From positions 69,598,916-69,662,915 of the forward strand of contig CM047426.1 of the NCBI GenBank assembly GCA_026168455.1: a stretch of DNA of 64,000 nucleotides. Direction: 5' to 3'. Below, piece by piece: positions 1 to 64,000 of the stretch. The stretch comes from Theocolax elegans. Taxonomy: Eukaryota; Arthropoda; Insecta; Hymenoptera; Cerocephalidae. The notes under the pieces are model-generated. The model saw only the letters and a list, made by a program, of their open reading frames with translations, had not been told where the DNA came from and made no database searches. Made by a program: the position numbers and the translations under genes. Within the stretch, counting starts at the first letter, position 1, and every line of letters starts with the position of its first letter.

Positions 1-1
1 T

Positions 2-1486
2 GACGGTTCCTTTCGATTTATTTTAAATTTGAAAAAACTAAATAAGTTTATTAAAAAAGTATATTTTAAATTAGAAGATTTAAGGGTTGCCACCAAGCTT
101 GTATCAAAATCGTCATGCATGATTTCGTTGGATTTGCAGGATGCATAATTTTTGGTTCCGGTTAGTACAAAGAGTCAAAAATTTCTTGGCTTTAAATATA
201 ACAAACAATGCTATCAGTTTAAATGTTTACCTTTTGGCTTGTCTACTAGCCCATATGTTTTTACAAAATTAATGAAACCGATAGTTAAATATTTAAGATT
301 TGAGGGCTTTTTAATTGTAATGTATTTGGATGATATGTTGGTTATAGCAAATAGTTATGTAAAATGTTTGAATGATGCATTGTCTATCGTAAATTTTCTT
401 CAACACCTAGGTTTTGTAATCAATTTTAAAAAATCAAAGTTAATACCAAGGACGTTTTGTAAATTTTTGGGTTTTATTGTAAATTCAACCAATAGTACTC
501 TTGTTTTGCCTAAAAATAAAAAAGAAAAATTATTACTAATATTAGTTGAATTTTTAGAAAAAAGTTGTTGTAAAATTGTTGAATTTGCTCGGTTAATAGG
601 TAGCTTAGTAGCAGCTTGTCCAGCTGCTACTAAGCTACCTATTAACATACGGGTGGTTATATATCAAAATAATGGAAATGGATAAATTGAAGGCTTTAAC
701 TTGTTCAAAAGAAAATTTTTATAGCAAAATGGTTATATCAGATAAATCAAAATCAGACATCAGGTGGTGGATAGCCCATATACCTAATAGCAGTTTGTTT
801 TATAGTCAAATGGAATATGCAAGAGTCAATTATACAGATGCTTCTAAGCTTAGTTGGGGTGCCACTGATGGTAGTTCTAAAGTTTTTGGTTCATGGAAAG
901 AATCTCAATTTAATTTTCACATAAACTATAAAGAACTTTTAACTGTTAAACTAGGCCTAGAAGGATTACTTACATAAACAAGATGGGAGGTGTCAGGTTT
1001 GAAAAATATAATAGGTTAGCTACATCTACTTGGCAGTGGGCAGAGAATAAAAATATTTACCTCCGGGCCTCATATATTCCGTCTGTAGAAAATAAGCAGG
1101 CTGACAAATTGTCAAGAATTATAAACCCAGATTCAGAATGGGAGATTTCTCAAGCAGCATTTATAGAGATTTGTAAGACTTTTGGAGTACCAGAGGTAGA
1201 TATTTTTGCCTCTGCAAGAAATAAAAAATGCAAAAATTATTTTTCCTGGCTACCTGACCCTAATGCTCTAGAGATAGATGCATTTACGGTTTCTTGGAAG
1301 CACTTATACTTCTACGCTTTTCCTTCTTTTGTTTTAATTACGAAAACTTTGGAAAAAATTATTCAGGAGGAATCTAGAGGGATTTTAGTTGTACCGGCGT
1401 GGTACAGTCAACCCTGGTATCCTCTTTTTGTAAAACTAGTTGTAGGTAATGTTTTAAAATTTAAACCTATGGAACATTTTTTGTGA
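2..1486 (+). pseudogene. DIRS-type retrotransposon RT and RNase H, decayed
   Basis: The reading frame is open at the left window edge, so the 5' part is missing. Reverse transcriptase is recognised by the catalytic box YLDDMLVIA (about 327-353) and by the preceding CLPFGLSTSPYVF block. RNase H follows at about 672-977, in a shifted frame, with YTDASKLSWGA and INYKELLTV, and continues from 983 with the third acidic residue in NKQADKLSR. The downstream segment with LPDPNALEIDAF is typical of DIRS/PAT polyproteins. Breaks seen: an in-frame TAA at 146-148, a frameshift near 670, and another break near 978. A tyrosine recombinase follows at once, which separates DIRS-like elements from LTR elements. 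Family assignment is confident; the exact clade (DIRS, PAT or Ngaro) is not settled. Confidence 0.85.
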
Positions 1487-2339
1487 TAACAAACATGCAG
1501 ATCTGTTTAATCCTAATGAATGTAATGTGATTGAATTTCTATCTAGTCGTTTCTCAAAGGGTAGTTCATATGGTAGTTTAAATAATGATATGTGCGCAAT
1601 ATCTTTAATATCGAATAATAAGATAGGCGAAAATGTATTAGTTAAACGCTTTTTAAAAGGGTTGTTATAAATTGCGTCCAACGAAAGCTAAATATTTTTA
1701 TACTTGGGACATTAATACTGTATTAGACTTTTTAGAAAATTTAGGTGACAATAAAGTATTATCCATGGAGGAATTAAGTTATAAAACGCTAGTTCTTTTA
1801 TCATTAGGTACTGCACAAAGAAAGCAGCCGCTATCAAAAATAAGGATGGAAAATATCATTTTTAATGCTGATAAAGTGGAAATTCTGATTACTGATTTAT
1901 TTAAGAATTCACGACCAGGGTTTAAGCAACCAGTTTTAATTATTCCAAAGCTTAATGAAAGACCTGGTGTTTGTATTTATCTAAGCATTAGAAATTATAT
2001 TGAGCGAACAAGTCTATTGAGAAAAATGTACTTTTCTTATTTGTATCCTTAAAAAAGCCTTATGTATCAGTTGGTTCATAAACATTAAGTAGGTGGACAA
2101 AACTAGTTTAAAAAAAAAGAAAAGAAAAAAAAGCAGGTATAGATACGTCTATGTTTACAAGCCATTCCACAAGGCATGTTTCTACTTCGGCAGCTTTTAC
2201 GCGAGGAGTAGATTTAGAGGAAATTATGAAGGTAGCAGGTTGGTCAGAGAATTCAGAAGTTTTTGCTAAATTCTACAATAGACCTGTAAACTCTAAAAAT
2301 AGTTCCTTTGTGTTTAATATTTTAAGAAAAAATATATAA
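1487..2339 (+). pseudogene. DIRS-type tyrosine recombinase, decayed
   Basis: This is the integrase-equivalent of the DIRS element, which inserts a circular DNA intermediate by tyrosine recombination instead of a DDE integrase. The helical N-terminal part lies at about 1487-1669 and ends in a TAA. The catalytic part continues in another frame from 1672. The conserved set is visible: Arg in LSLGTAQRKQPL (about 1806-1840), H-x-x-R in TSHSTRHVSTSAA (about 2155-2195), Trp in AGWSEN, and the nucleophile Tyr in FAKFYNRPV (about 2260-2285). A frameshift or insertion separates the first Arg from the HxxR segment (about 2050-2150, A-rich). It belongs with the RT/RNase H immediately upstream. The protein is no longer translatable in one frame. 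Confidence 0.85.
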
Positions 2340-2789
2340 GTAATATTTATTGTTTTAGTCACTTTTCAGAAGTGGCGAATTAAGAGATGTAATAAAGATT
2401 ATAATGTTGACGGCAATAAAGATTATAATTTTCCTGTATAAATTGTTAAAGTTACTCTAAAGAACTACATGTATATAATCTCGAAAGCAAAGTTTGAAGT
2501 ATAATTGATGATCAAACGAACTTACCTGTAAGTGAAGTTTGATCGTAATTATACGAGAACTTCGCTCGAAGAGATTATAACCCTCCAAAAATAACCCATC
2601 CCTCTGAAGGTTTACTTTAACAATATTATACAATCTCATAAAGAATGAAGAGTAGAAGAGTAAAAGGGGTATTCGCAAGGGCGGCTCCCCCTCCACTGGT
2701 ATAGTTTTTTACTCTCTGAAATGATCCGTTGTGTCATCTGGCGAGCAGCTGAGGAAGTACTACATGTATATAATCTCTTCGAGCGAAAT
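2340..2789 (+). repeat. Probable 3' terminal region of the DIRS element
   Basis: Non-coding. A 17-nt word, tacatgtatataatctc, occurs at about 2467 and again at about 2761. A segment cttcgctcgaagagattata (about 2562-2581) is the inverted counterpart of tataatctcttcgagcgaa (about 2771-2789). Direct plus inverted short repeats downstream of the recombinase fit the split-repeat ends of DIRS/PAT elements. The junction with the next repeat family is at about 2789, where similarity to the 51601-53275 palindrome starts. Assignment to DIRS is inference from position. Confidence 0.45.
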
Positions 2790-3770
2790 ATTGCTATAAC
2801 TGTGTGAATATATTTTAAGTTCTCCTGAATTTTTTTAGATTTTTTCGGGGCCGTTATTTTAAGGTACAGGGAGTCAAAGTTGACATTGTAGCACTTTTTT
2901 GCATTATATGCCAATTTTCATTAATTTGTAACTCCCAAGGGATGAAGTTTTCACTATAAACATAAATATGACTTTTTTTGTTAAACTTTCTGAACTTTTC
3001 ATTAAAAATACTTTTAAAGACATAAATATATGCTGTCACACTCTTGTAAGCCATTTAAACCTTAAGTAGTCAAAACAGCAATTCTGCTCCGGACTCTGGA
3101 AACCTAATACTGTCTAAAAGATGTCTTTTTATAGTCAGAAACTGCCTATAAATTTCCAGAGTGGGTCTAAACCATTAAGGAGGTTCCATTCTCAATATTC
3201 GCTAATTAATTGATAAAAAAGTAGAACAGAATGTAAAAAAATAAGAGAAGAGGTGCCTTCGTTTATTGACAATCTAATTGTGTGCTGAATTTTAGATTAA
3301 AATATTATTGCGTTTTCGAGAAAAGTCTTACCAAAAATATCAAATCTTTTCACCTCGTTGAGGTTAGATTTACATTTTTGGTAAGACTTTTCTTGAAACG
3401 CAATAATATTTTAATCTAAAATTCAGCACACAGTTTGATTGTCAGTAAACGAAGGCGCCTCTTCTCTTATTTTTTCACATACTGTTTTATTTACAAATTG
3501 ATTACTAATAAGCACGATTGCCGATAAGGTAGGGAGGATAAATATTGACTATGGCACCCTGTTAAGACCACTTTTGATCAAAATGTCTCGGAAAAATGCC
3601 CGAAATATCAATAGAAATGTATATTTGTTGTCTTATAACGATGAGTCTGTTAGCATGATCATTGCAAAAAAATTCATGTAGTTACTTGGGAGTGGTAGAA
3701 AAGCATCTCCACTTTTTTCAGTATCAATCTAATCTCCTGTAAGCTGTTAAAAATACGAATATAATTATAC
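2790..3770 (+). mobile_element. Truncated copy of the 1.67 kb palindromic element (interrupted)
   Basis: Segments 2790-3178 and 3566-3770 match the left part of the palindrome at 51601-53275 closely, for example the stretch starting aatattgctataactgtg and the stretch around gcagaatcctgctccgg-like text at 3080-3130. The outer terminus is missing because the copy abuts the DIRS tail. It is split by a separate insertion at about 3178-3565. There is no coding capacity; short open frames on the minus strand are incidental. Confidence 0.7.
3178..3565. mobile_element. Nested ~385 bp palindromic MITE
   Basis: The segment interrupts the preceding repeat: the related copy near 52040 reads straight through this point. 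Its two halves are inverted copies. The stretch ataagagaagaggtgccttc (about 3240) pairs with gaaggcgcctcttctcttat (about 3450), and the arms containing the attttagattaaaatattattgcg-type stretch pair around a centre near 3355. A short ttaag(a) at both junctions may be the target duplication. No coding capacity. Confidence 0.65.
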
Positions 3771-3829
3771 AATTTTAAAATATTCATTTTTAAACATTTA
3801 TCATGCTGGATTTTCAATTTTACAACCCC

Positions 3830-5640
3830 TATCCACGTAAAAAAATTGTATAAAGATTTATAAAAATTATATAAAATGAATTGTATACAATTTGCATAAA
3901 AAATTGGTCTTATAAAATTTTTATAAAAAAGATTGGGTTTTATAAATATATATTTTTATTAATCTCTTAAATAAATAACATACTTAAAAGCACATTTCAA
4001 AGGAATTTACATACAAAAACGCGGTTCACTTTAGGCTCAATATAAATTGAAACATTTTAAAATAGAGATAAATAAGAAAGATAAATAAGAAAATATTTAA
4101 AAACGTTCGAGACAAGTTTTAAAATTTTTTTACTGTATTTTATAGGTTGGAAAAAGTTTGTGAAAACTGTGGGAAAAATTTTTCAAAAACTAAATGTTAA
4201 AGTTTTGGGAATGAATACATGGAGCCTTAAAAAACAGGACTGCGAAATTCATCAGCTTTCAGTTATGGTGATTGGTGACTTGTACCGACGCTTCTACGCA
4301 CAGAAAAGCTGTTGATCGTTCCTTTAAAATCGTCTAACATGCAACAAAAATATTACAAAAACACAAAAGTATCTATTTTTGTAATTTAATCGATACCGAA
4401 AAATGTACTCAATCGCTAAGTTTTTACAAACCTAAAGAAAGGAGGACTTATCTGATCAAAAGTGCAGTCGGTGTTGAATCTTCAGGTCTCGATATTCCTT
4501 ATCCAGTATGGCTTTCAAATCCTCAAAAGTGATGATGCTCCATGCTGGTTCATTCACGCAACGCATTTATCAAGGTTAAAAGTACGACTTCCGCGACGAA
4601 TTTAGTGGTAAACTGCTTGATTAAGTAAAATACGATGGCGAACGTTTCGCGCTGTACGAAGCTCACGGGAATAAGATATTAAATTGAAGTTTATTAGATG
4701 TCAAACTAAAGTTGGTTTGTTTAGAAAAAAATAACTGCAAGATGATCACTTTTTCTTGACGATAGAGAAAAAAACCAACATCAGTTTGACATCTAACCAA
4801 CTTCTGTTTGATGTCTTATTCCCGTCAGCTTCGTGCAGCACGAAACGTTTGCCGTCGTATTTTATTTAATCAAGCAGTTTACCACTAAATTCGTCGTGGA
4901 AGTCGTACTTTTAACCTAGATATATGTGGTGCGTGAATCGACCAGCAATTTTGAGAATTTGAAACTGAGTCTCGGTGAGGGGAGACCCGGAATATTGAGA
5001 CCTGAAGATTCAACTCCGACTGCACATTTGATCAGATAAGTTCTCCCTTCTCTAGATTTTTAAAAACTTAGCGATTGAGTACATTATATACTTTGTGTTT
5101 TTGTAATATTTTTGTTGCAGGTTAGATGATTTTAAAGGTACGACCAACAGCTTCTCCGTGCGTAGAAGCGTCGGTACGAGTCACCAATCGCCACTGCTGC
5201 CAGCTGATGAATTTTGTAGTCCTGCTTTTAAGGTTACATATATTTATTCCCAAAACTTTAACATTTAAGTTTTGCAAAATTTTTCCCAACCTATAAAATA
5301 CCGCAAAAAAATTATAACTTATCTCGAACGTTTTTAATTACTTTATTATTTTCTTTTTCTCTTTTAAAATGTTTCAATTTATATTGAGCCTAAAGTGAAC
5401 CGCGTTTTTGTATGTAAATTCCTTTAATATTTGTTTTAAAGTGTGTTAAAGTGTGTTATTTATTTAAAAAATTAATAAAAATATTTTTTTTATAAAAGCC
5501 AATCTTTTTTAAAAAAATTTTATAAAGTTTTTGTAAGACCAATTTTTAATAAAAATTGTGTAGAATTAATTTTATACAATTTTTATAAAGACTTTATAAA
5601 TTTTTTTTACGGATAAATTTTTTATAAAAGTTTTATAAAA
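3830..5640. mobile_element. Large fold-back element, ~0.9 kb inverted arms
   Basis: The two halves are inverted copies around a centre near 4743. Pairs seen by eye include acgcggttcactttaggctc (about 4019) with its complement near 5385, the aagtacgacttccgcgacga region (about 4580) with the block near 4895, and attagatgtcaaactaaagt (about 4688) with the block near 4778. The outer ~130 bp on each side are degenerate runs of tttttataaaattttataaa. No coding region was found. It is a non-autonomous fold-back or very long-TIR DNA element; its family is unknown. Confidence 0.75.
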
Positions 5641-6345
5641 TACATTTTATATAGTTTTTATAAAAAATTGGCCACATAAAAATTGTATAAAAATACATTT
5701 TATAAAATTTTTATGAAAATATATAGAAGGACTGTTTAAAAACTAAATTAAACGTTTCAAATGAGCTGCACCATTCTGCAGTAACGGATAAAAAAATTTA
5801 GATGGCACGACTGAGAGGTTATGGATACCAAAAAAATTAGTATTTCAGCGCGGCGAAGAATTACTGCTACCACCGACGATATTGATAAAAAAGTCCACAG
5901 TTCCTCCTTCGATTTGGCTGAAAGTTTTGAACGCCTTTTTGCTTTTTTCAAAGTTGTTGCATCCGGCGGACTCTTAACGTCGACTTGGACATCGTGAAGG
6001 TTAGACGGGGTCTGACCAAATGTTTTGTTCTATGGTTGTCAAGTCAATATTGAGGCAGCAGTATAATTCTTCGTCGCACAGAAATACTAATTTTTTTGGT
6101 ATCCATAACCTCTCGGTCGTGCCATCTAAATTTTTTTATCCGTTACTGCAGGATGGTGCAGCTCATTCGAAACGTTTAATTTAGCTTTTAAACAGTCCTT
6201 CTATATATTTTTTATAAGAATTTTATAAAATGTATTTTTTATAAAAATTTTATAAAATGTATTTTTTATACTATTTTTATATGGTCAATTTTTTATAAAA
6301 ACTATATAAAATGTATTTTATAAAATTTTTATAAAAAATTTATAA
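5641..6345. mobile_element. Second fold-back element, same terminal motif
   Basis: Inverted arms: the segment at about 5722-5845 (starting tatagaaggactgtttaaaa) is repeated in reverse complement at about 6085-6210, with the centre near 5965. The outer ends are the same ttttataaaattttataaaa type as the adjacent 3830-5640 element, so both may be one family sharing termini but with different cores. No supported coding region. Confidence 0.7.
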
Positions 6346-6764
6346 ATTATTTTCAGTTGGGCATACTTTATACTCAGGATTAGTCATGTCCATTTGTTAG
6401 CATAATCTATGGATAACTTGACTAGTATCTAAAATTATGTGTAGAAGACGCATAATTCTTTCACTTGGGGCGTAAAATAATATCCCAGACGATATTTTAT
6501 TTCCTAATATTTAATTTGTTACTATGGAAATCCAAATTTTAAGTCTATATTATAATTTCTCACTTGAAAAGAAATCTTAGTAATAAATCTATAATTATTT
6601 TTTATTTCATCAAATTGAAATATTAAACTATCTACTATAATTATATTAGTCATTGTTAATAGTAATAATATAGAGTAACACATACACTTACTGGCACATG
6701 ATTTGAGTATTTATGTTGATGAAGAGGAATTAATACCTTTGTTAAGTTTAAATGTATATGCAGC
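6346..6764. other. AT-rich spacer, nothing recognised
   Basis: No open frame, repeat or RNA gene that I can support; very AT-rich. Confidence 0.5.
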
Positions 6765-7440
6765 ATTTCATGTCAAGTAGAGCGATCAAAATTTTAAAAT
6801 GTAACAAATTTTAGGTACACGCTGGAAATTTTTTCCAGAAAACAGGAAAATATTTGTAGATATTGGAATCTATTTGTTCAAAAGCTATTGTAACCAAAAA
6901 AATTGAGTTTTTCAAGTTTTTTTCAACACCATCTGTGTTTACCGTTATTTAACTCAAGAGCTATAAACTTTTACTATATAACATTACATGTAACATTGGT
7001 TGCTAATTATATCTAGAATTTATTCTGGTGGAATAGAATTTCTAATTTCAAAGTCAACGTCTCATAAACTACATTTATTACAAAAAATTTTAACTTCGCC
7101 ACAATTGATTTTTTCATCCAAAAGTCTAAAAGAAAGCTTGAAGCAATACCTTTTAAATGGTCTATAGCTTGTAAGTTGCCTTGAATTCTGTAAAATATGT
7201 TATAAAACCTTAAATAAATTCAAAATTTTTTTAGAAATTGAAAAGGGAATTGCAATGTTAATTTTTGAAATTTTTTTGTGTTTTTCTTAATTATCATAAC
7301 ATTTTATAGAATTGAAGGCAACTTACAAGCTATAGACCATTTAAAAGGTGTTGCTTCAAACTTTTTTTTATACTTTTCTAGAAAAACATTTCTTGTGCAT
7401 TTCAAAATTTAGACCGAACCACATGACATGGAGCGCGCTA
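6765..7440. mobile_element. Palindromic MITE, diverged relative of the 0.95 kb family
   Basis: Inverted arms: ttttaaatggtctatagctt (about 7151) pairs with aagctatagaccatttaaaa (about 7329), with the centre near 7255. The outer end reads catttcatgtcaagtagagc, similar to the end ctatttcacgtcaagtagta of the palindromes at 40545-41488 and 56593-57549. It is non-coding. Relationship to that family is inferred from the shared terminal motif. Confidence 0.6.
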
Positions 7441-7470
7441 TATATTTTCATTTTATATTATTTTAAATAA

Positions 7471-8981
7471 CACAGCCACACAAAAAAAAATGTCAAAACC
7501 CACGGACCAGACCATATATACCTTATGTTTTTGAGGTCGCTGATTCCGAATCCGTGGTCCATTTGACCCCATCACCTCAGGGTCAAGGTCACGTCAAGGT
7601 CAAATTTACAAAATTAACGGCAACCAAGGTTTAACAGTATACATATATGTTTTTGGGGTCGCCGAATCCGAATATGTGGTCCGTTTAACTCCATCACCTC
7701 GTAGTGAAGGTTATTTGAAGGTAAAATCGACAAAATTCTTGTAAAACAAACCAAACTTCATGTCATTTATTTTTTCTTACTATACCTTACACGTTTCTCA
7801 TCAAATGATCGGTGCAAAGGTTTCCTTTTACATTTTTCCACTACAATGAAGGAAACATATGATAATCTCAAAATTATAATACATAATATTCAGTATGATA
7901 AGCATAAATGGCGGATATGTGCTGATTTGAAAGTTTCTGGAATATTGTTAGGACAGCAGTCTGGACTTACAAAGACGCCATGTTTCTTGTGCTTATGGGA
8001 TAGTAGAGATCGTGCAAAGCACTATACAAATCATAAATGGCCTGAAAGAAAATCTCTCGAAGTCGGAAAGAGTAACGTTATAGCTACTTCATTGGTTGAT
8101 CCAAAAAGAGTTCTCATTCCTCCATTACAGATAAAACTTGGACGAAACAATTCGTTAAAGCTTTAGATAAAGATAGCCAGTGCTTCAAATACTTTCAAAG
8201 TAAATCAGATGCGAAATTGAAGGAAGGTATTTTTGACGGTCCAGAAATTAGAAAAATGATGACTGATGACCAGTTTATTAGTTCCATGACAAACATTGAG
8301 AAAGCTGCATGGCTTAGCTTTAAGGAAGTTACTGAAAACTTTTTGGGTAATCGCAGAAGCCCAAATTACAAAGTAATTGTATCTAAAATGGTTGAGAACT
8401 ATGGGAATATGGGTTGCCTAATGAATTACAAACTACATTTTCTGCACAATCACTTGGATAGTTTTCCTGGAAACTGTGGCGATTATAGCGAAGAACAGGG
8501 AGAGCGTTTTCACCAAGATGTTAAAGTAATGGAGAAGCGTTATCAAGGTAGATGGGATGCTAGTATGCTGGCCGACTACTGCTGGATGTTGAAAAGAGAT
8601 TGTGAAACTACTGGGAAAAAACGTAAAAGGAAACATTTGCACCGATCATTTGATGAGAAACGTGTAAGGTATAGTAAGAAAAAATAAATGGTATGAAGTT
8701 TGGTTTGTTTTACAAGAATTTTGTCGATTTTACCTTCAAATAACCTTCACTACGAGGTGATGGAGTCAAACGGACTACGGATTCGGATTTGGCGACCCCA
8801 AAAACATATATGTATACTGTTAAACCTTGGTTGCCGTTAATTTGTAAATTTGACCTTGACCTGACCTTGACCCTGAGGTGATGGGGTCAAATGGACCACG
8901 GATTCGGAATCAGCGACCTCAAAAACATAAGGTATATATGGTCTGGTCCGTGGGTTTTGACATTTTTTTTGTGTAGCTGTG
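7471..8981 (+). mobile_element. CAC-ended DNA transposon with ~290 bp TIRs, internally deleted
   Basis: The left end cacagccacacaaaaaaaaa (7471) is repeated inverted at the right end (…gtgtagctgtg, ending 8981). The TIRs extend for roughly 290 bp, to about 7760 and from about 8690. A 3-bp TAA flanks both ends (7468-7470 and 8982-8984), the likely target duplication. Ends starting CAC with a 3-bp duplication fit the CACTA/Mirage/Chapaev group. The element carries only the C-terminal part of a transposase-like gene, so it looks like an internally deleted derivative. Superfamily placement is inference. Confidence 0.75.
7846..8687 (+). pseudogene. Transposase-like protein C-terminal part, in two frames
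   Basis: Two open stretches (7846-8166 and 8217-8687) read as one protein with a break near 8166. Features in order: ICADLKVSGILLG, then a CxxC (TPCFLCLWDSRDR), a long helical region, HFLHNHLDSFP, then YSEEQGERFHQDVKVMEKRY with an acidic pair, and a Lys/Arg-rich tail resembling a nuclear localisation signal (KKRKRKHLHR). Proteins of this type are common, multi-copy and usually unannotated in arthropod genomes. The order CxxC, H-rich, acidic E resembles the RAG1/Transib-type core seen at 59747-61590. The N-terminal half, with the first catalytic Asp, is absent. It lies centrally between the TIRs, which supports a transposase role. Confidence 0.65.
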
Positions 8982-8984
8982 TAA

Positions 8985-10185
8985 TCTATATACTGTAGTA
9001 CATTTATTTCTCTCATAAATTTTTTTATAGTATTTATGCTTATTACTAATAATAATAAAGCAGCAAATTGATGCGAGGAAGTTCTTTTTGTAAAATATTA
9101 AATTTATCTATAGCTACTACTAGATCTTCATAATACAAATATTACAATATATAGATATAAATTTCATGTAATTATTGCATAAGATGGTAAGTCTTAGATA
9201 TATCTTTAAAATTCACTATTACCAATTGGAAATCAAAATTCAAAAAATACCTTAGAAAGACTACTTATATGGGAGATTCTACATCAAGTGATCGGGAAAA
9301 AAATAAAGTTCATCTTAAATAGTTGCAACCTACAGGAAATTACATGAAGAAAGTAGAAATGTATGAGTCTTAATAAGCTTTGCATAAAACAATTTTATAC
9401 TAATTAAAATATTTACGTTTTATAATTCTGCAAAGTGACGAATAGTTATAAAGTATACTTCAATATCGCAGAGAGGAAAATACTAATAATATGAATATAA
9501 TGAATAGTGGATTGAGCAATTATTTCTAAAAAATGTTCTGTAAAATTATAATAACAATTTGAAACAAAATGAATTCATCGTTCGTAAATATGTATATGTA
9601 TACAATATATAATATCGGTCTCACCGAACTAAATACTTTACTTTAGAATAAAACAGGCCTATTGTACTCTTTGCCCACTGTGGTTGGTAGAATTTCCCAG
9701 AGCACGGCCATTCTAAAAAAATTATTAAAGGCGTTTCGTCCTCGATCTCCAGCTTGGACTCCTCAGTAAGGAAATGGAGATCTTACCCTAGACGCCTGTC
9801 GCAAGATGAACCGCGACGCCAGCAAGATGTTCCGCGGCTATATATATAGAAAAGAGACGACGATCTCTCCACCGAGTGCAGAGAGATAGTCATCTCCATC
9901 GGCTCCATCAGGTCTCTATAATCAATTATTTGTATTTACATGTCAAAAATATTAACATTTTTTTAAAATTACATAATTTAATTTTTCTAAAGGCATTTAA
10001 AAGAATGTATCTATATACATTATTTAATACATGCAACTATATCATACTTTAATAAAACTATATAGAAACAAATCAGCATTATGATATGTTACGTTTCATG
10101 ATGAATCAAATAACAGCTACAAAAGTAAAAAAAAGCTATTTAACAGTTTAAGCATTAATGGGTTAGAGGTATTGTCTGCTAATTT
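8985..10185. other. Spacer, nothing recognised
   Basis: Mostly AT-rich and non-coding. A GC-richer patch at about 9650-9910 (with cctcgatctccagcttggac) has no open frame and no partner elsewhere in the window that I could find. Confidence 0.45.
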
Positions 10186-10189
10186 ATTT

Positions 10190-12160
10190 TGCGACGCTAC
10201 TTTTCGTCGGGAAAAATCTAATTGGATTAAATTATAACCCGTCGGAGGTTCCGTCGTAACGACGTTGAAAATGGCTAGATATCGCCGATTTGTATTTAAT
10301 TGGGCGCCTGGCGATATTTAAATTAAAAATGAAATAACTGAACTAATTACTTTACAAAACGATTCGGTAACCCGGCAAATCTCCACCTCGACTCCTCGTC
10401 ACAGAGGGAATCCCGACGGCTGACCACCTCGGAACCGGCGGCTTTTAGAGTAAAGGAAAAATCAAATAACACACTCGCGATTTAATAATCAAACTCAACT
10501 TAATTTATTGAAAATTTAAATATGCAAAATATTACAACTTCCGGCACCGACACAATATTAACGCGATCCGCGACCGACTCTCACACGTGCACACAATCTC
10601 TCACACAACTCCGTCCGTCCGGCAAATATAAGAATTTAATATTTAAAATAATTCGGCCGCCCGGTCGGGCTGACCGTAAATATTACTCGCCTAATAAATC
10701 TTTCTCAGCTCCAAGACCACTCTGCTCGACTCTACTTCTCGACTACAACTCTGTACTCTACTCTGCTCAAAAAAATGGCTACTCTACTCAAATACTCTAC
10801 TCTACAAAAATCGACTGCCTCGTCGGACGATCAGGTAGCAAATCATCGAGACCGGCTTCTTCATCCGGCTCGCGGCGTGGCTTGATCCCCAAAATTAAGG
10901 ATTTTCCTCCCCACCTTATCGCTATCCTTCTCTAACTTACTCTACACCTTATCTACCAACGTTGATTAGGGTGGTTGATTGCGTGATCGATACGCGTAGT
11001 CAGCCTTGATCTTATTTCCGTCAAGGCCGATTATCCAATAATAGTGGTTTACGTCACCACCAACCTGTTCATTATTGGGTCGATCACGCAACCAATCATC
11101 CCCGACACTCGGAAGGCGCGCATTACAAATAATTAACTACCATATCGGTAACCCATTCGGTGCTGCCACCCCGTGCCTACCGGCTATGTAAGTAATACTA
11201 ACTATCCCGACACATTCACACAACAATTAGTATTTAATTTCCGCACTATTTACAACTATATACACACTATAAAATTATTAAAAATCGCCCCAAACTCTAC
11301 CGACGGATCTACATAATTGTTATTTAAAATTAACTACTACGCAACGTGATTAAAATAATTAATTAACCTAATATACGTGTGCGTGCTATATACTATAGTA
11401 TATACGCATACATAGGTGTGCGCGCACCGTATAAATATGTATATATATATATTCTAATATGCCGCGGTATACCTTTGCACGCATGCATTAGGTATACCGC
11501 GACTCCTACTCTACTCGCGCTCCCCTCGCTCCGCGCGCTCCCACCCATTATCCCACTACGGTCGCTCACTCGAGCATCTTCGCGCGCGCAACACTCTCGC
11601 TGCTCGAGTGATTCCCCCTTCCCCGCGCACCACGCCTAGTGCCGCACGAGCGTCGCCGTCGGTGCCGCGTTCCCCGGTATACGGGTGTAAGGTGGGGGAG
11701 CACCCTGGCTCTCCCGACTACTATTGCGTAGTTCGGGCGTGCGCGCACCCATGCGCCATCTCAGCCGTCGTCGTCTGCTGAGCACGTGTGACGGTTGAGG
11801 TTAGGACGCCGCCTAACCTCCCGTCTTGTTGACATCAGCAGCGGGTACGCCAGGTATCGTGAGACGACCTGGGCTCGGTCCTTGGCTCACGATACCTCTC
11901 GGCCGTGGTCTGGGTCGTAGTCCGCGTACTACCGTCGGGTATCGGTCGCGTCGATCGTCGGCTCCGTCGCTACAACATACCCATACCGTGGGTATCAATA
12001 TTCGCTTTAAAAGTGCATCGGTGCACTTCGGTCCGTCTGCGAGGGATTCGCTACCTGCGACGCGATCGCGAGCTATCATAATGTAACAATTATGCATGCA
12101 CATGACTTGTAAATACAAGCCATGTGCATGTACTTGTGCGTTGTATTTTACAACGTCACA
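10190..12160 (-). repeat. Gypsy 3' LTR
   Basis: This is the left of the two direct repeats, nearly identical to 16349-18317. It is very GC-rich for this window between about 11500 and 12060. The open frames in it, such as 11379-11639 and 11826-12086, recur identically in the other LTR and show no protein-like constraint, so I treat them as non-coding. Confidence 0.93.
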
Positions 12161-12178
12161 AACAGCCCCCTCCTAAAC
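12161..12178 (-). promoter_or_regulatory. Polypurine tract
   Basis: On the minus strand the segment reads aggagggggctgtt directly before the TGTGACG start of the 3' LTR. This is the expected place and composition for the plus-strand primer of reverse transcription. Confidence 0.75.
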
Positions 12179-12692
12179 CGAAACACCCCCGGTGTCCTTC
12201 GGTTTACTACAACTTCTTACTCTAACTACTTTTACTCATTAAACAAAAGTTATTCACCCTTAATTATATATCATATAATTTAAAATAACTCTTACAACTA
12301 CTACTACTCTCCTAACAACGATTCGTTCGCGATACTACTTCTTCCCTCGCACGGGCGTCGGACCGAATTGCACACTTTAATTTTTATTTATTTATTTAAT
12401 AACCACCACCATTATAAAATAAAAATAAATAATAAAAATAGAAAATAGAATAATTAATAAAAAAAAATTATATTATTATACCTATTCCCTCTCTCTTCCG
12501 GCGTATTCTCCTCTACTACCGACGGTTTTCTTCTTATATACATCTTAACTCTATTATGTACATCTTTTCTTCTTCCTCACAACTACCGACGATTTCTTCT
12601 TCTTCTTTCTCTTCTTCTTCTACTTAGGGCTCCCTGACGGGTACTCTTGCCGTAGGGCCTACCCTATTCCTCTGCTCTACCACCGGCGGGGA
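12179..12692 (-). other. Gypsy 3' non-coding interior
   Basis: Lies between the end of integrase and the polypurine tract. It contains an AT-rich run near 12400-12480 and pyrimidine-rich runs near 12590-12630. No gene such as env is recognisable. Confidence 0.6.
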
Positions 12693-14839
12693 TTATTCTC
12701 CTGTTTTCCTTTGTGACACACATCTGCGGGGTTGAATAAAACGTTTTAATTCGGTGACATGCGATTTCGCAATTTTCCGACTGTTTCCTTCACCACTACC
12801 CAACACATAAACTGTAGGGGACAACACTTTTACGATATCAAACGGTCCTTCATATTTCGGCGCAAGTTTGGCGGAATATTTATTCGCGGCGTTAGATAAC
12901 GTGTGTACTCTTCTAAGTACTAAATCTCCGACGGTGAAACTAACATCTTTACGTCCCTTATTATACTGTTTCTCCTGCTTGGCACGTGCTTGATCTATGT
13001 GTCGAGCTACCAAATCTCGCAGGGCATCTAAACGTTTCATCCTCTCTTTCCATACCTCCGGCGGAATTCTAACGACTGGTCTATGACCTTCTACTTCTCT
13101 CCTCGAGCTTTTCACTGGTTTAGGGTGTCTACCGAAATTCAAAAAGGCAGGTGACACCTTAGTGGAGGATTGTACGGCGGTGTTTACGGCATGGCGAAAT
13201 TCGTGCACGTGCACGTCCCAATTCCGATGGTCTCCACCGACAAATGCTGCTATCATCGCCTTCAGAGTTCTATTACTTCTCTCGACCGGATTAGCCTGGG
13301 GAAAATACGGAGGTGTCGTGACGTGCTTAACCCCGTACTCCGCCAAAGTAGCTTTCAACAACTTGTTGTCGAATTCTCGACCATTGTCTGAGAGAATTAA
13401 TCTGGCGTCTCCCAACGGAATAGCACTAATTCCTCGAACGCCCTCGCAACCGACTTTCCGTCTGCTGATCGCAAAGGTTTCACCTCAATCCACCTGGTGA
13501 AGAGATCCTGGAACACCACCAAGTATCGACACTGGCTCTTGCTTGGTGGAAATTCCATGAGATCAGCGGCTACCACTGCCCATGGTCTCTCTACGATCCG
13601 GCTTCCCATTAATCCGACGGGTCCTGTCTGCGATACCTTGTATTGCTGGCAGGTCTGGCAACTACGTACAAAGTCATGGGTGTCATACCACATGCCCTTC
13701 CAATAATAGTCTCTGGCCAGTTTGTCGTACGTCTTCTCGATCCCTAAGTGCCCAGCAGACGTGACACAGTGCGACTCTTGTAACACTTGTTGACGATGAT
13801 CTGCTGGCACAACTAGCCTCCAACCTTCTTCCGGCGTAGCTATTGGATCGAGTAATGGGTCGTATCTATGGCGATACAATAAGCCGTTCTCTACCTTCCA
13901 ACCGTTGAATTTGGCTGGACGTTCTGGCACTTCTTTCAGCATCCTAAGATACCATTGGTCCGCTATCTCTTCAAACGCGGCCACATCTTCTTCTTCCGAC
14001 GGGAACATCCTGGACAAGGCGTCTGGGGCGTGGTTCATAGCTCCTCTCCTATGTACCACCTTGAAGTCCCATTGCTGCATCTCCAAGGCCCATCTGGCAA
14101 GACGGCCAGTTGGGTCCTTGAGATTCTGCAGCCATCGAAGGGCACTATGGTCAGTTATGACCGTAAAGGTGTAACCTTCGATGTACGGACGCTACTTTTT
14201 AATCGCCCACAGCATGGCGAGACACTCCTTCTCCGACGTCGTATAGTTCTTCTCAGCCGGCGTCAACACTCGGCTGATATATACGATCGGATGTTCTCCA
14301 TCTTCCTTCTCCTGTGTGAGGACGGCTCCCAAGGCGAAATTACTGGCGTCGCACTGGATAGTAAACGGCTTACTAAAATCCGGCCTTGCGAGCACTGGCG
14401 CCTGGGTGAGAGCTTTCTTCAGAGCGTCGAAAGCCTCCTGTTGCTCATCTCCCCACATCCATTCTTGGCTTTTACGAAGAAGTTTTACCAAAGGTACTTT
14501 CAGCTCAGAGTCCTTTTCAATGAACCTGGCGTACCACCCGACCATTCCCAGGAACCGGCGCAATTCTCTGACATTGCGGGGCTCTGGGTATTCTACTACC
14601 GGCGAAACTTTCTCTGGATCAGGGCGCAATCCTTGGCTATCCAGGATAAAGCCTAAATACGTTACACTGGAACAGCAAAACTCGCACTTATCCCGGTTAA
14701 CCATCAAACCAGCATCCACGAGCTTCCTCAATACTAACTCCAGCCACTTCAGATGCTCGTCAAAATCTTCTGTTACTATGATTATATCATCTAGGTAACA
14801 GAGGATATACGGCTCGTACTCTGGTACTTCCGGGACCAT
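12693..14839 (-). pseudogene. pol: Gypsy pol (RT C-terminal part, RNase H, integrase)
   Basis: Read on the minus strand from 14839. The RT starts only just before its catalytic box (CYLDDIIIVTEDF, about 14800), so the RT N-terminus and protease are missing. RNase H follows (FTIQCDASNFALGAVL, YTTSEKECLAML), then the integrase zinc domain (HCVTSAGHLGIEKT with CQTCQQYK) and the catalytic core (VVAADLMEFP, then LSDNGREF, then NPVERSNRTLKA). Two later breaks are visible: an in-frame TAG at 14189-14191 after AMLWAIKK, and a frameshift near 13400-13415 just before LSDNGREF. The C-terminal GPFDIVKVLSPTVY segment ends at 12693. All three integrase acidic residues are present. Confidence 0.92.
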
Positions 14840-15599
14840 TCGGACTCAATGCGGCTTCTCGATCACTCCTACTCTCTACTGGCGGAACCTGATCAGATCT
14901 AGCGGGAAATACACCCATTCGTATCAGTAACGCATCCCATTCGGTCGGATGTTGGCGGATATAATTACACAACTCCGGCGGAATTGTGAGAGGCGCTGGC
15001 GCATAACTAGTTGATGGTAATGCAATCGACGACGTAATCGGCAAGCCTAACCCAGACTGCGTCGTAAACGTATTGGAATACGTGCAGGTAGTCTGCGTGG
15101 CGACTGTCGTGTACGTTGGAACTCTCTTGTCGGCTGCATCTTCTCTGTCGGTTCCACTTGGCCGTAACTCGCTATCCGCCTCACTGTCCGCTAAGCTACC
15201 ATCTTCAGAGGTTACCGTCTCTCTGTCGCCTACTCCCTTATCTGTAGTGACAACGCTCTTCTTCCACCTTCGTCTCTGCTTGGCAGCATTATCGACTGCC
15301 ATCATCACCTTTGCTCGATAAGCACCTGCGCTTACCGACTCCTTACGTATCTCCGCATGGTCTTCGTCCCATTCGTACCATGGAATATTATCATTATCCG
15401 GTTCGGCTTCCCGCAACCGGGCACGCAATAGTCTATCCCGCAACGCAGCGCTTGATCCGGCGGCACACAGCCGTCGTGACGCTAACTCTCGACCGACATG
15501 TTCATCCGCCATTTTGGCGATCGTCCGCTTCATATTACGTCTCTCTCTACCGGCGGTACCCTCGAGTAATATATGCATCTGTTCGACGTGTTCGGCCAT
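14840..15599 (-). pseudogene. gag: Gypsy gag N-terminal part with SAP-like motif
   Basis: The frame opens with an ATG at 15597-15599 (MAEHVEQMHILL). A segment of about 35 residues near the start (VGRELASRRLCAAGSSAALR followed by DRLLRARL) resembles the SAP helix-loop-helix found at the N-terminus of some insect Gypsy gag proteins. The rest is Ser/Thr-rich and low in conserved features. No CCHC knuckle is found: the frame runs into RT sequence near 14840, out of phase, so the gag C-terminus, knuckle, protease and RT palm N-terminus were lost in one deletion. Gag identity rests on position after the PBS plus the SAP-like stretch. Confidence 0.7.
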
Positions 15600-16025
15600 T
15601 TTAAATTATTAATCCGACGGTTAAATAAATTTATAAAATTATAATAAACCGACCCGGATCCTTCAAACGGGTTATTCGACACGGCAAAATTCACAAATGA
15701 TTACTACCACCACCACAACAATTATTATCTACAAACCTCGTGCCGTGAGGTACTAATTATCAATAACTAAATTAATTGAAAATAAATTATCACCTCGTGC
15801 TTACACTCTCAAGCACAATATATCTATATACTATATAACTGGCGGTTTACAAACTGGCAACCTGTAACAGAATAAAAGTCTGGCGGTTTGGCAATTTGTT
15901 CAAATATCGGCAATTAATATTGGCGGTTCCGGCGTAATTGCTCTACTACCGGCGGTCAATACCGGCAATTCGTTGTATTTTGAATAACACCTGAAACAGA
16001 AATACAATTCTGGCGGAAAACACAA

Positions 16026-16063
<38 letters not shown>

Positions 16064-16327
16064 AATATTTATATAAAACAGATATATATGTAAATACAAT
16101 CAATATATAATTATTAATAATATTTAATAATAATCAAATGAATTGTATAATTGGCACGAGGTTTACACAAACAGGAGGGCCCGCCCAATTGGCAATAGGT
16201 ATACATAAAAATTTATCATAAATTACCACTACTTCAAAAAAAATTTAACACTTATAAATGGTGTTGATTTTACACAAAAATGCCGGACGGATACTCAATC
16301 ACACACTTTACTCTGCCGTCAATTACT
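15600..16327 (-). other. Gypsy 5' leader
   Basis: Non-coding stretch between PBS and gag, with a (TA)n microsatellite at about 16028-16061 and many ccggcggt-like words. Probably leader with packaging function by position only. Confidence 0.6.
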
Positions 16328-16345
16328 GCCCCACGTTGGGCGCCA
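16328..16345 (-). promoter_or_regulatory. tRNA primer-binding site
   Basis: On the minus strand this reads tggcgcccaacgtggggc, three bases after the end of the 5' LTR. A TGGCGCC start at this position is the usual form of a retroelement PBS. I did not determine which tRNA 3' end it matches. Confidence 0.8.
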
Positions 16346-16348
16346 TTT

Positions 16349-18317
16349 TGCGACGCTACTTTTCGTCGGGAAAAATCTAATTGGATTAAATTATAACCCG
16401 GCGGAGGTTCCGTCGTAACGACGTTGAAAATGGCTAGATATCACCGATTTGTATTTAATTGGGCGCCTGGCGATATTTAAATTAAAAATGAAATAACTGA
16501 ACTAATTACTTTACAAAACGACTCGGCAACCCGGCAAATCTCCACCTCGACTCCTCGTCACAGAGGGAATCCCGACGGCTGACCACCTCGGAACCGGCGG
16601 CTTTTAGAGTAAAGGAAAAATCAAATAACACACTCGCGATATAATAATCAAACTCAACTTAATTTATTGGAAATTTAAATAAGCAAAATATTACAACTTC
16701 CGACACCGACACAATATTAACGCGATCCGCGACCGACTCTCACACGTGCACACAATCTCTCACACAACTCCGTCCGTCCGGCAAATATAAGAATTTAATA
16801 TTTAAAATAATTCGGCCGCCCGTCGGGCTGACCGTAAATATTACTCGCCTAATAAATCTTTCTCAGCTCCAAGACCACTCTGCTCGACTCTACTTCTCGA
16901 CTACAACTCTGTACTCTACTCTGCTAAAAAAAATGGCTACTCTACTCAAATACTTTACTCTACAAAAATCGACTGCCTCGTCGGACGATCAGGTAGCGAA
17001 TCATCGAGACCGGCTTCTTCATCCGGCTCGCGGCGTGGCTTCATCCCCAAAATTAAGGATTTTCCTCCCCACCCTATCGCTATCCTTCTCTAACTTACTC
17101 TACACCTTATCTACCAACGTTGATTAGGGTGGTTGATTGCGTGATCGATACGCGTAGTCAGCCTTGATCTTATTTTCGTCAAGACCGATTATCCAATAAT
17201 AGTGGTTTACGTCACCACCAACCTGTTCATTATTGGTTGATCAGGCAACCAATCATCCCCGACACTCGGAAGGCGCGCATTACAAATAATTAACTACCAT
17301 ATCGGTAACCTATTCGGTGCTGCCGCCCCGTGCCTACCGGCTATGTAATTAATACTAACTATCCCGACACATTCACACAACAATTAGTATTTAATTTTCG
17401 CACTATTTACAACTATATACATACTATAAAATTATTAAAAATCGCCCCAAACTCTACCGACGGATCTACATAATTGTTATTTAAAATTAACTACTACGCA
17501 ACGTGATTAAAATAATTAATTAACCTAATATACGTGTGCGTGCTATATACTATAGTATATACGCATACATAGGTGTGCGCGCACCGTATAAATATGTATA
17601 TATATATATTCTAATATGCCGCGGTATACCTTTGCACGCATGCATTAGGTATACCGCGACTCCTACTCTACTCGCGCTCCCCTCGCTCCGCGCGCTCCCA
17701 CCCATTATCCCACTACGGTCGCTCACTCGAGCATCTTCGCGCGCGCAACACTCTCGCTGCTCGAGTGATTCCCCCTTCCCCGCGCACCACGCCTAGTGCC
17801 GCACGAGCGTCGCCGTCGGTGCCGCGTTCCCCGGTATACGGGTGTAAGGTGGGGGAGCACCCTGGCTCTCCCGACTACTATTGCGTAGTTCGGGCGTGCG
17901 CGCACCCATGCGCCATCTCAGCCGTCGTCGTCTGCTGAGCACGTGTGACGGTTGAGGTTAGGACGCCGCCTAACCTCCCGTCTTGTTGACATCAGCAGCG
18001 GGTACGCCAGGTATCGTGAGACGACCTGGGCTCGGTCCTTGGCTCACGATACCTCTCGGCCGTGGTCTGGGTCGTAGTCCGCGTACTACCGTCGGGTATC
18101 GGTCGCGTCGATCGTCGGCTCCGTCGCTACAACATACCCATACCGTAGGTATCAATATTCGCTTTAAAAGTGCATCGGTGCACTTCGGTCCGCCTGCGAG
18201 GGATTCGCTACCTGCGACGCGATCGCGAGCTATCATAATGTAACAATTATGCATGCACATGACTTGTATATACAAGCCATGTGCATGTACTTGTGCGTTG
18301 TATTTTACAACGTCACA
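16349..18317 (-). repeat. Gypsy 5' LTR
   Basis: Nearly identical to the left LTR (10190-12160). The differences are single bases and short indels scattered along the length, such as cccggcgg for cccgtcgg near the terminus. This LTR would drive transcription leftward. I did not assign U3/R/U5. Confidence 0.93.
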
Positions 18318-18319
18318 AT

Positions 18320-18350
<31 letters not shown>

Positions 18351-18352
18351 CT
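18318..18352. repeat. (ATTT)n tract
   Basis: About eight tandem attt units directly at the LTR edge, including the 4-bp copy that serves as the target duplication. Confidence 0.85.
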
Positions 18353-18694
18353 CAAATCTTTATACTATTTTACAATTAAGTATCGTACAGAGGGTGCAGC
18401 TGTACATAGGAGCCGGCTAACTTAATACTGTAACTTAATACCAACTTAAACTAATATTATAACTCATTTTTATGAGTCCTGCAACCTAACCAGTGTAAAC
18501 TGGTAAGTACACTGTTTAGTGCATAACTGTTTAAATTTTACTTTTTACTGTTAAACTCTTTACATATTTCGACTATTTTTTTATTTAAATATTTTATATT
18601 CTATATGTTTTATTCCTCAATTTTTGTAAACTATTTATTTATTTTTATTTCCAATATCTTATTAACATGGCACGAGCAGTTGTGTACGTATCTG
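18353..18694. other. Spacer, nothing recognised
   Basis: Contains gtacagagggtgcagctgta near 18390 and AT-rich DNA after it. It could be the tail of an unidentified retroelement next to the (ATTT)n tract, but no motif decides this. Confidence 0.35.
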
Positions 18695-19203
18695 TACACA
18701 CAAAGAAATTTGGGCACTGGGAATTCCCAACTAAAAGGAATACATAATTCCCAATATTAATTTGAACTATATATTACATAAATCGTAATGTATAAATACT
18801 AAAATGAGAATACAGTAGTTAAAATAATACCTATCTTAAAAATGATCAAAATAGGAATAAAATATATTCAAGCTGGTCATAAATAAATACAAAGAATTAT
18901 TCAATTCCCTCGTTTCCTCGTTCATAACACTTTATGCTAGAGTTGGGTGTATGGGACACCCAACATATAGTGTTAAAGAAATATAGTTGTGTTTACATTT
19001 TGGGCACTGAGAGATTGAACGCACCAGTCAATTGCGGTATTTCCAATTTGGGCATGTAGAGGTCCCATGTCGGAAAAACCTTATTCCGTATATTTATTAA
19101 ACTTAAAGATCCCTTATTTGTGATTTTAGAAATACTATTACTCGGGAATACGGAATTCCAAGTTAAGTTGGGATCTCCCAATGCCAAAATTTTTTTGTGT
19201 GTA
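18695..19203. mobile_element. ~510 bp MITE with TIRs
   Basis: Left end tacacacaaagaaatttggg, right end the inverted form (…ccaaaatttttttgtgtgta). Both continue inward with a gggaattcccaac / gggagatcccaac pairing. The interior has no coding frame of note. Confidence 0.65.
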
Positions 19204-19307
19204 GTCGAATTTATGTTTCTCGCAAGAATGACCTTCTCGATGTCATTTAATCTTGTAGAGCAGGTGAATCCAATCTTACAAGTAACTCTCCCAATCAGCA
19301 AGTACGT

Positions 19308-19731
19308 TTAGAATTTAATACTTGAAAAACGTTTGAACTACGTTTAAATTCAGTTAAAATGTTCTCAGTTAAAATCTATTTTTAACGTTGGATAAACAAA
19401 ATTATCCGACGTATACTATTATGGAGAATGCGCAGTTGTCACTTATCAATTATAGCCATGCGCAATTGTCATTTTTGCACATATAAATCATTTATATTTA
19501 TATATATATATTAATTTATATTTATAGATAAATATAAAAATAGCATTTGCGCATAACTATAATTGATAAGTAACAACTGCGCATGCTCCATAATAGTATA
19601 CATCGGATAATTTTGTTTATCCAAAGTTAAAAATACGTTAAAAAATATTACTTTCCTAAAATTAAAGAGAACAGTTTAACTAAATTTAAACATAGTTCAA
19701 ACGTTTTTCAAGTATTAAATTCTAATTGTGT
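19308..19731. mobile_element. ~425 bp fold-back MITE
   Basis: Almost a full hairpin. The end agaatttaatacttgaaaaa (19312) pairs with the complement near 19710, and atactattatggagaatgcg (about 19413) pairs with its complement near 19590. The centre is near 19515 in an AT-rich loop. Non-coding. Confidence 0.75.
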
Positions 19732-19880
19732 GTTGATAGGGCAGTAATGTGGAAACATTTCCTTATGCCGTTTTGAGAAATCTACACGGAGAAAAATGTT
19801 CGATTACAAATTACTATACTCTTTAGGAAAGGCAGGAAAAAACTACCAGAATGAAAAAAATGGTAAAATTTAATACATAT

Positions 19881-20616
19881 TGTGACGGAAATCGTCACAC
19901 AACTATTCGCGGCGAACAAAGCATTTAAACTCATGTTAAATGTAAGTCGTCGGAGCCTTTGGTATGTCAAGGCCAACCGACGACATTTGTTTACGTCGAT
20001 CAAGTGTACAATTACGCGCGCAATAGTACGTAAGGATGAGAGCGCGAGAGTGTGTATGTGTTTCCCAGGAGGACACAGGGACAAGGATCGGCTGGGCCAT
20101 CCACGGGGCGCACCACGGTAAGTCTTCTTATATTACCGCGCGTTCCCCCCCTACCCCGAGTGTATGTGTGTGTGTACATCGGGAGTGTGTTCGGGTACGC
20201 TGGTACCCGAATAGCGGAGATCAGGAAGGAGTCAACCGCAGGCGAGTATCTCGATCGGGTTGGCTCCCGATACTTCCGCCCGCACGAAGTAATATTGTCG
20301 CGGCTCGAGGCCTGGATGGCCAAATTGTTAAAGTAAATTAAAATAAATGTTTTATTTCTTTTTATTTTAATTCTGAGTTTGTTTTGTTCTCCCCGCTCCC
20401 GCCGACATCCTTTAATTTTTATAAATCGTGTCGAGGCAAGGAGGATCGCCTGAATCCTCCATACCGTACGTCCCAGCGAACTCGCGTTCCTGGCGACAGC
20501 CCGCCGTTCGGATAAATTAAATAATTGTGTGCGCGGTATTGGGCAACGCGGCCCAACGGTCAAATTTAATTATAAAAATGAATTAAATTCACCGGGTTCG
20601 CGAATACCACGTCACA
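19881..20616. mobile_element. Solo LTR of a Gypsy-like element
   Basis: A 736-bp GC-richer block that starts tgtgacgg and ends cgtcaca, flanked on both sides by the 4-bp ATAT (19877-19880 and 20617-20620). The TG...CA ends and perfect 4-bp duplication define a solo LTR left by recombination between two LTRs. The termini resemble those of the Gypsy at 10190-18317 (TGTGACG). Since both ends read TGTGACG from outside in, I could not fix orientation. Open frames within it are incidental. Confidence 0.8.
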
Positions 20617-20654
20617 ATATAAACTAATATATAAAAATTTAATGTCTATTTACC

Positions 20655-20688
20655 AGGGGGGCTTCGCCCCCCTGCGCGCTTTGCGCGC
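20655..20688. other. Two adjacent GC-rich perfect hairpins
   Basis: aggggggcttcgcccccct (20655-20673) and gcgcgctttgcgcgc (20674-20688) are back-to-back perfect stem-loops in otherwise AT-rich DNA. The element they belong to, if any, is not identified. A terminator-like or transposon-end role is only a guess. Confidence 0.7.
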
Positions 20689-20799
20689 CAACCCACTATT
20701 TTTAATTTCGAAAATGGTTTTTCGTAATTAATTTATTTGAAATAATGTTTTAAATTCTATTATTTTTTCACTACCATGGCCACCTTAGAAATTAAATAG

Positions 20800-20805
20800 A
20801 TTCAC
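20800..20805 (+). repeat. Polinton target duplication, left copy (ATTCAC)
   Basis: Six bases directly left of the terminal AGTAGATAGG, identical to 31021-31026. A 6-bp duplication is the known size for Polinton/Maverick integration. Confidence 0.9.
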
Positions 20806-21050
20806 AGTAGATAGGCTATGTGCGTTCTAGCTCAGAGCCAGAATGCATATAGGTTTTGGAGGTCAAACCCCCTCTCCCTCCCCCTCTCAATAACCCAGAG
20901 TCAGAAGGTATGTGCGTTCTAGCGCAGAGCCAGAACGCACATACGTTTTGGGTCGAAACAAACCCCTCCCCTCTCCCTCCCCCTCTCAATAACCCAGAAT
21001 CAGAAGGTATGTGCGTTCTAGCTCTGAGCCAAAATCCGCATAGCTCTTGG
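20806..21050 (+). repeat. Polinton left terminal repeat
   Basis: Built from about three ~91-100 bp units starting tatgtgcgttctagc at 20818, 20909 and 21009, separated by pyrimidine-rich ccctctccctccccctctc. Each unit holds a small palindrome (tgtgcgttctagc with gccagaacgcacata). The terminus matches the inverted right end. Confidence 0.85.
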
Positions 21051-21830
21051 CAGCAGTTTCCATACGGATAATACTGTGAATTGAGAAATAATTTCACATT
21101 GCTTATATTACAATGATCAAACTTGCTCGCATTAGCTGTTGCTACACCTTCTCGATTGGTTTGAAATCCAAGAATGACAAACCGTGGTTTTTCTAACTGA
21201 TTAGAAATTTTGACAGTCCATACATGTTTAGTTGTAGCTGGAAGTAGTGGATACTCGTACAACTCCCAACTTCGAAAACTCACATCAATCGGTTTGCTCT
21301 TTTGAATATGATTGAGCAGACGAATTTTATCCGTATTATTTACAGATACATATGGCACATACCACTCTATTTTATTTAATTGGATTTTAAAATCTTCTGC
21401 CTCTGTTTGAATCATTTGTGATTTTTTGTTTCTCTTCAACATCAATCTAACCAGCATTCTTAATAATTGAAGTTTGACTAAGATTGAATGATACCCAACC
21501 TTTCATCAATGTAGTAAGACCAACATTCTTACACTTATCAATCTCTACAGCATTGATCTCATATCGTATTTCCTCAAACATATGACAGATGGCGTTGTTG
21601 ACTAAATCAGTTTTTTTAGTAACATTATTATCTTTATTCACTAACCGTCCACAAATATGCAGAGAACTGCGTGATGGTAATAGACACAAGTCTTGATGTT
21701 GAATAGATATTCGAATCTCATCACTGTTGTTAAAATTTGATACTGTGTATGGTTGGTAAGCATGTACCTCGTAATGCTCAAACGTTTCATCAAATTTCAC
21801 GTGCGACTGTATATTGAAAATGTCCTCCAT
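21051..21830 (-). pseudogene. Polinton major capsid protein, left copy, truncated
   Basis: Double jelly-roll major capsid gene of Polinton type. N-terminal part at 21447-21830 (EIRISIQHQDLCLLPSRSS) and C-terminal part at about 21051-21457 in another frame (RSWELYEYPLLP, FVILGFQTNREG). It stops at LFLNSQYYPYG, where the sequence runs directly into the terminal repeat, so the last residues are missing. The frame break near 21450 is at the same place as in the right copy, so the damage predates the duplication. It also lacks the upstream TATA segment present in the right copy. Confidence 0.8.
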
Positions 21831-21990
21831 TTTTCTTCGTAAAGCAACACAAGAATATACAAGTTACTTTCCACCAGGGATTCTTACGGCTTTTAAGCCA
21901 AGGGTTTTTAAAAACTGAATGTTTTGCTGTATTAGTGCTTTGGAAGCTCTATTCAGCCCTTACCAACTTTAGAATTGTAAACAATACCCA

Positions 21991-22677
21991 TTATGCTTGC
22001 TTTATGTGTAATCTAATGATAATCACTTCTTTTCGAAAATTAACCAAATTTCCGTTTTGAACGACTATGCGTATTTGTAAGTGATAAATACTCTTCACAA
22101 CGACTGGAAGATAAATGACGTGCGATGGCACTTCAACTATTTTATATCCTGGTGGTACTGCAGGAAAATATTCGTGTATCGTATGCGCTCGTTTCCCGTT
22201 TATATATGCACCAGAGGTGATGTTACACTCGATTTGTAGAGAGCTAACTTTGAGAATAGTTACTGGTAAATCAGAACTATGAGTGATGTTTTCTGCGAGA
22301 ACTCGTTCAGTAAAACCTAATATCGGTTCTATAGAGTCTTTTGGTAGAAAGTCAATAGGATGACTACACTTTATTTCACTACGTGGAGTATTATTGTTTG
22401 GTTTTAATGTTATTAAAATTCCTTGAGAGGCTAGAGTTTCGCGAAGATAATTGTCTACGTCTTCAATTTCGTAACTGCCAGTTGGAAGTGGAATTGCTTC
22501 TGATCCTACGTAAAATATATTACAATCTGTATCAATGTTAGGTATTGAATTAAATGTTAAAAGTTCTATCAAACCGAGAACGTAATTTTTATGTGGTGAA
22601 AGTTTAAGTGGTGACAAGTATTCAGCTTCAAGAATAGGTGAAATACCCGAAAGACTTAGAGTAAATGAATTTTCCAT
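21991..22677 (-). CDS. Polinton penton-like minor capsid protein, left copy
   Basis: Full-length 228-residue frame, differing from the right copy (27278-27964) at only a few residues. This protein family accompanies the major capsid gene in insect Polintons and is thought to be the minor (penton-type) capsid component; I rely on recognition, not a fold search. No signal peptide or membrane segment. A TATA-like motif (22720-22727 on the minus strand) lies about 45 bases upstream of the ATG. It is part of the inverted duplicated block. Confidence 0.7.
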   Translation of the reverse strand: MENSFTLSLSGISPILEAEYLSPLKLSPHKNYVLGLIELLTFNSIPNIDTDCNIFYVGSEAIPLPTGSYEIEDVDNYLRETLASQGILITLKPNNNTPRSEIKCSHPIDFLPKDSIEPILGFTERVLAENITHSSDLPVTILKVSSLQIECNITSGAYINGKRAHTIHEYFPAVPPGYKIVEVPSHVIYLPVVVKSIYHLQIRIVVQNGNLVNFRKEVIIIRLHIKQA

Positions 22678-22911
22678 GACTCTTTAAATCATTATGAGCA
22701 TAATTTCAACAGTCTGCTCCTTTTATACCTTTCATAAGTTGTTGCATAAAACTTGCAAACATAAGTGACCACAATTGTATGTATTATAGTCTTGGTATCT
22801 CGTATAGTTGTATTTAACTGTATCGACTCCCAGATATAACATTAAATCTAATGGTGGTTGAAGATCACGGTCGGGGCGTAGGATGGGACCCCCACCACTT
22901 TCTTTATTCTT

Positions 22912-23880
22912 TTATATTTCAGATTTCTCAAACCAACTATTATGTGAGTTATTAAAACCTAACCACTTAACAAACACCTGATCTCCTTTCGTCTTGATTA
23001 CTTTTGCCACCAAATAAACATCGGAATACTTACCCTTTTGCAATTCTTGTTCATAAAATCCACCAGAGATAGCTTGACCTTGGTAGTCTTCTAAATGGTA
23101 AGTTACTAGTTTAGTATCAGCTACGCGTATAATTGTAAATATGTGAGTCGTCCAGTTAGGTGTATAGCCTTTCTCGAATATATGTTTCGATTTCCTTACT
23201 CGTACTTTATCACCGGCTTTGAACTTTGGCTTCTTTACTTGCACTTTTTTAAAATTAAATAGTGATAACAGTGAAGATGCATTTTCAAGTATTACATCTT
23301 TTGGTTTCATTCCGATTGTACGATGTTTTGTATTATTATAAGAAGCAATCAAATTTGGTATGATGTCAATCCATTTATTATTTCCTTGAAGACTAAATTG
23401 TTTCCACATCTTGTTCTTCAGTGTACGATTGATACGTTCACATATAGAAGCTTTCAAATTAGAATATGTAGAGTAAAGATTGATCTTAAAATGTTTTATA
23501 AGATCTTGAAAAAATTTATTGTAAAACTCTTTACCTCTATCTACCTGTAAATTATTTGGTATTCTACCTTCTCGCAAAATGAAGTTCATGGCTGTAGCAA
23601 CGTCTTTGCCTGTCTTTCGTTTAACTGGAACAGCCCAAGCAAATTTTGAAAGTTCATCGATAACTGTTAGCATGTATCGAAAACCTTTATTTTCTTTTGA
23701 ATAAGGTTTCATTTCTACGAGATCAGCTTGCCATGTTTCATCATAACCACGCACGTCAAACTTTCTTCATGGATAATTACGTCGAGCTGGCTTGTGAAGC
23801 TCTTCTACAACCGCTTTCTTGTATGTTGTCATCATTCGACGTTTACCTACATAATGCTTGAGATGTTTGTACTACCATAC
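22912..23880 (-). pseudogene. Polinton DDE integrase with chromodomain
   Basis: Retrovirus-like integrase that would insert Polinton DNA. The catalytic core runs from ETWQADLVEM (first Asp, about 23725) through LQVDRGKEF (second Asp, about 23540) to SICERINRTL (Glu, about 23430), a D,D35E spacing. The C-terminal part (KVIKTKGDQVFVKWLGFNNS) looks like a chromodomain that may steer target choice. Upstream of the open frame, 23755-23880 still encodes the end of the zinc-binding region, with a break near 23767. Neighbouring Polinton genes lie on the same strand. The core itself is open for 280 residues. Confidence 0.9.
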
Positions 23881-23898
23881 CTTTTATACTTGTGCTCT

Positions 23899-24306
23899 TC
23901 AACCGAGATAAGCTTTGTTCTCTAATTTTAGCTCACTTGCATCTATTGAAACGACATTTTGAGCTAGTTTTAATACTACATCTTTGATATTCCCAATATC
24001 GATGTCTCGTTTTGTAAATATATTAACTATTTCATCTCTGTGTGATTCAACAATATCATCCAAATATTTTAAATCACTTTTCAATTGTGTAATAATATGC
24101 GATACTCTACTGATCTCCATTCGCATCGTTTGCTGTAACGTTTCTAGATTCACTGCTTCATCAAGTTAATCAGGTGATGCAACATTACACAATTTTTTGT
24201 TCTCCAAGTCGTAGTGACCATCGTTGGTAGTTTTGAAACCCACATCAGGTGGACCTTGGCTACCTTTATTTCGTTTGAGATTACGTCCGAACACGTCAAC
24301 ACTCAT
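23899..24306 (-). pseudogene. Polinton small helical protein, one stop
   Basis: Starts at the ATG at 24304-24306 (MSVDVFGRNLKRNKG) and continues in frame to 23899, interrupted only by a TAA at 24166-24168. The second half is strongly helical and probably a coiled coil (SHIITQLKSDLKYLDDIVES). Function unknown; its position between integrase and the next gene suggests a virion or accessory role, which is inference. Confidence 0.6.
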
Positions 24307-24332
24307 TGTGAAACTGACTTTGCAGTGAACAT

Positions 24333-25256
24333 TCAGTTAAATATATAGCCAGCTTCACACAATTCCTCGATAATTGAATGGATTTCATTGATGTGGCTAG
24401 AATTTCTAGCTGATCTCTCAGCCATGAATAATCGAAGTCGATTCACAAGTTCATTAGGATCATCCCAGTATATGTAATCCATTGTAGTGTAACGTCGAGT
24501 AATTTTGTATTGTGGTAATGATCCACCTTGCTTCTTTGTAAATAGTGGAAGTATAATATCATTAAATTTTTTACTATTATGAAAACGAAGTGTTTCTTCA
24601 GTACGAAATTGCTTCTTATGCGCATTTGTTGCTTTGAGGATACGTCGATAACATAAGAAATCGTTGTTGGTAATGTAACTTCGAGCTGGATTTTTCATAA
24701 TTAGCAACTTCATTAATCCCTCTGTTTTGGGATACTTAACACCGACAACATTTATAGAATTAGTATCAAAAAATATAGGTGTGTTACCAAGTACGTATGA
24801 ATTACCTTCCTTACGCACTCCATATATTTTATCTCAACTATCTGCTTGCTTATTTTGTAGCAATAAAATATATTTGTCTGTATTTTCTGCTTTATCTCCA
24901 CTATCAGCTAATTCAAAATAAGTTGTCTCCAACTCATGTTCTTGATCTCGTTCTCGAACAGTATTGTTTAATGTCGATGTGCTATCATTAAAAATATCTT
25001 CATCATTATAATCAAGATCATGTGCTGCGTTAGCTGGTTGTTCATTAATCCTATCAGGAGATTGACTATTAATCTTTTCAGTATTAGCAAGCAATTTTTG
25101 AAGTGGATCAACGATCGGTTTAAATGTATCACCTATCGTTTTTTCAAAATTTTCTTTACCGAATTTCAACAAGTTATACTTCCGTTTCACAGCATTTCGA
25201 GCTTTAATAAGCTGATGCAGTATGTCTTTTTTACGTTAAATATTTGCTAAATCCAT
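24333..25256 (-). pseudogene. Polinton conserved protein (DUF8207-like)
   Basis: The likely ATG is at 25254-25256 (MDLANI), followed by an in-frame TAA (25236-25238) and, after RKYNLLKFGKENFEKTIGDT, a second in-frame stop just before 24831. The C-terminal half is the recognisable part: IYWDDPNELVNRLRLFMAER and INEIHSIIEELCEAG, a conserved block in arthropod Polinton proteins that I associate with DUF8207. The N-terminal half is rich in acidic and polar residues. Function is unknown. Apart from the stops, the frame is continuous. Confidence 0.7.
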
Positions 25257-25344
25257 GTCGACTCTTACACACTTAAATGTAAACTACCTGCTTATTGTTT
25301 AGTATGCTATATTTATAGCAAAACTATCAAATCCTTTTCGATAT

Positions 25345-25986
25345 CTACCAGCATTGATTGTCATCATTCCAACATTTTAAACATAGATTTTTAAATTGTT
25401 GATACGGCATATCTGAATTAACATGATTGTCATACAAATGTTTTAAATTTACATCATCTTGACGAAAGATTACCAATAGATTAACATTATCTCTCACAAG
25501 ATGTTTTGGAATCTGGGCATATGATTGACAAAGATAGAAACAATCAACATTCTTATGTCTACCCATACAGAAATAAGATTTAACATTATCTTGTTTTTCA
25601 CATGCTATATCATCAAATATCATTAACGAATTAGGACGTACATCATTTGGAGCTACCACTTCTTCATGCTCACTAAATGGAAAGTATTCAATTCCATCTA
25701 ATGACTTCAGCACTTCTTGTAAAAATTTATACTTTGCTTGATTTCATGATTTTGAATATACATAGATATTTTCAAATCTTAAACCGTTTGGATGAATTAC
25801 AAGCGATAATAAACTATTGGTTTTCCCACAGTTGGATGGTCCACAAAATACAGCGCAAATACTATCTGGAAGCAACTGCCCATGTCGATTAGATTTTTTA
25901 TCCTGCTCGACGATAGTATCGAAATTTACTACTGGTAATTTTATTTTCTGTTCTTTAAAATTCATATTAACCGTTTGAGAGATCAA
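25345..25986 (-). pseudogene. Polinton packaging ATPase (A32/FtsK type)
   Basis: P-loop ATPase that in Polintons and related viruses drives DNA packaging into the capsid. Walker A is FCGPSNCGKTNSLL (about 25845) and Walker B is SLMIFDDIACEK (about 25615), followed by a sensor-like FYLCQSYAQIPKHLVRDN. One in-frame TGA just after IYVYSKS (about 25744-25746) breaks the frame; otherwise both parts are in phase over 642 bp. The gene runs divergently from the PLA2 gene across a ~75 bp spacer that contains TATA-like sequences. Confidence 0.88.
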
Positions 25987-26062
25987 TTAAAACTACTCTC
26001 ACATGTATAAATAGGCTGGTTATATACCTGCGAGATCAGTGTAACATTAACCTTCAAACGTG

Positions 26063-26862
26063 ATGATTGTATATCAACGACGTCGAGGTTGAGCTTTCGT
26101 TAATAAAATTATCAATAAGTTACCATTTGGGTTGCATTTACCAGGATATCAGTATTGCGGTCCAGGTACTAAATTATCTAAACGATTAGCGAGAGGTGAT
26201 CCAGGAATTAATCCACTTGACGAAGCTTGTAAAGAGCACGACATTGCATACTCACAAAATCGTGAAAACGTTCAAGCAAGAAATATAGCTGATAAAGCTT
26301 TAGCAGAAAAAGCTTGGAAACGAGTTATATCTAAAGATTCTGATATAGCTGAAAAAGTTGCTGCATACGCTGTCACGAATGCTATAAAGTTAAAGTCAAA
26401 ACTTGGAATGGGAGTAGGAAAGAAAAAGAGGAAGCCTGTTGCTTTTGCTAATATAGTAGAAGCTGCTTCCAAATCTATTGTTCCTGGAAAGTGTGCGCTG
26501 CAAGGCTATTCTATCTGCTTTAAACGGTAAACGTAAAGTTGTAAAAGAAGCTGGAGGTAAAAATTACCTAATGCTACCACGAGTATTACCTATCCCTTGA
26601 AAAACAGGAGGATTTCTGCCAATGTTGGTGCCTATATTTGCTGGTTTGAGTGCAGCAGGAGCAGTAGCAGGAGGCGCAGCAGGTATAGCTAAAGCTGTCA
26701 ACGATGCTAGCGCAGCAAAGTTACAATTGGAAGAGAGGCAGAGACACAACAAAAAGATGGAAGATATTGCTCTTGGTAAAGGTCTTTCCTTAAAGCCTCA
26801 CAAGACAGATTTAGGTATTTGTCGAAAAAGTTTAAAGAAGAAAAAAAAAAGTTTGAAGATTT
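26063..26862 (+). pseudogene. Polinton virion protein with parvovirus-type PLA2 domain
   Basis: The likely ATG is at 26063, with an in-frame TGA about 27 bases later. The frame then opens at LHLPGYQYCGPGTKLS and contains the calcium loop (YCGPG) and catalytic pair region (DEACKEHDIAYS) of the phospholipase A2 fold used by parvovirus VP1, adintoviruses and Polintons to breach endosomal membranes. A frameshift near 26490-26510 and a stop near 26598 split it. The C-terminal part (26622-26862) has a hydrophobic Gly/Ala-rich stretch (LSAAGAVAGGAAGIAKAV) and a helical tail. Whether this is one gene or two is not certain. Confidence 0.75.
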
Positions 26863-27223
26863 AACACTTCTACAGAGGGCACTCACCGATTACGATCTCG
26901 TAAAATATGCTAATCATTTAAAAATTCCATATTTTCGAGGTGTATTTATGCGTGATGGGTTACCAACTGACGGACCACATAAAAATGAGGCAGCAATTGT
27001 AAACTTGGATGATAAAAAAGGTCCAGGTACACATTGGGTAGCTTATCGAAAGGTAGATAACGATGTGGTTTACTTTGACAGTTTTGGTGATCTTCAACCA
27101 CCATTAGATTTAATGTTATATCTGGGAGTCGATACAGTTAAATACAACTATACGAGATACCAAGACTATAATACATACAATTGTGGTCACTTATGTTTGC
27201 AAGTTTTATGCAACAACTTATGA
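26840..27223 (+). CDS. Polinton adenain-like cysteine protease
   Basis: Virion-maturation protease of the adenovirus type. The catalytic elements are visible: His in GTHWVAYRK (about 27030), the acidic residue in VVYFDSFG (about 27070), and Cys in YNCGHLCLQVL (about 27185). The open frame extends upstream through LTDYDLVKYANHLKIPYFRG, but no ATG precedes that conserved segment. The true start is unclear and may have been lost, or lie in the overlapping end of the PLA2 gene. The C-terminus ends 5 bases before the TATA motif of the penton-like gene. Confidence 0.85.
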   Translation, partial: EKKKFEDLTLLQRALTDYDLVKYANHLKIPYFRGVFMRDGLPTDGPHKNEAAIVNLDDKKGPGTHWVAYRKVDNDVVYFDSFGDLQPPLDLMLYLGVDTVKYNYTRYQDYNTYNCGHLCLQVLCNNL

Positions 27224-27227
27224 AAGG

Positions 27228-27235
27228 TATAAAAG
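27228..27235 (+). promoter_or_regulatory. TATA box of the penton-like gene
   Basis: TATAAAAG about 50 bases before the ATG at 27278. It is duplicated in the left arm at 22720-22727. Confidence 0.6.
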
Positions 27236-27277
27236 GAGCAGACTGTTGAAATTATGCTCATAATGATTTAAAGAGTC

Positions 27278-27964
27278 ATGGAAAATTCATTTACTCTAAG
27301 TCTTTCGGGTATTTCACCTATTCTTGAAGCTGAATACTTTTCACCACTTAAACTTTCACCACATAAAAATTACGTTCTCGGTTTGATAGAACTTTTAACA
27401 TTTATTTCAATACCTAACATTGATACAGATTGTAATATATTTTACGTAGGATCAGAAGCAATTCCACTTCCAACTGGCAGTTACGAAATTGAAGACGTAG
27501 ACAATTATCTTCGCGAAACTCTAGCCTCTCAAGGAATTTTAATAACATTAAAACCAAACAATAATACTCCACGTAGTGAAATAAAGTGTAGTCATCCTAT
27601 TGACTTTCTACCAAAAGACTCTATAGAACCGATATTAGGTTTTACTGAACGAGTTCTCGCAGAAAACATCACTCATAGTTCTGATTTACCAGTAACTATT
27701 CTCAAAGTTAGCTCTCTACAAATCGAGTGTAACATCACCTCTGGTGCATATATAAACGGGAAACGAGCGCATACGATACACGAATATTTTCCTGCAGTAC
27801 CACCAGGATATAAAATAGTTGAAGTGCCATCGCACGTCATTTATCTTCCAGTCGTTGTGAAGAGTATTTATCACTTACAAATACGCATAGTCGTTCAAAA
27901 CGGAAATTTGGTTAATTTTCGAAAAGAAGTGATTAGCATCAGATTACACATAAAGCAAGCATAA
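27278..27964 (+). CDS. Polinton penton-like minor capsid protein, right copy
   Basis: Intact 228-residue frame with its own ATG, preceded by a TATA motif at 27228. It is one of the few unbroken genes in the element. Mostly beta-rich with no membrane segment, consistent with a capsid vertex protein, although the jelly-roll fold is assumed from the family and not shown by any motif. It matches the left copy apart from a handful of substitutions (for example FNSI versus FISI). Confidence 0.72.
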   Translation: MENSFTLSLSGISPILEAEYFSPLKLSPHKNYVLGLIELLTFISIPNIDTDCNIFYVGSEAIPLPTGSYEIEDVDNYLRETLASQGILITLKPNNNTPRSEIKCSHPIDFLPKDSIEPILGFTERVLAENITHSSDLPVTILKVSSLQIECNITSGAYINGKRAHTIHEYFPAVPPGYKIVEVPSHVIYLPVVVKSIYHLQIRIVVQNGNLVNFRKEVISIRLHIKQA

Positions 27965-27998
27965 TGTGTATTGTTTACAATTCTAAAGTTGGTAAGGG

Positions 27999-28006
27999 GT
28001 ATAAAA
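27999..28006 (+). promoter_or_regulatory. TATA box of the major capsid gene
   Basis: TATAAAAG followed about 25 bases later by an initiator-like tcatcagtctg, 160 bases before the capsid ATG. The ~40-bp segment holding it is absent from the left duplicate. Confidence 0.6.
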
Positions 28007-28161
28007 GCATTACCGATTATCGACCACTCATCAGTCTGAATAGAGCTTCCAAAGCACTAACACGGCAAAACATTCAGTTTTTAAAAACCCTTGGCTTAAA
28101 AGCCGTAAGAATCCCTGGTGGAAAATAACTTGTATATTCTTGTGTTGCTTTACGAAGAAAA

Positions 28162-28963
28162 ATGGAGGACATTTTCAAAATACAGTCGCACGTGAAATTT
28201 GATGAAACGTTTGAGCATTACGAGGTACATGCTTACCAACCATACACAGCATCAAATTTTAACAACAGTGATGAGATTCGAATATCTATTCAACATCAAG
28301 ACTTGTGTCTATTACCATCACGCAGTTCTCTGCATATTTGTGGAGGGTTAGTGAATAAAGATAATAATGTTACTAAAAAAACTGCTTTAGTCATCAACGC
28401 CATCTGTCATATGTTTGAGGAAATACGATATGAGATTAATGCTGTAGAGATTGATAAGTGTAAGAATGTTGGTCTTACTACATTGATGAAAGGTTGGGTA
28501 TCATTCAATCCTAGTCAAACTTCAATTATTGAGAATGCTGGTTGGATTGATGTTGAAGAGAAACAAAAAATCACAAATGATTCAAACAGAGGCAGAAGAT
28601 TTTAAAATCCAATTAAATAAAATAGAGTTGTATGTGCCATATGTATCTGTAAATAATACGTATAAAATTCGTCTGCTCAATCATATTCAAAAGAACAAAC
28701 CTATTGATGTGAGTTTTCGAAGATGGGAGTTGTACGAGTATCCACTCCTTCCAGCTGCAACTAAACATATATGGACTGTCAAAACTTCTAATCAGTTGGA
28801 AAAACCACGGTTTGTCATTCTTGGATTTCAAACCAATCGAAAAGGTGTAGCAACAGCTAATGCGAGGAAGTTTGATCATTGTAATATAAGCAATGTGAAA
28901 TTATTTCTCAATTCACAGTATTATCCGTATGGAAACTTTAATGTGAATATAGCTCAAAATTAA
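28162..28963 (+). pseudogene. Polinton major capsid protein, right copy, frameshifted
   Basis: Hexon-like double jelly-roll capsid protein. The first part (28162-28605) has EIRISIQHQDLCLLPSRSS and EEIRYEINAVEIDKCKNVGL. The second part (28529-28963, another frame) has RRWELYEYPLLP and KPRFVILGFQTNRKG and ends with FNVNIAQN. The two parts switch frame at about 28560-28600, and the protein is shorter than I expect of the family here, so a small internal deletion probably caused the shift. The same lesion is in the left copy. Confidence 0.82.
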
Positions 28964-28981
28964 TACGCTATATTGTATGAT

Positions 28982-29248
28982 ATGTATGCTTACTTTCAGC
29001 ATATATATTACGATAAAGAGATATTAGAGCCTTTGCTTAAAAGAGAGCAGTTCAAAAGTCACATCCCATTAATCGTAATTGATTGCTCAAAGCAGAACGA
29101 GTCTTTAACAGTCGCTCCTGTCGACGTACGCATCGAATTCGAGTCTCGAATTAATTTTCCAGCCGCTACTTCTGCTTACTGCTTAATCTTGCACGATCGT
29201 ATAATTCAGTATAATCCGACAAGTGGTGACGTGAAGAAGCTAGTCTAA
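28982..29248 (+). CDS. Polinton small conserved protein
   Basis: About 88 residues from the ATG at 28982, starting 19 bases after the capsid stop. The core APVDVRIEFESRINFPAATS and YCLILHDRIIQYNP is a block I recognise as recurring next to Polinton-type genes in insect genomes. Function unknown. No signal peptide or transmembrane segment. Confidence 0.55.
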   Translation: MYAYFQHIYYDKEILEPLLKREQFKSHIPLIVIDCSKQNESLTVAPVDVRIEFESRINFPAATSAYCLILHDRIIQYNPTSGDVKKLV

Positions 29249-29249
29249 C

Positions 29250-29683
29250 ATGCACTTTGCACATTTGTACCACTCAACGAGGACCATGAACCGGTTGTAC
29301 TTTTGTTCAAGGAACCTTATCCATGGAGAAGACTTACCGACAAATATAAGCTAGAGAATTCTCAGCTTGCACAAAGTCATGGTCAAACCCGGACGTCAGG
29401 AAATATTTCCTACAGTGAAGTAGGTAAACATCTTCAAGAGGCTGTGCACGACGCAACTAAAATTTTGGTAATGGGTTCATTGAAAAAAAACTGGCTCGAA
29501 CGCTTTAAATTTAAAGTTTATGACGTTTTGGAAATGGGTAACTTACGGTTACAAGACACGAAAGTGGTCACTGTTTACCCTAATCATAATGACGCGTACA
29601 AGATTAACTGTGCCCTCCACAACGTTAAACTTTTAAAAAAGTTTTACAATGACACTCGATCCGAACCTATGGATTGGGAGTAA
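29250..29683 (+). pseudogene. Polinton-associated protein fragment
   Basis: Open from just after the stop of the previous frame (HALCTFVPLNEDHEPV) with no ATG at the start. Recognisable block GNISYSEVGKHLQEAVHD followed by WLERFKFKVYDVLEM. This resembles a conserved protein of arthropod Polintons, possibly with a nuclease-like fold, but no catalytic motif is visible, so I assign no function. The N-terminus appears lost. Confidence 0.5.
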
Positions 29684-29702
29684 GTTGGGGGGGATTGTAT
29701 AA

Positions 29703-29937
29703 ATGGACAGCAACAACCAGATCTGGCATCATTCAGCATTCACCACCAGCATGGGTAACTATATCAGTGCCAAAGGAGAACGTGCTTCTCTTGTCGTTAA
29801 TGACAAAAAGAAGAAGAACAGCTTCAGAACGGAAGAAAGTTAATGAAACATATTCAGGGTATAAAAAAAGTGTGTGTAAACCGGTATCTATTTCTTACGA
29901 CGTGTGCGACTGTCATATGAGTGCTTTTCTCAATTAG
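29703..29937 (+). CDS. Hypothetical small frame in Polinton
   Basis: Short frame with a basic stretch (TKRRRTASERKKVNETY) and three Cys near the end. I do not recognise it; it may be a remnant of a basic DNA-binding core protein. It lacks a convincing ATG. Confidence 0.25.
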
Positions 29938-29987
29938 TACGATATAATATAAAATAATTACAGTTTGCATTACACATCTCATAAAAA

Positions 29988-30158
29988 ATGAATCGAGGTA
30001 AGATATCCTACACCCACTATGTTGAAAGTAACAGAGAAAAAGTCGGCGATGGTAAAGAAAAGACTACGTACGAAGCTAAGCCTGAATCACTTTGGAAAAA
30101 AGTATCTAGTAATGCTCGATCTTTATCTGAGCGAGATGGTTATAAGAAATTTGAGTAA
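29988..30158 (+). CDS. Hypothetical 56-residue basic protein in Polinton
   Basis: ATG at 29988 to TAA at 30158, starting MNRGKISYTHYVES and rich in Lys, Ser and Glu. It lies between the last conserved Polinton frame and the minisatellite. No homologue recognised. Confidence 0.35.
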   Translation: MNRGKISYTHYVESNREKVGDGKEKTTYEAKPESLWKKVSSNARSLSERDGYKKFE

Positions 30159-30309
30159 TTAAATTCGATTGTTCAAATTTATTAGAAAATTAAATGGAGA
30201 GATGATTGAAAAGTAGCATCTCACAGGAATGGACGTTGGTTGGGGCTCTTTTCATTTCTCTAATATACGTAAATCTCGCTATATTTAAAATTTTCACAAT
30301 TTGATTAAA

Positions 30310-30560
30310 GTGCATATGATTACAAACAATTCCATACGATTGCAAACGATTGCATACGATTGCATACGCTTCCAAACGATTGCATGCAATTGCAAACGAT
30401 TGCATACGATTGCATACGATTGCATACAATTGCAAACGATTGCATACGATTGCATACGATTGCAAACGATTGCATACGATTCCAAACAATTCGTAACGAT
30501 TGCATACGATTCCAAACGATTCGTAACGATTGTATACGATTCCAAACGATTGCTAATGAT
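30310..30560 (+). repeat. 10-bp minisatellite inside the Polinton right arm
   Basis: About 24 tandem variants of cgattgcata (including acgattccaa and acgattcgta). The several overlapping frames in both directions are produced by the repeat and are not genes. Degenerate AT-rich relatives continue to about 30735 (taattaaagtgcaaacga type). Confidence 0.9.
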
Positions 30561-30859
30561 TGCTATCAATGTGCAAGCGATAACTATCAAGTTGCACACG
30601 GTTTAATTAAATTACACACGATTAATTAAAGAGCAAACGATTTAATTAAAGTGTAAACGATTGTTATCAATGTGCATACTATATAATTAAATAGCACATG
30701 CTTTATTTAAAGTGCAATCGATTTGATTATAAACGAACGCTGCTCGCAGCTAGCATGCAAAGTGCATAGCAAGCAGCCGACGCAAGATGTTTGCAGCCCC
30801 CATCGGTCTCGTGAGAGGGGTTTTTGAACATACATACATCCTCAAATTGCGGGAGGGGA

Positions 30860-31020
30860 GGGGTTTGTTTCGAGCCAAGAGCTATGCGGATTTTGGCTCA
30901 GAGCTAGAAAGCACATACCTTCTGACTCTAAGTTATTGAGAGGGGGAGGGAGAAGGGGTTTGACCTCCAAAATTTATGTGCGTTCTAGCTCTGAGCCAGA
31001 ACGCACATAGCCTATCTACT
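30860..31020 (-). repeat. Polinton right terminal repeat
   Basis: Inverted counterpart of the left end, finishing …cctatctact at 31020. It contains the same agggggaggg tract and tgtgcgttctagctctgagc palindrome, but fewer repeat units and a slightly different block order than the left end. Confidence 0.85.
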
Positions 31021-31026
31021 ATTCAC
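31021..31026 (+). repeat. Polinton target duplication, right copy (ATTCAC)
   Basis: Identical to 20800-20805. Confidence 0.9.
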
Positions 31027-31079
31027 ACAACACCTTGGAGGTACTGTTACAGTGCATTGGGTTTTATACCAAAAATTTA

Positions 31080-32240
31080 ATTTTTTTAAATACGATTATA
31101 ATTTATAAATAAAAGTTTTTACCAAAATTTAGTGCACTGAAATTAAAATAAAAATAATAAAAAAATAGAAACATATTAAATGTTAACTGTCAATTTTAAA
31201 CTATATTAATTCTTATAAAGCTTAAATTTATATTTTAATAATTATAAATGTTAATGAAAAATTAACTTTCAAAAAATAGTAAAGTGCATATACTTACTAA
31301 ATTGTAGTATTTAGTAACTACTAATCAAAATTTTGGAATATTTTAAACGGATCTAAATAGAACTTCACCTCCTAAAATTAATTTATTTAATGAGGAAGGA
31401 TCAACGCCAAAAGTTCTATGTCATTAATATTTTGTACTTTTAGAGTAATAAAACTTTCTTCTTAAATAAATAAATTTTTGTATTAATTATAAGAACTATT
31501 TATAACATTTTATCGGCATATAAATAAAAACCTGTTTCTTCCATTTCTCCCGTAATTCGTAATTTGCACCCTCTTTCAAAATTTGCGTTTTAATCCATAA
31601 TTATATCCAATTTATTTTTCCCTTTAGTTACAAAGCCCATATATTTATTTTGATTATTATAAACAAATTCATTCCTTAAATAACCTTCTGTTTCTAATAA
31701 ATACTTACTTCTTTATTTAAAATATTGTTTTATATAAATATACATTATCTACTAAGTTATATATCCATACAATTTTGAAATTTTAATTTAAAAAATGTTT
31801 AAATTAAATCCTCCTAAATTAATAATTTTTGAAAAACTATCAACTGTAATTCGCATTTTATATTGCCACTGTTAAAATTTGGATTTTTTTTTGCCATTAC
31901 TGTTTATAATAGAATTATCTTAAAAATGCAATAATTAATGTATTTAATTTTTAACCCATTGTATATATCATATGGATATTTGGAAAAGTGTATGTTATAC
32001 TTGATTAATATTTATTTTAACTTCAAACAATTTTGCATCTGTATTTAAAGCATCACATTGAATTTTAGATCCGTTATTATTATTGAGTATACATTTAAAA
32101 ATGTTATGAGTTTTATCAGGAATTAGTAAACTAATACACATTCTTTCAAGTTATATTCACAATTTTTTTTTGCGCACGGAAAAAATACGTATATTATCTA
32201 TTCTTGAAAAAACATAATTTTGAAATATATGTACATATTA
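31080..32240 (+). repeat. AT-rich interspersed repeat, copy 1 (uninterrupted)
   Basis: About 1.1 kb non-coding repeat. It matches in inverted orientation 57600-58295 plus 62107-62360 (copy 2, split by the RAG1-like element) and directly 62363-63340 (copy 3). Shared words include tttcttccatttctcccgta and agttctatgtcattaa. It serves as the empty-site reference for two insertions. Ends and family are not defined. Confidence 0.75.
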
Positions 32241-32990
32241 CATAAATATTCCGCCGCGCGCGCACACATACACACGCGCGCGCACGCAGGCACCCACACA
32301 CATACATATATATAATAGTATATTGGGTACCAAGGGTGTAAAGTGGGTATTTTTAGGCTGATTGTGAATAAGTAAAATGCAAAAAAAGTAAAAAAAGAAG
32401 GCAAAAAGCAAAGAGCGGACGCTAAAACACAAATATATATGTCTATATATTTACTTTAGCGCCCGGCGAATGCAAAAATACTGCTTTAAGCCCTATTTTT
32501 AGGATGCACAGAAGCGCATTCCGTGCACGTGTTACAAAACAATATTTTAGCATCCGCCGGTTTCAAAAGGACTACTTTGGGCCCAATTTTTAGGTCCCTC
32601 GCCGACCCCCGACCACCCACAAGGAATGCACTCGTCCGGACCCGTGCAAATCGCGCAATCACCGACAGCCCCCACACGGAGACGCGGACGATCCCGTCCG
32701 CTACAGACGAGCGTCATGCCTAGACCCAGAGCCTCGCGCACACTTCGATAAAGAATTTTATTAGACGCATATTAACATATTTCAAAGGAATGAGTATAAT
32801 AATTTTTCATCATTATAAATACCATAAAATCACAATAAATATCATAAAATTCAATTATAAACATATTTTACAATATTGTTTTCTAATTATAGGTTACACA
32901 TCAATTAATAATCATCATCTTCGTGTGAATTACCACTTGAATAAGTTTGCGGAAGGAATGAACGATAGTATTTGTGATATTCAGGTAGAA
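32241..32990. other. Spacer with CA/CG microsatellite, nothing else recognised
   Basis: cgcgcgcgcacacatacaca tract at about 32260-32310, then mixed sequence with a GC-rich patch at 32560-32740. Short frames on both strands look incidental. Confidence 0.5.
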
Positions 32991-33179
32991 TAATGTTGTT
33001 TTTGCAGAGAGCTTCGAAATCTTTTAATTTTGGAGCAGGAACTCCTTGAACTTCGTTGTACACCTTGGTTAGAATATATTTCTTTATATTTTGATTTTTT
33101 TTTCATTTCTTGTGACGAGCGTTTCAAAACCTTGCTCAAGATTAACTTTGTAATTAAATTGGTTTGCATTTTTTTTATT

Positions 33180-35095
33180 TACAGTTACTTGTTTCAATTT
33201 TGAAATCCCTAGAGCAGTTGTAGATATCTTTTTTCCCTGTTTAACAGTCTTTGTCCAATTTAATTGAGTTGATAGTAGTTTAAAATCATAAATTATGTCA
33301 TAAGTTACGTTAACAACTTCATACTTTGATCACGTTTGTTTGGCTTCTTTAATAATTTCAGCCCACTGTCCTTAGGTGTACACCTTTCTTCCTTTGATGT
33401 ACCTTTCAATGGTAGCGGTTACAGAATCACCCTCGTTCTGAGTGTGCCCTACTTCTAAGAAAATGTAGCATATATTAATATTGTATTTTGCAGAAGCGTA
33501 TACAAGCATCGAATGAACAATTTTGTTTCTATTCTGTCCTCCGCAATTGTCTGACCAGAGGAAAAATTCTGTTATTCCTTCAGATAATTTTTTGCCAAAG
33601 TAATTGAACAGGCAACTGCTCATTTCATTGACTCCTTTTTTCACATCATTTTCTGACCACAAATAGCACGTTGCTTGATGTCGAGTAACATCGTACACAG
33701 TAAAATTGTATACAGATAGTTTTCTCTTGTAATACAAGCTACTGGCCTCCGTTTTAGGCGTTGCTCGAACTTTCTGAAAATCAAAACAAATCATGCTGGT
33801 GTTCGGATTTTTTTTGCAGTCATCTTTTGGTCTTCTTTTATTTTTCTTGATAAATTCTTATTTTTAATATGATCATTGTACTTAATCTCCCATTCAGTTG
33901 TCTTTTCTTTCGTAGCATTTTTGAATCCTTCGCATAAGTCACAAAGATCCTTTTTAGGTTTAAAAAACCCTATATTAAATTTGGTGTTAAATATGTCGGT
34001 ATAATGATGTTTGTTTGCAATTTTTTTCTGATTCTCTTTTGCCCAATCACTGTACGCGGCATACATTTACGAGAAAGATAACTTTTCCTCTAAATATTCA
34101 CGACTCGAGTCTTGCGAATCAACTCTTGGAAATAAATAAATGTGCTCGATTACGCTTTGTGTTGCTTCTTCGTCGATAGTTCTTGGACGTTTCGTTAATT
34201 TCCCACGATTGTCTTTTAAATAAGCGGCTCCATTTCTGACTTTTTTGAAAGCTGTCATAACAATTTGCTTGTTTATATTTAATGTGTTCAAGAACAAAAT
34301 TTGACATACACGTATATTGATATTCTTTTGCGGAATTGTGTATAATCTTGTCTGACTTCTTTTAGAGGTACTACCTTCATTTAATTGCTCTGTGATATGT
34401 CTTAGTAAAAACTGATATTTTAGTACATGCTGTGAAATATTCCAATATTCTGAAAAAAAAACTGTTACAAGCTTCTTCTGTAACTTTATCTTCACACTTG
34501 ATTCTACATCCTGGACCACATGTTCTTTGCACTTTTCGAGCCGGCACTACTTTCTTCGTGAAAGAAGACACGTACTCTTGCCCTGAATTTACCGCTTTTT
34601 TCAAAATGTTACTTTCCAGCATGTCAGGTTCCTCAAGAATAATTATTTTTTCTGGTTCAATATTTTCTTGCGTATCATTAGGTATATTAAGTTCGTCTTC
34701 CGAAGATGAAACAACACTATCATTCCCGAAGTAGTCTGTATCGGTATAATCTGCATTTTCTTTATCAAATGTTTCATTATTTTTGTTAGTGTTTAGTTTT
34801 TCTGCACTAAAGTCGGCAAGTATTGCATTGTGCTCAAATTCCTTTTCAACCATTTCTAGAATAGAATTGGAAGATTCTGCTGTGCTGGTAATTGATATTT
34901 GAAAATTATTTTTAGCCTGGCAAGTTGCTTGGCAGACTTTTGAAGGTACAGAAACTTCAGTGACTTCTAAAAAGTCAACAGTTGAAGCGAAATTGTTTGT
35001 CCAATTTTGCAAATTTTCAGTATTACAACCTCCCAGACTTGTGATAGTACTGCTCTCTGCCACATTTGAGTTAACAATTGCACAACTATCTGCAT
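33180..35095 (-). pseudogene. Transposase-like multicopy protein (DUF7869-type), decayed
   Basis: Read leftward from 35063. An acidic N-terminal region (to about 34560) leads to a Cys cluster (RTCGPGCRIKCEDK), a helical region, a CxxC (KKDLCDLCEGFK, about 33945), then an RNase H-like core with LWSDNCGGQNRNK (about 33540) and FLEVGHTQNEGDSVTATIE (about 33440). The Asp in SDNCGGQN and the Asp/Glu in GDSVTATIE are candidate catalytic residues. Breaks: a slip in a poly-T run near 34450, a stop near 34067, and further stops near 33791 and 33372, with recognisable sequence continuing to about 33180. A 3' splice-like tttatgcag at about 35087-35095 suggests an upstream exon. I see no TIRs, so the element's limits are unknown. 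Confidence 0.6.
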
Positions 35096-35859
35096 AAAGA
35101 GAAATTTAATAAGAATTAATATTTATTAACAGAAAAACAACTATATTCTCTAGTTTCAACTTAAAGGGATATTAATTTCACTAATTTTAAGTGTAATACC
35201 CCCTTCAAAAGTGCAGTAAAATAACGATCTTAATATTTTATTACATTCTATAGAATGTGGTTGAAAATTCATATTATCCATACTGCTTTTATATCAATGT
35301 CCAGTCCGTGTTCTTTTCAGAATATTATGCAAATAATAATATCGCTTTAAGCTTAATAAAACACCGCAAATGTACGCCGTTACCTAATTTCAAAATCAAA
35401 TGTCTCAGCTATTAACACAAAATTAATAGCAGAAAATCTTAAATCTCGGACTTAAAGAAAATTTTCTGTTATAACGTCCGATCTTTGCAATTTGATGTTT
35501 GACAACACCTTCACACCATATAGAATACAATCGAATGTTTTAATTTCAAGTATATTTTCAAATTTACTTTTCGCAACATGCAGTTATAAACTAATTTGAA
35601 TATTTCGAAAAAGCTCTTACACCGCTTCTTTTTCATTACCCCTTCTATTCAAGTTTCCTTGAATTGAAAAAATATTATTCTGTAATTAATTATCTCTTAA
35701 AAATAAGGTGTAAACTATTTTGATATGACAATATAAATAAACATCTTATCTTTCTTATCTTATCTTATCTTATTATAATTAAAATTTATCCTCAAAAGTG
35801 TCCGGCGTCCAACATTCACCATTGGGCGTCTTTTTATTATGTTTTATATATATTCATGT
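35096..35859. other. AT-rich spacer
   Basis: No coding feature. A short (tatct)n-like tract lies at about 35745-35770. Confidence 0.5.
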
Positions 35860-36800
35860 TTATCAGGGTAAGTGTGTTATGGTGAAGAGGTCAGGGTGAG
35901 GGTGAGGGTGGAGGGATAGGGATGGGGTCACCCTGACCACCTGGACATCGTCCCCAGGAAGTGAAAATTTTTTTGCAAACGTCCGACATTCACCATTGGG
36001 CGTCGTTTTATTATGTTTTATATATATACATGTGTATAAGGGTAAGTGTGTTATGGTGAAGAGGTCAGAGTGAGGGTGAGGGTGGAGGGATAGGGATGGG
36101 GTCACCCTGACCACCTGGACATCGTCTCCAGGAAGTGAAAATTTTTTTTGCAAATCCAAGTAGAAAGGCATGTAGACTTTCCTGTGGAGGATGTCAGGAT
36201 TTCCTGGAGGTTACCCTGACCACCTGGACATCGTCTTCAGGAAGTGAGAATATTTTTTGCAAATTTATGCAGAACAGCATGTAGACTTCCCTGCGGACGA
36301 TGTCAGGATAACCTGGAGGTTACCCTGACCACCTGGACATCGTCTTCAGGATGTGACAATATTTTTTGCAAATTTAAGCAGAAAGGCAGGTAGACTTCCC
36401 TGCGGACGATGTCAGGATAACCTGGAGGTTACCCTGACCACCTGGACATCGTCTCCAGGAAGTGACAATATTTTTTGCACATTTATGCAGAACGGCATGT
36501 AGACTTCCCTGCGGACGATGTCAGGATAACCTGGAGGTTACCCTGACCACCTGGACATCGTCTTCAGGATGTGACAATATTTTTTGCAAATTTAAGCAGA
36601 AAGGCAGGTAGACTTCCCTGCGGACGATGTCAGGATAACCTGGAGGTTACCCTGACCATCTGGACATTGTCTTCAGGAAGTGACAATATTTTTTGCAAAT
36701 TTATGCAGAACAGCATGTAGACTTTCCTGTAGACGATATCCGGATGATCTGGAGGTCACCCTGACCACCTAGACATCCTCTCCAGGAAGTGACAATATTT
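35860..36800. repeat. 109-bp minisatellite with internal dyad symmetry
   Basis: The phrase ttaccctgaccacctggaca starts at 36211, 36320, 36429, 36538, 36647 and (as tcaccctg) 36756, an exact 109-bp step. Two larger, ~174-bp units precede it (phrase at 35928 and 36102), with gtgagggtgagggtggaggg added. Each 109-bp unit holds an imperfect inverted pair, gacgatgtcaggataacc and the ggttaccctgaccacctgg..acatcgtc side, so units can fold. It ends directly against a helicase remnant. Confidence 0.92.
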
Positions 36801-36805
36801 TTCCT

Positions 36806-37787
36806 TTTTTTCGACAAACACTTCCTATAGTTCGATACGGAAATAGGACTCAAATATTAGAATCATGTGTAAAAAGTAGTTCTTTATGGCAATTATTTCA
36901 AAAACTTACATTAAATAATAATTTAAGATTAAACGTGGTTATTAAATATTGGAGAAAATAAAAATATTACAAAATTTGAAATTGATAATAACGTTATAAA
37001 AATTCCTTCAGAATTTATTACATTTAATAATTTGATAGATGATATTTTTGGTAATAAAATGAATATTAATGATTTACATACTCTTAAAGACAAAGTAATT
37101 CTTTCACCTATAAATAGTGATGTTTTAGCGATTAATAACGAAATAATTGTAAGAATTGAAGGTGACGGTAAGATATATTTAAGCATTGATAGTATTACTA
37201 ATGATGAAAATAATAAGTTGGATGAAACAATAACAATAGATTTTATAAATTCATTAATACCAAATGGTTTACCACCGCATAAATTAGTATTAAAAAAAGG
37301 AATTATCGTTATGTTACTTAGGAATTTGCATTTAGATGGAGGTTTATGTAATGGTACCAGGCTCATGATTACAGAATTAAAACAGTACACTATATATGGA
37401 GAAATTATAACAGGTAAAAATTCAGGATAAATTGTGATGATTCCAAGAATAGATTTATGTCCATCAAAGGATGATATACCTTTCAATATGATTAGACGTC
37501 AATTGCCTATTAGACCAAGTTTCGCTATGACCATAAATAAAGCACAAGATCAATCATTTAAAAAAGTAAGTCTATATTTACCAAGACCTGTATTTAGTCA
37601 TGGTCAATTATATGTTGCATTATCAAGAGTTACAGATGAAAAAAATCCAAAATTAAAATTTTCGAAATCGGCAATGATGCTCACTAATACAGAAGGAGAT
37701 ATACTTATTATAAATGAGAGTAATTTAAATAATAATGTAATAATATATACAACGAATATAGTTTTTTCTGAAGTGTTTGATACTTAA
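36806..37787 (+). pseudogene. Helitron Rep/helicase, PIF1-like C-terminal part
   Basis: Helitron elements encode a Rep-helicase; this is the PIF1 helicase part. It begins in mid-domain (FRQTLPIVRYGNRTQ, from about 36806), continues with SSSLWQLFQKLTLNNN, then LVLKKGIIVMLLRNLHLDGG and GLCNGTRLMI (about 37290-37370), and ends with [20 protein letters not shown] and [14 protein letters not shown] (about 37520-37635). The last two blocks are the conserved superfamily 1B motifs V and VI. Breaks: a stop near 36960 and another at 37428-37430. The Rep domain and Walker A are missing; the minisatellite at its left edge replaces them. Confidence 0.85.
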
Positions 37788-37989
37788 ATAGTTTTTTTTT
37801 TATTTTTAAAAATCAATTTAAGGTCGACTTATTAGGCAAACGAATTATAAAATAATAAAGTATAAGCATCAGACAAAATTTGTAGATAAAATTACGTACA
37901 ATAACGAATAGTTTTCATGTATACATTATTTACATCAAGCAACATTTCAATATATCATTAATTAAGAAATAAACAAATATTAAAATATT

Positions 37990-38275
37990 AGTTGTCTGCA
38001 TTAAGCGACATTTTATTGGCAAAATTATTTATGAAATGTATAAATTTTAAAATAATCAACTGTCTGCATCAAGCGACATTTTTTCACTAAAATACTGAAG
38101 AAATAAACAAATTTAAAATTGATTGTCTGCATCAAGAGACATTTTTTCACTAAAATACTGAAGAAATAAACAAATTTAAAATTGATTGTCTGCATCAAGA
38201 GACATTTTTTTACTAAAATACTGAAGAAATAAACAAATTTAAAATTCATTGTCTGCATCAAATGACATTTTATTG
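37990..38275. repeat. 63-bp minisatellite
   Basis: The word ttgtctgcatcaag recurs at about 37992, 38060, 38123, 38186 and 38249; the last four steps are 62-63 bp. The minus-strand frame over it (repeating KKCLLMQTINFKFVYFFSIL) is a by-product of a period divisible by three. Confidence 0.88.
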
Positions 38276-39400
38276 ACAAAATTATTTATAAAATATACAA
38301 ATTTTAAAATAATTAATTGTCTAATATAGCATTAATTAAATATCAATTAAAATATTTTGATAATACTTGTTAGAATACATTGTCTGCAAAAAGTTATATT
38401 ATTTTAGAACTTTGTTTAGATATTAATGACACAAAAAATTACAAAATATATAAAATAAATACGAATATACGAGATGCCATATTATATATATTTTTTTTTA
38501 ATGCAGCCATATTGGAACGTATATTTTTATCAATTTTAAAATATTTACTTATTATGCCATACATAATTTTGAAATATATATATGTTAGAAAATCAAATAT
38601 TTGAAACTTTTAATACACATTATATTTACGTTCATTATATGACAGTCTCAAGAAAATAATACAAACCAACATTCGAAAATATACTGTTATAGTTAAATAT
38701 CATGATGAGTAAAAGGAATAAATTGTATACATTTTTTAAAATAAAATATTTTATAATTTATTTTTATTTGTTTTAATAATATAACAACAAATTTTAATTA
38801 ATAGTTTAAAGCACATGAAAAAAATTGGTTTGAAAATAAAATAAAATAATTGTATCAAAATCGTTTAAAATTTATTTGTTATAAACTAATAATAAATTTA
38901 AGACTACACTTTATAATCAACGTCCAGCTTCAAAAATGTGATTCAACCGAGGGAGCGTTAGCGACCGAGGTAATATGGCTAGTATTCAATTAACGTAAGA
39001 TATTTCGAAAAATAGTTCATAATATCTACTTACTATACAACTTTTTTTAACCGACTTTGAAAAAGTGACGTTACTCAATTCCATCTGTATTTTTGTCTAG
39101 TCTAGAAATTATACCAAAACTATTGAAGAAATCGTTACGATTTTTTTTAATGACAGGTAATTATCCTGCGATTGTCTCATTATATTTTGTTTGTAAAGAT
39201 CGATGAAGTATTTAGCTGTATTTTATATTTACGTAGATTTACATTTTAATCGTTATAAATAAAGAAAATATGAAATAGAAGGAGATTAAATCGTTAACAT
39301 CAGCATTAATAAAACGCCTGTGCGTTGGTAATTTTTATTCGGTAATTCTGTGTAGAGCATATTGAAGCTCAACTTTCCCCTCTAATTTGAAATTAAATTT
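38276..39400. other. AT-rich spacer
   Basis: No supported gene. A GC-richer phrase, accgagggagcgttagcgac, stands out at about 38946-38965 without a partner in the window. Confidence 0.45.
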
Positions 39401-39404
39401 GACG

Positions 39405-39705
39405 CGATACGATTTTTTTTGTTAATTTTACAACATTTTAAAAAATGTATTAAAAATCGCGGGTTTTTCGTAAAAAATTTGATAATTCCGATCCACTCTT
39501 TTTATTTCGATTTTTTCTTGATAAAAAAATTGATTCGATACGGTTTGTTTCGGCAATTTTAGAGCATTTTAAAGAATATATTTAAATAGCGCTTTCTATG
39601 CCGCTGATTCAATCCTAGATTGAATCAAAACTATCAATCTTCTACGAACAAAACTCATTTTTAATACATTTTTAAAATGCTGTAAAATTAAAAAAAAATC
39701 GTATA
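39405..39705. repeat. ~300 bp imperfect inverted repeat
   Basis: atacgattttttttgttaat (39408) with the following acattttaaaaaatgtattaaaaa pairs with the complement at about 39650-39703. Probably a MITE remnant. Confidence 0.5.
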
Positions 39706-40202
39706 GCGGCAAGTTTAAGGGAAAAAGCTATCTGCTCTGAACAGAGTCAGCGAAAAAAAATCACCACCGCACAGGCACACTGCGACAGTTTCCGATTTTT
39801 TAGCTAAAATAGTAGTTTTCGTACCAAGGCCGTAAAATAGTATTTTTCGGTCGAGTATGGAAAGCACCCACTTTACGCCCTTGAACGTAGATGAAAGGAA
39901 AATCATTTTTTTAAAGTTTTTTTTAGTCAACCAAATAAAATTTTATGTTTGGTATTATATGATTAGATTTTGTCAATCCTCCTAAGTAAAAGGTAAAGGT
40001 GTAAAAAGAAAAATTAACACATTTTTTCTGTTTTGCAACGTTTCGGTAGCCAATGATCCCCCTTCAGACTGTAAAATATTTTAACAATTTATGTCGAATT
40101 TACTACGCGGATTGTTTATTACATGTTTTAAAATTGACGCCATAGTCATTTGAAATAATTAGAAATATTCATATGTGGGTCTTTGAAATAAAACCATCTT
40201 TA

Positions 40203-40372
40203 TCGGGCCACCGAGAAAGAATCATCTTATTCAGACCGCCGAGATAGAATCTTGTTGCTCGGACCGCCGAGATAGAATTTTCTTGCACGGAGCTTTGGAA
40301 AAGAATCTTCTTTCGCAACTGTCGAAATAGAATTATCTTGCATCGACCGACGACCTAGAATAATCGTGCACT
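40203..40372. repeat. 28-bp minisatellite
   Basis: About six diverged copies of gaccgccgagatagaatctt followed by gttgctcg; the central copies are closest to each other. Non-coding. Confidence 0.75.
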
Positions 40373-40544
40373 ATTTTTTGAGTTAGCATTCTCATGACTT
40401 CATATTTCAATTGGCATTATATGAATAGGAGGTGTCGATATATATATAAATGTGTGTGTTGTGTGTTGAATCCTGAAATCTTAGACACGGCGGCGGCGAA
40501 ATACTCATATAAAATGGATCTATTTATATATGCATACGCATATA

Positions 40545-41488
40545 TATGGGCTATTTCTATATAAATTTTAAATCGCTCCAAAATTTGAGAACAGGCTGGA
40601 AATATCTTCAAGAAGAGAGAAAAAAAATTTTAGGTGTTAAAAATAATTTGTCTAAGAGTTATTCCACCATGAAAAATGGAAATTTTTCAATTTTTTAGAA
40701 AATTTTCTATTTTCAAAGCCATTTATCTCAAAATCTATTCATTTTTTTTGAAAAAACATTACAAACAACTTTTGTTCAAAATAATCTTTAGAACTTATCT
40801 ACCTGGATTAGAATTCTTAATTTTAAAATCTCAAAGAGATAGAACGACCGTAAATATTGCATATCAAAAGAAGGCGACCACGCCACAATCGATTTTGATC
40901 TAACACCCTTCAAAAGATCACATTTTTCGAGAGCTTTCGAATGGCGGTGGTTAGATTATTGGCCAAGACCGCTGGTGTAAGTTATGCCTCATAAACCTCA
41001 TAAAATCACTAATTTTCATGTATTTTAGGGCATAACTTACACCAGCGGTCTTGGCCAATAATCTAACCACCGCCATTCGAAAGCTCTCGAAAAATGTGAT
41101 CTTTTGAGTGGTGTTAGATCAAAATCGATCGTGGCGTGATCGCCTTTTTTTGATATTCAATATTTCCGGGTGTTCTATCTCTACGAGATTTTAAAATTAA
41201 GAATTGTAACCCAGGTAGATAAGTTCTAAAGATTATTTTCAACAACAGTTGTTTGTAAGGTTTTTTCAAAAAAATTAATAAATTTTGAGATAAATGGCTT
41301 TAAAAATAGAAAATTTTCTAAAAAATTGAAAAATTTCCATTTTTCATGGTGGAATAACTCTTAGACAAATTATTTTTAACACCTAAAATTTTTTTTCTAT
41401 CTTCTTGAAGATATTTCCAGCCTGTTCTCAAATTTTGGAGCGATTTAAAATTTTCATCGTACCACTTGACGTGAAATAGCCCATATAT
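40545..41488 (+). mobile_element. 0.95 kb palindromic element, copy 1
   Basis: Almost completely palindromic: each end reads atatgggctatttc inward, the arms carry caaaatttgagaacaggctg and aattgaaaaatttccatttt, and the asymmetrical centre lies at about 40985-41035. It has no coding frame. Other copies are 56593-57549 (centre in opposite orientation) and 63345-63850 (half). Confidence 0.85.
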
Positions 41489-41499
41489 TAATATTTTAA

Positions 41500-42335
41500 A
41501 GAACATTTTTCTTTGTGTATATATAGTAGATCTTTGTACTAATAACTCGGAAACAAAGAAATTTTAACGAAAATTTAGTATGAAAAATTTATTTTTTTCT
41601 TTGCCCCAAAATTCTTCAATTTCTCATTTTCTTCATAACTTTGCTCCAAATTGATCAATTTAAGCTTCTTTTTTTCCACCCATGTCTACTTGAACTCAAC
41701 TTTTTTCTGGTATTTTGGTTGAATGCATATCTGTATTAGTTTCGGTGTTACGCACGAATAAGTTGGAAGTAATTATCATTGAAATTATTTTAGGTGTCGC
41801 ATAAATTTCATAAAAATGGCCGTTGGTAAGTAATAATATTACAAAAGATATACTAAAGTTAGGATAAGATCTGTTTCCCGAAGGTCAAGTAATCCCCTTG
41901 TAAGTAGATCGCATAAACCGGTATATAAAACCCATGATTAACAGTTCCAGTAATCTCAAGTTCCAATGTTTTGACAATGCCATCCAAATTCTCCGAGCCC
42001 CTCCAACTTGTATCTTCCTAAATCTGCACCAATACTCCTAGAAGCTTTATCACTCCCCTGCTCCTAACAATGCGGTCTTGATTTAAATATGAACCCCATT
42101 GCAAGCTTAGACATATAATTTTCAAAATTCAGTTAAATCGCAAGTTTATTAGGATATTCTGGGTTCCAGCCAACAGAAGGATACATGGAAATGAGTCAGC
42201 GGACGATGTAGCCAAGTAGAGTGCAAGGAGAGGGGTGGTTGATTTTGATAGGTTCTTCATTTACGTAGTTTACTCAAATATGAATAAATAAAATAGCAAT
42301 AAAAATGAGGTAATGAATCAATATCAAAATACTAC
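41500..42335. other. Spacer, nothing recognised
   Basis: AT-rich, without frames or repeats that I can support. Confidence 0.45.
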
Positions 42336-42339
42336 TTTC

Positions 42340-42691
42340 ATAACACAGGGTTTAACTCTAAAAACTGATTTTCGGTGCTTAGGCGTCCCAGAGATTTTAT
42401 ATGTCTATACAACATAATCCGGTCTTATGATGGTAGGGTGAGGTTTCACCTGTTTAGCAAGGACTTTAGGCTTGATGAGATGTGTGAATGTGGAACCGAC
42501 CTGCATACTGTTGAGCATTTGGTCTGGCACTGTTAATCATTTGGCTCCGATAGATCTGGTCTTTTAGCGGCATTAGTGAAACTCGGCATAAATTTGGATG
42601 ATAATATTGGTGATATTTTAAATTGCAATTTTGATGCAGGGTCTTTAATAGTAGATTTTCTCATTTATAACAAGGGTGATAAAATTATTTA
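42340..42691 (+). pseudogene. LINE reverse transcriptase C-terminal fragment
   Basis: A decayed frame reads DEMCECGTDLHTVEHLVWHC at about 42475-42535, the CxC...H...C motif found at the C-terminus of Jockey/R1/I-type LINE ORF2 proteins, then a tail ending with a stop at about 42691. Upstream is frameshifted. It is a 5'-truncated copy; the clade is undetermined. Confidence 0.65.
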
Positions 42692-45291
42692 AATAAAAAT
42701 TACATGCTAGGTTAATCTAAGACTTTGTACTTAATCTCAACTTTATAATTTTAATTTTCTATATTTTGCAGGCATCTAATTACTTGCTCACTTTTATGTA
42801 CATATTATCACACTGCGCTGAGGTTTAGGGTGCAGGTGAGGTACTCGAGAAAATGTTAACTAAACCCTAAGTGCCGCTTGACATGACATGTACTATTTGC
42901 ATTGTCACAATATATTCACTTCTATTGCTGATTTATTTTAATTGCAACATTTATTACACTTACAAGGAGAGTCTTTGTGCTTCGGGTAACTATTCAGATC
43001 TAACTATTGCAAGGTGTTTTCTTACCTGTGAGCGTAGAATTTAATTTATATAATACCCTCTCATAGGCACTTTTACTATATTTTTATGCCTATAATAATT
43101 TTGTTCGACGCCAGCCATTCATACAGTCAAATACCTGCAATTAGCAATACGAAAATTAGTTGGGTTATATTTTTTCTTATCTACACTGCTCTTAAATAAA
43201 TATATACTTTTTTTAGAAATGTAACTGAACCTATGTATGTATAAATGATAAAATGATGAATACTTACATGGTTTATGCTATTTACTGCCACAAACTGCTA
43301 ATTAAGGACTGGTTGCGCCTTTTCAAGCACTTTCAAATCACTTCAATTATTGTAAGCAGCTATTATTTGCAATTTTCATCCGAATTGGAGATCTAGGAAT
43401 ATACATGATACAAAGAATCAGTTTCTTTTACCTCAACTAATAAAATATTCAAAGTAATTTCGACGAAAAAAAATTTCCATAATAATTAAATATTATTTTT
43501 TATTTTAATTTACTTAAAATATAAAAATGTTATTTAATTTTATTGAAATTATTTAATCCAATTATAATTTAATAATGAAAAGATAATCTTTTAAAAATTT
43601 GTTTCTAACCTTAAAAGATTCTTTATCTCACTTCAAAATTCAAACATACTTATTTAATGCAAAATCTGCCACGATTGTTGAGAATTCAAAATTCGTTGCT
43701 GACATCGTTGACCGTAAAATCTTGAAAATCGTATAATGTTAATGTAAAAAAGATTATGATATTAGATGGCAAGAAATTTTATCAAATACATTGTACATAT
43801 CAACACGAAAAAATATGCATTACAGACTACAATAAAACCTCCTAAATCAGCGCCCTCTGCTTATAATAAAAGGCACTATTTTAAAATCATTTGAATAGTG
43901 TTGTTTGCAATAATGGTTTTTACATTTTTATATTATATAAAATAAAATGTCGAATGAGAAAAGTGAGAAAGTGCCTGAATTTTTAGATGCCACATTAGAA
44001 TCTTCTAAATTTTTTAGTACACACGTTAATGTTTGCATTTAAATTTTAAAATTGAAACAATGTATTATAAAAGAATATGTGAAAATTCCTTCAGCGCAAG
44101 CCATATAAATTGGTTCTGAAATGGCTAACTTACTGTTAAATTATTTTGATAATTTGCAATTAATCGAAAGTGAGGAAGTTTTCATAGATTTTAATACTGC
44201 AGATAAAGATAATATTTTAATTGAGCCATTCGAAATAAGCAACAGTGAAAAACCTATAGAAGAGTCTCCAGGTAAATTTAATATATAATATATTTTTGTT
44301 TAATATTTATTTTAAAAAAATCATTTAAATTAATATTGGTACACATGACATTTAGCAAAAATTTTTTAAATATTATTCTAATCATTAGGTCAAGTAAATG
44401 AATACGATAGTTGCGAAGATCAAGCAAATTCAAACTTCATTCCTCTAGCAAAAAAATAAAAATAGTTAATATGGCATTCGAACATCCAAAGTGGTCTTTG
44501 CAAACTTTGCAAAATCATTGAGTACCATGTTTAACCCTCAAAGATGAATTGTCTAGATGGAAAGAGCAAATTAGAATTGACGGAAGTAGATTAGATAAAT
44601 TAGAAAACGTTAATAAATACGTCTATGAAATGTTTTCCACGCACCGAGAAAAAAATTTGTGCGTTACTACAAGAAATTTGAGAGAATGGGCGATGCAGAG
44701 AGCAATGCAGTCTGACGACGATTGTTTTTCTTTTGTCGCTTCTTTATCGTGGGTGAATAACTTTAAAAAGAAATATAGAATATCTCAGAGGAAAATAACG
44801 AAATTCATTAAACCAGCAGAGCAAAGGCAATTAGAGAATGTTCCAGTTGAGTGCAGTAGATTTCAAGATGAATGTCACAATTCCATTTGTCATTTTGATA
44901 TGTATTTTGAAATTAACACTGACCAAATGGGTTGCGAGTATCGCGCAAATGTTAATCGCAGTTTAGAGCATAAGGGTTCAATAGTTGTTAGAGTATATCT
45001 GGGAGATATGAATAAGGTGACTCATTCATATACTGCTCAGTATACAATTACCGCAGCAGGAAGGTTGCTCCCTTTAGTTTTCTTATACCTCCAGGAAACT
45101 AATGGCACATTTCGACTTCAAGTTTAGAAGGAAGTTGATGAACTGTGTTCTTTGTATACAAATGTCACCGTCATTAGTTCCAAATCTCGAAAATTAACAG
45201 CTGCATTATTCGCCAAGTACTTGGAAGAAATTCTAGAGCCATACGTTCAAAATAATCGGTTTTTATTCATTTTAGATAGTTGGGGAGGACA

Positions 45292-46653
45292 TGTATTCTA
45301 TGACTGTTCTAGAGTCTTTCCATAGGACAACATTGCACCGTCTAGCTGACAGTATTTGATCGCCCTTGCTTCTCCGACTTTCGACTTTCGTAACACCTCA
45401 GGATTAGGTAGTTTTGTTCTAATTGATCCCAAGCGCTTCGGATTCGATTCGGCATTCCGATAACTTTATAAGTCACGAAAGCCGTCGAGAGTTACCTATG
45501 GGATTGGTTTACCACGATCGGAGGCCACTTGAACAGTGTACCGAAACTCCTTACAAAGGCCCACCGCCTTACGACGGCTAGCCTAGAGTCGTAATTCTCG
45601 GTGAGAATGCGGCGGTGTTTAGCTCACCGCCGTCGTCCGCTTTCGAACATAGGCGGCATCCGGGTTAATCTCGCTTCACGTCAAGCCTGCTTGCAAGCAC
45701 ACACCCCGCAGAGTCCAACCCAATACTGGGGACACGCTGGCATTTCACTTTCGACTCAGAGGTACGCCAACGTGGGGCTCGGATCCCAGTCCCTGCGTAC
45801 CAGAGTAAAGTCATCCTGGTCCAACTGTCGACATGCCGAAGCACATCTTCCTATTACTCCCCGGATCCCCGGGGAGGTTTTGCGGTAGGTGGCCTAGCGT
45901 CCGAATGTTTATGAAGGGTAAAGCATTCGTCACTCCCTTCACAAACTCTCTAAAGGATACCGTTCTAAAAATCCCCTGAAAGAGAAAAAAGCGTACAAGC
46001 CAAAAGGCTTGCACGCTATAGCTTGTGAAGGATAAAACATTCGACAATCCTTCCACAAGCCTTCCAAGGGATACCGTTCGAAAAATCCCTTGAAAGAGAA
46101 AAAAGCGTACAAACCAAAAAGGTTTGCACGCTATGGTGTTTAACATCTCACCTTATGCAAAATCTTCAGTTCGGAAGTATACCACAACTCGACTTACTAA
46201 CTTTATACACAAGGATCTCTTTTGATGAAAGGGACACCCTTATGTGAGACATCCCAGCAACACTCGTCTGGATGAGAAACTACTTCGGTCCGGATGTGCC
46301 CCAAGGCGGACCTCGAAAGGCCCGCCACAGTATTTTGACGCTGCACGTAGTACACCCCGAAGGATGTCTACTTTGATTTAGCGGCCGTCCCTTCATCCCT
46401 AGGTAGAGTCTCCCTTGACGAAGTCGCCTAGATGAATAGAATAATCGTTAACAGCGTATCTTCGACAAAATAAGCGTGTTAGTGAACTAAATATAGCAAG
46501 TTAAACATAACAAGTTAAAACGATTTCGAGGCGCACTAGTGGCAATCCTCTTCCTCCAGTATCGTAGGAGGTCTATATCGGACTCTCGAAATTGGGGGCC
46601 GAGTCACTCACCCTCACCCAACTCAGGAAATCTGAGAGCGGGTTTCCGCCAAG
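45292..46653. mobile_element. 1.36 kb insertion of unknown family, 15-bp target duplication
   Basis: The transposase sequence tagttggggaggaca occurs at 45277-45291 and again at 46654-46668, so the DNA between is an insertion. The insert is GC-richer than its surroundings and has no supported coding frame. It contains two ~120-bp tandem units at about 45905-46140 (each with cccctgaaagagaaaaaagcgtacaa-type text). A duplication of 15 bp suggests retrotransposition, but there is no poly(A) at either end. Confidence 0.75.
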
Positions 46654-47130
46654 TAGTTGGGGAGGACAATCGAACAGTAATTTGTTTAAAAGATTTAAAG
46701 ATCAAGACGGAGAACCTACCTGCATTAAAAGAGTAATTCCAGCAGGTTGTACGCCATTTGCCTAACCTCTTGATGTTTATTTGCACCGGCAAATTAAAAT
46801 AATAATTAAAGAATTTCAAAATTGCACATATTTTCTCCAACAGCAGAAGCAAATTAATAGCCGGAATGATGGAACTAAAATTCATTCACCAATTTGCTTT
46901 TTACTGCAGGCGCCAGTTTTTAGGAACATGATTGAATATGCCTGGTATGCTTCCAAATTAATTAATGACGGAAACGTGTTTGTGAATGTTAAAGAAGTTT
47001 GTTTTATGCCGGCTTTAAGTGCATCTAGATGCAGCGCACAAAAGTTGTAAAGGAACAATTCGTGTGTTTAAATGACCCGCTTGAAAATCAAGCTGTGCGA
47101 AATTATGTACATAATGAAGACAACCACGCA

Positions 47131-47515
47131 AAATGACTAACGTCTTGCGATGAGCAAATAAATACTCGCGAGCATCGACCCGTGAGTTTAGAATGAGCGC
47201 GTCAGCCGGACAGGCACGCGGCTCTTTGTTTTTGTGGCAGCGATATCGAGCGTATAGATAAAACCCTATTGGGAATTATAAGAAAAGGTGAAAATCGTAA
47301 ACTTAGTTTATAAAAACTGTCCGAGGACGCTCCACATCGCGACGCAGGTGATACCTGCGTTAATATTCGCAAGAGCCGGCACTCTTGTTTATATTCGCGC
47401 CGAAAGCGTGTGCGTATCTATAACCGTGCGAATCGTTTATTCTTCTTTGTATTTAAAAGGGGCAACCCAAACAATTAATAAAGTATCATCGTCACGACTC
47501 TTAACCCGCTTTACA
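47131..47515. other. GC-richer block separating transposase C-terminal segments
   Basis: It stands between VRNYVHNEDNHAK and the Cys-rich finger of the pogo transposase and is not alignable to either. It starts tgactaacg and contains attaataaag near its right end, so it could be a solo LTR. I found no target duplication, so this remains open. Confidence 0.3.
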
Positions 47516-48839
47516 TATTTATTAATTACAAAGTGTACTAATTCCATATTTATTGCTTGCTCATGGTGTAGAGACAGATTTTGTTTTTCTTGTTTTTATG
47601 AACAATACCATCCTGCAACATATATCAGTTATTTTGTTAATATATTCTAATTTATAGATATATTAAATCTATACATAAAATTAATAAATATGTTATAATT
47701 AACATACTTACTCATTGTTATTACTTATGTATTTATATTTATAACCATTCGGCTTTAACCTTCAATTACTCTTCTTGTTTTTTGCGATTTGGTGGCAACC
47801 CCATGGCGACTAAAGAAACCGAGAAAAAATCTTGTAACTCGAACGTTACAATTGCACCCTACGTTACCAACCGCGTGGATTAAATTTGATAAATAAAGAC
47901 AAAGCACTTACTACACAGTGTGCAAAGAGCAATAATAAAGACAGCTGACAAAATGCTAATTTAAAGTTTGTACTGTTTTTTCAAACAAATAAGCTTCAAG
48001 ATGGTATAGTTGAAATATGAAAACATCAAGACAGAATTCTGAATCCTCATCACTTTCCATCAGATAAGTATATTCGAATTTTGAAGTATGATCTTTTAAG
48101 GTTAGAAAAAAAATTTTAAATAGTTTAGCTTTTTATTATTAAATTATAATTAGATTAAATAATTTCAGTAAAATTAAATAACATTTTTATATTTTAAGTA
48201 AATTAAAATAAAAAATAATATTTAATTATTATGGAAATTTTTTGTCGTCGAAAATTACTTTGAATATCTTATTAGTTGAGGTAAAAGAAAGTCATTCTTT
48301 GTATCTTGTATATTCCTACGTCTCCACTTTGGATGAAATTCGCAAATAATAGCTGCTTACAATAATTGAAGTGATTTGAAAGTGTTTGAAAAGGCGCATC
48401 CAGTCCTTGATTAGCAGTTTGTGGCAGTAAATAGCATAAACCATGTAAGTATTCATCATTTTATCATTTATACATACATAGCTTTAGTTAAAAAAAATAG
48501 TAGCTTCAGTAAAAAAATATAACCCAAATAAAATTTTGTATTGCTAATTGTAGGTATTTGACTGTATGAATGGCTGGCGTCGAACAAAATTATTATAGGC
48601 ATAACAATATAGTAAAAGGGCCTATGAGAGGGTCTTATACAGATTAAATTCTACGCTCACAGGTAAGAAAACACCTTGTAAAAGTTAGATCTGCATAGTT
48701 ACCTGAAGCACAAAGACTCTCCTTGTTAGTTTAATTTAAATCAATTTTCTTCTAAGCAACCTACTCCTTGTGCTTGAGCTTGGCAATTACAAGCATAATA
48801 AACATTATATTTTGACACCATGAAATAATCAAGATAGTT

Positions 48840-49067
48840 ATGATTGAAACATCTGAAGGAATATCGAAAAATCAGTTATTATGGTCCTGGGCTCAGGCGT
48901 TCCGGGAGTGGATTTTGAACTGCCAGCGGCACGACTCTATGCTGGCCTCGTTGTGTGCGGATGACTTGGATTACCTTCTCTCGGCCAAGAATCGAAAACT
49001 TTTTGGAGTTCTCAAGAACGCACTCACAAACGATCCACCCCGCGTAAAAATTATAAACTATTGCTAA
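48840..49067 (+). CDS. Unrecognised 75-residue frame
   Basis: Open frame with ATG, GC-richer than its neighbours (ILNCQRHDSMLASLCADD). I do not recognise it. It runs directly into the next palindromic element, so it may be the end of a truncated retroelement or gene fragment. Confidence 0.25.
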   Translation: MIETSEGISKNQLLWSWAQAFREWILNCQRHDSMLASLCADDLDYLLSAKNRKLFGVLKNALTNDPPRVKIINYC

Positions 49068-49364
49068 GATATTGCAGGTATATGAGCAATAGTTATTGCA
49101 AACATATTGCCAATATATCGATAATCAATAAAAAAAATATTGGCAATATATTGCCAATATAACACCAAACCTCATCCTGCCGGATGTTGGCAATATATTG
49201 GCAATAGTTACTATCTAGCCACTTCCAAACTATCGTCAACATATTGGCAATAGTTGTTAAATTTTTTATTTCGTATTATTGTAATAAATAAGGTTAAACA
49301 TTGAATCGGCATTTAGCTAGAATAAGGTAAATTTAAAAAAATTTAATAAAAAGTTTATTAGTCC

Positions 49365-49430
49365 CGGGAATTGAACCTTCAGTCTTTAGATCCGGACGCT
49401 TATATTTTACCACAGAGCTATTTTGTTAAT
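49365..49430 (-). repeat. tRNA-like segment (minus)
   Basis: On the minus strand it contains tagctctgtggtaaaatata (A-box-like) and ggttcaattcccgggact (B-box-like). The acceptor stem does not form well, so it is a tRNA-derived repeat part and not a functional tRNA. Confidence 0.6.
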
Positions 49431-49641
49431 TGGTTTATAAGAGTTAATTACAAGTTATAAGTAACAGTTTAAAAGTCGATTGAAAAATTTTCTAAGTCCA
49501 AACTTTATTAATGATATTTAATTTGATCAAATTTGAAATTAATTATTATTTGATTTAATAAAATTTGGACTTAGAAAATTTTTCAATCGACTTTTCAATT
49601 GTCACTTATAACCTGCGATTAACTCTTAAAAACCAAATAAC

Positions 49642-49707
49642 AAGATAGCTCAGTGGTAAAGTATAAGCGTCCGGATCAAAAGATCGAAGGTACAATTCCC
49701 GGGACTG
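49642..49707 (+). repeat. tRNA-like segment (plus)
   Basis: Reads tagctcagtggtaaagtata and later ggtacaattcccgggact. Inverted partner of 49365-49430 within the same palindrome. Confidence 0.6.
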
Positions 49708-50039
49708 ATAAACATTTTTTTTAATTTTTTTTAACTTTACCTTATTGTAGCTAAATGCCGATTAAATTTTTAACCTTATTTATTACAATAATAAGAAATA
49801 AAAAATTTAATAACTTTTGCCGATATGTTGGCGATAGTTTGGAAGTGGTTAGATAGTAACTATTGCCAATATATTGCCAACATATTGTATTGGCAATATG
49901 TTTGCAAAAATATTGCTCATATCTCTGCAATATCTTGGCAATAGTTTATATTTTTACGAGTGACATATATTATTATTTATTAAAATTTTAGAATTTGGGC
50001 ACCACAGGAAAAGAAACAGGTACATTATATATATATGTG

Positions 50040-50165
50040 TGTGTTATACATATTGTGACGGGCCTGACTATATGTAGACATATAGTCAGTATCCAGTCGC
50101 ATTGAACAACGGCTCAAGCGGTAGAGCGTTAGCGTTCGCTCCGAAAGATCGGGGTTCAAAGAACT
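50040..50165 (+). repeat. tRNA-related repeat, plus copy
   Basis: Starts at a TG microsatellite, then tgtgacgggcctgactatat, a small hairpin (tatatgtagacatatagtca), then ggctcaagcggtagagcgtt (A box) and gatcggggttcaaag (B box). Inverted partner at 51412-51545. Confidence 0.65.
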
Positions 50166-50571
50166 GAAAGAATTGAAATTAACCCAATAATTCCATATCA
50201 TCCAAGTTACTTCTTTGATTATGGAAAAGGGAAGAGCTTGGAAAAACTTTAAATCAAACAAATGATTTCATATCATTCAAAACTAGCTTCCTTTATGACA
50301 CGGTTATGTGGTATTAGGTAAGGTGAAATGAGCAAATCGCTAGTGCCATTAAAATGTTAAAATATATTATATTTGACATACGCGGTACGACCTGTTAGGT
50401 CGCCCGCGAACTCTGGGCGAATGCTGCCCTCGGCAGCGATGCATCTCGTTATATACGATGAGTTTGGTAGAAGGGATCGACTTCCCACTTTTTCCACTTT
50501 TCCACCTGGATCCTTGTAACTTGGTTTCCCTTTCTCCTTCCTTCTCATGTGATCATGTTCGTTGTATTTTT

Positions 50572-50932
50572 TTTTTTTTTGTTATTTAACGTCGCTCTAT
50601 TTATGCTGCCAGGGCTAATCAGCGACGGAGGTGAACGGTGTGTCTGTAAACAAAGCACATGTAGTTGAAACAGTGGTGCTTGTGTCCATCGGAAGATATC
50701 ATCGGTCACTGTAATTAGTCTAATAATTACAGTTTCCTGTCTTCCCGATGGAACCACCGCGAACCTCTTTACATCTTCGCGTCCCTAACGAAAAACTGGC
50801 GTCACATTATAGTGACACGCCGAGCCACTGAGTCGCGGTGTTCGAAAAATGCACATGAAAAAATTTTCAGAGGAACCCACGACCCTCGGTGTGAGAGTCG
50901 GGAGCTCTACCCATGAGCCACCGCGGCTCAAG
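50572..50932 (-). mobile_element. tRNA-derived SINE, copy A
   Basis: Read on the minus strand: a tRNA-like head (gagccgcggtggctcatggg, with A box; part of the B-box side is deleted), a unique body and a poly(A) tail (the T run at 50572-50584). It is flanked by gttgtattttt at 50561-50571 and 50933-50943. It is about 80 bp shorter than copy B at 60834-61273 because of deletions, one of which removes the gtacacgtctgggatcg part and another the 61055-61120 part. Confidence 0.85.
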
Positions 50933-50943
50933 GTTGTATTTTT

Positions 50944-51410
50944 GTTGAGGTCGTCTAGCTTATTCTTTCTGTATGTATCTGCCTTAGTTCTTTCGCTAAA
51001 TTTATTAAAACGTCTTTTCTTATATTCTATTTTGTATTTATTAAATTATTAACAATTATAATAATATTATTAATAACAATCATTTATACTCTCCTGCCTT
51101 TGCTTGATAGAATTTATTTATTTTGAATTAATTATGTAATTATCTCCATTTACTTAATAATTTTAATATCAATAATTTATTTTATTATTTAATCCAATTC
51201 TATATATTTTAAATATAATGTAAAATTTAACTATATGCATTTTATATTTTTATAAACCTTATAAACTATTAACTTTACTATTTCTTATCGTATTGACACC
51301 ATATTTTTGGCAAATGTAGCAAAAAACATAAAAATTTCAATAAAATTATAAATTGTATCAATTTTGATTATTTAATTATTTAAATAAAATAATTTAAATA
51401 ATAAAAAAAA
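50944..51410. other. AT-rich spacer
   Basis: No gene or repeat that I can support. Confidence 0.45.
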
Positions 51411-51411
51411 A

Positions 51412-51539
51412 CTACCGCGAGTTGATTTTGAACCCCGATCTCTCGGACCGAACGTTAACGCTTTAACGCTTGAGCCGTTGTTCAATGCGACTGGGTACTG
51501 ACTATATGTCTACATTTAGTCAGGCCCGTCACAATATGT

Positions 51540-51545
<6 letters not shown>
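51412..51545 (-). repeat. tRNA-related repeat, minus copy
   Basis: Reverse-complement partner of 50040-50165, with ttgaaccccgatctctcgga and taacgcttgagccgttgttc. The pair brackets 1.25 kb that includes SINE copy A. It ends against a (CA)n(TA)n microsatellite at 51545-51600. Confidence 0.65.
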
Positions 51546-51600
<55 letters not shown>

Positions 51601-53275
51601 GGCTGGTTCTCTGTGACATCGAAGATGAAAAAAATAAATATTGCTATAACTGTGGGAATATGTTTTAGAGGTATCCAGTAGTTCTCCTGAATTTTTTCAG
51701 ATTTTTTCTGGGCCACTATTTTAAGTTACAGAGAGTCAAAGTTGACATTTTAGCACTTTTTTGCATTATATGCCCATTTTCATGAATTTTTAGCTCTCAG
51801 GGGATGCATTTTTCACTAAAAACATAAGTATGACTTTTTTTGTAAAATTTTCCGAACTTTTCATTAAAAATACTTTTAAAGACATAAATGTATGCTGTCA
51901 CACTCTTGTAAGCCATTTAAACCTTAAATAGTGAAAATCAGCAATTCTGCTCCGGACTCTGGTAACCTAATACTGTCTAAAAGATGTCTTTTTATAGTCA
52001 GAAACTGCCTAAAAATTTCCAGAGTGGGTCTAAATCATTAAGATCACTTATGGTCAAAATATCCGGGAAAAGTGCCCGAAATATTAATAGAAATGTATAT
52101 TTGTTGCCTTAAAACGATGAATCTAGTAGCATGATCATTGCAAAAAAATTTATGCACTTACCTTGGAATGGTAGAACAGTATCTCCACTTGTTTCAGTAT
52201 CCATCTAATCCCCTGTAAGCTGCTAAAAATGCAAATATTATTATAAAATTATAAAAAATTATTTTTTAAACATTTATAATGCTGGATTTTTAGTTTTACA
52301 TCCCTTACAAGAATTATAATACTAATCTGAAGGATTACTATAAAAGTATCAACATTATTATTATTATTATTCAGCAATACATTGTTTAGATTTCACAAAC
52401 TTGTCACTGTCACGTTATCATATTATGCATTATAATTATATACCCGATTTATTTATATATCTTTTGTATTAAATACGTATATTCAGTTATTGTAATAATG
52501 ATGTTTATATATTTATAGTAATCCTTCAGATTAGTATTATAATTCTTGTAAGGGATGTAAAACTAAAAATTCAGCATTATAAATGTTTAAAAATTAATTT
52601 TTTACATTTGTATAATAATATTTGTATTTTTAGCAGCTTACAGGGGATTAGATGGATACTGAAACAAGTGGAGATACTTTTCTACCATTCCAAGATAAGT
52701 GCATAAATTTTTTTGCAATGATCATGCTACTAGATTCATCGTTATAAGGCAACAAATATACATTTCTATTAATATTTCGGGCACTTTTCCCGGATATTTT
52801 GACCATAAAGGATCTTAATGATTTAGACCCAATCTGGAAATTTTTAGGCAGTTTCTGACTATAAAAAGACATCTTTTAGACAGTATTAGGTTACCAGAGT
52901 CCGGAGCAGAATTGCTGATTTTCACTATTTAAGTTTCACTATTTAAATGGCTTACAATAGTGTGACAACATACATTTATGTCTTTAAAAGTATTTTTAAT
53001 GAAAAGTTCGGAAAATTTTACAAAAAAAGTCATACTTATGTTTTTAGTGAAAAATGCATCCCCTGAGAGCTAAAAATTCATGAAAATGGGCATATAATGC
53101 AAAAAAGTGCTAAAATGTCAACTTTGACTCTCTGTAACTTAAAATAGTGGCCCAGAAAAAAGCTGAAAAAATTCAGGAGAACTACTGGATACCTCTAAAA
53201 CATATTCCCACAGTTATAGCAATATTTATTTTTTTCATCTTCGATGTCACAGAGAACCACCCATATATATATATA
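51601..53275. mobile_element. 1.67 kb palindromic element
   Basis: Both ends read inward ggctggttctctgtgacatc / gggtggttctctgtgacatc. The arms (~0.7 kb each) contain the matching block agtcaaagttgacattttag and its inverse. The centre is near 52440. Flanked by TA microsatellites. No coding frame. The partial copy at 2790-3770 belongs to the same family. Confidence 0.85.
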
Positions 53276-53379
53276 TATATGTTATATATATGTTATATAC
53301 TGAATTCTTTGACACGGCGACAGCGGCGGCGGCAGCGAAATATTTATATATTATAGAGATATATAAATCATCAAGCGGC

Positions 53380-54000
53380 ATCTTTAACTGTTCCAAGGAC
53401 AACATACCACCGATGGCATTGGTGGCCAGCTCGACAAGTCGACTTATAGCGTCAATAGTTGACCGCCCTTTCCGAAAACCGAACTGATTGTCGGACAGAT
53501 CGCCTGCCTGTGCAATGGCTGCTTGTAGCCTGGCACAAATGAGCTGCTCGAATAGCTTCCCAGCTATATCCAACAAACAGAGTGACCGGTACAAGGAAGG
53601 CTTCTCCGGTGGTCGGCTCCCCTTTGGGAGAAGCACCAGCCTCTGTACCTTCCACCTTGCTGGGAAGCATTCTAATTGAAAACATGCGCTAAATGTGTCC
53701 GCAAAAATTTGTAGCACATTCAGTGCAGCGGTCTTAATAGCCAGACCATATATTCCATCCGGACCTGGAGCTTTACGGACGGATATTCTCCTTGCAGCCA
53801 TTTTCAGCTCGGTTATGCTAATGTCTGGCGGTGCGACTGCACTGTCGGTTCCCATTAGGCCTGTCTCGGCTGCCCGTTCCTGATGTTGTGGTAATAGGTG
53901 GCGCACCGCTCTGTCAAGAAAATGTGGACACGATGGCATTGAGGCGCCCCTAGGTTTGAGCTTATTCATCACCTTGATCTTATTCATCAGCCTTGAGCTC
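53380..54000 (-). pseudogene. LINE ORF2 reverse transcriptase N-terminal half
   Basis: RT fingers/palm start is clear: ARRISVRKAPGPDGIYGLAI (about 53780), WKVQRLVLLPKGSRPPEKPS (about 53630), then LCLLDIAGKLFEQLICARL and DNQFGFRKGRSTIDAI (about 53460). It ends before the YADD box, so it cannot be active. It follows the endonuclease after a break near 54000-54118. Confidence 0.85.
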
Positions 54001-54117
54001 CTTCCGTTTTTCCTCGTAGGCCGCGGTTAGTTCTTGGTACCGCGGCTGGTTCCGAGCTCTCTGGTGCAGTCGCCGAGTCCGCAGACACTCACGGTGTAAT
54101 TTTGCGATATTCTTATT

Positions 54118-54959
54118 CTACCAGTAAATAGGTGGTCGGCCACGAGGGGTGGATATCCCGGCCATAGAGATATTGCAAGCCGCTATTATGGCACGCGTGA
54201 GTTCCTCGGCTCGTTCTTCCGGTGTTACTTTGACAGCTACTTCTGCTATGGAGCAGAGGAACATTTGTCGGTCGAAGGTAGACGGTACCCATCTCTTATG
54301 TTGGAAACTTTTGTTCAGACTTACTGCCCTGTTAATCATCGATTGGAGCTGGTACACGAGTGCTTGATGGGTGCTCCCCGTGTAGCGATCACAAAGTTGC
54401 CAGGTAAACCCTCTCTTCATTAATCTGGGATAGATGAAGGTTAGGTCTACTATAGACGACCTCCCCGCCTTGGTAAAAGTGGGAGTCGTTCCAGTGTTAG
54501 CAATCTCCGACTTCAAAATCGCAAAGGCCTCGAGGAGTGTATGACCATGAGTGTTCGTTTTCATAATGCCCCATTTTGTCGCCCAGGCATTAAAATCCCC
54601 TCCGATGACTATTGGCAATCGGGAGGACCTTGCACAAGGGATCCCAGAAATCCGTCGATGTTATCACTGGGTGGGAGGTAGCAACTGTATATTCACATAC
54701 CCGCCACCTCCACCAAGGTAAAATTGGGGAGGGAAGCGGCCATTTTTCCGGATACATGCAAGTTTCCATATACCCAGATGGCCGCTCTGCCAGTGGCATC
54801 ACTCACCCATTTCGATTCAATGAGATCACTGTACTCCTCGCTGACGATAACAATGTCGGCCTGCTCTTCTCTGACCAACTGTGGCAGCAGATCTTGGGTC
54901 ACAGCACTGTGGTTTAGGTTGATTTGTAGCACCCTAACCATTTCTGTCAGATGCTTCAA
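54118..54959 (-). pseudogene. LINE ORF2 endonuclease (AP-type)
   Basis: Apurinic-type endonuclease that nicks the target for priming. The N-terminal part (54693-54959) has LQINLNHSAVTQDLLPQL and IVIVSEEYSD with the catalytic Glu. The C-terminal part (54118-54618) has VIGGDFNAWATKWG, DLTF and STHQALVYQL. A break near 54620-54690 separates them. The start overlaps the end of ORF1 by about 26 bases, as often seen in R1-type LINEs. Confidence 0.85.
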
Positions 54960-56250
54960 CCCTAGGCGCGGCTATGTTCTTATCCGCCGCGCAATCCACT
55001 GCTTTGTGGCCCTCTTGGCCGAACCGGAAACACTGCAATGATCGGTCGACTGCGCTTTTGCAAGCGTTTGCGAAGTGACCGACCTCGTGGCATCGGTAAC
55101 AACGCGTGATCGGCTCGCGGAGCCGAAACCTGCAGTTGACCCAGCCTATCCAAAGCTTCCCATTCTGTAGCAGCTTTTTTGCTGCCGATGCGGGAAGAAG
55201 GACACTGGTCATCTGAGTGCCTCCATATGACTTTCTAAGCTTTATATTCGCAGAAGATACCATATTTGGTCCAATCACCGCAGAGATTGCCTCTGCCACT
55301 TCCTCCGCCGTCGTGGCCTCGTCCATGTCCATTATAGTAATTAACTCTTTGTGGGTCAGCATCGGGACATCTGCTAACCCACGTAATGTGGACGAGACCG
55401 CTGCCTCGAGATCTGGAGTTCCTACGCCAGGTCTTTCAAGCTCAATGAGCAGATCTTCTCCTCTGGTACGCTGAATACGGAAGACTCTTTCTCGCAGCGG
55501 CTTGAGGTTTGGCGTGGCTCGTATTTGCCGAAGGATGTCGGCATAGGCTCGCCCTCCTGACACTTTAATCTTAATGGCGTCGGGACGAGCTGGTTCACGA
55601 CCGCTTTAGGTTTTTTGGACACCTTTGGCGGTCTTCCGACATGCTTGGCTTGCTTCAGCTGCGTATTCTGCTGAGTCTCATTCTTTTTGCCCTTGCGTAC
55701 TACAGTAGCCCAGTCAGGGACCTTTGACTGATTCCCACCGGTCTTAGGAACGGATGTTGATGCATCTGCTGGCCTATTTTTCTTAGTGGGCTGCTTCGAC
55801 CCCTTCTTCCTTTTCTCCAGGGGATGCTGAAGAGGTGAGGGCCTTTCCCTCTCCGCCGGCCTCCTGTGACGCTCTTCAGCGCGGAAGATGGGCGACGTTT
55901 ACATCCTTACGCGCATCTGCCATTTTAATTTTCGGCGCTGTCGAGCACACAGCACTGTTCACCCGCGCGTATTCATTGAGAGCTCTGCTGGTTGCTCTCG
56001 CCATACTCTTCAGCTCCTTGTGAATGTTGTTCTTATTCAGAACAAACTTGGTCAGGCTCCCTATTTTCTCATGCAGACAAAGGGAAGCTCTGTCAGCGTC
56101 ACTCGACATCCCAGTCGAGGGCAGGTCACACGTAGCATTTGATGCTACAGACGCCGAGTGACCAACCTCCGCAGCACTTACCATTTTAACGGTGTGAGTT
56201 TGGTCCCCCCCAAAATCCTTGGGACCAGCACTTACCACCGGGGCTTGCAC
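54934..56250 (-). pseudogene. LINE ORF1 (gag-like, CCHC knuckles)
   Basis: RNA-binding ORF1 protein. The C-terminal part has adjacent zinc knuckles, CYRCHEVGHFANAC and CFRFGQEGHKAVDC (about 55085-54990); in the second, Phe replaces the second Cys. The middle (55000-55563) is the conserved ORF1 fold region. The N-terminal part (55876-56250) is a low-complexity basic region. Frameshifts lie near 55560 and 55620-55870. Confidence 0.8.
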
Positions 56251-56483
56251 CCGATCGGAATCACTATCGGAATTTGACAGGACTGCCGTGCCCGGTTAGG
56301 GTAGTGTTGTTTTAACCTCACGATCCATATTTGGTTTAATTTCGGGGTGCCTCCCCCTATCTGGTTTTGGTTCGCCCCCAATATTTGATTTTTTCGGTAC
56401 CATCCATATCTGGAAAGCATTCCCTTATCCACCACCTGGGGAGGCGCCACGATGCGGGACCATCAAACCCGGCACGGGTTTGT

Positions 56484-56530
56484 GTGTGTGTGTGTGTGTG
56501 CGTACTTGCGTGCGTGCGTGCGTGTGTGTA
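56484..56530. repeat. TG microsatellite at LINE 5' end
   Basis: (tg)n with interspersed cgtg units directly against the LINE start; the second LINE copy at 63915 likewise abuts a CA/CG-CA tract (63862-63914). Confidence 0.9.
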
Positions 56531-56592
56531 CAATGGGTTAAAAATTAAATACATTAATTATTACATTTCTAAAATAATTCTATTATAAATAT

Positions 56593-57549
56593 ATATGGGC
56601 TATTTCACGTCAAGTAGTACGACGAAAATTTTAAATCGCTCCAAAATTTGAGAATAGGCTGGAAATATCTTCCAGAAGATAAAAAAAAAATTTTAGGTGT
56701 TAAAAATAATTTGCCTGAGAGTTATTCCACCATAAAAAATAGAAATTTTTCAATTTTTTAGGAAAATTTCTATTTTTAAAGCCATTTATCTCAAAATCTG
56801 TTGATGTTTTTGAAAAAACATTACAAACAACTTTTGTTTAAATTAATCTTTAGAACTTATCTACCCTGGTTACATTTCTTAATTTTAAAATCTCGAAGAG
56901 ATAGAACGCCCGAAAATATTGAATATCAAAAAAAGGCGACCACGCCACAATCGATTTTGATCTAACACGACTCAAAAGATCACATTTTTTGAGAGCTTTC
57001 GAATGGCGGTGGTTAGATTATTGACCAAGACTGCTGTTGTAAGTAATGCCCTAAAATACATGAAAATTAGTGATTTTATGAGGTTTATGAGGCATAACTT
57101 ACACCAAGGATCTTGGCCAATAATCTAACTCAAGCCATTCGAAAGCTCTCGAAAAATGTGATCTTTTGAGCGGTGTTAGATCAAAATTGATTGTGGCGTG
57201 GTCGCCTTTTTTTGATATTCAATATTTTCGGGCGTTCTATCTCTTTGAGAATTTAAAATTAAGAATTGTAACCCAGGTAGATAAGTTCTAAAGATTATTT
57301 TAAACAAAAGTTGTTTTTAATGTTTATTAAAAAAATCAATAGATTTTGAGATAAATGGCTTTAAAAATAGAAATTTTCCTAAAAAATTGAAAAAATTCCA
57401 TTTTTTATGGTGGAATAACTCTCAGGCAAATTATTTTTAACACCTAAAATTTTTTTCTATATTCTGGAAGACATTTCCAGCCTATTTTCAAATTTTGGAG
57501 CGATTTAAAATTTTCATCGTACCACTTGACGTGAAATAGTCCATATATA
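56593..57549 (-). mobile_element. 0.95 kb palindromic element, copy 2
   Basis: Same arms and ends as 40545-41488, but the asymmetrical centre (about 57045-57095) is in reverse orientation. Right flank is a (tg)n tract at 57549-57580. Non-coding. Confidence 0.85.
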
Positions 57550-57599
57550 CATGTGTGTGTGTGTGTGTGTGCGTGTGCGTGCGGCGATCTATATAGATC

Positions 57600-58295
57600 T
57601 AAAATTTAATGCTTTAAATGTAGATGCAAAATTATTTGACGATAAAATAAATATTAATCAAGTAAATCATACACTTTTCTAAACATCAATATGATATATA
57701 CATTAGGTTAAAAATTAAATACATTAATTATTGCATTTTTAAGATAATTCTATTATAAAGAGTAATGGCAAAAGAAAATTCAAATTTTAACAGTGGCAAT
57801 ATAAAATACAAATTACATTTGAAAAGTTTTTCAAAAATTATTAATTTAGGAGCATTTAATTTAAATATCTTTTAAATTAATATTTCAAAATTGTATGGAT
57901 TATAAGTGAGTAGATTATGTATATATATATAGTAAACAAGATTTTAAAAAAACAAGTATGTTTTTATTAGAAACAGAAGGTTTTTTATGGAATGAATTTG
58001 ATTATAATAATCAAAATAAATATATGGGCTCTGTAACTAAAGGAAAAAATAAATTGGATATAATTATGGATTAAAACGCAAATTTTGATAGAGGGTGCTA
58101 ATTACGAATTACGGGAGAAATGGAAGAAACAGGTTTTGATTTATATGCCGCTAAAATGTTATCAATAGTTCTTTAAAATTGATACAAAAATTGATTTATT
58201 TAAGAAGAAAGTTTTATTACTATTAAAGTACAAAATATTAATGACATAGAACTTTTGGCGATGATCCTTCGTCGTTAAATAAATTAATTTTAGGA
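57600..58295 (-). repeat. AT-rich interspersed repeat, copy 2, left part
   Basis: Inverted match to about 31371-32070. It is cut at 58295 by the RAG1-like element and resumes at 62107-62360. Confidence 0.75.
58291..58295 (+). repeat. 5-bp target duplication (TAGGA), left copy
   Basis: Identical to 62107-62111. The paralogous uninterrupted repeat has a single tccta (31370-31374, other strand) at this spot. Confidence 0.88.
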
Positions 58296-58879
58296 CACTG
58301 TGTTCCTCAAGCATGTAAAAGTGGTCCGAAAATGGAACCAAAAACAGCTAATGCAGAAAGTCTCTATATTGTTTTTAGATGAAAAAAATGTAAAATTGAA
58401 AATCCTTAGTGATCGGCTTCCCAAGTTATGGACGCATTTGTGTTACGCTAAGCGCATTCACGAATAGCCAATTAGAGCATTTGAGTCCACACGTATACTT
58501 CGTTTACTCCGAACAAAAGAAATTGAGTATGTATTGATTACTTATTGTTAAGAGTATTATTGTTTTTTGATGATTTGAATATTGTCTATTAAAATGTTGA
58601 TATGATGGCTTAATAAACAAATCCATATTTCAATTGTTTCGTCGTTTCTCCATTGTATTTCAAAATGCATCATCTAATTTTCATAGAGTTGGTGTTTCAT
58701 AAATATATGATACAATTAAAAGTTTATTTTCATACCGCTAGGTGGCGCATGGATATCCGTAATCGAAAAATGTATGTCGAAGTCATATATACATCAGAGG
58801 AAAAGCCATCCAACCCTCCCGAGTTGCAGTTGCATTTTTTAAACTTACGTTTTTAAAACGCCTCCTCGGTATTATCATC

Positions 58880-59239
58880 ATGATAATAGAAAGAAAATAT
58901 GTGGAGCTTGTGATCGTAAAATCGTTGTTGGAAAAAAAACCAGATAAATTTTTAATAAATAAATCTACTGAAAAGCTTATAAAGAAGTTCATATCTATGG
59001 ATATCGATTTAAACGATGAAAGATATCCTGTGAGCATATGTAGGACTTGTTATTTGACACTACTTGATATTGAAAAAGAAATTTTCAATCGGCAAGTACC
59101 AACTATGCCTAACTACAAAGAGATAGTAGTGGCAAAAGAAACTCGTTTAAATAATGCTTGTAATTGTTACGTATGTTTGACTGCTCAGTCCAAAGGACAC
59201 AAAAAATTGAAAAAGGCAGAGGAAACTTTAGGGATATAA
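58880..59239 (+). pseudogene. RAG1-like N-terminal zinc region
   Basis: First open part of the transposase (ATG at 58880, though an upstream exon is possible). The segment EKLIKKFISMDIDLNDERYP then VSICRTCYLTLL, followed about 45 residues later by NACNCYVCLTAQSKGHKKLK, follows the order in the RAG1 N-terminal region: a helical stretch, a CxxC-type FCHNC site, a spacer, then a CDICNT site with a basic tail. The frame stops at 59239, but the protein continues in another frame. Resemblance judged by eye from memory of RAG1; a profile search is needed to confirm it. Confidence 0.65.
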
Positions 59240-59780
59240 GTAAAGAAATTGACATTTCTACTGGATATTATGAATCACATAAATCAGAGAAGCTCGAACT
59301 AAATAAATGTTATGATTCTGTTGATTCAATAAAATATTACATTAAACGTTTTCACGAAATTGGCAAAGGTAAAGCTCATGAATGCAAAAATTTCAGGGAT
59401 AATGCCATAAAAATAGTTAATCTTCCTCAGAAAATCCAATAGCAAATTGCAACTCATGTTATAAAATGCAATGAAGAATCCAATCAGGATGAAAGTGGCT
59501 GGCGGGCCAATATTGATTTAAATATGAGCACTGCTGGGCGGAGTAAAAAGATCACAATAAATAAAGTTGACAAGAACGTGGCCTCTGACGTAAATAATTT
59601 AGATAATTTTCGAGTTCAACTAGGCGCTTCAAAAAATGAGATGAGAAAAATTATCAATTTTATAAGGTGTAATGTTGGTAAAATGTCTATCTATCTATGT
59701 CTATATATAAAATTATCAAGAGCATATATCGAAAAAGTCGAAAGAATTGACAGATATTTACAAAACGGGTGTTTATGAAT
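59240..59780 (+). pseudogene. RAG1-like transposase, linker region in shifted frames
   Basis: 59240-59442 continues the protein in the +1 frame (KEIDISTGYYESHKSEKLEL). After a TAG at 59440-59442 it runs on (QIATHVIKCNEESNQDESG), and from 59524 comes STAGRSKKITINKVDKN. This Lys-rich linker between the N-terminal zinc part and the core has no catalytic residue visible. At least two frameshifts occur here. Confidence 0.55.
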
Positions 59781-60833
59781 TCGACTGTGAAAGCGCAACG
59801 GATGCAAAAAAGCAGTTACGTCCTGTCGTCTATGCCAATGCTGAAGAACTTGTAGAACAAGTTATCGAAAGTAGAAATTTTGTAGGCGACTGTTGCATCA
59901 AAGTTATGGCTGATGGAGGTCAAAATTTTTTAAAAATTAGTTTGTGTATTACGCCTGATAATTATTCACCCAAACAAGAAGAAAATTCCATGCAGGAAAA
60001 TTATGATACTGAAAAAGATCTGGAAGATTTCGTTAACTGTAATAATTCCAAGAAGAGAATACTCTACTCTGAAGGAGGTCGTCTAAGCAAAAAAGGTAAG
60101 CTATCTAGTGTAAATAGGTTGCTATTGTTGTGTGTGGTTCCTGGAATAAAAGAAACTCACGCAAATATTAAGCTTTTATTTGACTTGACCCAACTCAATA
60201 ATATCTCTTTCAAATTTGTTGCAGACTTCAAGCTTTTGCTGATAGTTAATGGACAACAAACCGCAACATCAACATTTCCTTGTCCATATTGTTTTGTCTC
60301 CTTAAGTGATTTAAGACACAAATTGACTTCGGAAACCAGTTCGAATGATAATGCTACTACAAGGGTATTTAATAGTGAAGAAATGGAAAATTGTACAAAT
60401 TTGAAAACTTATGGCGACTTGAGAAGAGATTATGAAATATACCGCCTCCTAAGGAACCAAGGAGAAGAGAAGGAATGTAGTAGAAAGTGTCATAGCACTA
60501 TCAATCTTCCTATTTTCGATCAAGATGATGATGTCTATATTTTACAGAAATGTGTGATACCTGAATTACATGCCCTGCAAGGCTTTGTAAATCATGTATT
60601 TTGGCAAGGCTTGGTTCCCCTGTTAGGTCTAGAGAAAGCTATAATGTAGCCACGCAAGCTCAATTTAGTTTCGAAAAACTATCATGGTGATGCTTTTGAA
60701 GGCAATGCGTGTAGAAAATTGCTGAAAGAGTCAGATAGGCTAAAAGATCCAGAATTATATAAAGATGTAGGTATTTTTAAAGTTATACCGTACATTGCAG
60801 CTTTCAAAGCTATGGATACGATGGTAAATTGTT
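59747..60833 (+). pseudogene. RAG1-like transposase core, first part
   Basis: Long frame 59747-60649, then a TAG and the same frame on to the SINE. In order: CCIKVMADGGQNFLKISLCI, matching the region of the first RAG1 catalytic Asp (D600, ESCDG); FKFVADFKLLLIVNG followed by STFPCPYCFV, matching the RAG1 zinc CxxC (C727/C730); VIPELHALQGFVNHVFWQGL, matching the RAG1 SIDALHCDIGNAAEF segment; and FEGNACRKLLKESD, matching RAG1 NGNFARKLMTKE. The second catalytic Asp (D708) cannot be placed; the likely position reads VVPGIKETH. These matches in order support homology to RAG1/Transib. Confidence 0.72.
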
Positions 60834-61273
60834 TTTTTTTTTTGTTATTTAACGTCGCTCTATTTATGCTGCCAGGGCTAATCAGCGACGGAGGTGAACG
60901 GTGTGTCTGTAAACAAAGCACATGTAGTTGAAACAGTGGTGCTTGTGTCCATCGGAAGATATTATCAGTCACTGTAATTAGTCTAATAATTACAATTTCC
61001 TGTCCTTCCGATGGAACCACCGCTGATCCTCTTTACATCTTCGCGTCCCTAACGTTCCCTATAGTTCAGATGCCCGTGCCTCTCATGCACTGACAAGTGC
61101 ACGAAACGCACGCGCACCTGAACTGGCATCACATTATAGTGACACGCCGAGCCACTGACTCGCGGTGTTCGAAAAATGCACATAAAAAAATTTTCAGAGG
61201 TACACGTCTGGGATCGAACCCACGACCCTCGGTGTGAGAGTCGGGGGCTCTACCCATGAGCCACCGCGGCTCG
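60834..61273 (-). mobile_element. tRNA-derived SINE, copy B, inside the RAG1-like gene
   Basis: Minus-strand SINE: tRNA-like head at the right (A box tggctcatgggtagagcc, B box gggttcgatccc at about 61208-61260), a body shared with 50572-50932, and a poly(A) tail seen as the T run at 60834-60843. The 12-bp target tggtaaattgtt is duplicated at 60822-60833 and 61274-61285. It interrupts the codons for MVNC of the transposase. Confidence 0.9.
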
Positions 61274-61590
61274 TGGTAAATTGTTGTTTCACCTCTGGAA
61301 AAGTAGGACCATCACTTGATAATTATATTAAAGAACTGAAAGCAGCTTTGGAAAGTCTTGAAAAACTTTCAGAAACACTGAAAATCCACGTAATTCTTTC
61401 ACATGCACAAGAAGGTTTTCAGTTCATTGAAAGAAATAATGGCTTAGCTTTTTGATCAGAGCAGAGTGGTGAATCCATTCATCGTGACTTCTTGAAGTTT
61501 TGGGATCGTTATAAAGTAAACGGTTATCATCGTGAGACTTATTTACCAAATTTGCAGAAAGCTGTCGTAGAATTCTCATCGCTATACGTT
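61274..61590 (+). pseudogene. RAG1-like transposase core, C-terminal part
   Basis: The frame resumes after the SINE (MVNCCFTSGKVGPSLDNYIK). Then LKIHVILSHAQEGFQFI matches the RAG1 zinc histidines (H937/H942, YFHKTLAH). NNGLAF, a TGA at about 61453-61455, and SEQSGESIHRDFLKFWDRYK match the RAG1 GAWASEGNESGNKLFRRF segment that holds the third catalytic residue E962. It ends with a stop near 61592. The TGA stands at a position where RAG1 has Trp. Confidence 0.72.
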
Positions 61591-61599
61591 TAACTCTTA

Positions 61600-61900
61600 A
61601 CAGTATCTTATCGTTATTGAACAATATTTTATATAATATGCTGAAAATAATAAAAAAAATAAAAAACCAACAAAAAACAGAAGAAAAAAAAACAAAAAAT
61701 AATAAAAAACCGACAAAAAACAGAAGAAAAAACAAAAAAAATACAAAAAAAAAACAAAAATGTGATCAGTTAACCACTACGTCCTCGTCGTTGATCATGG
61801 GTTACGCTAAAAATGGTTTCAGTAAGCTTGTTCTGGAAATTATGATTTTTCAATGATTCCATTCTATTTTTCAATCGACAAAATATTTAGCAATAATAAT
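61600..61900. other. A-rich low-complexity stretch inside the RAG1-like element
   Basis: Run of aaaaaacagaagaaaaaaaa-type sequence at about 61645-61760; the Lys/Asn frame over it is a by-product. No second gene. Confidence 0.7.
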
Positions 61901-62106
61901 ATCAACAAAAAATGATCAATACATACTCAATTTCTTTTACACGGAATTACTGAAAGAATTATACGTGTGTATACAAATGCTCTACTTGCTATTCATGAAT
62001 GCAAATTTTTACATTTTTTTCATCTAAAAACAATATAGAAACTTTCTGCATTAGCTGTTTCTGGATCGATTTTCGGACCACTTTTACAAGCTTGAGGAAC
62101 ACTGTG

Positions 62107-62360
62107 TAGGAGGTGAAGTTATATTTAGATCCGTTTAAAATATTCCAAAATTATAATTAGTAGTTACTAAATACTACAATTTAGTAAGTATATGCACTTT
62201 ACTATTTTTGGTAAGTTAATGTTTAATTAACATTTATAATTATTAAAATATAAATTTAGGCTTTATCAGAATTCATATAGTTTAAAATTTACAGTTAACA
62301 TTTAATATGTCTCTATTTTTTTTATTATTTTTATTCTGATTTCATTATACTAAATTTTGG
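62107..62360 (-). repeat. AT-rich interspersed repeat, copy 2, right part
   Basis: Starts with the duplicated TAGGA and continues the inverted match to 31080-31374. At about 62360 it meets copy 3, which runs in the opposite orientation. Confidence 0.75.
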
Positions 62361-62362
62361 TA

Positions 62363-63340
62363 AAAAAAGTTCTATGTCATTAAAATTTTGTACTTTTAGA
62401 GTAATAAAACTTTCTTCTTAATTAAATTAATTTTTGTATTAGTTTTAAAGAATTATTTATAACATTTTAGCGGTATATAAATAAAAACCTGTTTCTTCCA
62501 TTTCTCCCGTAATTCGTAATTTGCACCCTCTTTCAAAATTTGCGTTTTAATCCATAATTACCCTGGTAGAAAATTGAGCCTATTTATTGTCAGAATTTCT
62601 GGTAAACATTTTTGAAAATAAGATATTGCTAGAAATCCTTTTCAGAAAATTTGCAGAATTTCTAGATATACACCAATTTACCATGTGTTGACCAGAAATT
62701 CTGGTCAGAATCTGCCCTATTTTCTACCAGGGTATATCTAATTTATTTTTCCCATTAGTTACAGAGCCCATATATTTATTTTAATTATTATAAACAAAGG
62801 CATTCCTTAAATAACCTTTTGTTTCTAATAAATACATACTTGTTTATTTAAAATATTGTTTTATATAAATATACGTAATCTACTTACTTATATATCCATA
62901 CAATTTTTAAATTTTGATTTAAATAATATTTAAATTAAATATTACTAAAATAATAATTTTCGAAAAACTTTTGAAATGTAATTCGTATTTTATATTGTCA
63001 CTGTTAAAATTTGAATTTTCTTTTGTCATTACTGTTTATAATAGAATTATCTTAAAAATGCAATAATTAATGTATATAATTTTTAACTTATTGTATATTT
63101 CACATATAGATATTTGGAAAAGTGTATGTTATACTTGATTAATATTTATTTTATCTTCGAAAAATTGTGCATTTTTTTAAAAACATTACATTAAATTTTA
63201 GGTCCGTTTTTATTTTATGAGTTTTATCAGGAATAAGTAAACTAATACACATTCTTTCAAGTTATATACACAACTTTTTTTTGCGCACGGAAAAAATACA
63301 TATATTATCTATTCTTGAAAAAACAAATTTAAAATATATA
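62363..63340 (+). repeat. AT-rich interspersed repeat, copy 3
   Basis: Direct match to about 31412-32235, interrupted by the MITE at 62561-62732. It ends at a TA microsatellite. Confidence 0.75.
62561..62732. mobile_element. 172-bp TA-inserting MITE
   Basis: Ends ccctggtagaaaattgagcc and, inward from the right, ccctggtagaaaatagggca. TA flanks both sides (62559-62560, 62733-62734). The uninterrupted paralogue reads cataattatatcc at about 31596, which confirms the empty site with one TA. The TA target suggests mobilisation by a Tc1/mariner-type transposase. Confidence 0.88.
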
Positions 63341-63344
63341 TATA

Positions 63345-63850
63345 TATATGGGCTATTTCGCGTCAAGTGGTACGATGAAAATTTTAGATCGCTCCAAAGT
63401 TTGAGAACAGGCTGGAAATATCTTCCAGAAGATAGAAAAAAATTTTTAGGTTTTAAAAATAATTTGCTTAAGAGTTATTTAACCATGAAAAGTGGAAATT
63501 TTTCAAATTTTTAGAAAAATTATTATATTTAAAGCCATTTATCTCAAAATCTATCGATTTTTTTGAAAAAATATTATAAACAACTTTTGTTCAAAATAAT
63601 CTTTAGAAATTATCTATCTGGGTTACAATTCTTAATTTTAAAATCTCGAAAAGATAGGGCACTCGAAAATATTGAATATCAAAAAAAGGCGACCACGCCA
63701 CAATCGATTTTGATCTAACACCGCTTAAAAGATCACATTTTTCGAGAGCTTTCTAATGGCTTGAGTTAGATTATTGGCCAAGATCCTTGGTGTAAGTTAT
63801 GCCTCATAAACCTCATAAAATCACTAATTTTCATGTATTTTAGGGCATAA
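63345..63850 (+). mobile_element. 0.95 kb palindromic element, copy 3, left half only
   Basis: Matches the left arm and centre of 40545-41488, ending at tagggcataac, where a CA-rich microsatellite (63862-63914) begins. Confidence 0.8.
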
Positions 63851-63914
63851 CACATAAACAAACACACTCACGCACGCACACGCGCGCACGCACGCACACA
63901 CACACACACACACC

Positions 63915-64000
63915 CGTGCCGGGTTTGCTGGTCCCGCATCGTGGCGCCTCCCCAGGTGGTGGATAGGGGAATGCTTTCCAGATATGGATGGTACCGAAAA
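63915..64000 (+). mobile_element. 5' end of a second R1-type LINE, cut by the window edge
   Basis: cccgtgccgggtttgctggt and the following ~85 bp are the reverse complement of about 56396-56482, the 5' start of the LINE at 53370-56480. It also abuts a CA repeat. Confidence 0.85.

Follow-up and report, generated by a model that had tools for sequence, protein, structure and literature searches.

A decayed transposon with a RAG1-like order of catalytic residues is very probably a Chapaev-type element

The labels CMC and CMCT stand for CACTA-Mirage-Chapaev-Transib, a group of DNA transposons, and CACAGTG is the consensus of the RSS heptamer. Chapaev DNA transposons (Kapitonov and Jurka 2007; accounts in PMC4079192 and PMC4411706) are characterized, in the former of these accounts, by 3- to 4-bp target-site duplications (TSDs), 5'-CAC..GTG-3' ends, and C(2)C, LH and H(4)H motifs. 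Chapaev3 elements duplicate the 3 bp TWA, between A and T (PMC4079192). Duplications of 5 bp are made by protostome RAGL elements and predominate also for ProtoRAG, Transib and RAG, according to section 6 of PMC7204232. The residue order D, D, C(2)C, LH, H(4)H, E is common to the CMCT group (PMC12730594).

The window, a stretch of 64,000 nucleotides analysed here as a whole, contains a complete but decayed DNA transposon (Table 1). A preliminary description had recognized a transposon with heptamer-like CACTGTG/CACAGTG ends, and this is confirmed by the paired ends, the TSD and an empty paralogous site. The left end reads CACTGTGTTCCTCAAGC at 58296, and the right end, at 62106 on the other strand, reads CACAGTGTTCCTCAAGC; the inverted arms show 94% complementarity over 101 nt, and an additional 113-nt block shows 80%. 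The 5-bp duplication of this copy is secure, because an uninterrupted paralogous site (...ATTTTAGGAGGTGAAGTT..., minus strand) lies within the same window. The ends, the duplications, this one empty site and the residue conservation described below are all direct observations.

Table 1. Positions of the element, its parts and related features in the window
Feature	Positions	Strand	Supporting observation
Whole element, 3811 bp including the 436-bp SINE-like insert	58296..62106	+	Paired ends, TSD, empty paralogous site
Left target duplication, TAGGA	58291..58295	.	Empty site ~31370-31374
Right target duplication, TAGGA	62107..62111	.	Empty paralogous site
Left terminal inverted repeat, ~267 bp, begins CACTGTG	58296..58562	+	
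Right terminal inverted repeat, begins CACAGTG on minus strand	61891..62106	-	
N-terminal zinc region: CxxC (frame break ~58935), ICRTC, CNCYVC	58876..59218	+	tblastn of P0001, Cys columns
Linker and fourth zinc-like site (C2..HxC in relatives)	59203..59691	+	
Catalytic core, part 1: D (MADGGQ), D (ADFK), PCPYC, ELH, GNACRKL	59711..60838	+	
SINE-like insert, looks tRNA-derived, poly-T at left edge	60838..61273	-	Partner copy 50566-50929
Catalytic core, last part: HVILSH (H(4)H), SEQSGESIH (catalytic E)	61273..61593	+	
Paralogous host repeat carrying the empty site	31116..32238	-	
Second element, Chapaev3-type: CACAGC..GCTGTG ends, TAA duplication, D..C(2)C and H(4)H..E blocks	7471..8981	+	

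The transposase of this family is a single protein of ~750 aa, which carries the residues D, D, C(2)C, LH, H(4)H and E in that order, in a core that probably has an RNase-H fold. The window copy is damaged by a frame break (~59203-59218) and a stop codon (59440-59442) in the linker, by a further frame break (59691-59711) and stop (60647-60649) in the first part of the core, and by a premature stop (61453-61455) ahead of the natural one (61591-61593). All motifs pointed out in the preliminary description (ICRTC, CNCYVC, MADGGQ, PCPYC, ELHALQGF, GNACRKL, HVILSH and SEQSGESIH) were found in place, and its observation that one transposon combines catalytic and zinc motifs in RAG1 order with an N-terminal Cys-rich region holds. 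In an alignment of 48 full-length relatives, out of 100 database matches and numbered after the relative P0001, the residues D350, D454, C476, E567-L568-H569, H691, H696 and E719 are kept in 48/48 and C473 in 47/48. The DDE triad and the C(2)C, LH and H(4)H motifs are thus invariant or nearly so, and because catalytic and zinc residues are kept in 47-48 of 48 relatives, the motifs are not chance. Full-length relatives occur in several insect genera: 13 of the 100 rows bear an organism name, in each case from an insect genus, which fits the arthropod-type setting proposed at the outset. No relatives were found in phage records, and none of 16 pattern matches in viral contigs was confirmed as a relative.

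The other genome copies define the target duplication of the family. The 658-Mb host genome yielded 40 scored copies, window copy included, and the counts below come from this set; a separate search with the inverted repeat gave 112 candidates, 40 of which were scored. Two ends, selected allowing 3 substitutions in 17, are present in 18 of the 37 other loci fetched. Twelve of these 18 copies have a perfect 4-bp TSD, 15 have one within a single mismatch, and none (0/18) has 5 bp; agreement over 4 bp between different copies, the control, is 8/380, two of its 20 rows being one locus. The three copies without a 4-bp duplication are L017, L020 and L024, the last with a 3-bp match (CTC). Neither the 3-bp TWA duplication of Chapaev3, with 3 bp in 1/20 rows only (L024, CTC and not TWA), nor the 5-bp duplication of Transib/ProtoRAG, seen in 1/20 rows (the window copy only), describes the family. 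The left end begins with CAC in 15 of the 18 other copies and with TAC in three, the right end with CAC in all 18, and exact CACAGTG stands at 14 left and 17 right ends. The 5-bp TSD and the CACTGTG/CACAGTG pair reported earlier are therefore accurate for the window copy but not general: 4 bp is the usual length, CACAGTG is the usual heptamer, and CACTGTG at the left is private to the window copy among two-ended copies. Most of the other two-ended copies (15/18) measure 3.2-3.5 kb, with ~2.3 kb of transposase frame and ~0.5 kb of inverted repeats, and in the window copy the largest ORFs other than those of the transposase are 116 and 113 aa. The earlier statement that RAG2 is missing agrees with this length, the one ground used for it, which leaves no room for a RAG2 gene.

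Judged by these hallmarks and by a Chapaev3 relative, the element is very probably a defunct copy of a cut-and-paste DNA transposon of Chapaev type, within the CMC/CMCT group, in an insect-type genome. It is like Chapaev in its CAC..GTG ends, 4-bp TSD (published range 3-4 bp), C(2)C, LH and H(4)H motifs and a zinc region N-terminal to the core; the window copy differs by its 5-bp duplication, and the likeness to 4-bp Chapaev elements is one of published description, not of sequence. For a sequence comparison, the window provides a second element, assigned to Chapaev3 because its own duplications are 3-bp TWA. Its 12 two-ended copies (the window copy plus 11 of 16 fetched loci, five without two ends being dropped) have a 3-bp TSD in 12/12 cases, TWA in 11/12, and insertion between A and T in 10/12. 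The comparison sequence is a single protein, itself decayed, that was assembled from two pieces with an overlap. The core profile of the 48 relatives matches it at 35.7 bits (E 2e-13, one comparison), of which the D..C(2)C block scores 28.0 bits and the weaker H(4)H..E block 5.0 bits; the H(4)H..E piece alone scores 7.8 bits (E 5.7e-05), and the best of 2000 shuffles against the core profile reaches 6.7 bits. Similarly, hhalign pairs the family with this element at a probability of 92.5% (E 5e-07, 58 columns). The two also share CAC..GTG ends but differ in the TSD, which is TWA, 3 bp, in Chapaev3 and 4 bp of mixed sequence in the family studied here.

The motif order and a single 5-bp TSD resembled RAG1/Transib, a tempting misreading that is corrected by the 4-bp TSD, which only the other genome copies reveal. 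In favour of a place in the Transib/ProtoRAG (RAG1L) lineage, without RAG2, the element shares D, D, C(2)C, LH, GN, H(4)H and E with Transib (HzTransib, PDB 6pqn, and 25 relatives in alignment A2), as well as CAC ends, those of Transib being taken from the literature. With RAG1, ProtoRAG and TransibSU it shares the order of catalytic and zinc residues, an N-terminal CxxC, CxxC, CxxC arrangement whose order resembles that of RAG1, and the heptamer CACAGTG, exact at most ends. Spacings are comparable, with 19 residues from D to C(2)C both here and in RAG1 (residue numbers checked) and 23 from H to E here, 21 in Transib and 20 in RAG1. The Pfam domain DUF1280 scores faintly in 3/48 members (best 0.021) and in 2/3 Transib proteins (0.0058 and 0.056), and the single, non-significant hhalign match to 25 Transib proteins (probability 0.5%, E 0.12) sits in the same pre-catalytic region. 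However, the shared residue order is common to the CMCT group, at least seven invariant or nearly invariant Cys precede the first catalytic D in this family against none in A2, and RSS nonamers at 12 or 23 bp were rejected at 4/9 and 5/9 matches. With the 48-relative profile, a PDB search to an E of 10 brings up neither RAG1 nor Transib, and Pfam RAG1 has no match in the 48 members at E up to 0.1 or in four of them at E up to 10, although the positive controls work: a Transib profile picks up RAG1L (5.3e-15) as well as RAG1 chains (1.9e-12 to 2e-8), and Pfam RAG1 matches 2/3 Transib proteins, below its cut-off. The branch near Transib/ProtoRAG put forward in the preliminary description is unsupported and very improbable, since the family TSD is 4 bp against their 5 bp and the profile searches are null; this outcome is the one that the preliminary description had set against its own proposal, and the Chapaev3 element of the window does match. 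Quite improbable, too, is a separate CMCT lineage with 4-bp TSDs that is neither Chapaev nor Transib, whether Mirage-, EnSpm- or Lanisha-like or unnamed. Similarity to Chapaev3 alone does not fix the branch, and CMCT elements, according to PMC12730594, are very diverged, with CA..TG ends and TSDs of 2 to 5 bp in most cases. Nevertheless, the termini, TSD length and motif set equal the Chapaev ones given in PMC4079192, and among the CMCT proteins compared (Chapaev3, Transib and RAG1), Chapaev3 alone scored.

The N-terminal zinc region of the transposase is more extensive in relatives than in the window copy. A double zinc site had been described here, and its ICRTC and CNCYVC are present; the first CxxC is frame-broken in this copy, and the relatives have three CxxC sites plus a fourth, C2..HxC. 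The first site, out of frame here, reads VCGPC in P0001 and VCGAC in copy L026, and the relatives carry these sites and the core in one protein, the first two sites being kept in 48/48 and the third in 47/48. This triple-CxxC region fits the published 'Chapa' domain that RAG1 also has, with a profile match that is only marginal: the N-terminal profile scores 4.6 bits against the RAG1 N-terminus, as do 54/5000 shuffles or better, all 6/6 RAG1 N-terminal Cys align but 8/60 controls reach the same, and a PDB profile search with the region gives no matches at E up to 10. A chance fusion, in which the zinc part comes from a separate ZAD zinc-finger gene, is scarcely credible. It would account for weak zf-AD scores in 13/48 members (E up to 0.1, best 1.4e-4) and for the UniRef name of P0020, a ZAD protein, yet three CxxC sites and the core form one protein across 48 aligned relatives, and no zf-AD match examined in detail reaches the Pfam cut-off of 28 bits. 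Copies L026 and L021 are colinear with P0001 in one piece, from residue 6 to 754 or 758, and an N-terminal part from another gene, which the preliminary description had considered, was not seen in them. We also rejected zf-AD as a settled identity, the 13 matches being weak and that in P0077 sitting on a different CxxC pair. It is conceivable, if unlikely, that a genuine homologue of the RAG1 N-terminal zinc region persists before the DDE core of insect Chapaev elements, together with exact V(D)J heptamer CACAGTG ends, which would make these elements an outgroup for the RAG1 N-terminus that is still living and has no RAG2; a bolder version would derive the weak but repeated zf-AD signal from a common origin of the ZAD of arthropod transcription factors and the transposase N-terminus. 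If N-terminal RAG1 homology were shown by structure, the origin of the RAG1 N-terminus would become directly testable in this family.

The enzyme shares a few signature residues with RAG1, yet the element is mostly ordinary, because its other genome copies point to the already named Chapaev group. By analogy with RAG1 and Transib, the transposase would bind the ~267-bp inverted repeats, cut exactly before CAC, and insert both ends into a target opened with a stagger of 4 bp, from which the 4-bp duplication would result. The family appears to have expanded in a burst, with copies that now seem to be decaying as neutral sequence, since differences from the majority are even across codon positions (277/234/232) and median divergence is 1.9%. 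The data give no support for present-day activity: one copy, L026, is open over 758 codons, yet at two positions it departs from residues that all or nearly all of the 48 relatives keep, and the closest pair of copies at different loci is not below 1.8% in the core segment.

The window copy has also received an insertion of its own. A SINE-like sequence splits the transposase C-terminus; its reading as part of the transposase was rejected, as 33/37 other loci are uninterrupted at that point, the remaining 4/37 being without the insert-point junction. ARAGORN makes no tRNA call in the insert, and an Rfam scan of the window returns no families. The insert carries a sequence resembling the B-box consensus, GGTTCGATCCC, and a 16-bp duplication flanks it at 60822-60837 and 61274-61289.

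The transposon copy in the window is complete at both ends, and its coding part is interrupted by frame breaks, stops and an insert within the transposase core (table below). Its arms show 94% complementarity over 101 nt, with a further 113-nt block at 80%. TAGGA is present on either side (58291-58295 and 62107-62111), and a paralogue of the surrounding host repeat, at ~31116-32238, runs through the insertion point without interruption (...ATTTTAGGAGGTGAAGTT...). Because this paralogue is uninterrupted at the same point, it gives direct proof of the insertion and of the 5-bp duplication, bearing out the heptamer-like ends and 5-bp duplication of the preliminary description. The host repeat recurs in both orientations (56584-58295, 62107-63851, 31116-32238 and 40563-41500), and parts of it are palindromic. 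The SINE-like sequence, tRNA-derived in appearance, occurs in a second copy at 50566-50929.

Features of the window (window positions)
Feature	Position	Details
Complete transposon copy	58296-62106	ends CACTGTG left, CACAGTG right (read inwards)
Frame breaks in coding part	near 58935, 59203-59218, 59691-59711	
Stops in coding part	59440-59442, 60647-60649, 61453-61455	
SINE-like insert within transposase core	60838-61273	436 bp; 16-bp duplication
Chapaev3-type CMC-group element	7471-8981	CAC..GTG ends; TAA duplication between A and T
Reverse transcriptase domain	149-682	
Integrase zinc-binding and RNase H domains	13397-14188	
Tc5-type DNA-binding domain	44522-45124	
Weak reverse transcriptase match	53247-55602	under Pfam's cut-off; zinc knuckle nearby

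A read-through query retrieved 100 proteins (E down to 5e-293; 8000 candidates scored); full-length relatives measure ~750 aa, the best being 71% identical. Organisms are named in 13 of the 100 rows: the beetles Psylliodes and Brassicogethes, the wasps Leptopilina, Eretmocerus and Trichogramma, and the fly Pseudolycoriella. A second search with six distant members as queries returned 52 proteins; the four with an organism name belong to Psylliodes and Leptopilina. Alignment of 48 full-length relatives out of the 100 (numbered after one of these, P0001) finds D350, D454, C476, E567, L568, H569, H691, H696 and E719 invariant in 48/48 and C473 kept in 47/48, with spacings of 19 for D454-C473 and 5 for H691-H696 in all 48. 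RAG1, whose residue numbers were checked, has both spacings too (D708-C727, 19; H937-H942, 5). The corresponding values in 25 Transib proteins are 15-16 and 5.

Given this conservation and these spacings, the earlier reading of motifs in RAG1 order was a good one; the proposed placement near Transib/ProtoRAG was not upheld by profile comparison. Run against the PDB with a limit of E 10, the profile of 48 relatives matched neither RAG1 nor HzTransib, and Pfam RAG1 matched none of the 48 at E up to 0.1. A Transib comparison family was gathered with a fragment as query (474 proteins, 120 listed, 25 aligned). Profile against profile, the element's family and Transib gave no match (probability 0.5%, E 0.12), the core alone likewise, and the top score of the Transib profile among the 48 members was 5.2 bits, in a non-catalytic stretch. 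As a positive control, the Transib profile recovered HzTransib (4.5e-202), an amphioxus-type RAG1L (6b40; 5.3e-15) and RAG1 chains (1.9e-12 to 2e-8); since it recovers RAG1L and RAG1, the profile test is able to work. Faint signals in favour of a RAG1/Transib placement also exist. The motifs themselves, according to PMC12730594, are common to the whole CACTA-Mirage-Chapaev-Transib group, in which EnSpm, Mirage and Chapaev stand beside Transib and RAG1.

Scored with the core profile of the transposon at 58296-62106, the Chapaev3-type protein of the window's second element reaches 35.7 bits (E 2e-13, one comparison). Most of this match lies in the D..C(2)C block, with a weaker part in the H(4)H..E block; the maximum over 2000 shuffles was 6.7 bits. 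Three Transib proteins and RAG1 scored 0 bits or less, and among 25 Transib proteins the top score was 2.4 bits. Because the Chapaev3-type protein is matched and the Transib and RAG1 scores are far lower, the transposon at 58296-62106 is, by sequence, nearer to Chapaev3 than to either. The Chapaev3-type element is abundant (474 candidates, 40 of them scored). Two ends are present in the window copy and in 11 of the 16 loci fetched (five had no end pair); these 12 copies are 1.4-2.7 kb long, with a 3-bp duplication in 12/12, TWA in 11 and between A and T in 10. The Chapaev3 rule in PMC4079192 is likewise a 3-bp TWA duplication between A and T.

At the N-terminus, the relatives have in common three sites of the form CxxC and a fourth of the form C2..HxC. 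Kapitonov and Koonin describe a zinc domain, 'Chapa', that is shared by Chapaev, TransibSU and RAG1 (PMC4411706). Compared with the RAG1 N-terminus, the region scores 4.6 bits, equalled by 54/5000 shuffles; all six cysteines of the RAG1 segment align with family cysteines, as they do in 8/60 controls with CxxC kept whole. The N-terminal profile has no PDB match at E up to 10, and zf-AD (ZAD) matches are weak (13/48 members, best 1.4e-4). The resemblance to the RAG1 N-terminus is suggestive but weak.

Across the 658-Mb genome, 40 of 97 candidate core copies were scored; the 39 other than the window copy are at 93-98% identity, and 37 fetched loci cover them. Both ends, at a distance of 2.5-4.6 kb, occur in 18 of the 37 loci, giving 20 rows with the window (one locus, L023, counted twice). 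A perfect 4-bp duplication flanks 13/20 rows (12/18 other copies), and one within a single mismatch 16/20 (15/18), against a background of 8/380 between different copies; among the remaining three, no duplication was found at L017 and L020, and L024 has a 3-bp match. Exact CACAGTG stands at 14/18 left and 17/18 right ends of the other copies. The 4-bp duplication fits Chapaev proper, whose hallmarks, according to PMC4079192, are a 3-4 bp duplication, CAC..GTG, C(2)C, LH and H(4)H; PMC7204232 gives 5 bp for RAGL and predominantly 5 bp for ProtoRAG, Transib and RAG. Among the 19 two-ended copies, only the window copy has 5 bp, for which the alternatives are a stagger of 5 bp and an additional T at its right junction.

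In a 939-bp core segment, 40 sequences differ from their majority by a median of 1.9% (window copy, 1.5%), and the three codon positions share the differences evenly (277, 234, 232), as expected from neutral decay after a burst. The closest pair from different loci differs by 1.8%; the two closest pairs each lie inside one locus, L018 and L029, and are 0.1% and 0.4% apart. Each of these loci carries two adjacent partial copies of the coding region. In one copy, L026, the frame stays open for 758 codons and the duplication is 4 bp, but the LH and SEQ.GE motifs are altered. An inverted-repeat search of the genome gave 112 candidates, 40 of them scored; because this number resembles the core's, the search, within this limit, gives no indication that short non-autonomous copies form a large swarm.

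The element has precise ends, staggered insertion and conserved DDE and zinc residues. By analogy with RAG1/Transib, its transposase would cut adjacent to CAC and transfer strands with a 4-bp stagger, and the N-terminal zinc region may make DNA or protein contacts.

Transposable elements are abundant in the window, as indicated by the domains in the last four rows of the table. A gene block at 20816-28963 also carries an integrase (Pfam rve; 22912-23763, minus), a phospholipase A2-like domain (26093-26527, plus) and an inverted duplication (21055-22868 / 27087-28937) of 97-99% identity, and looks like a Polinton/adintovirus-type element.
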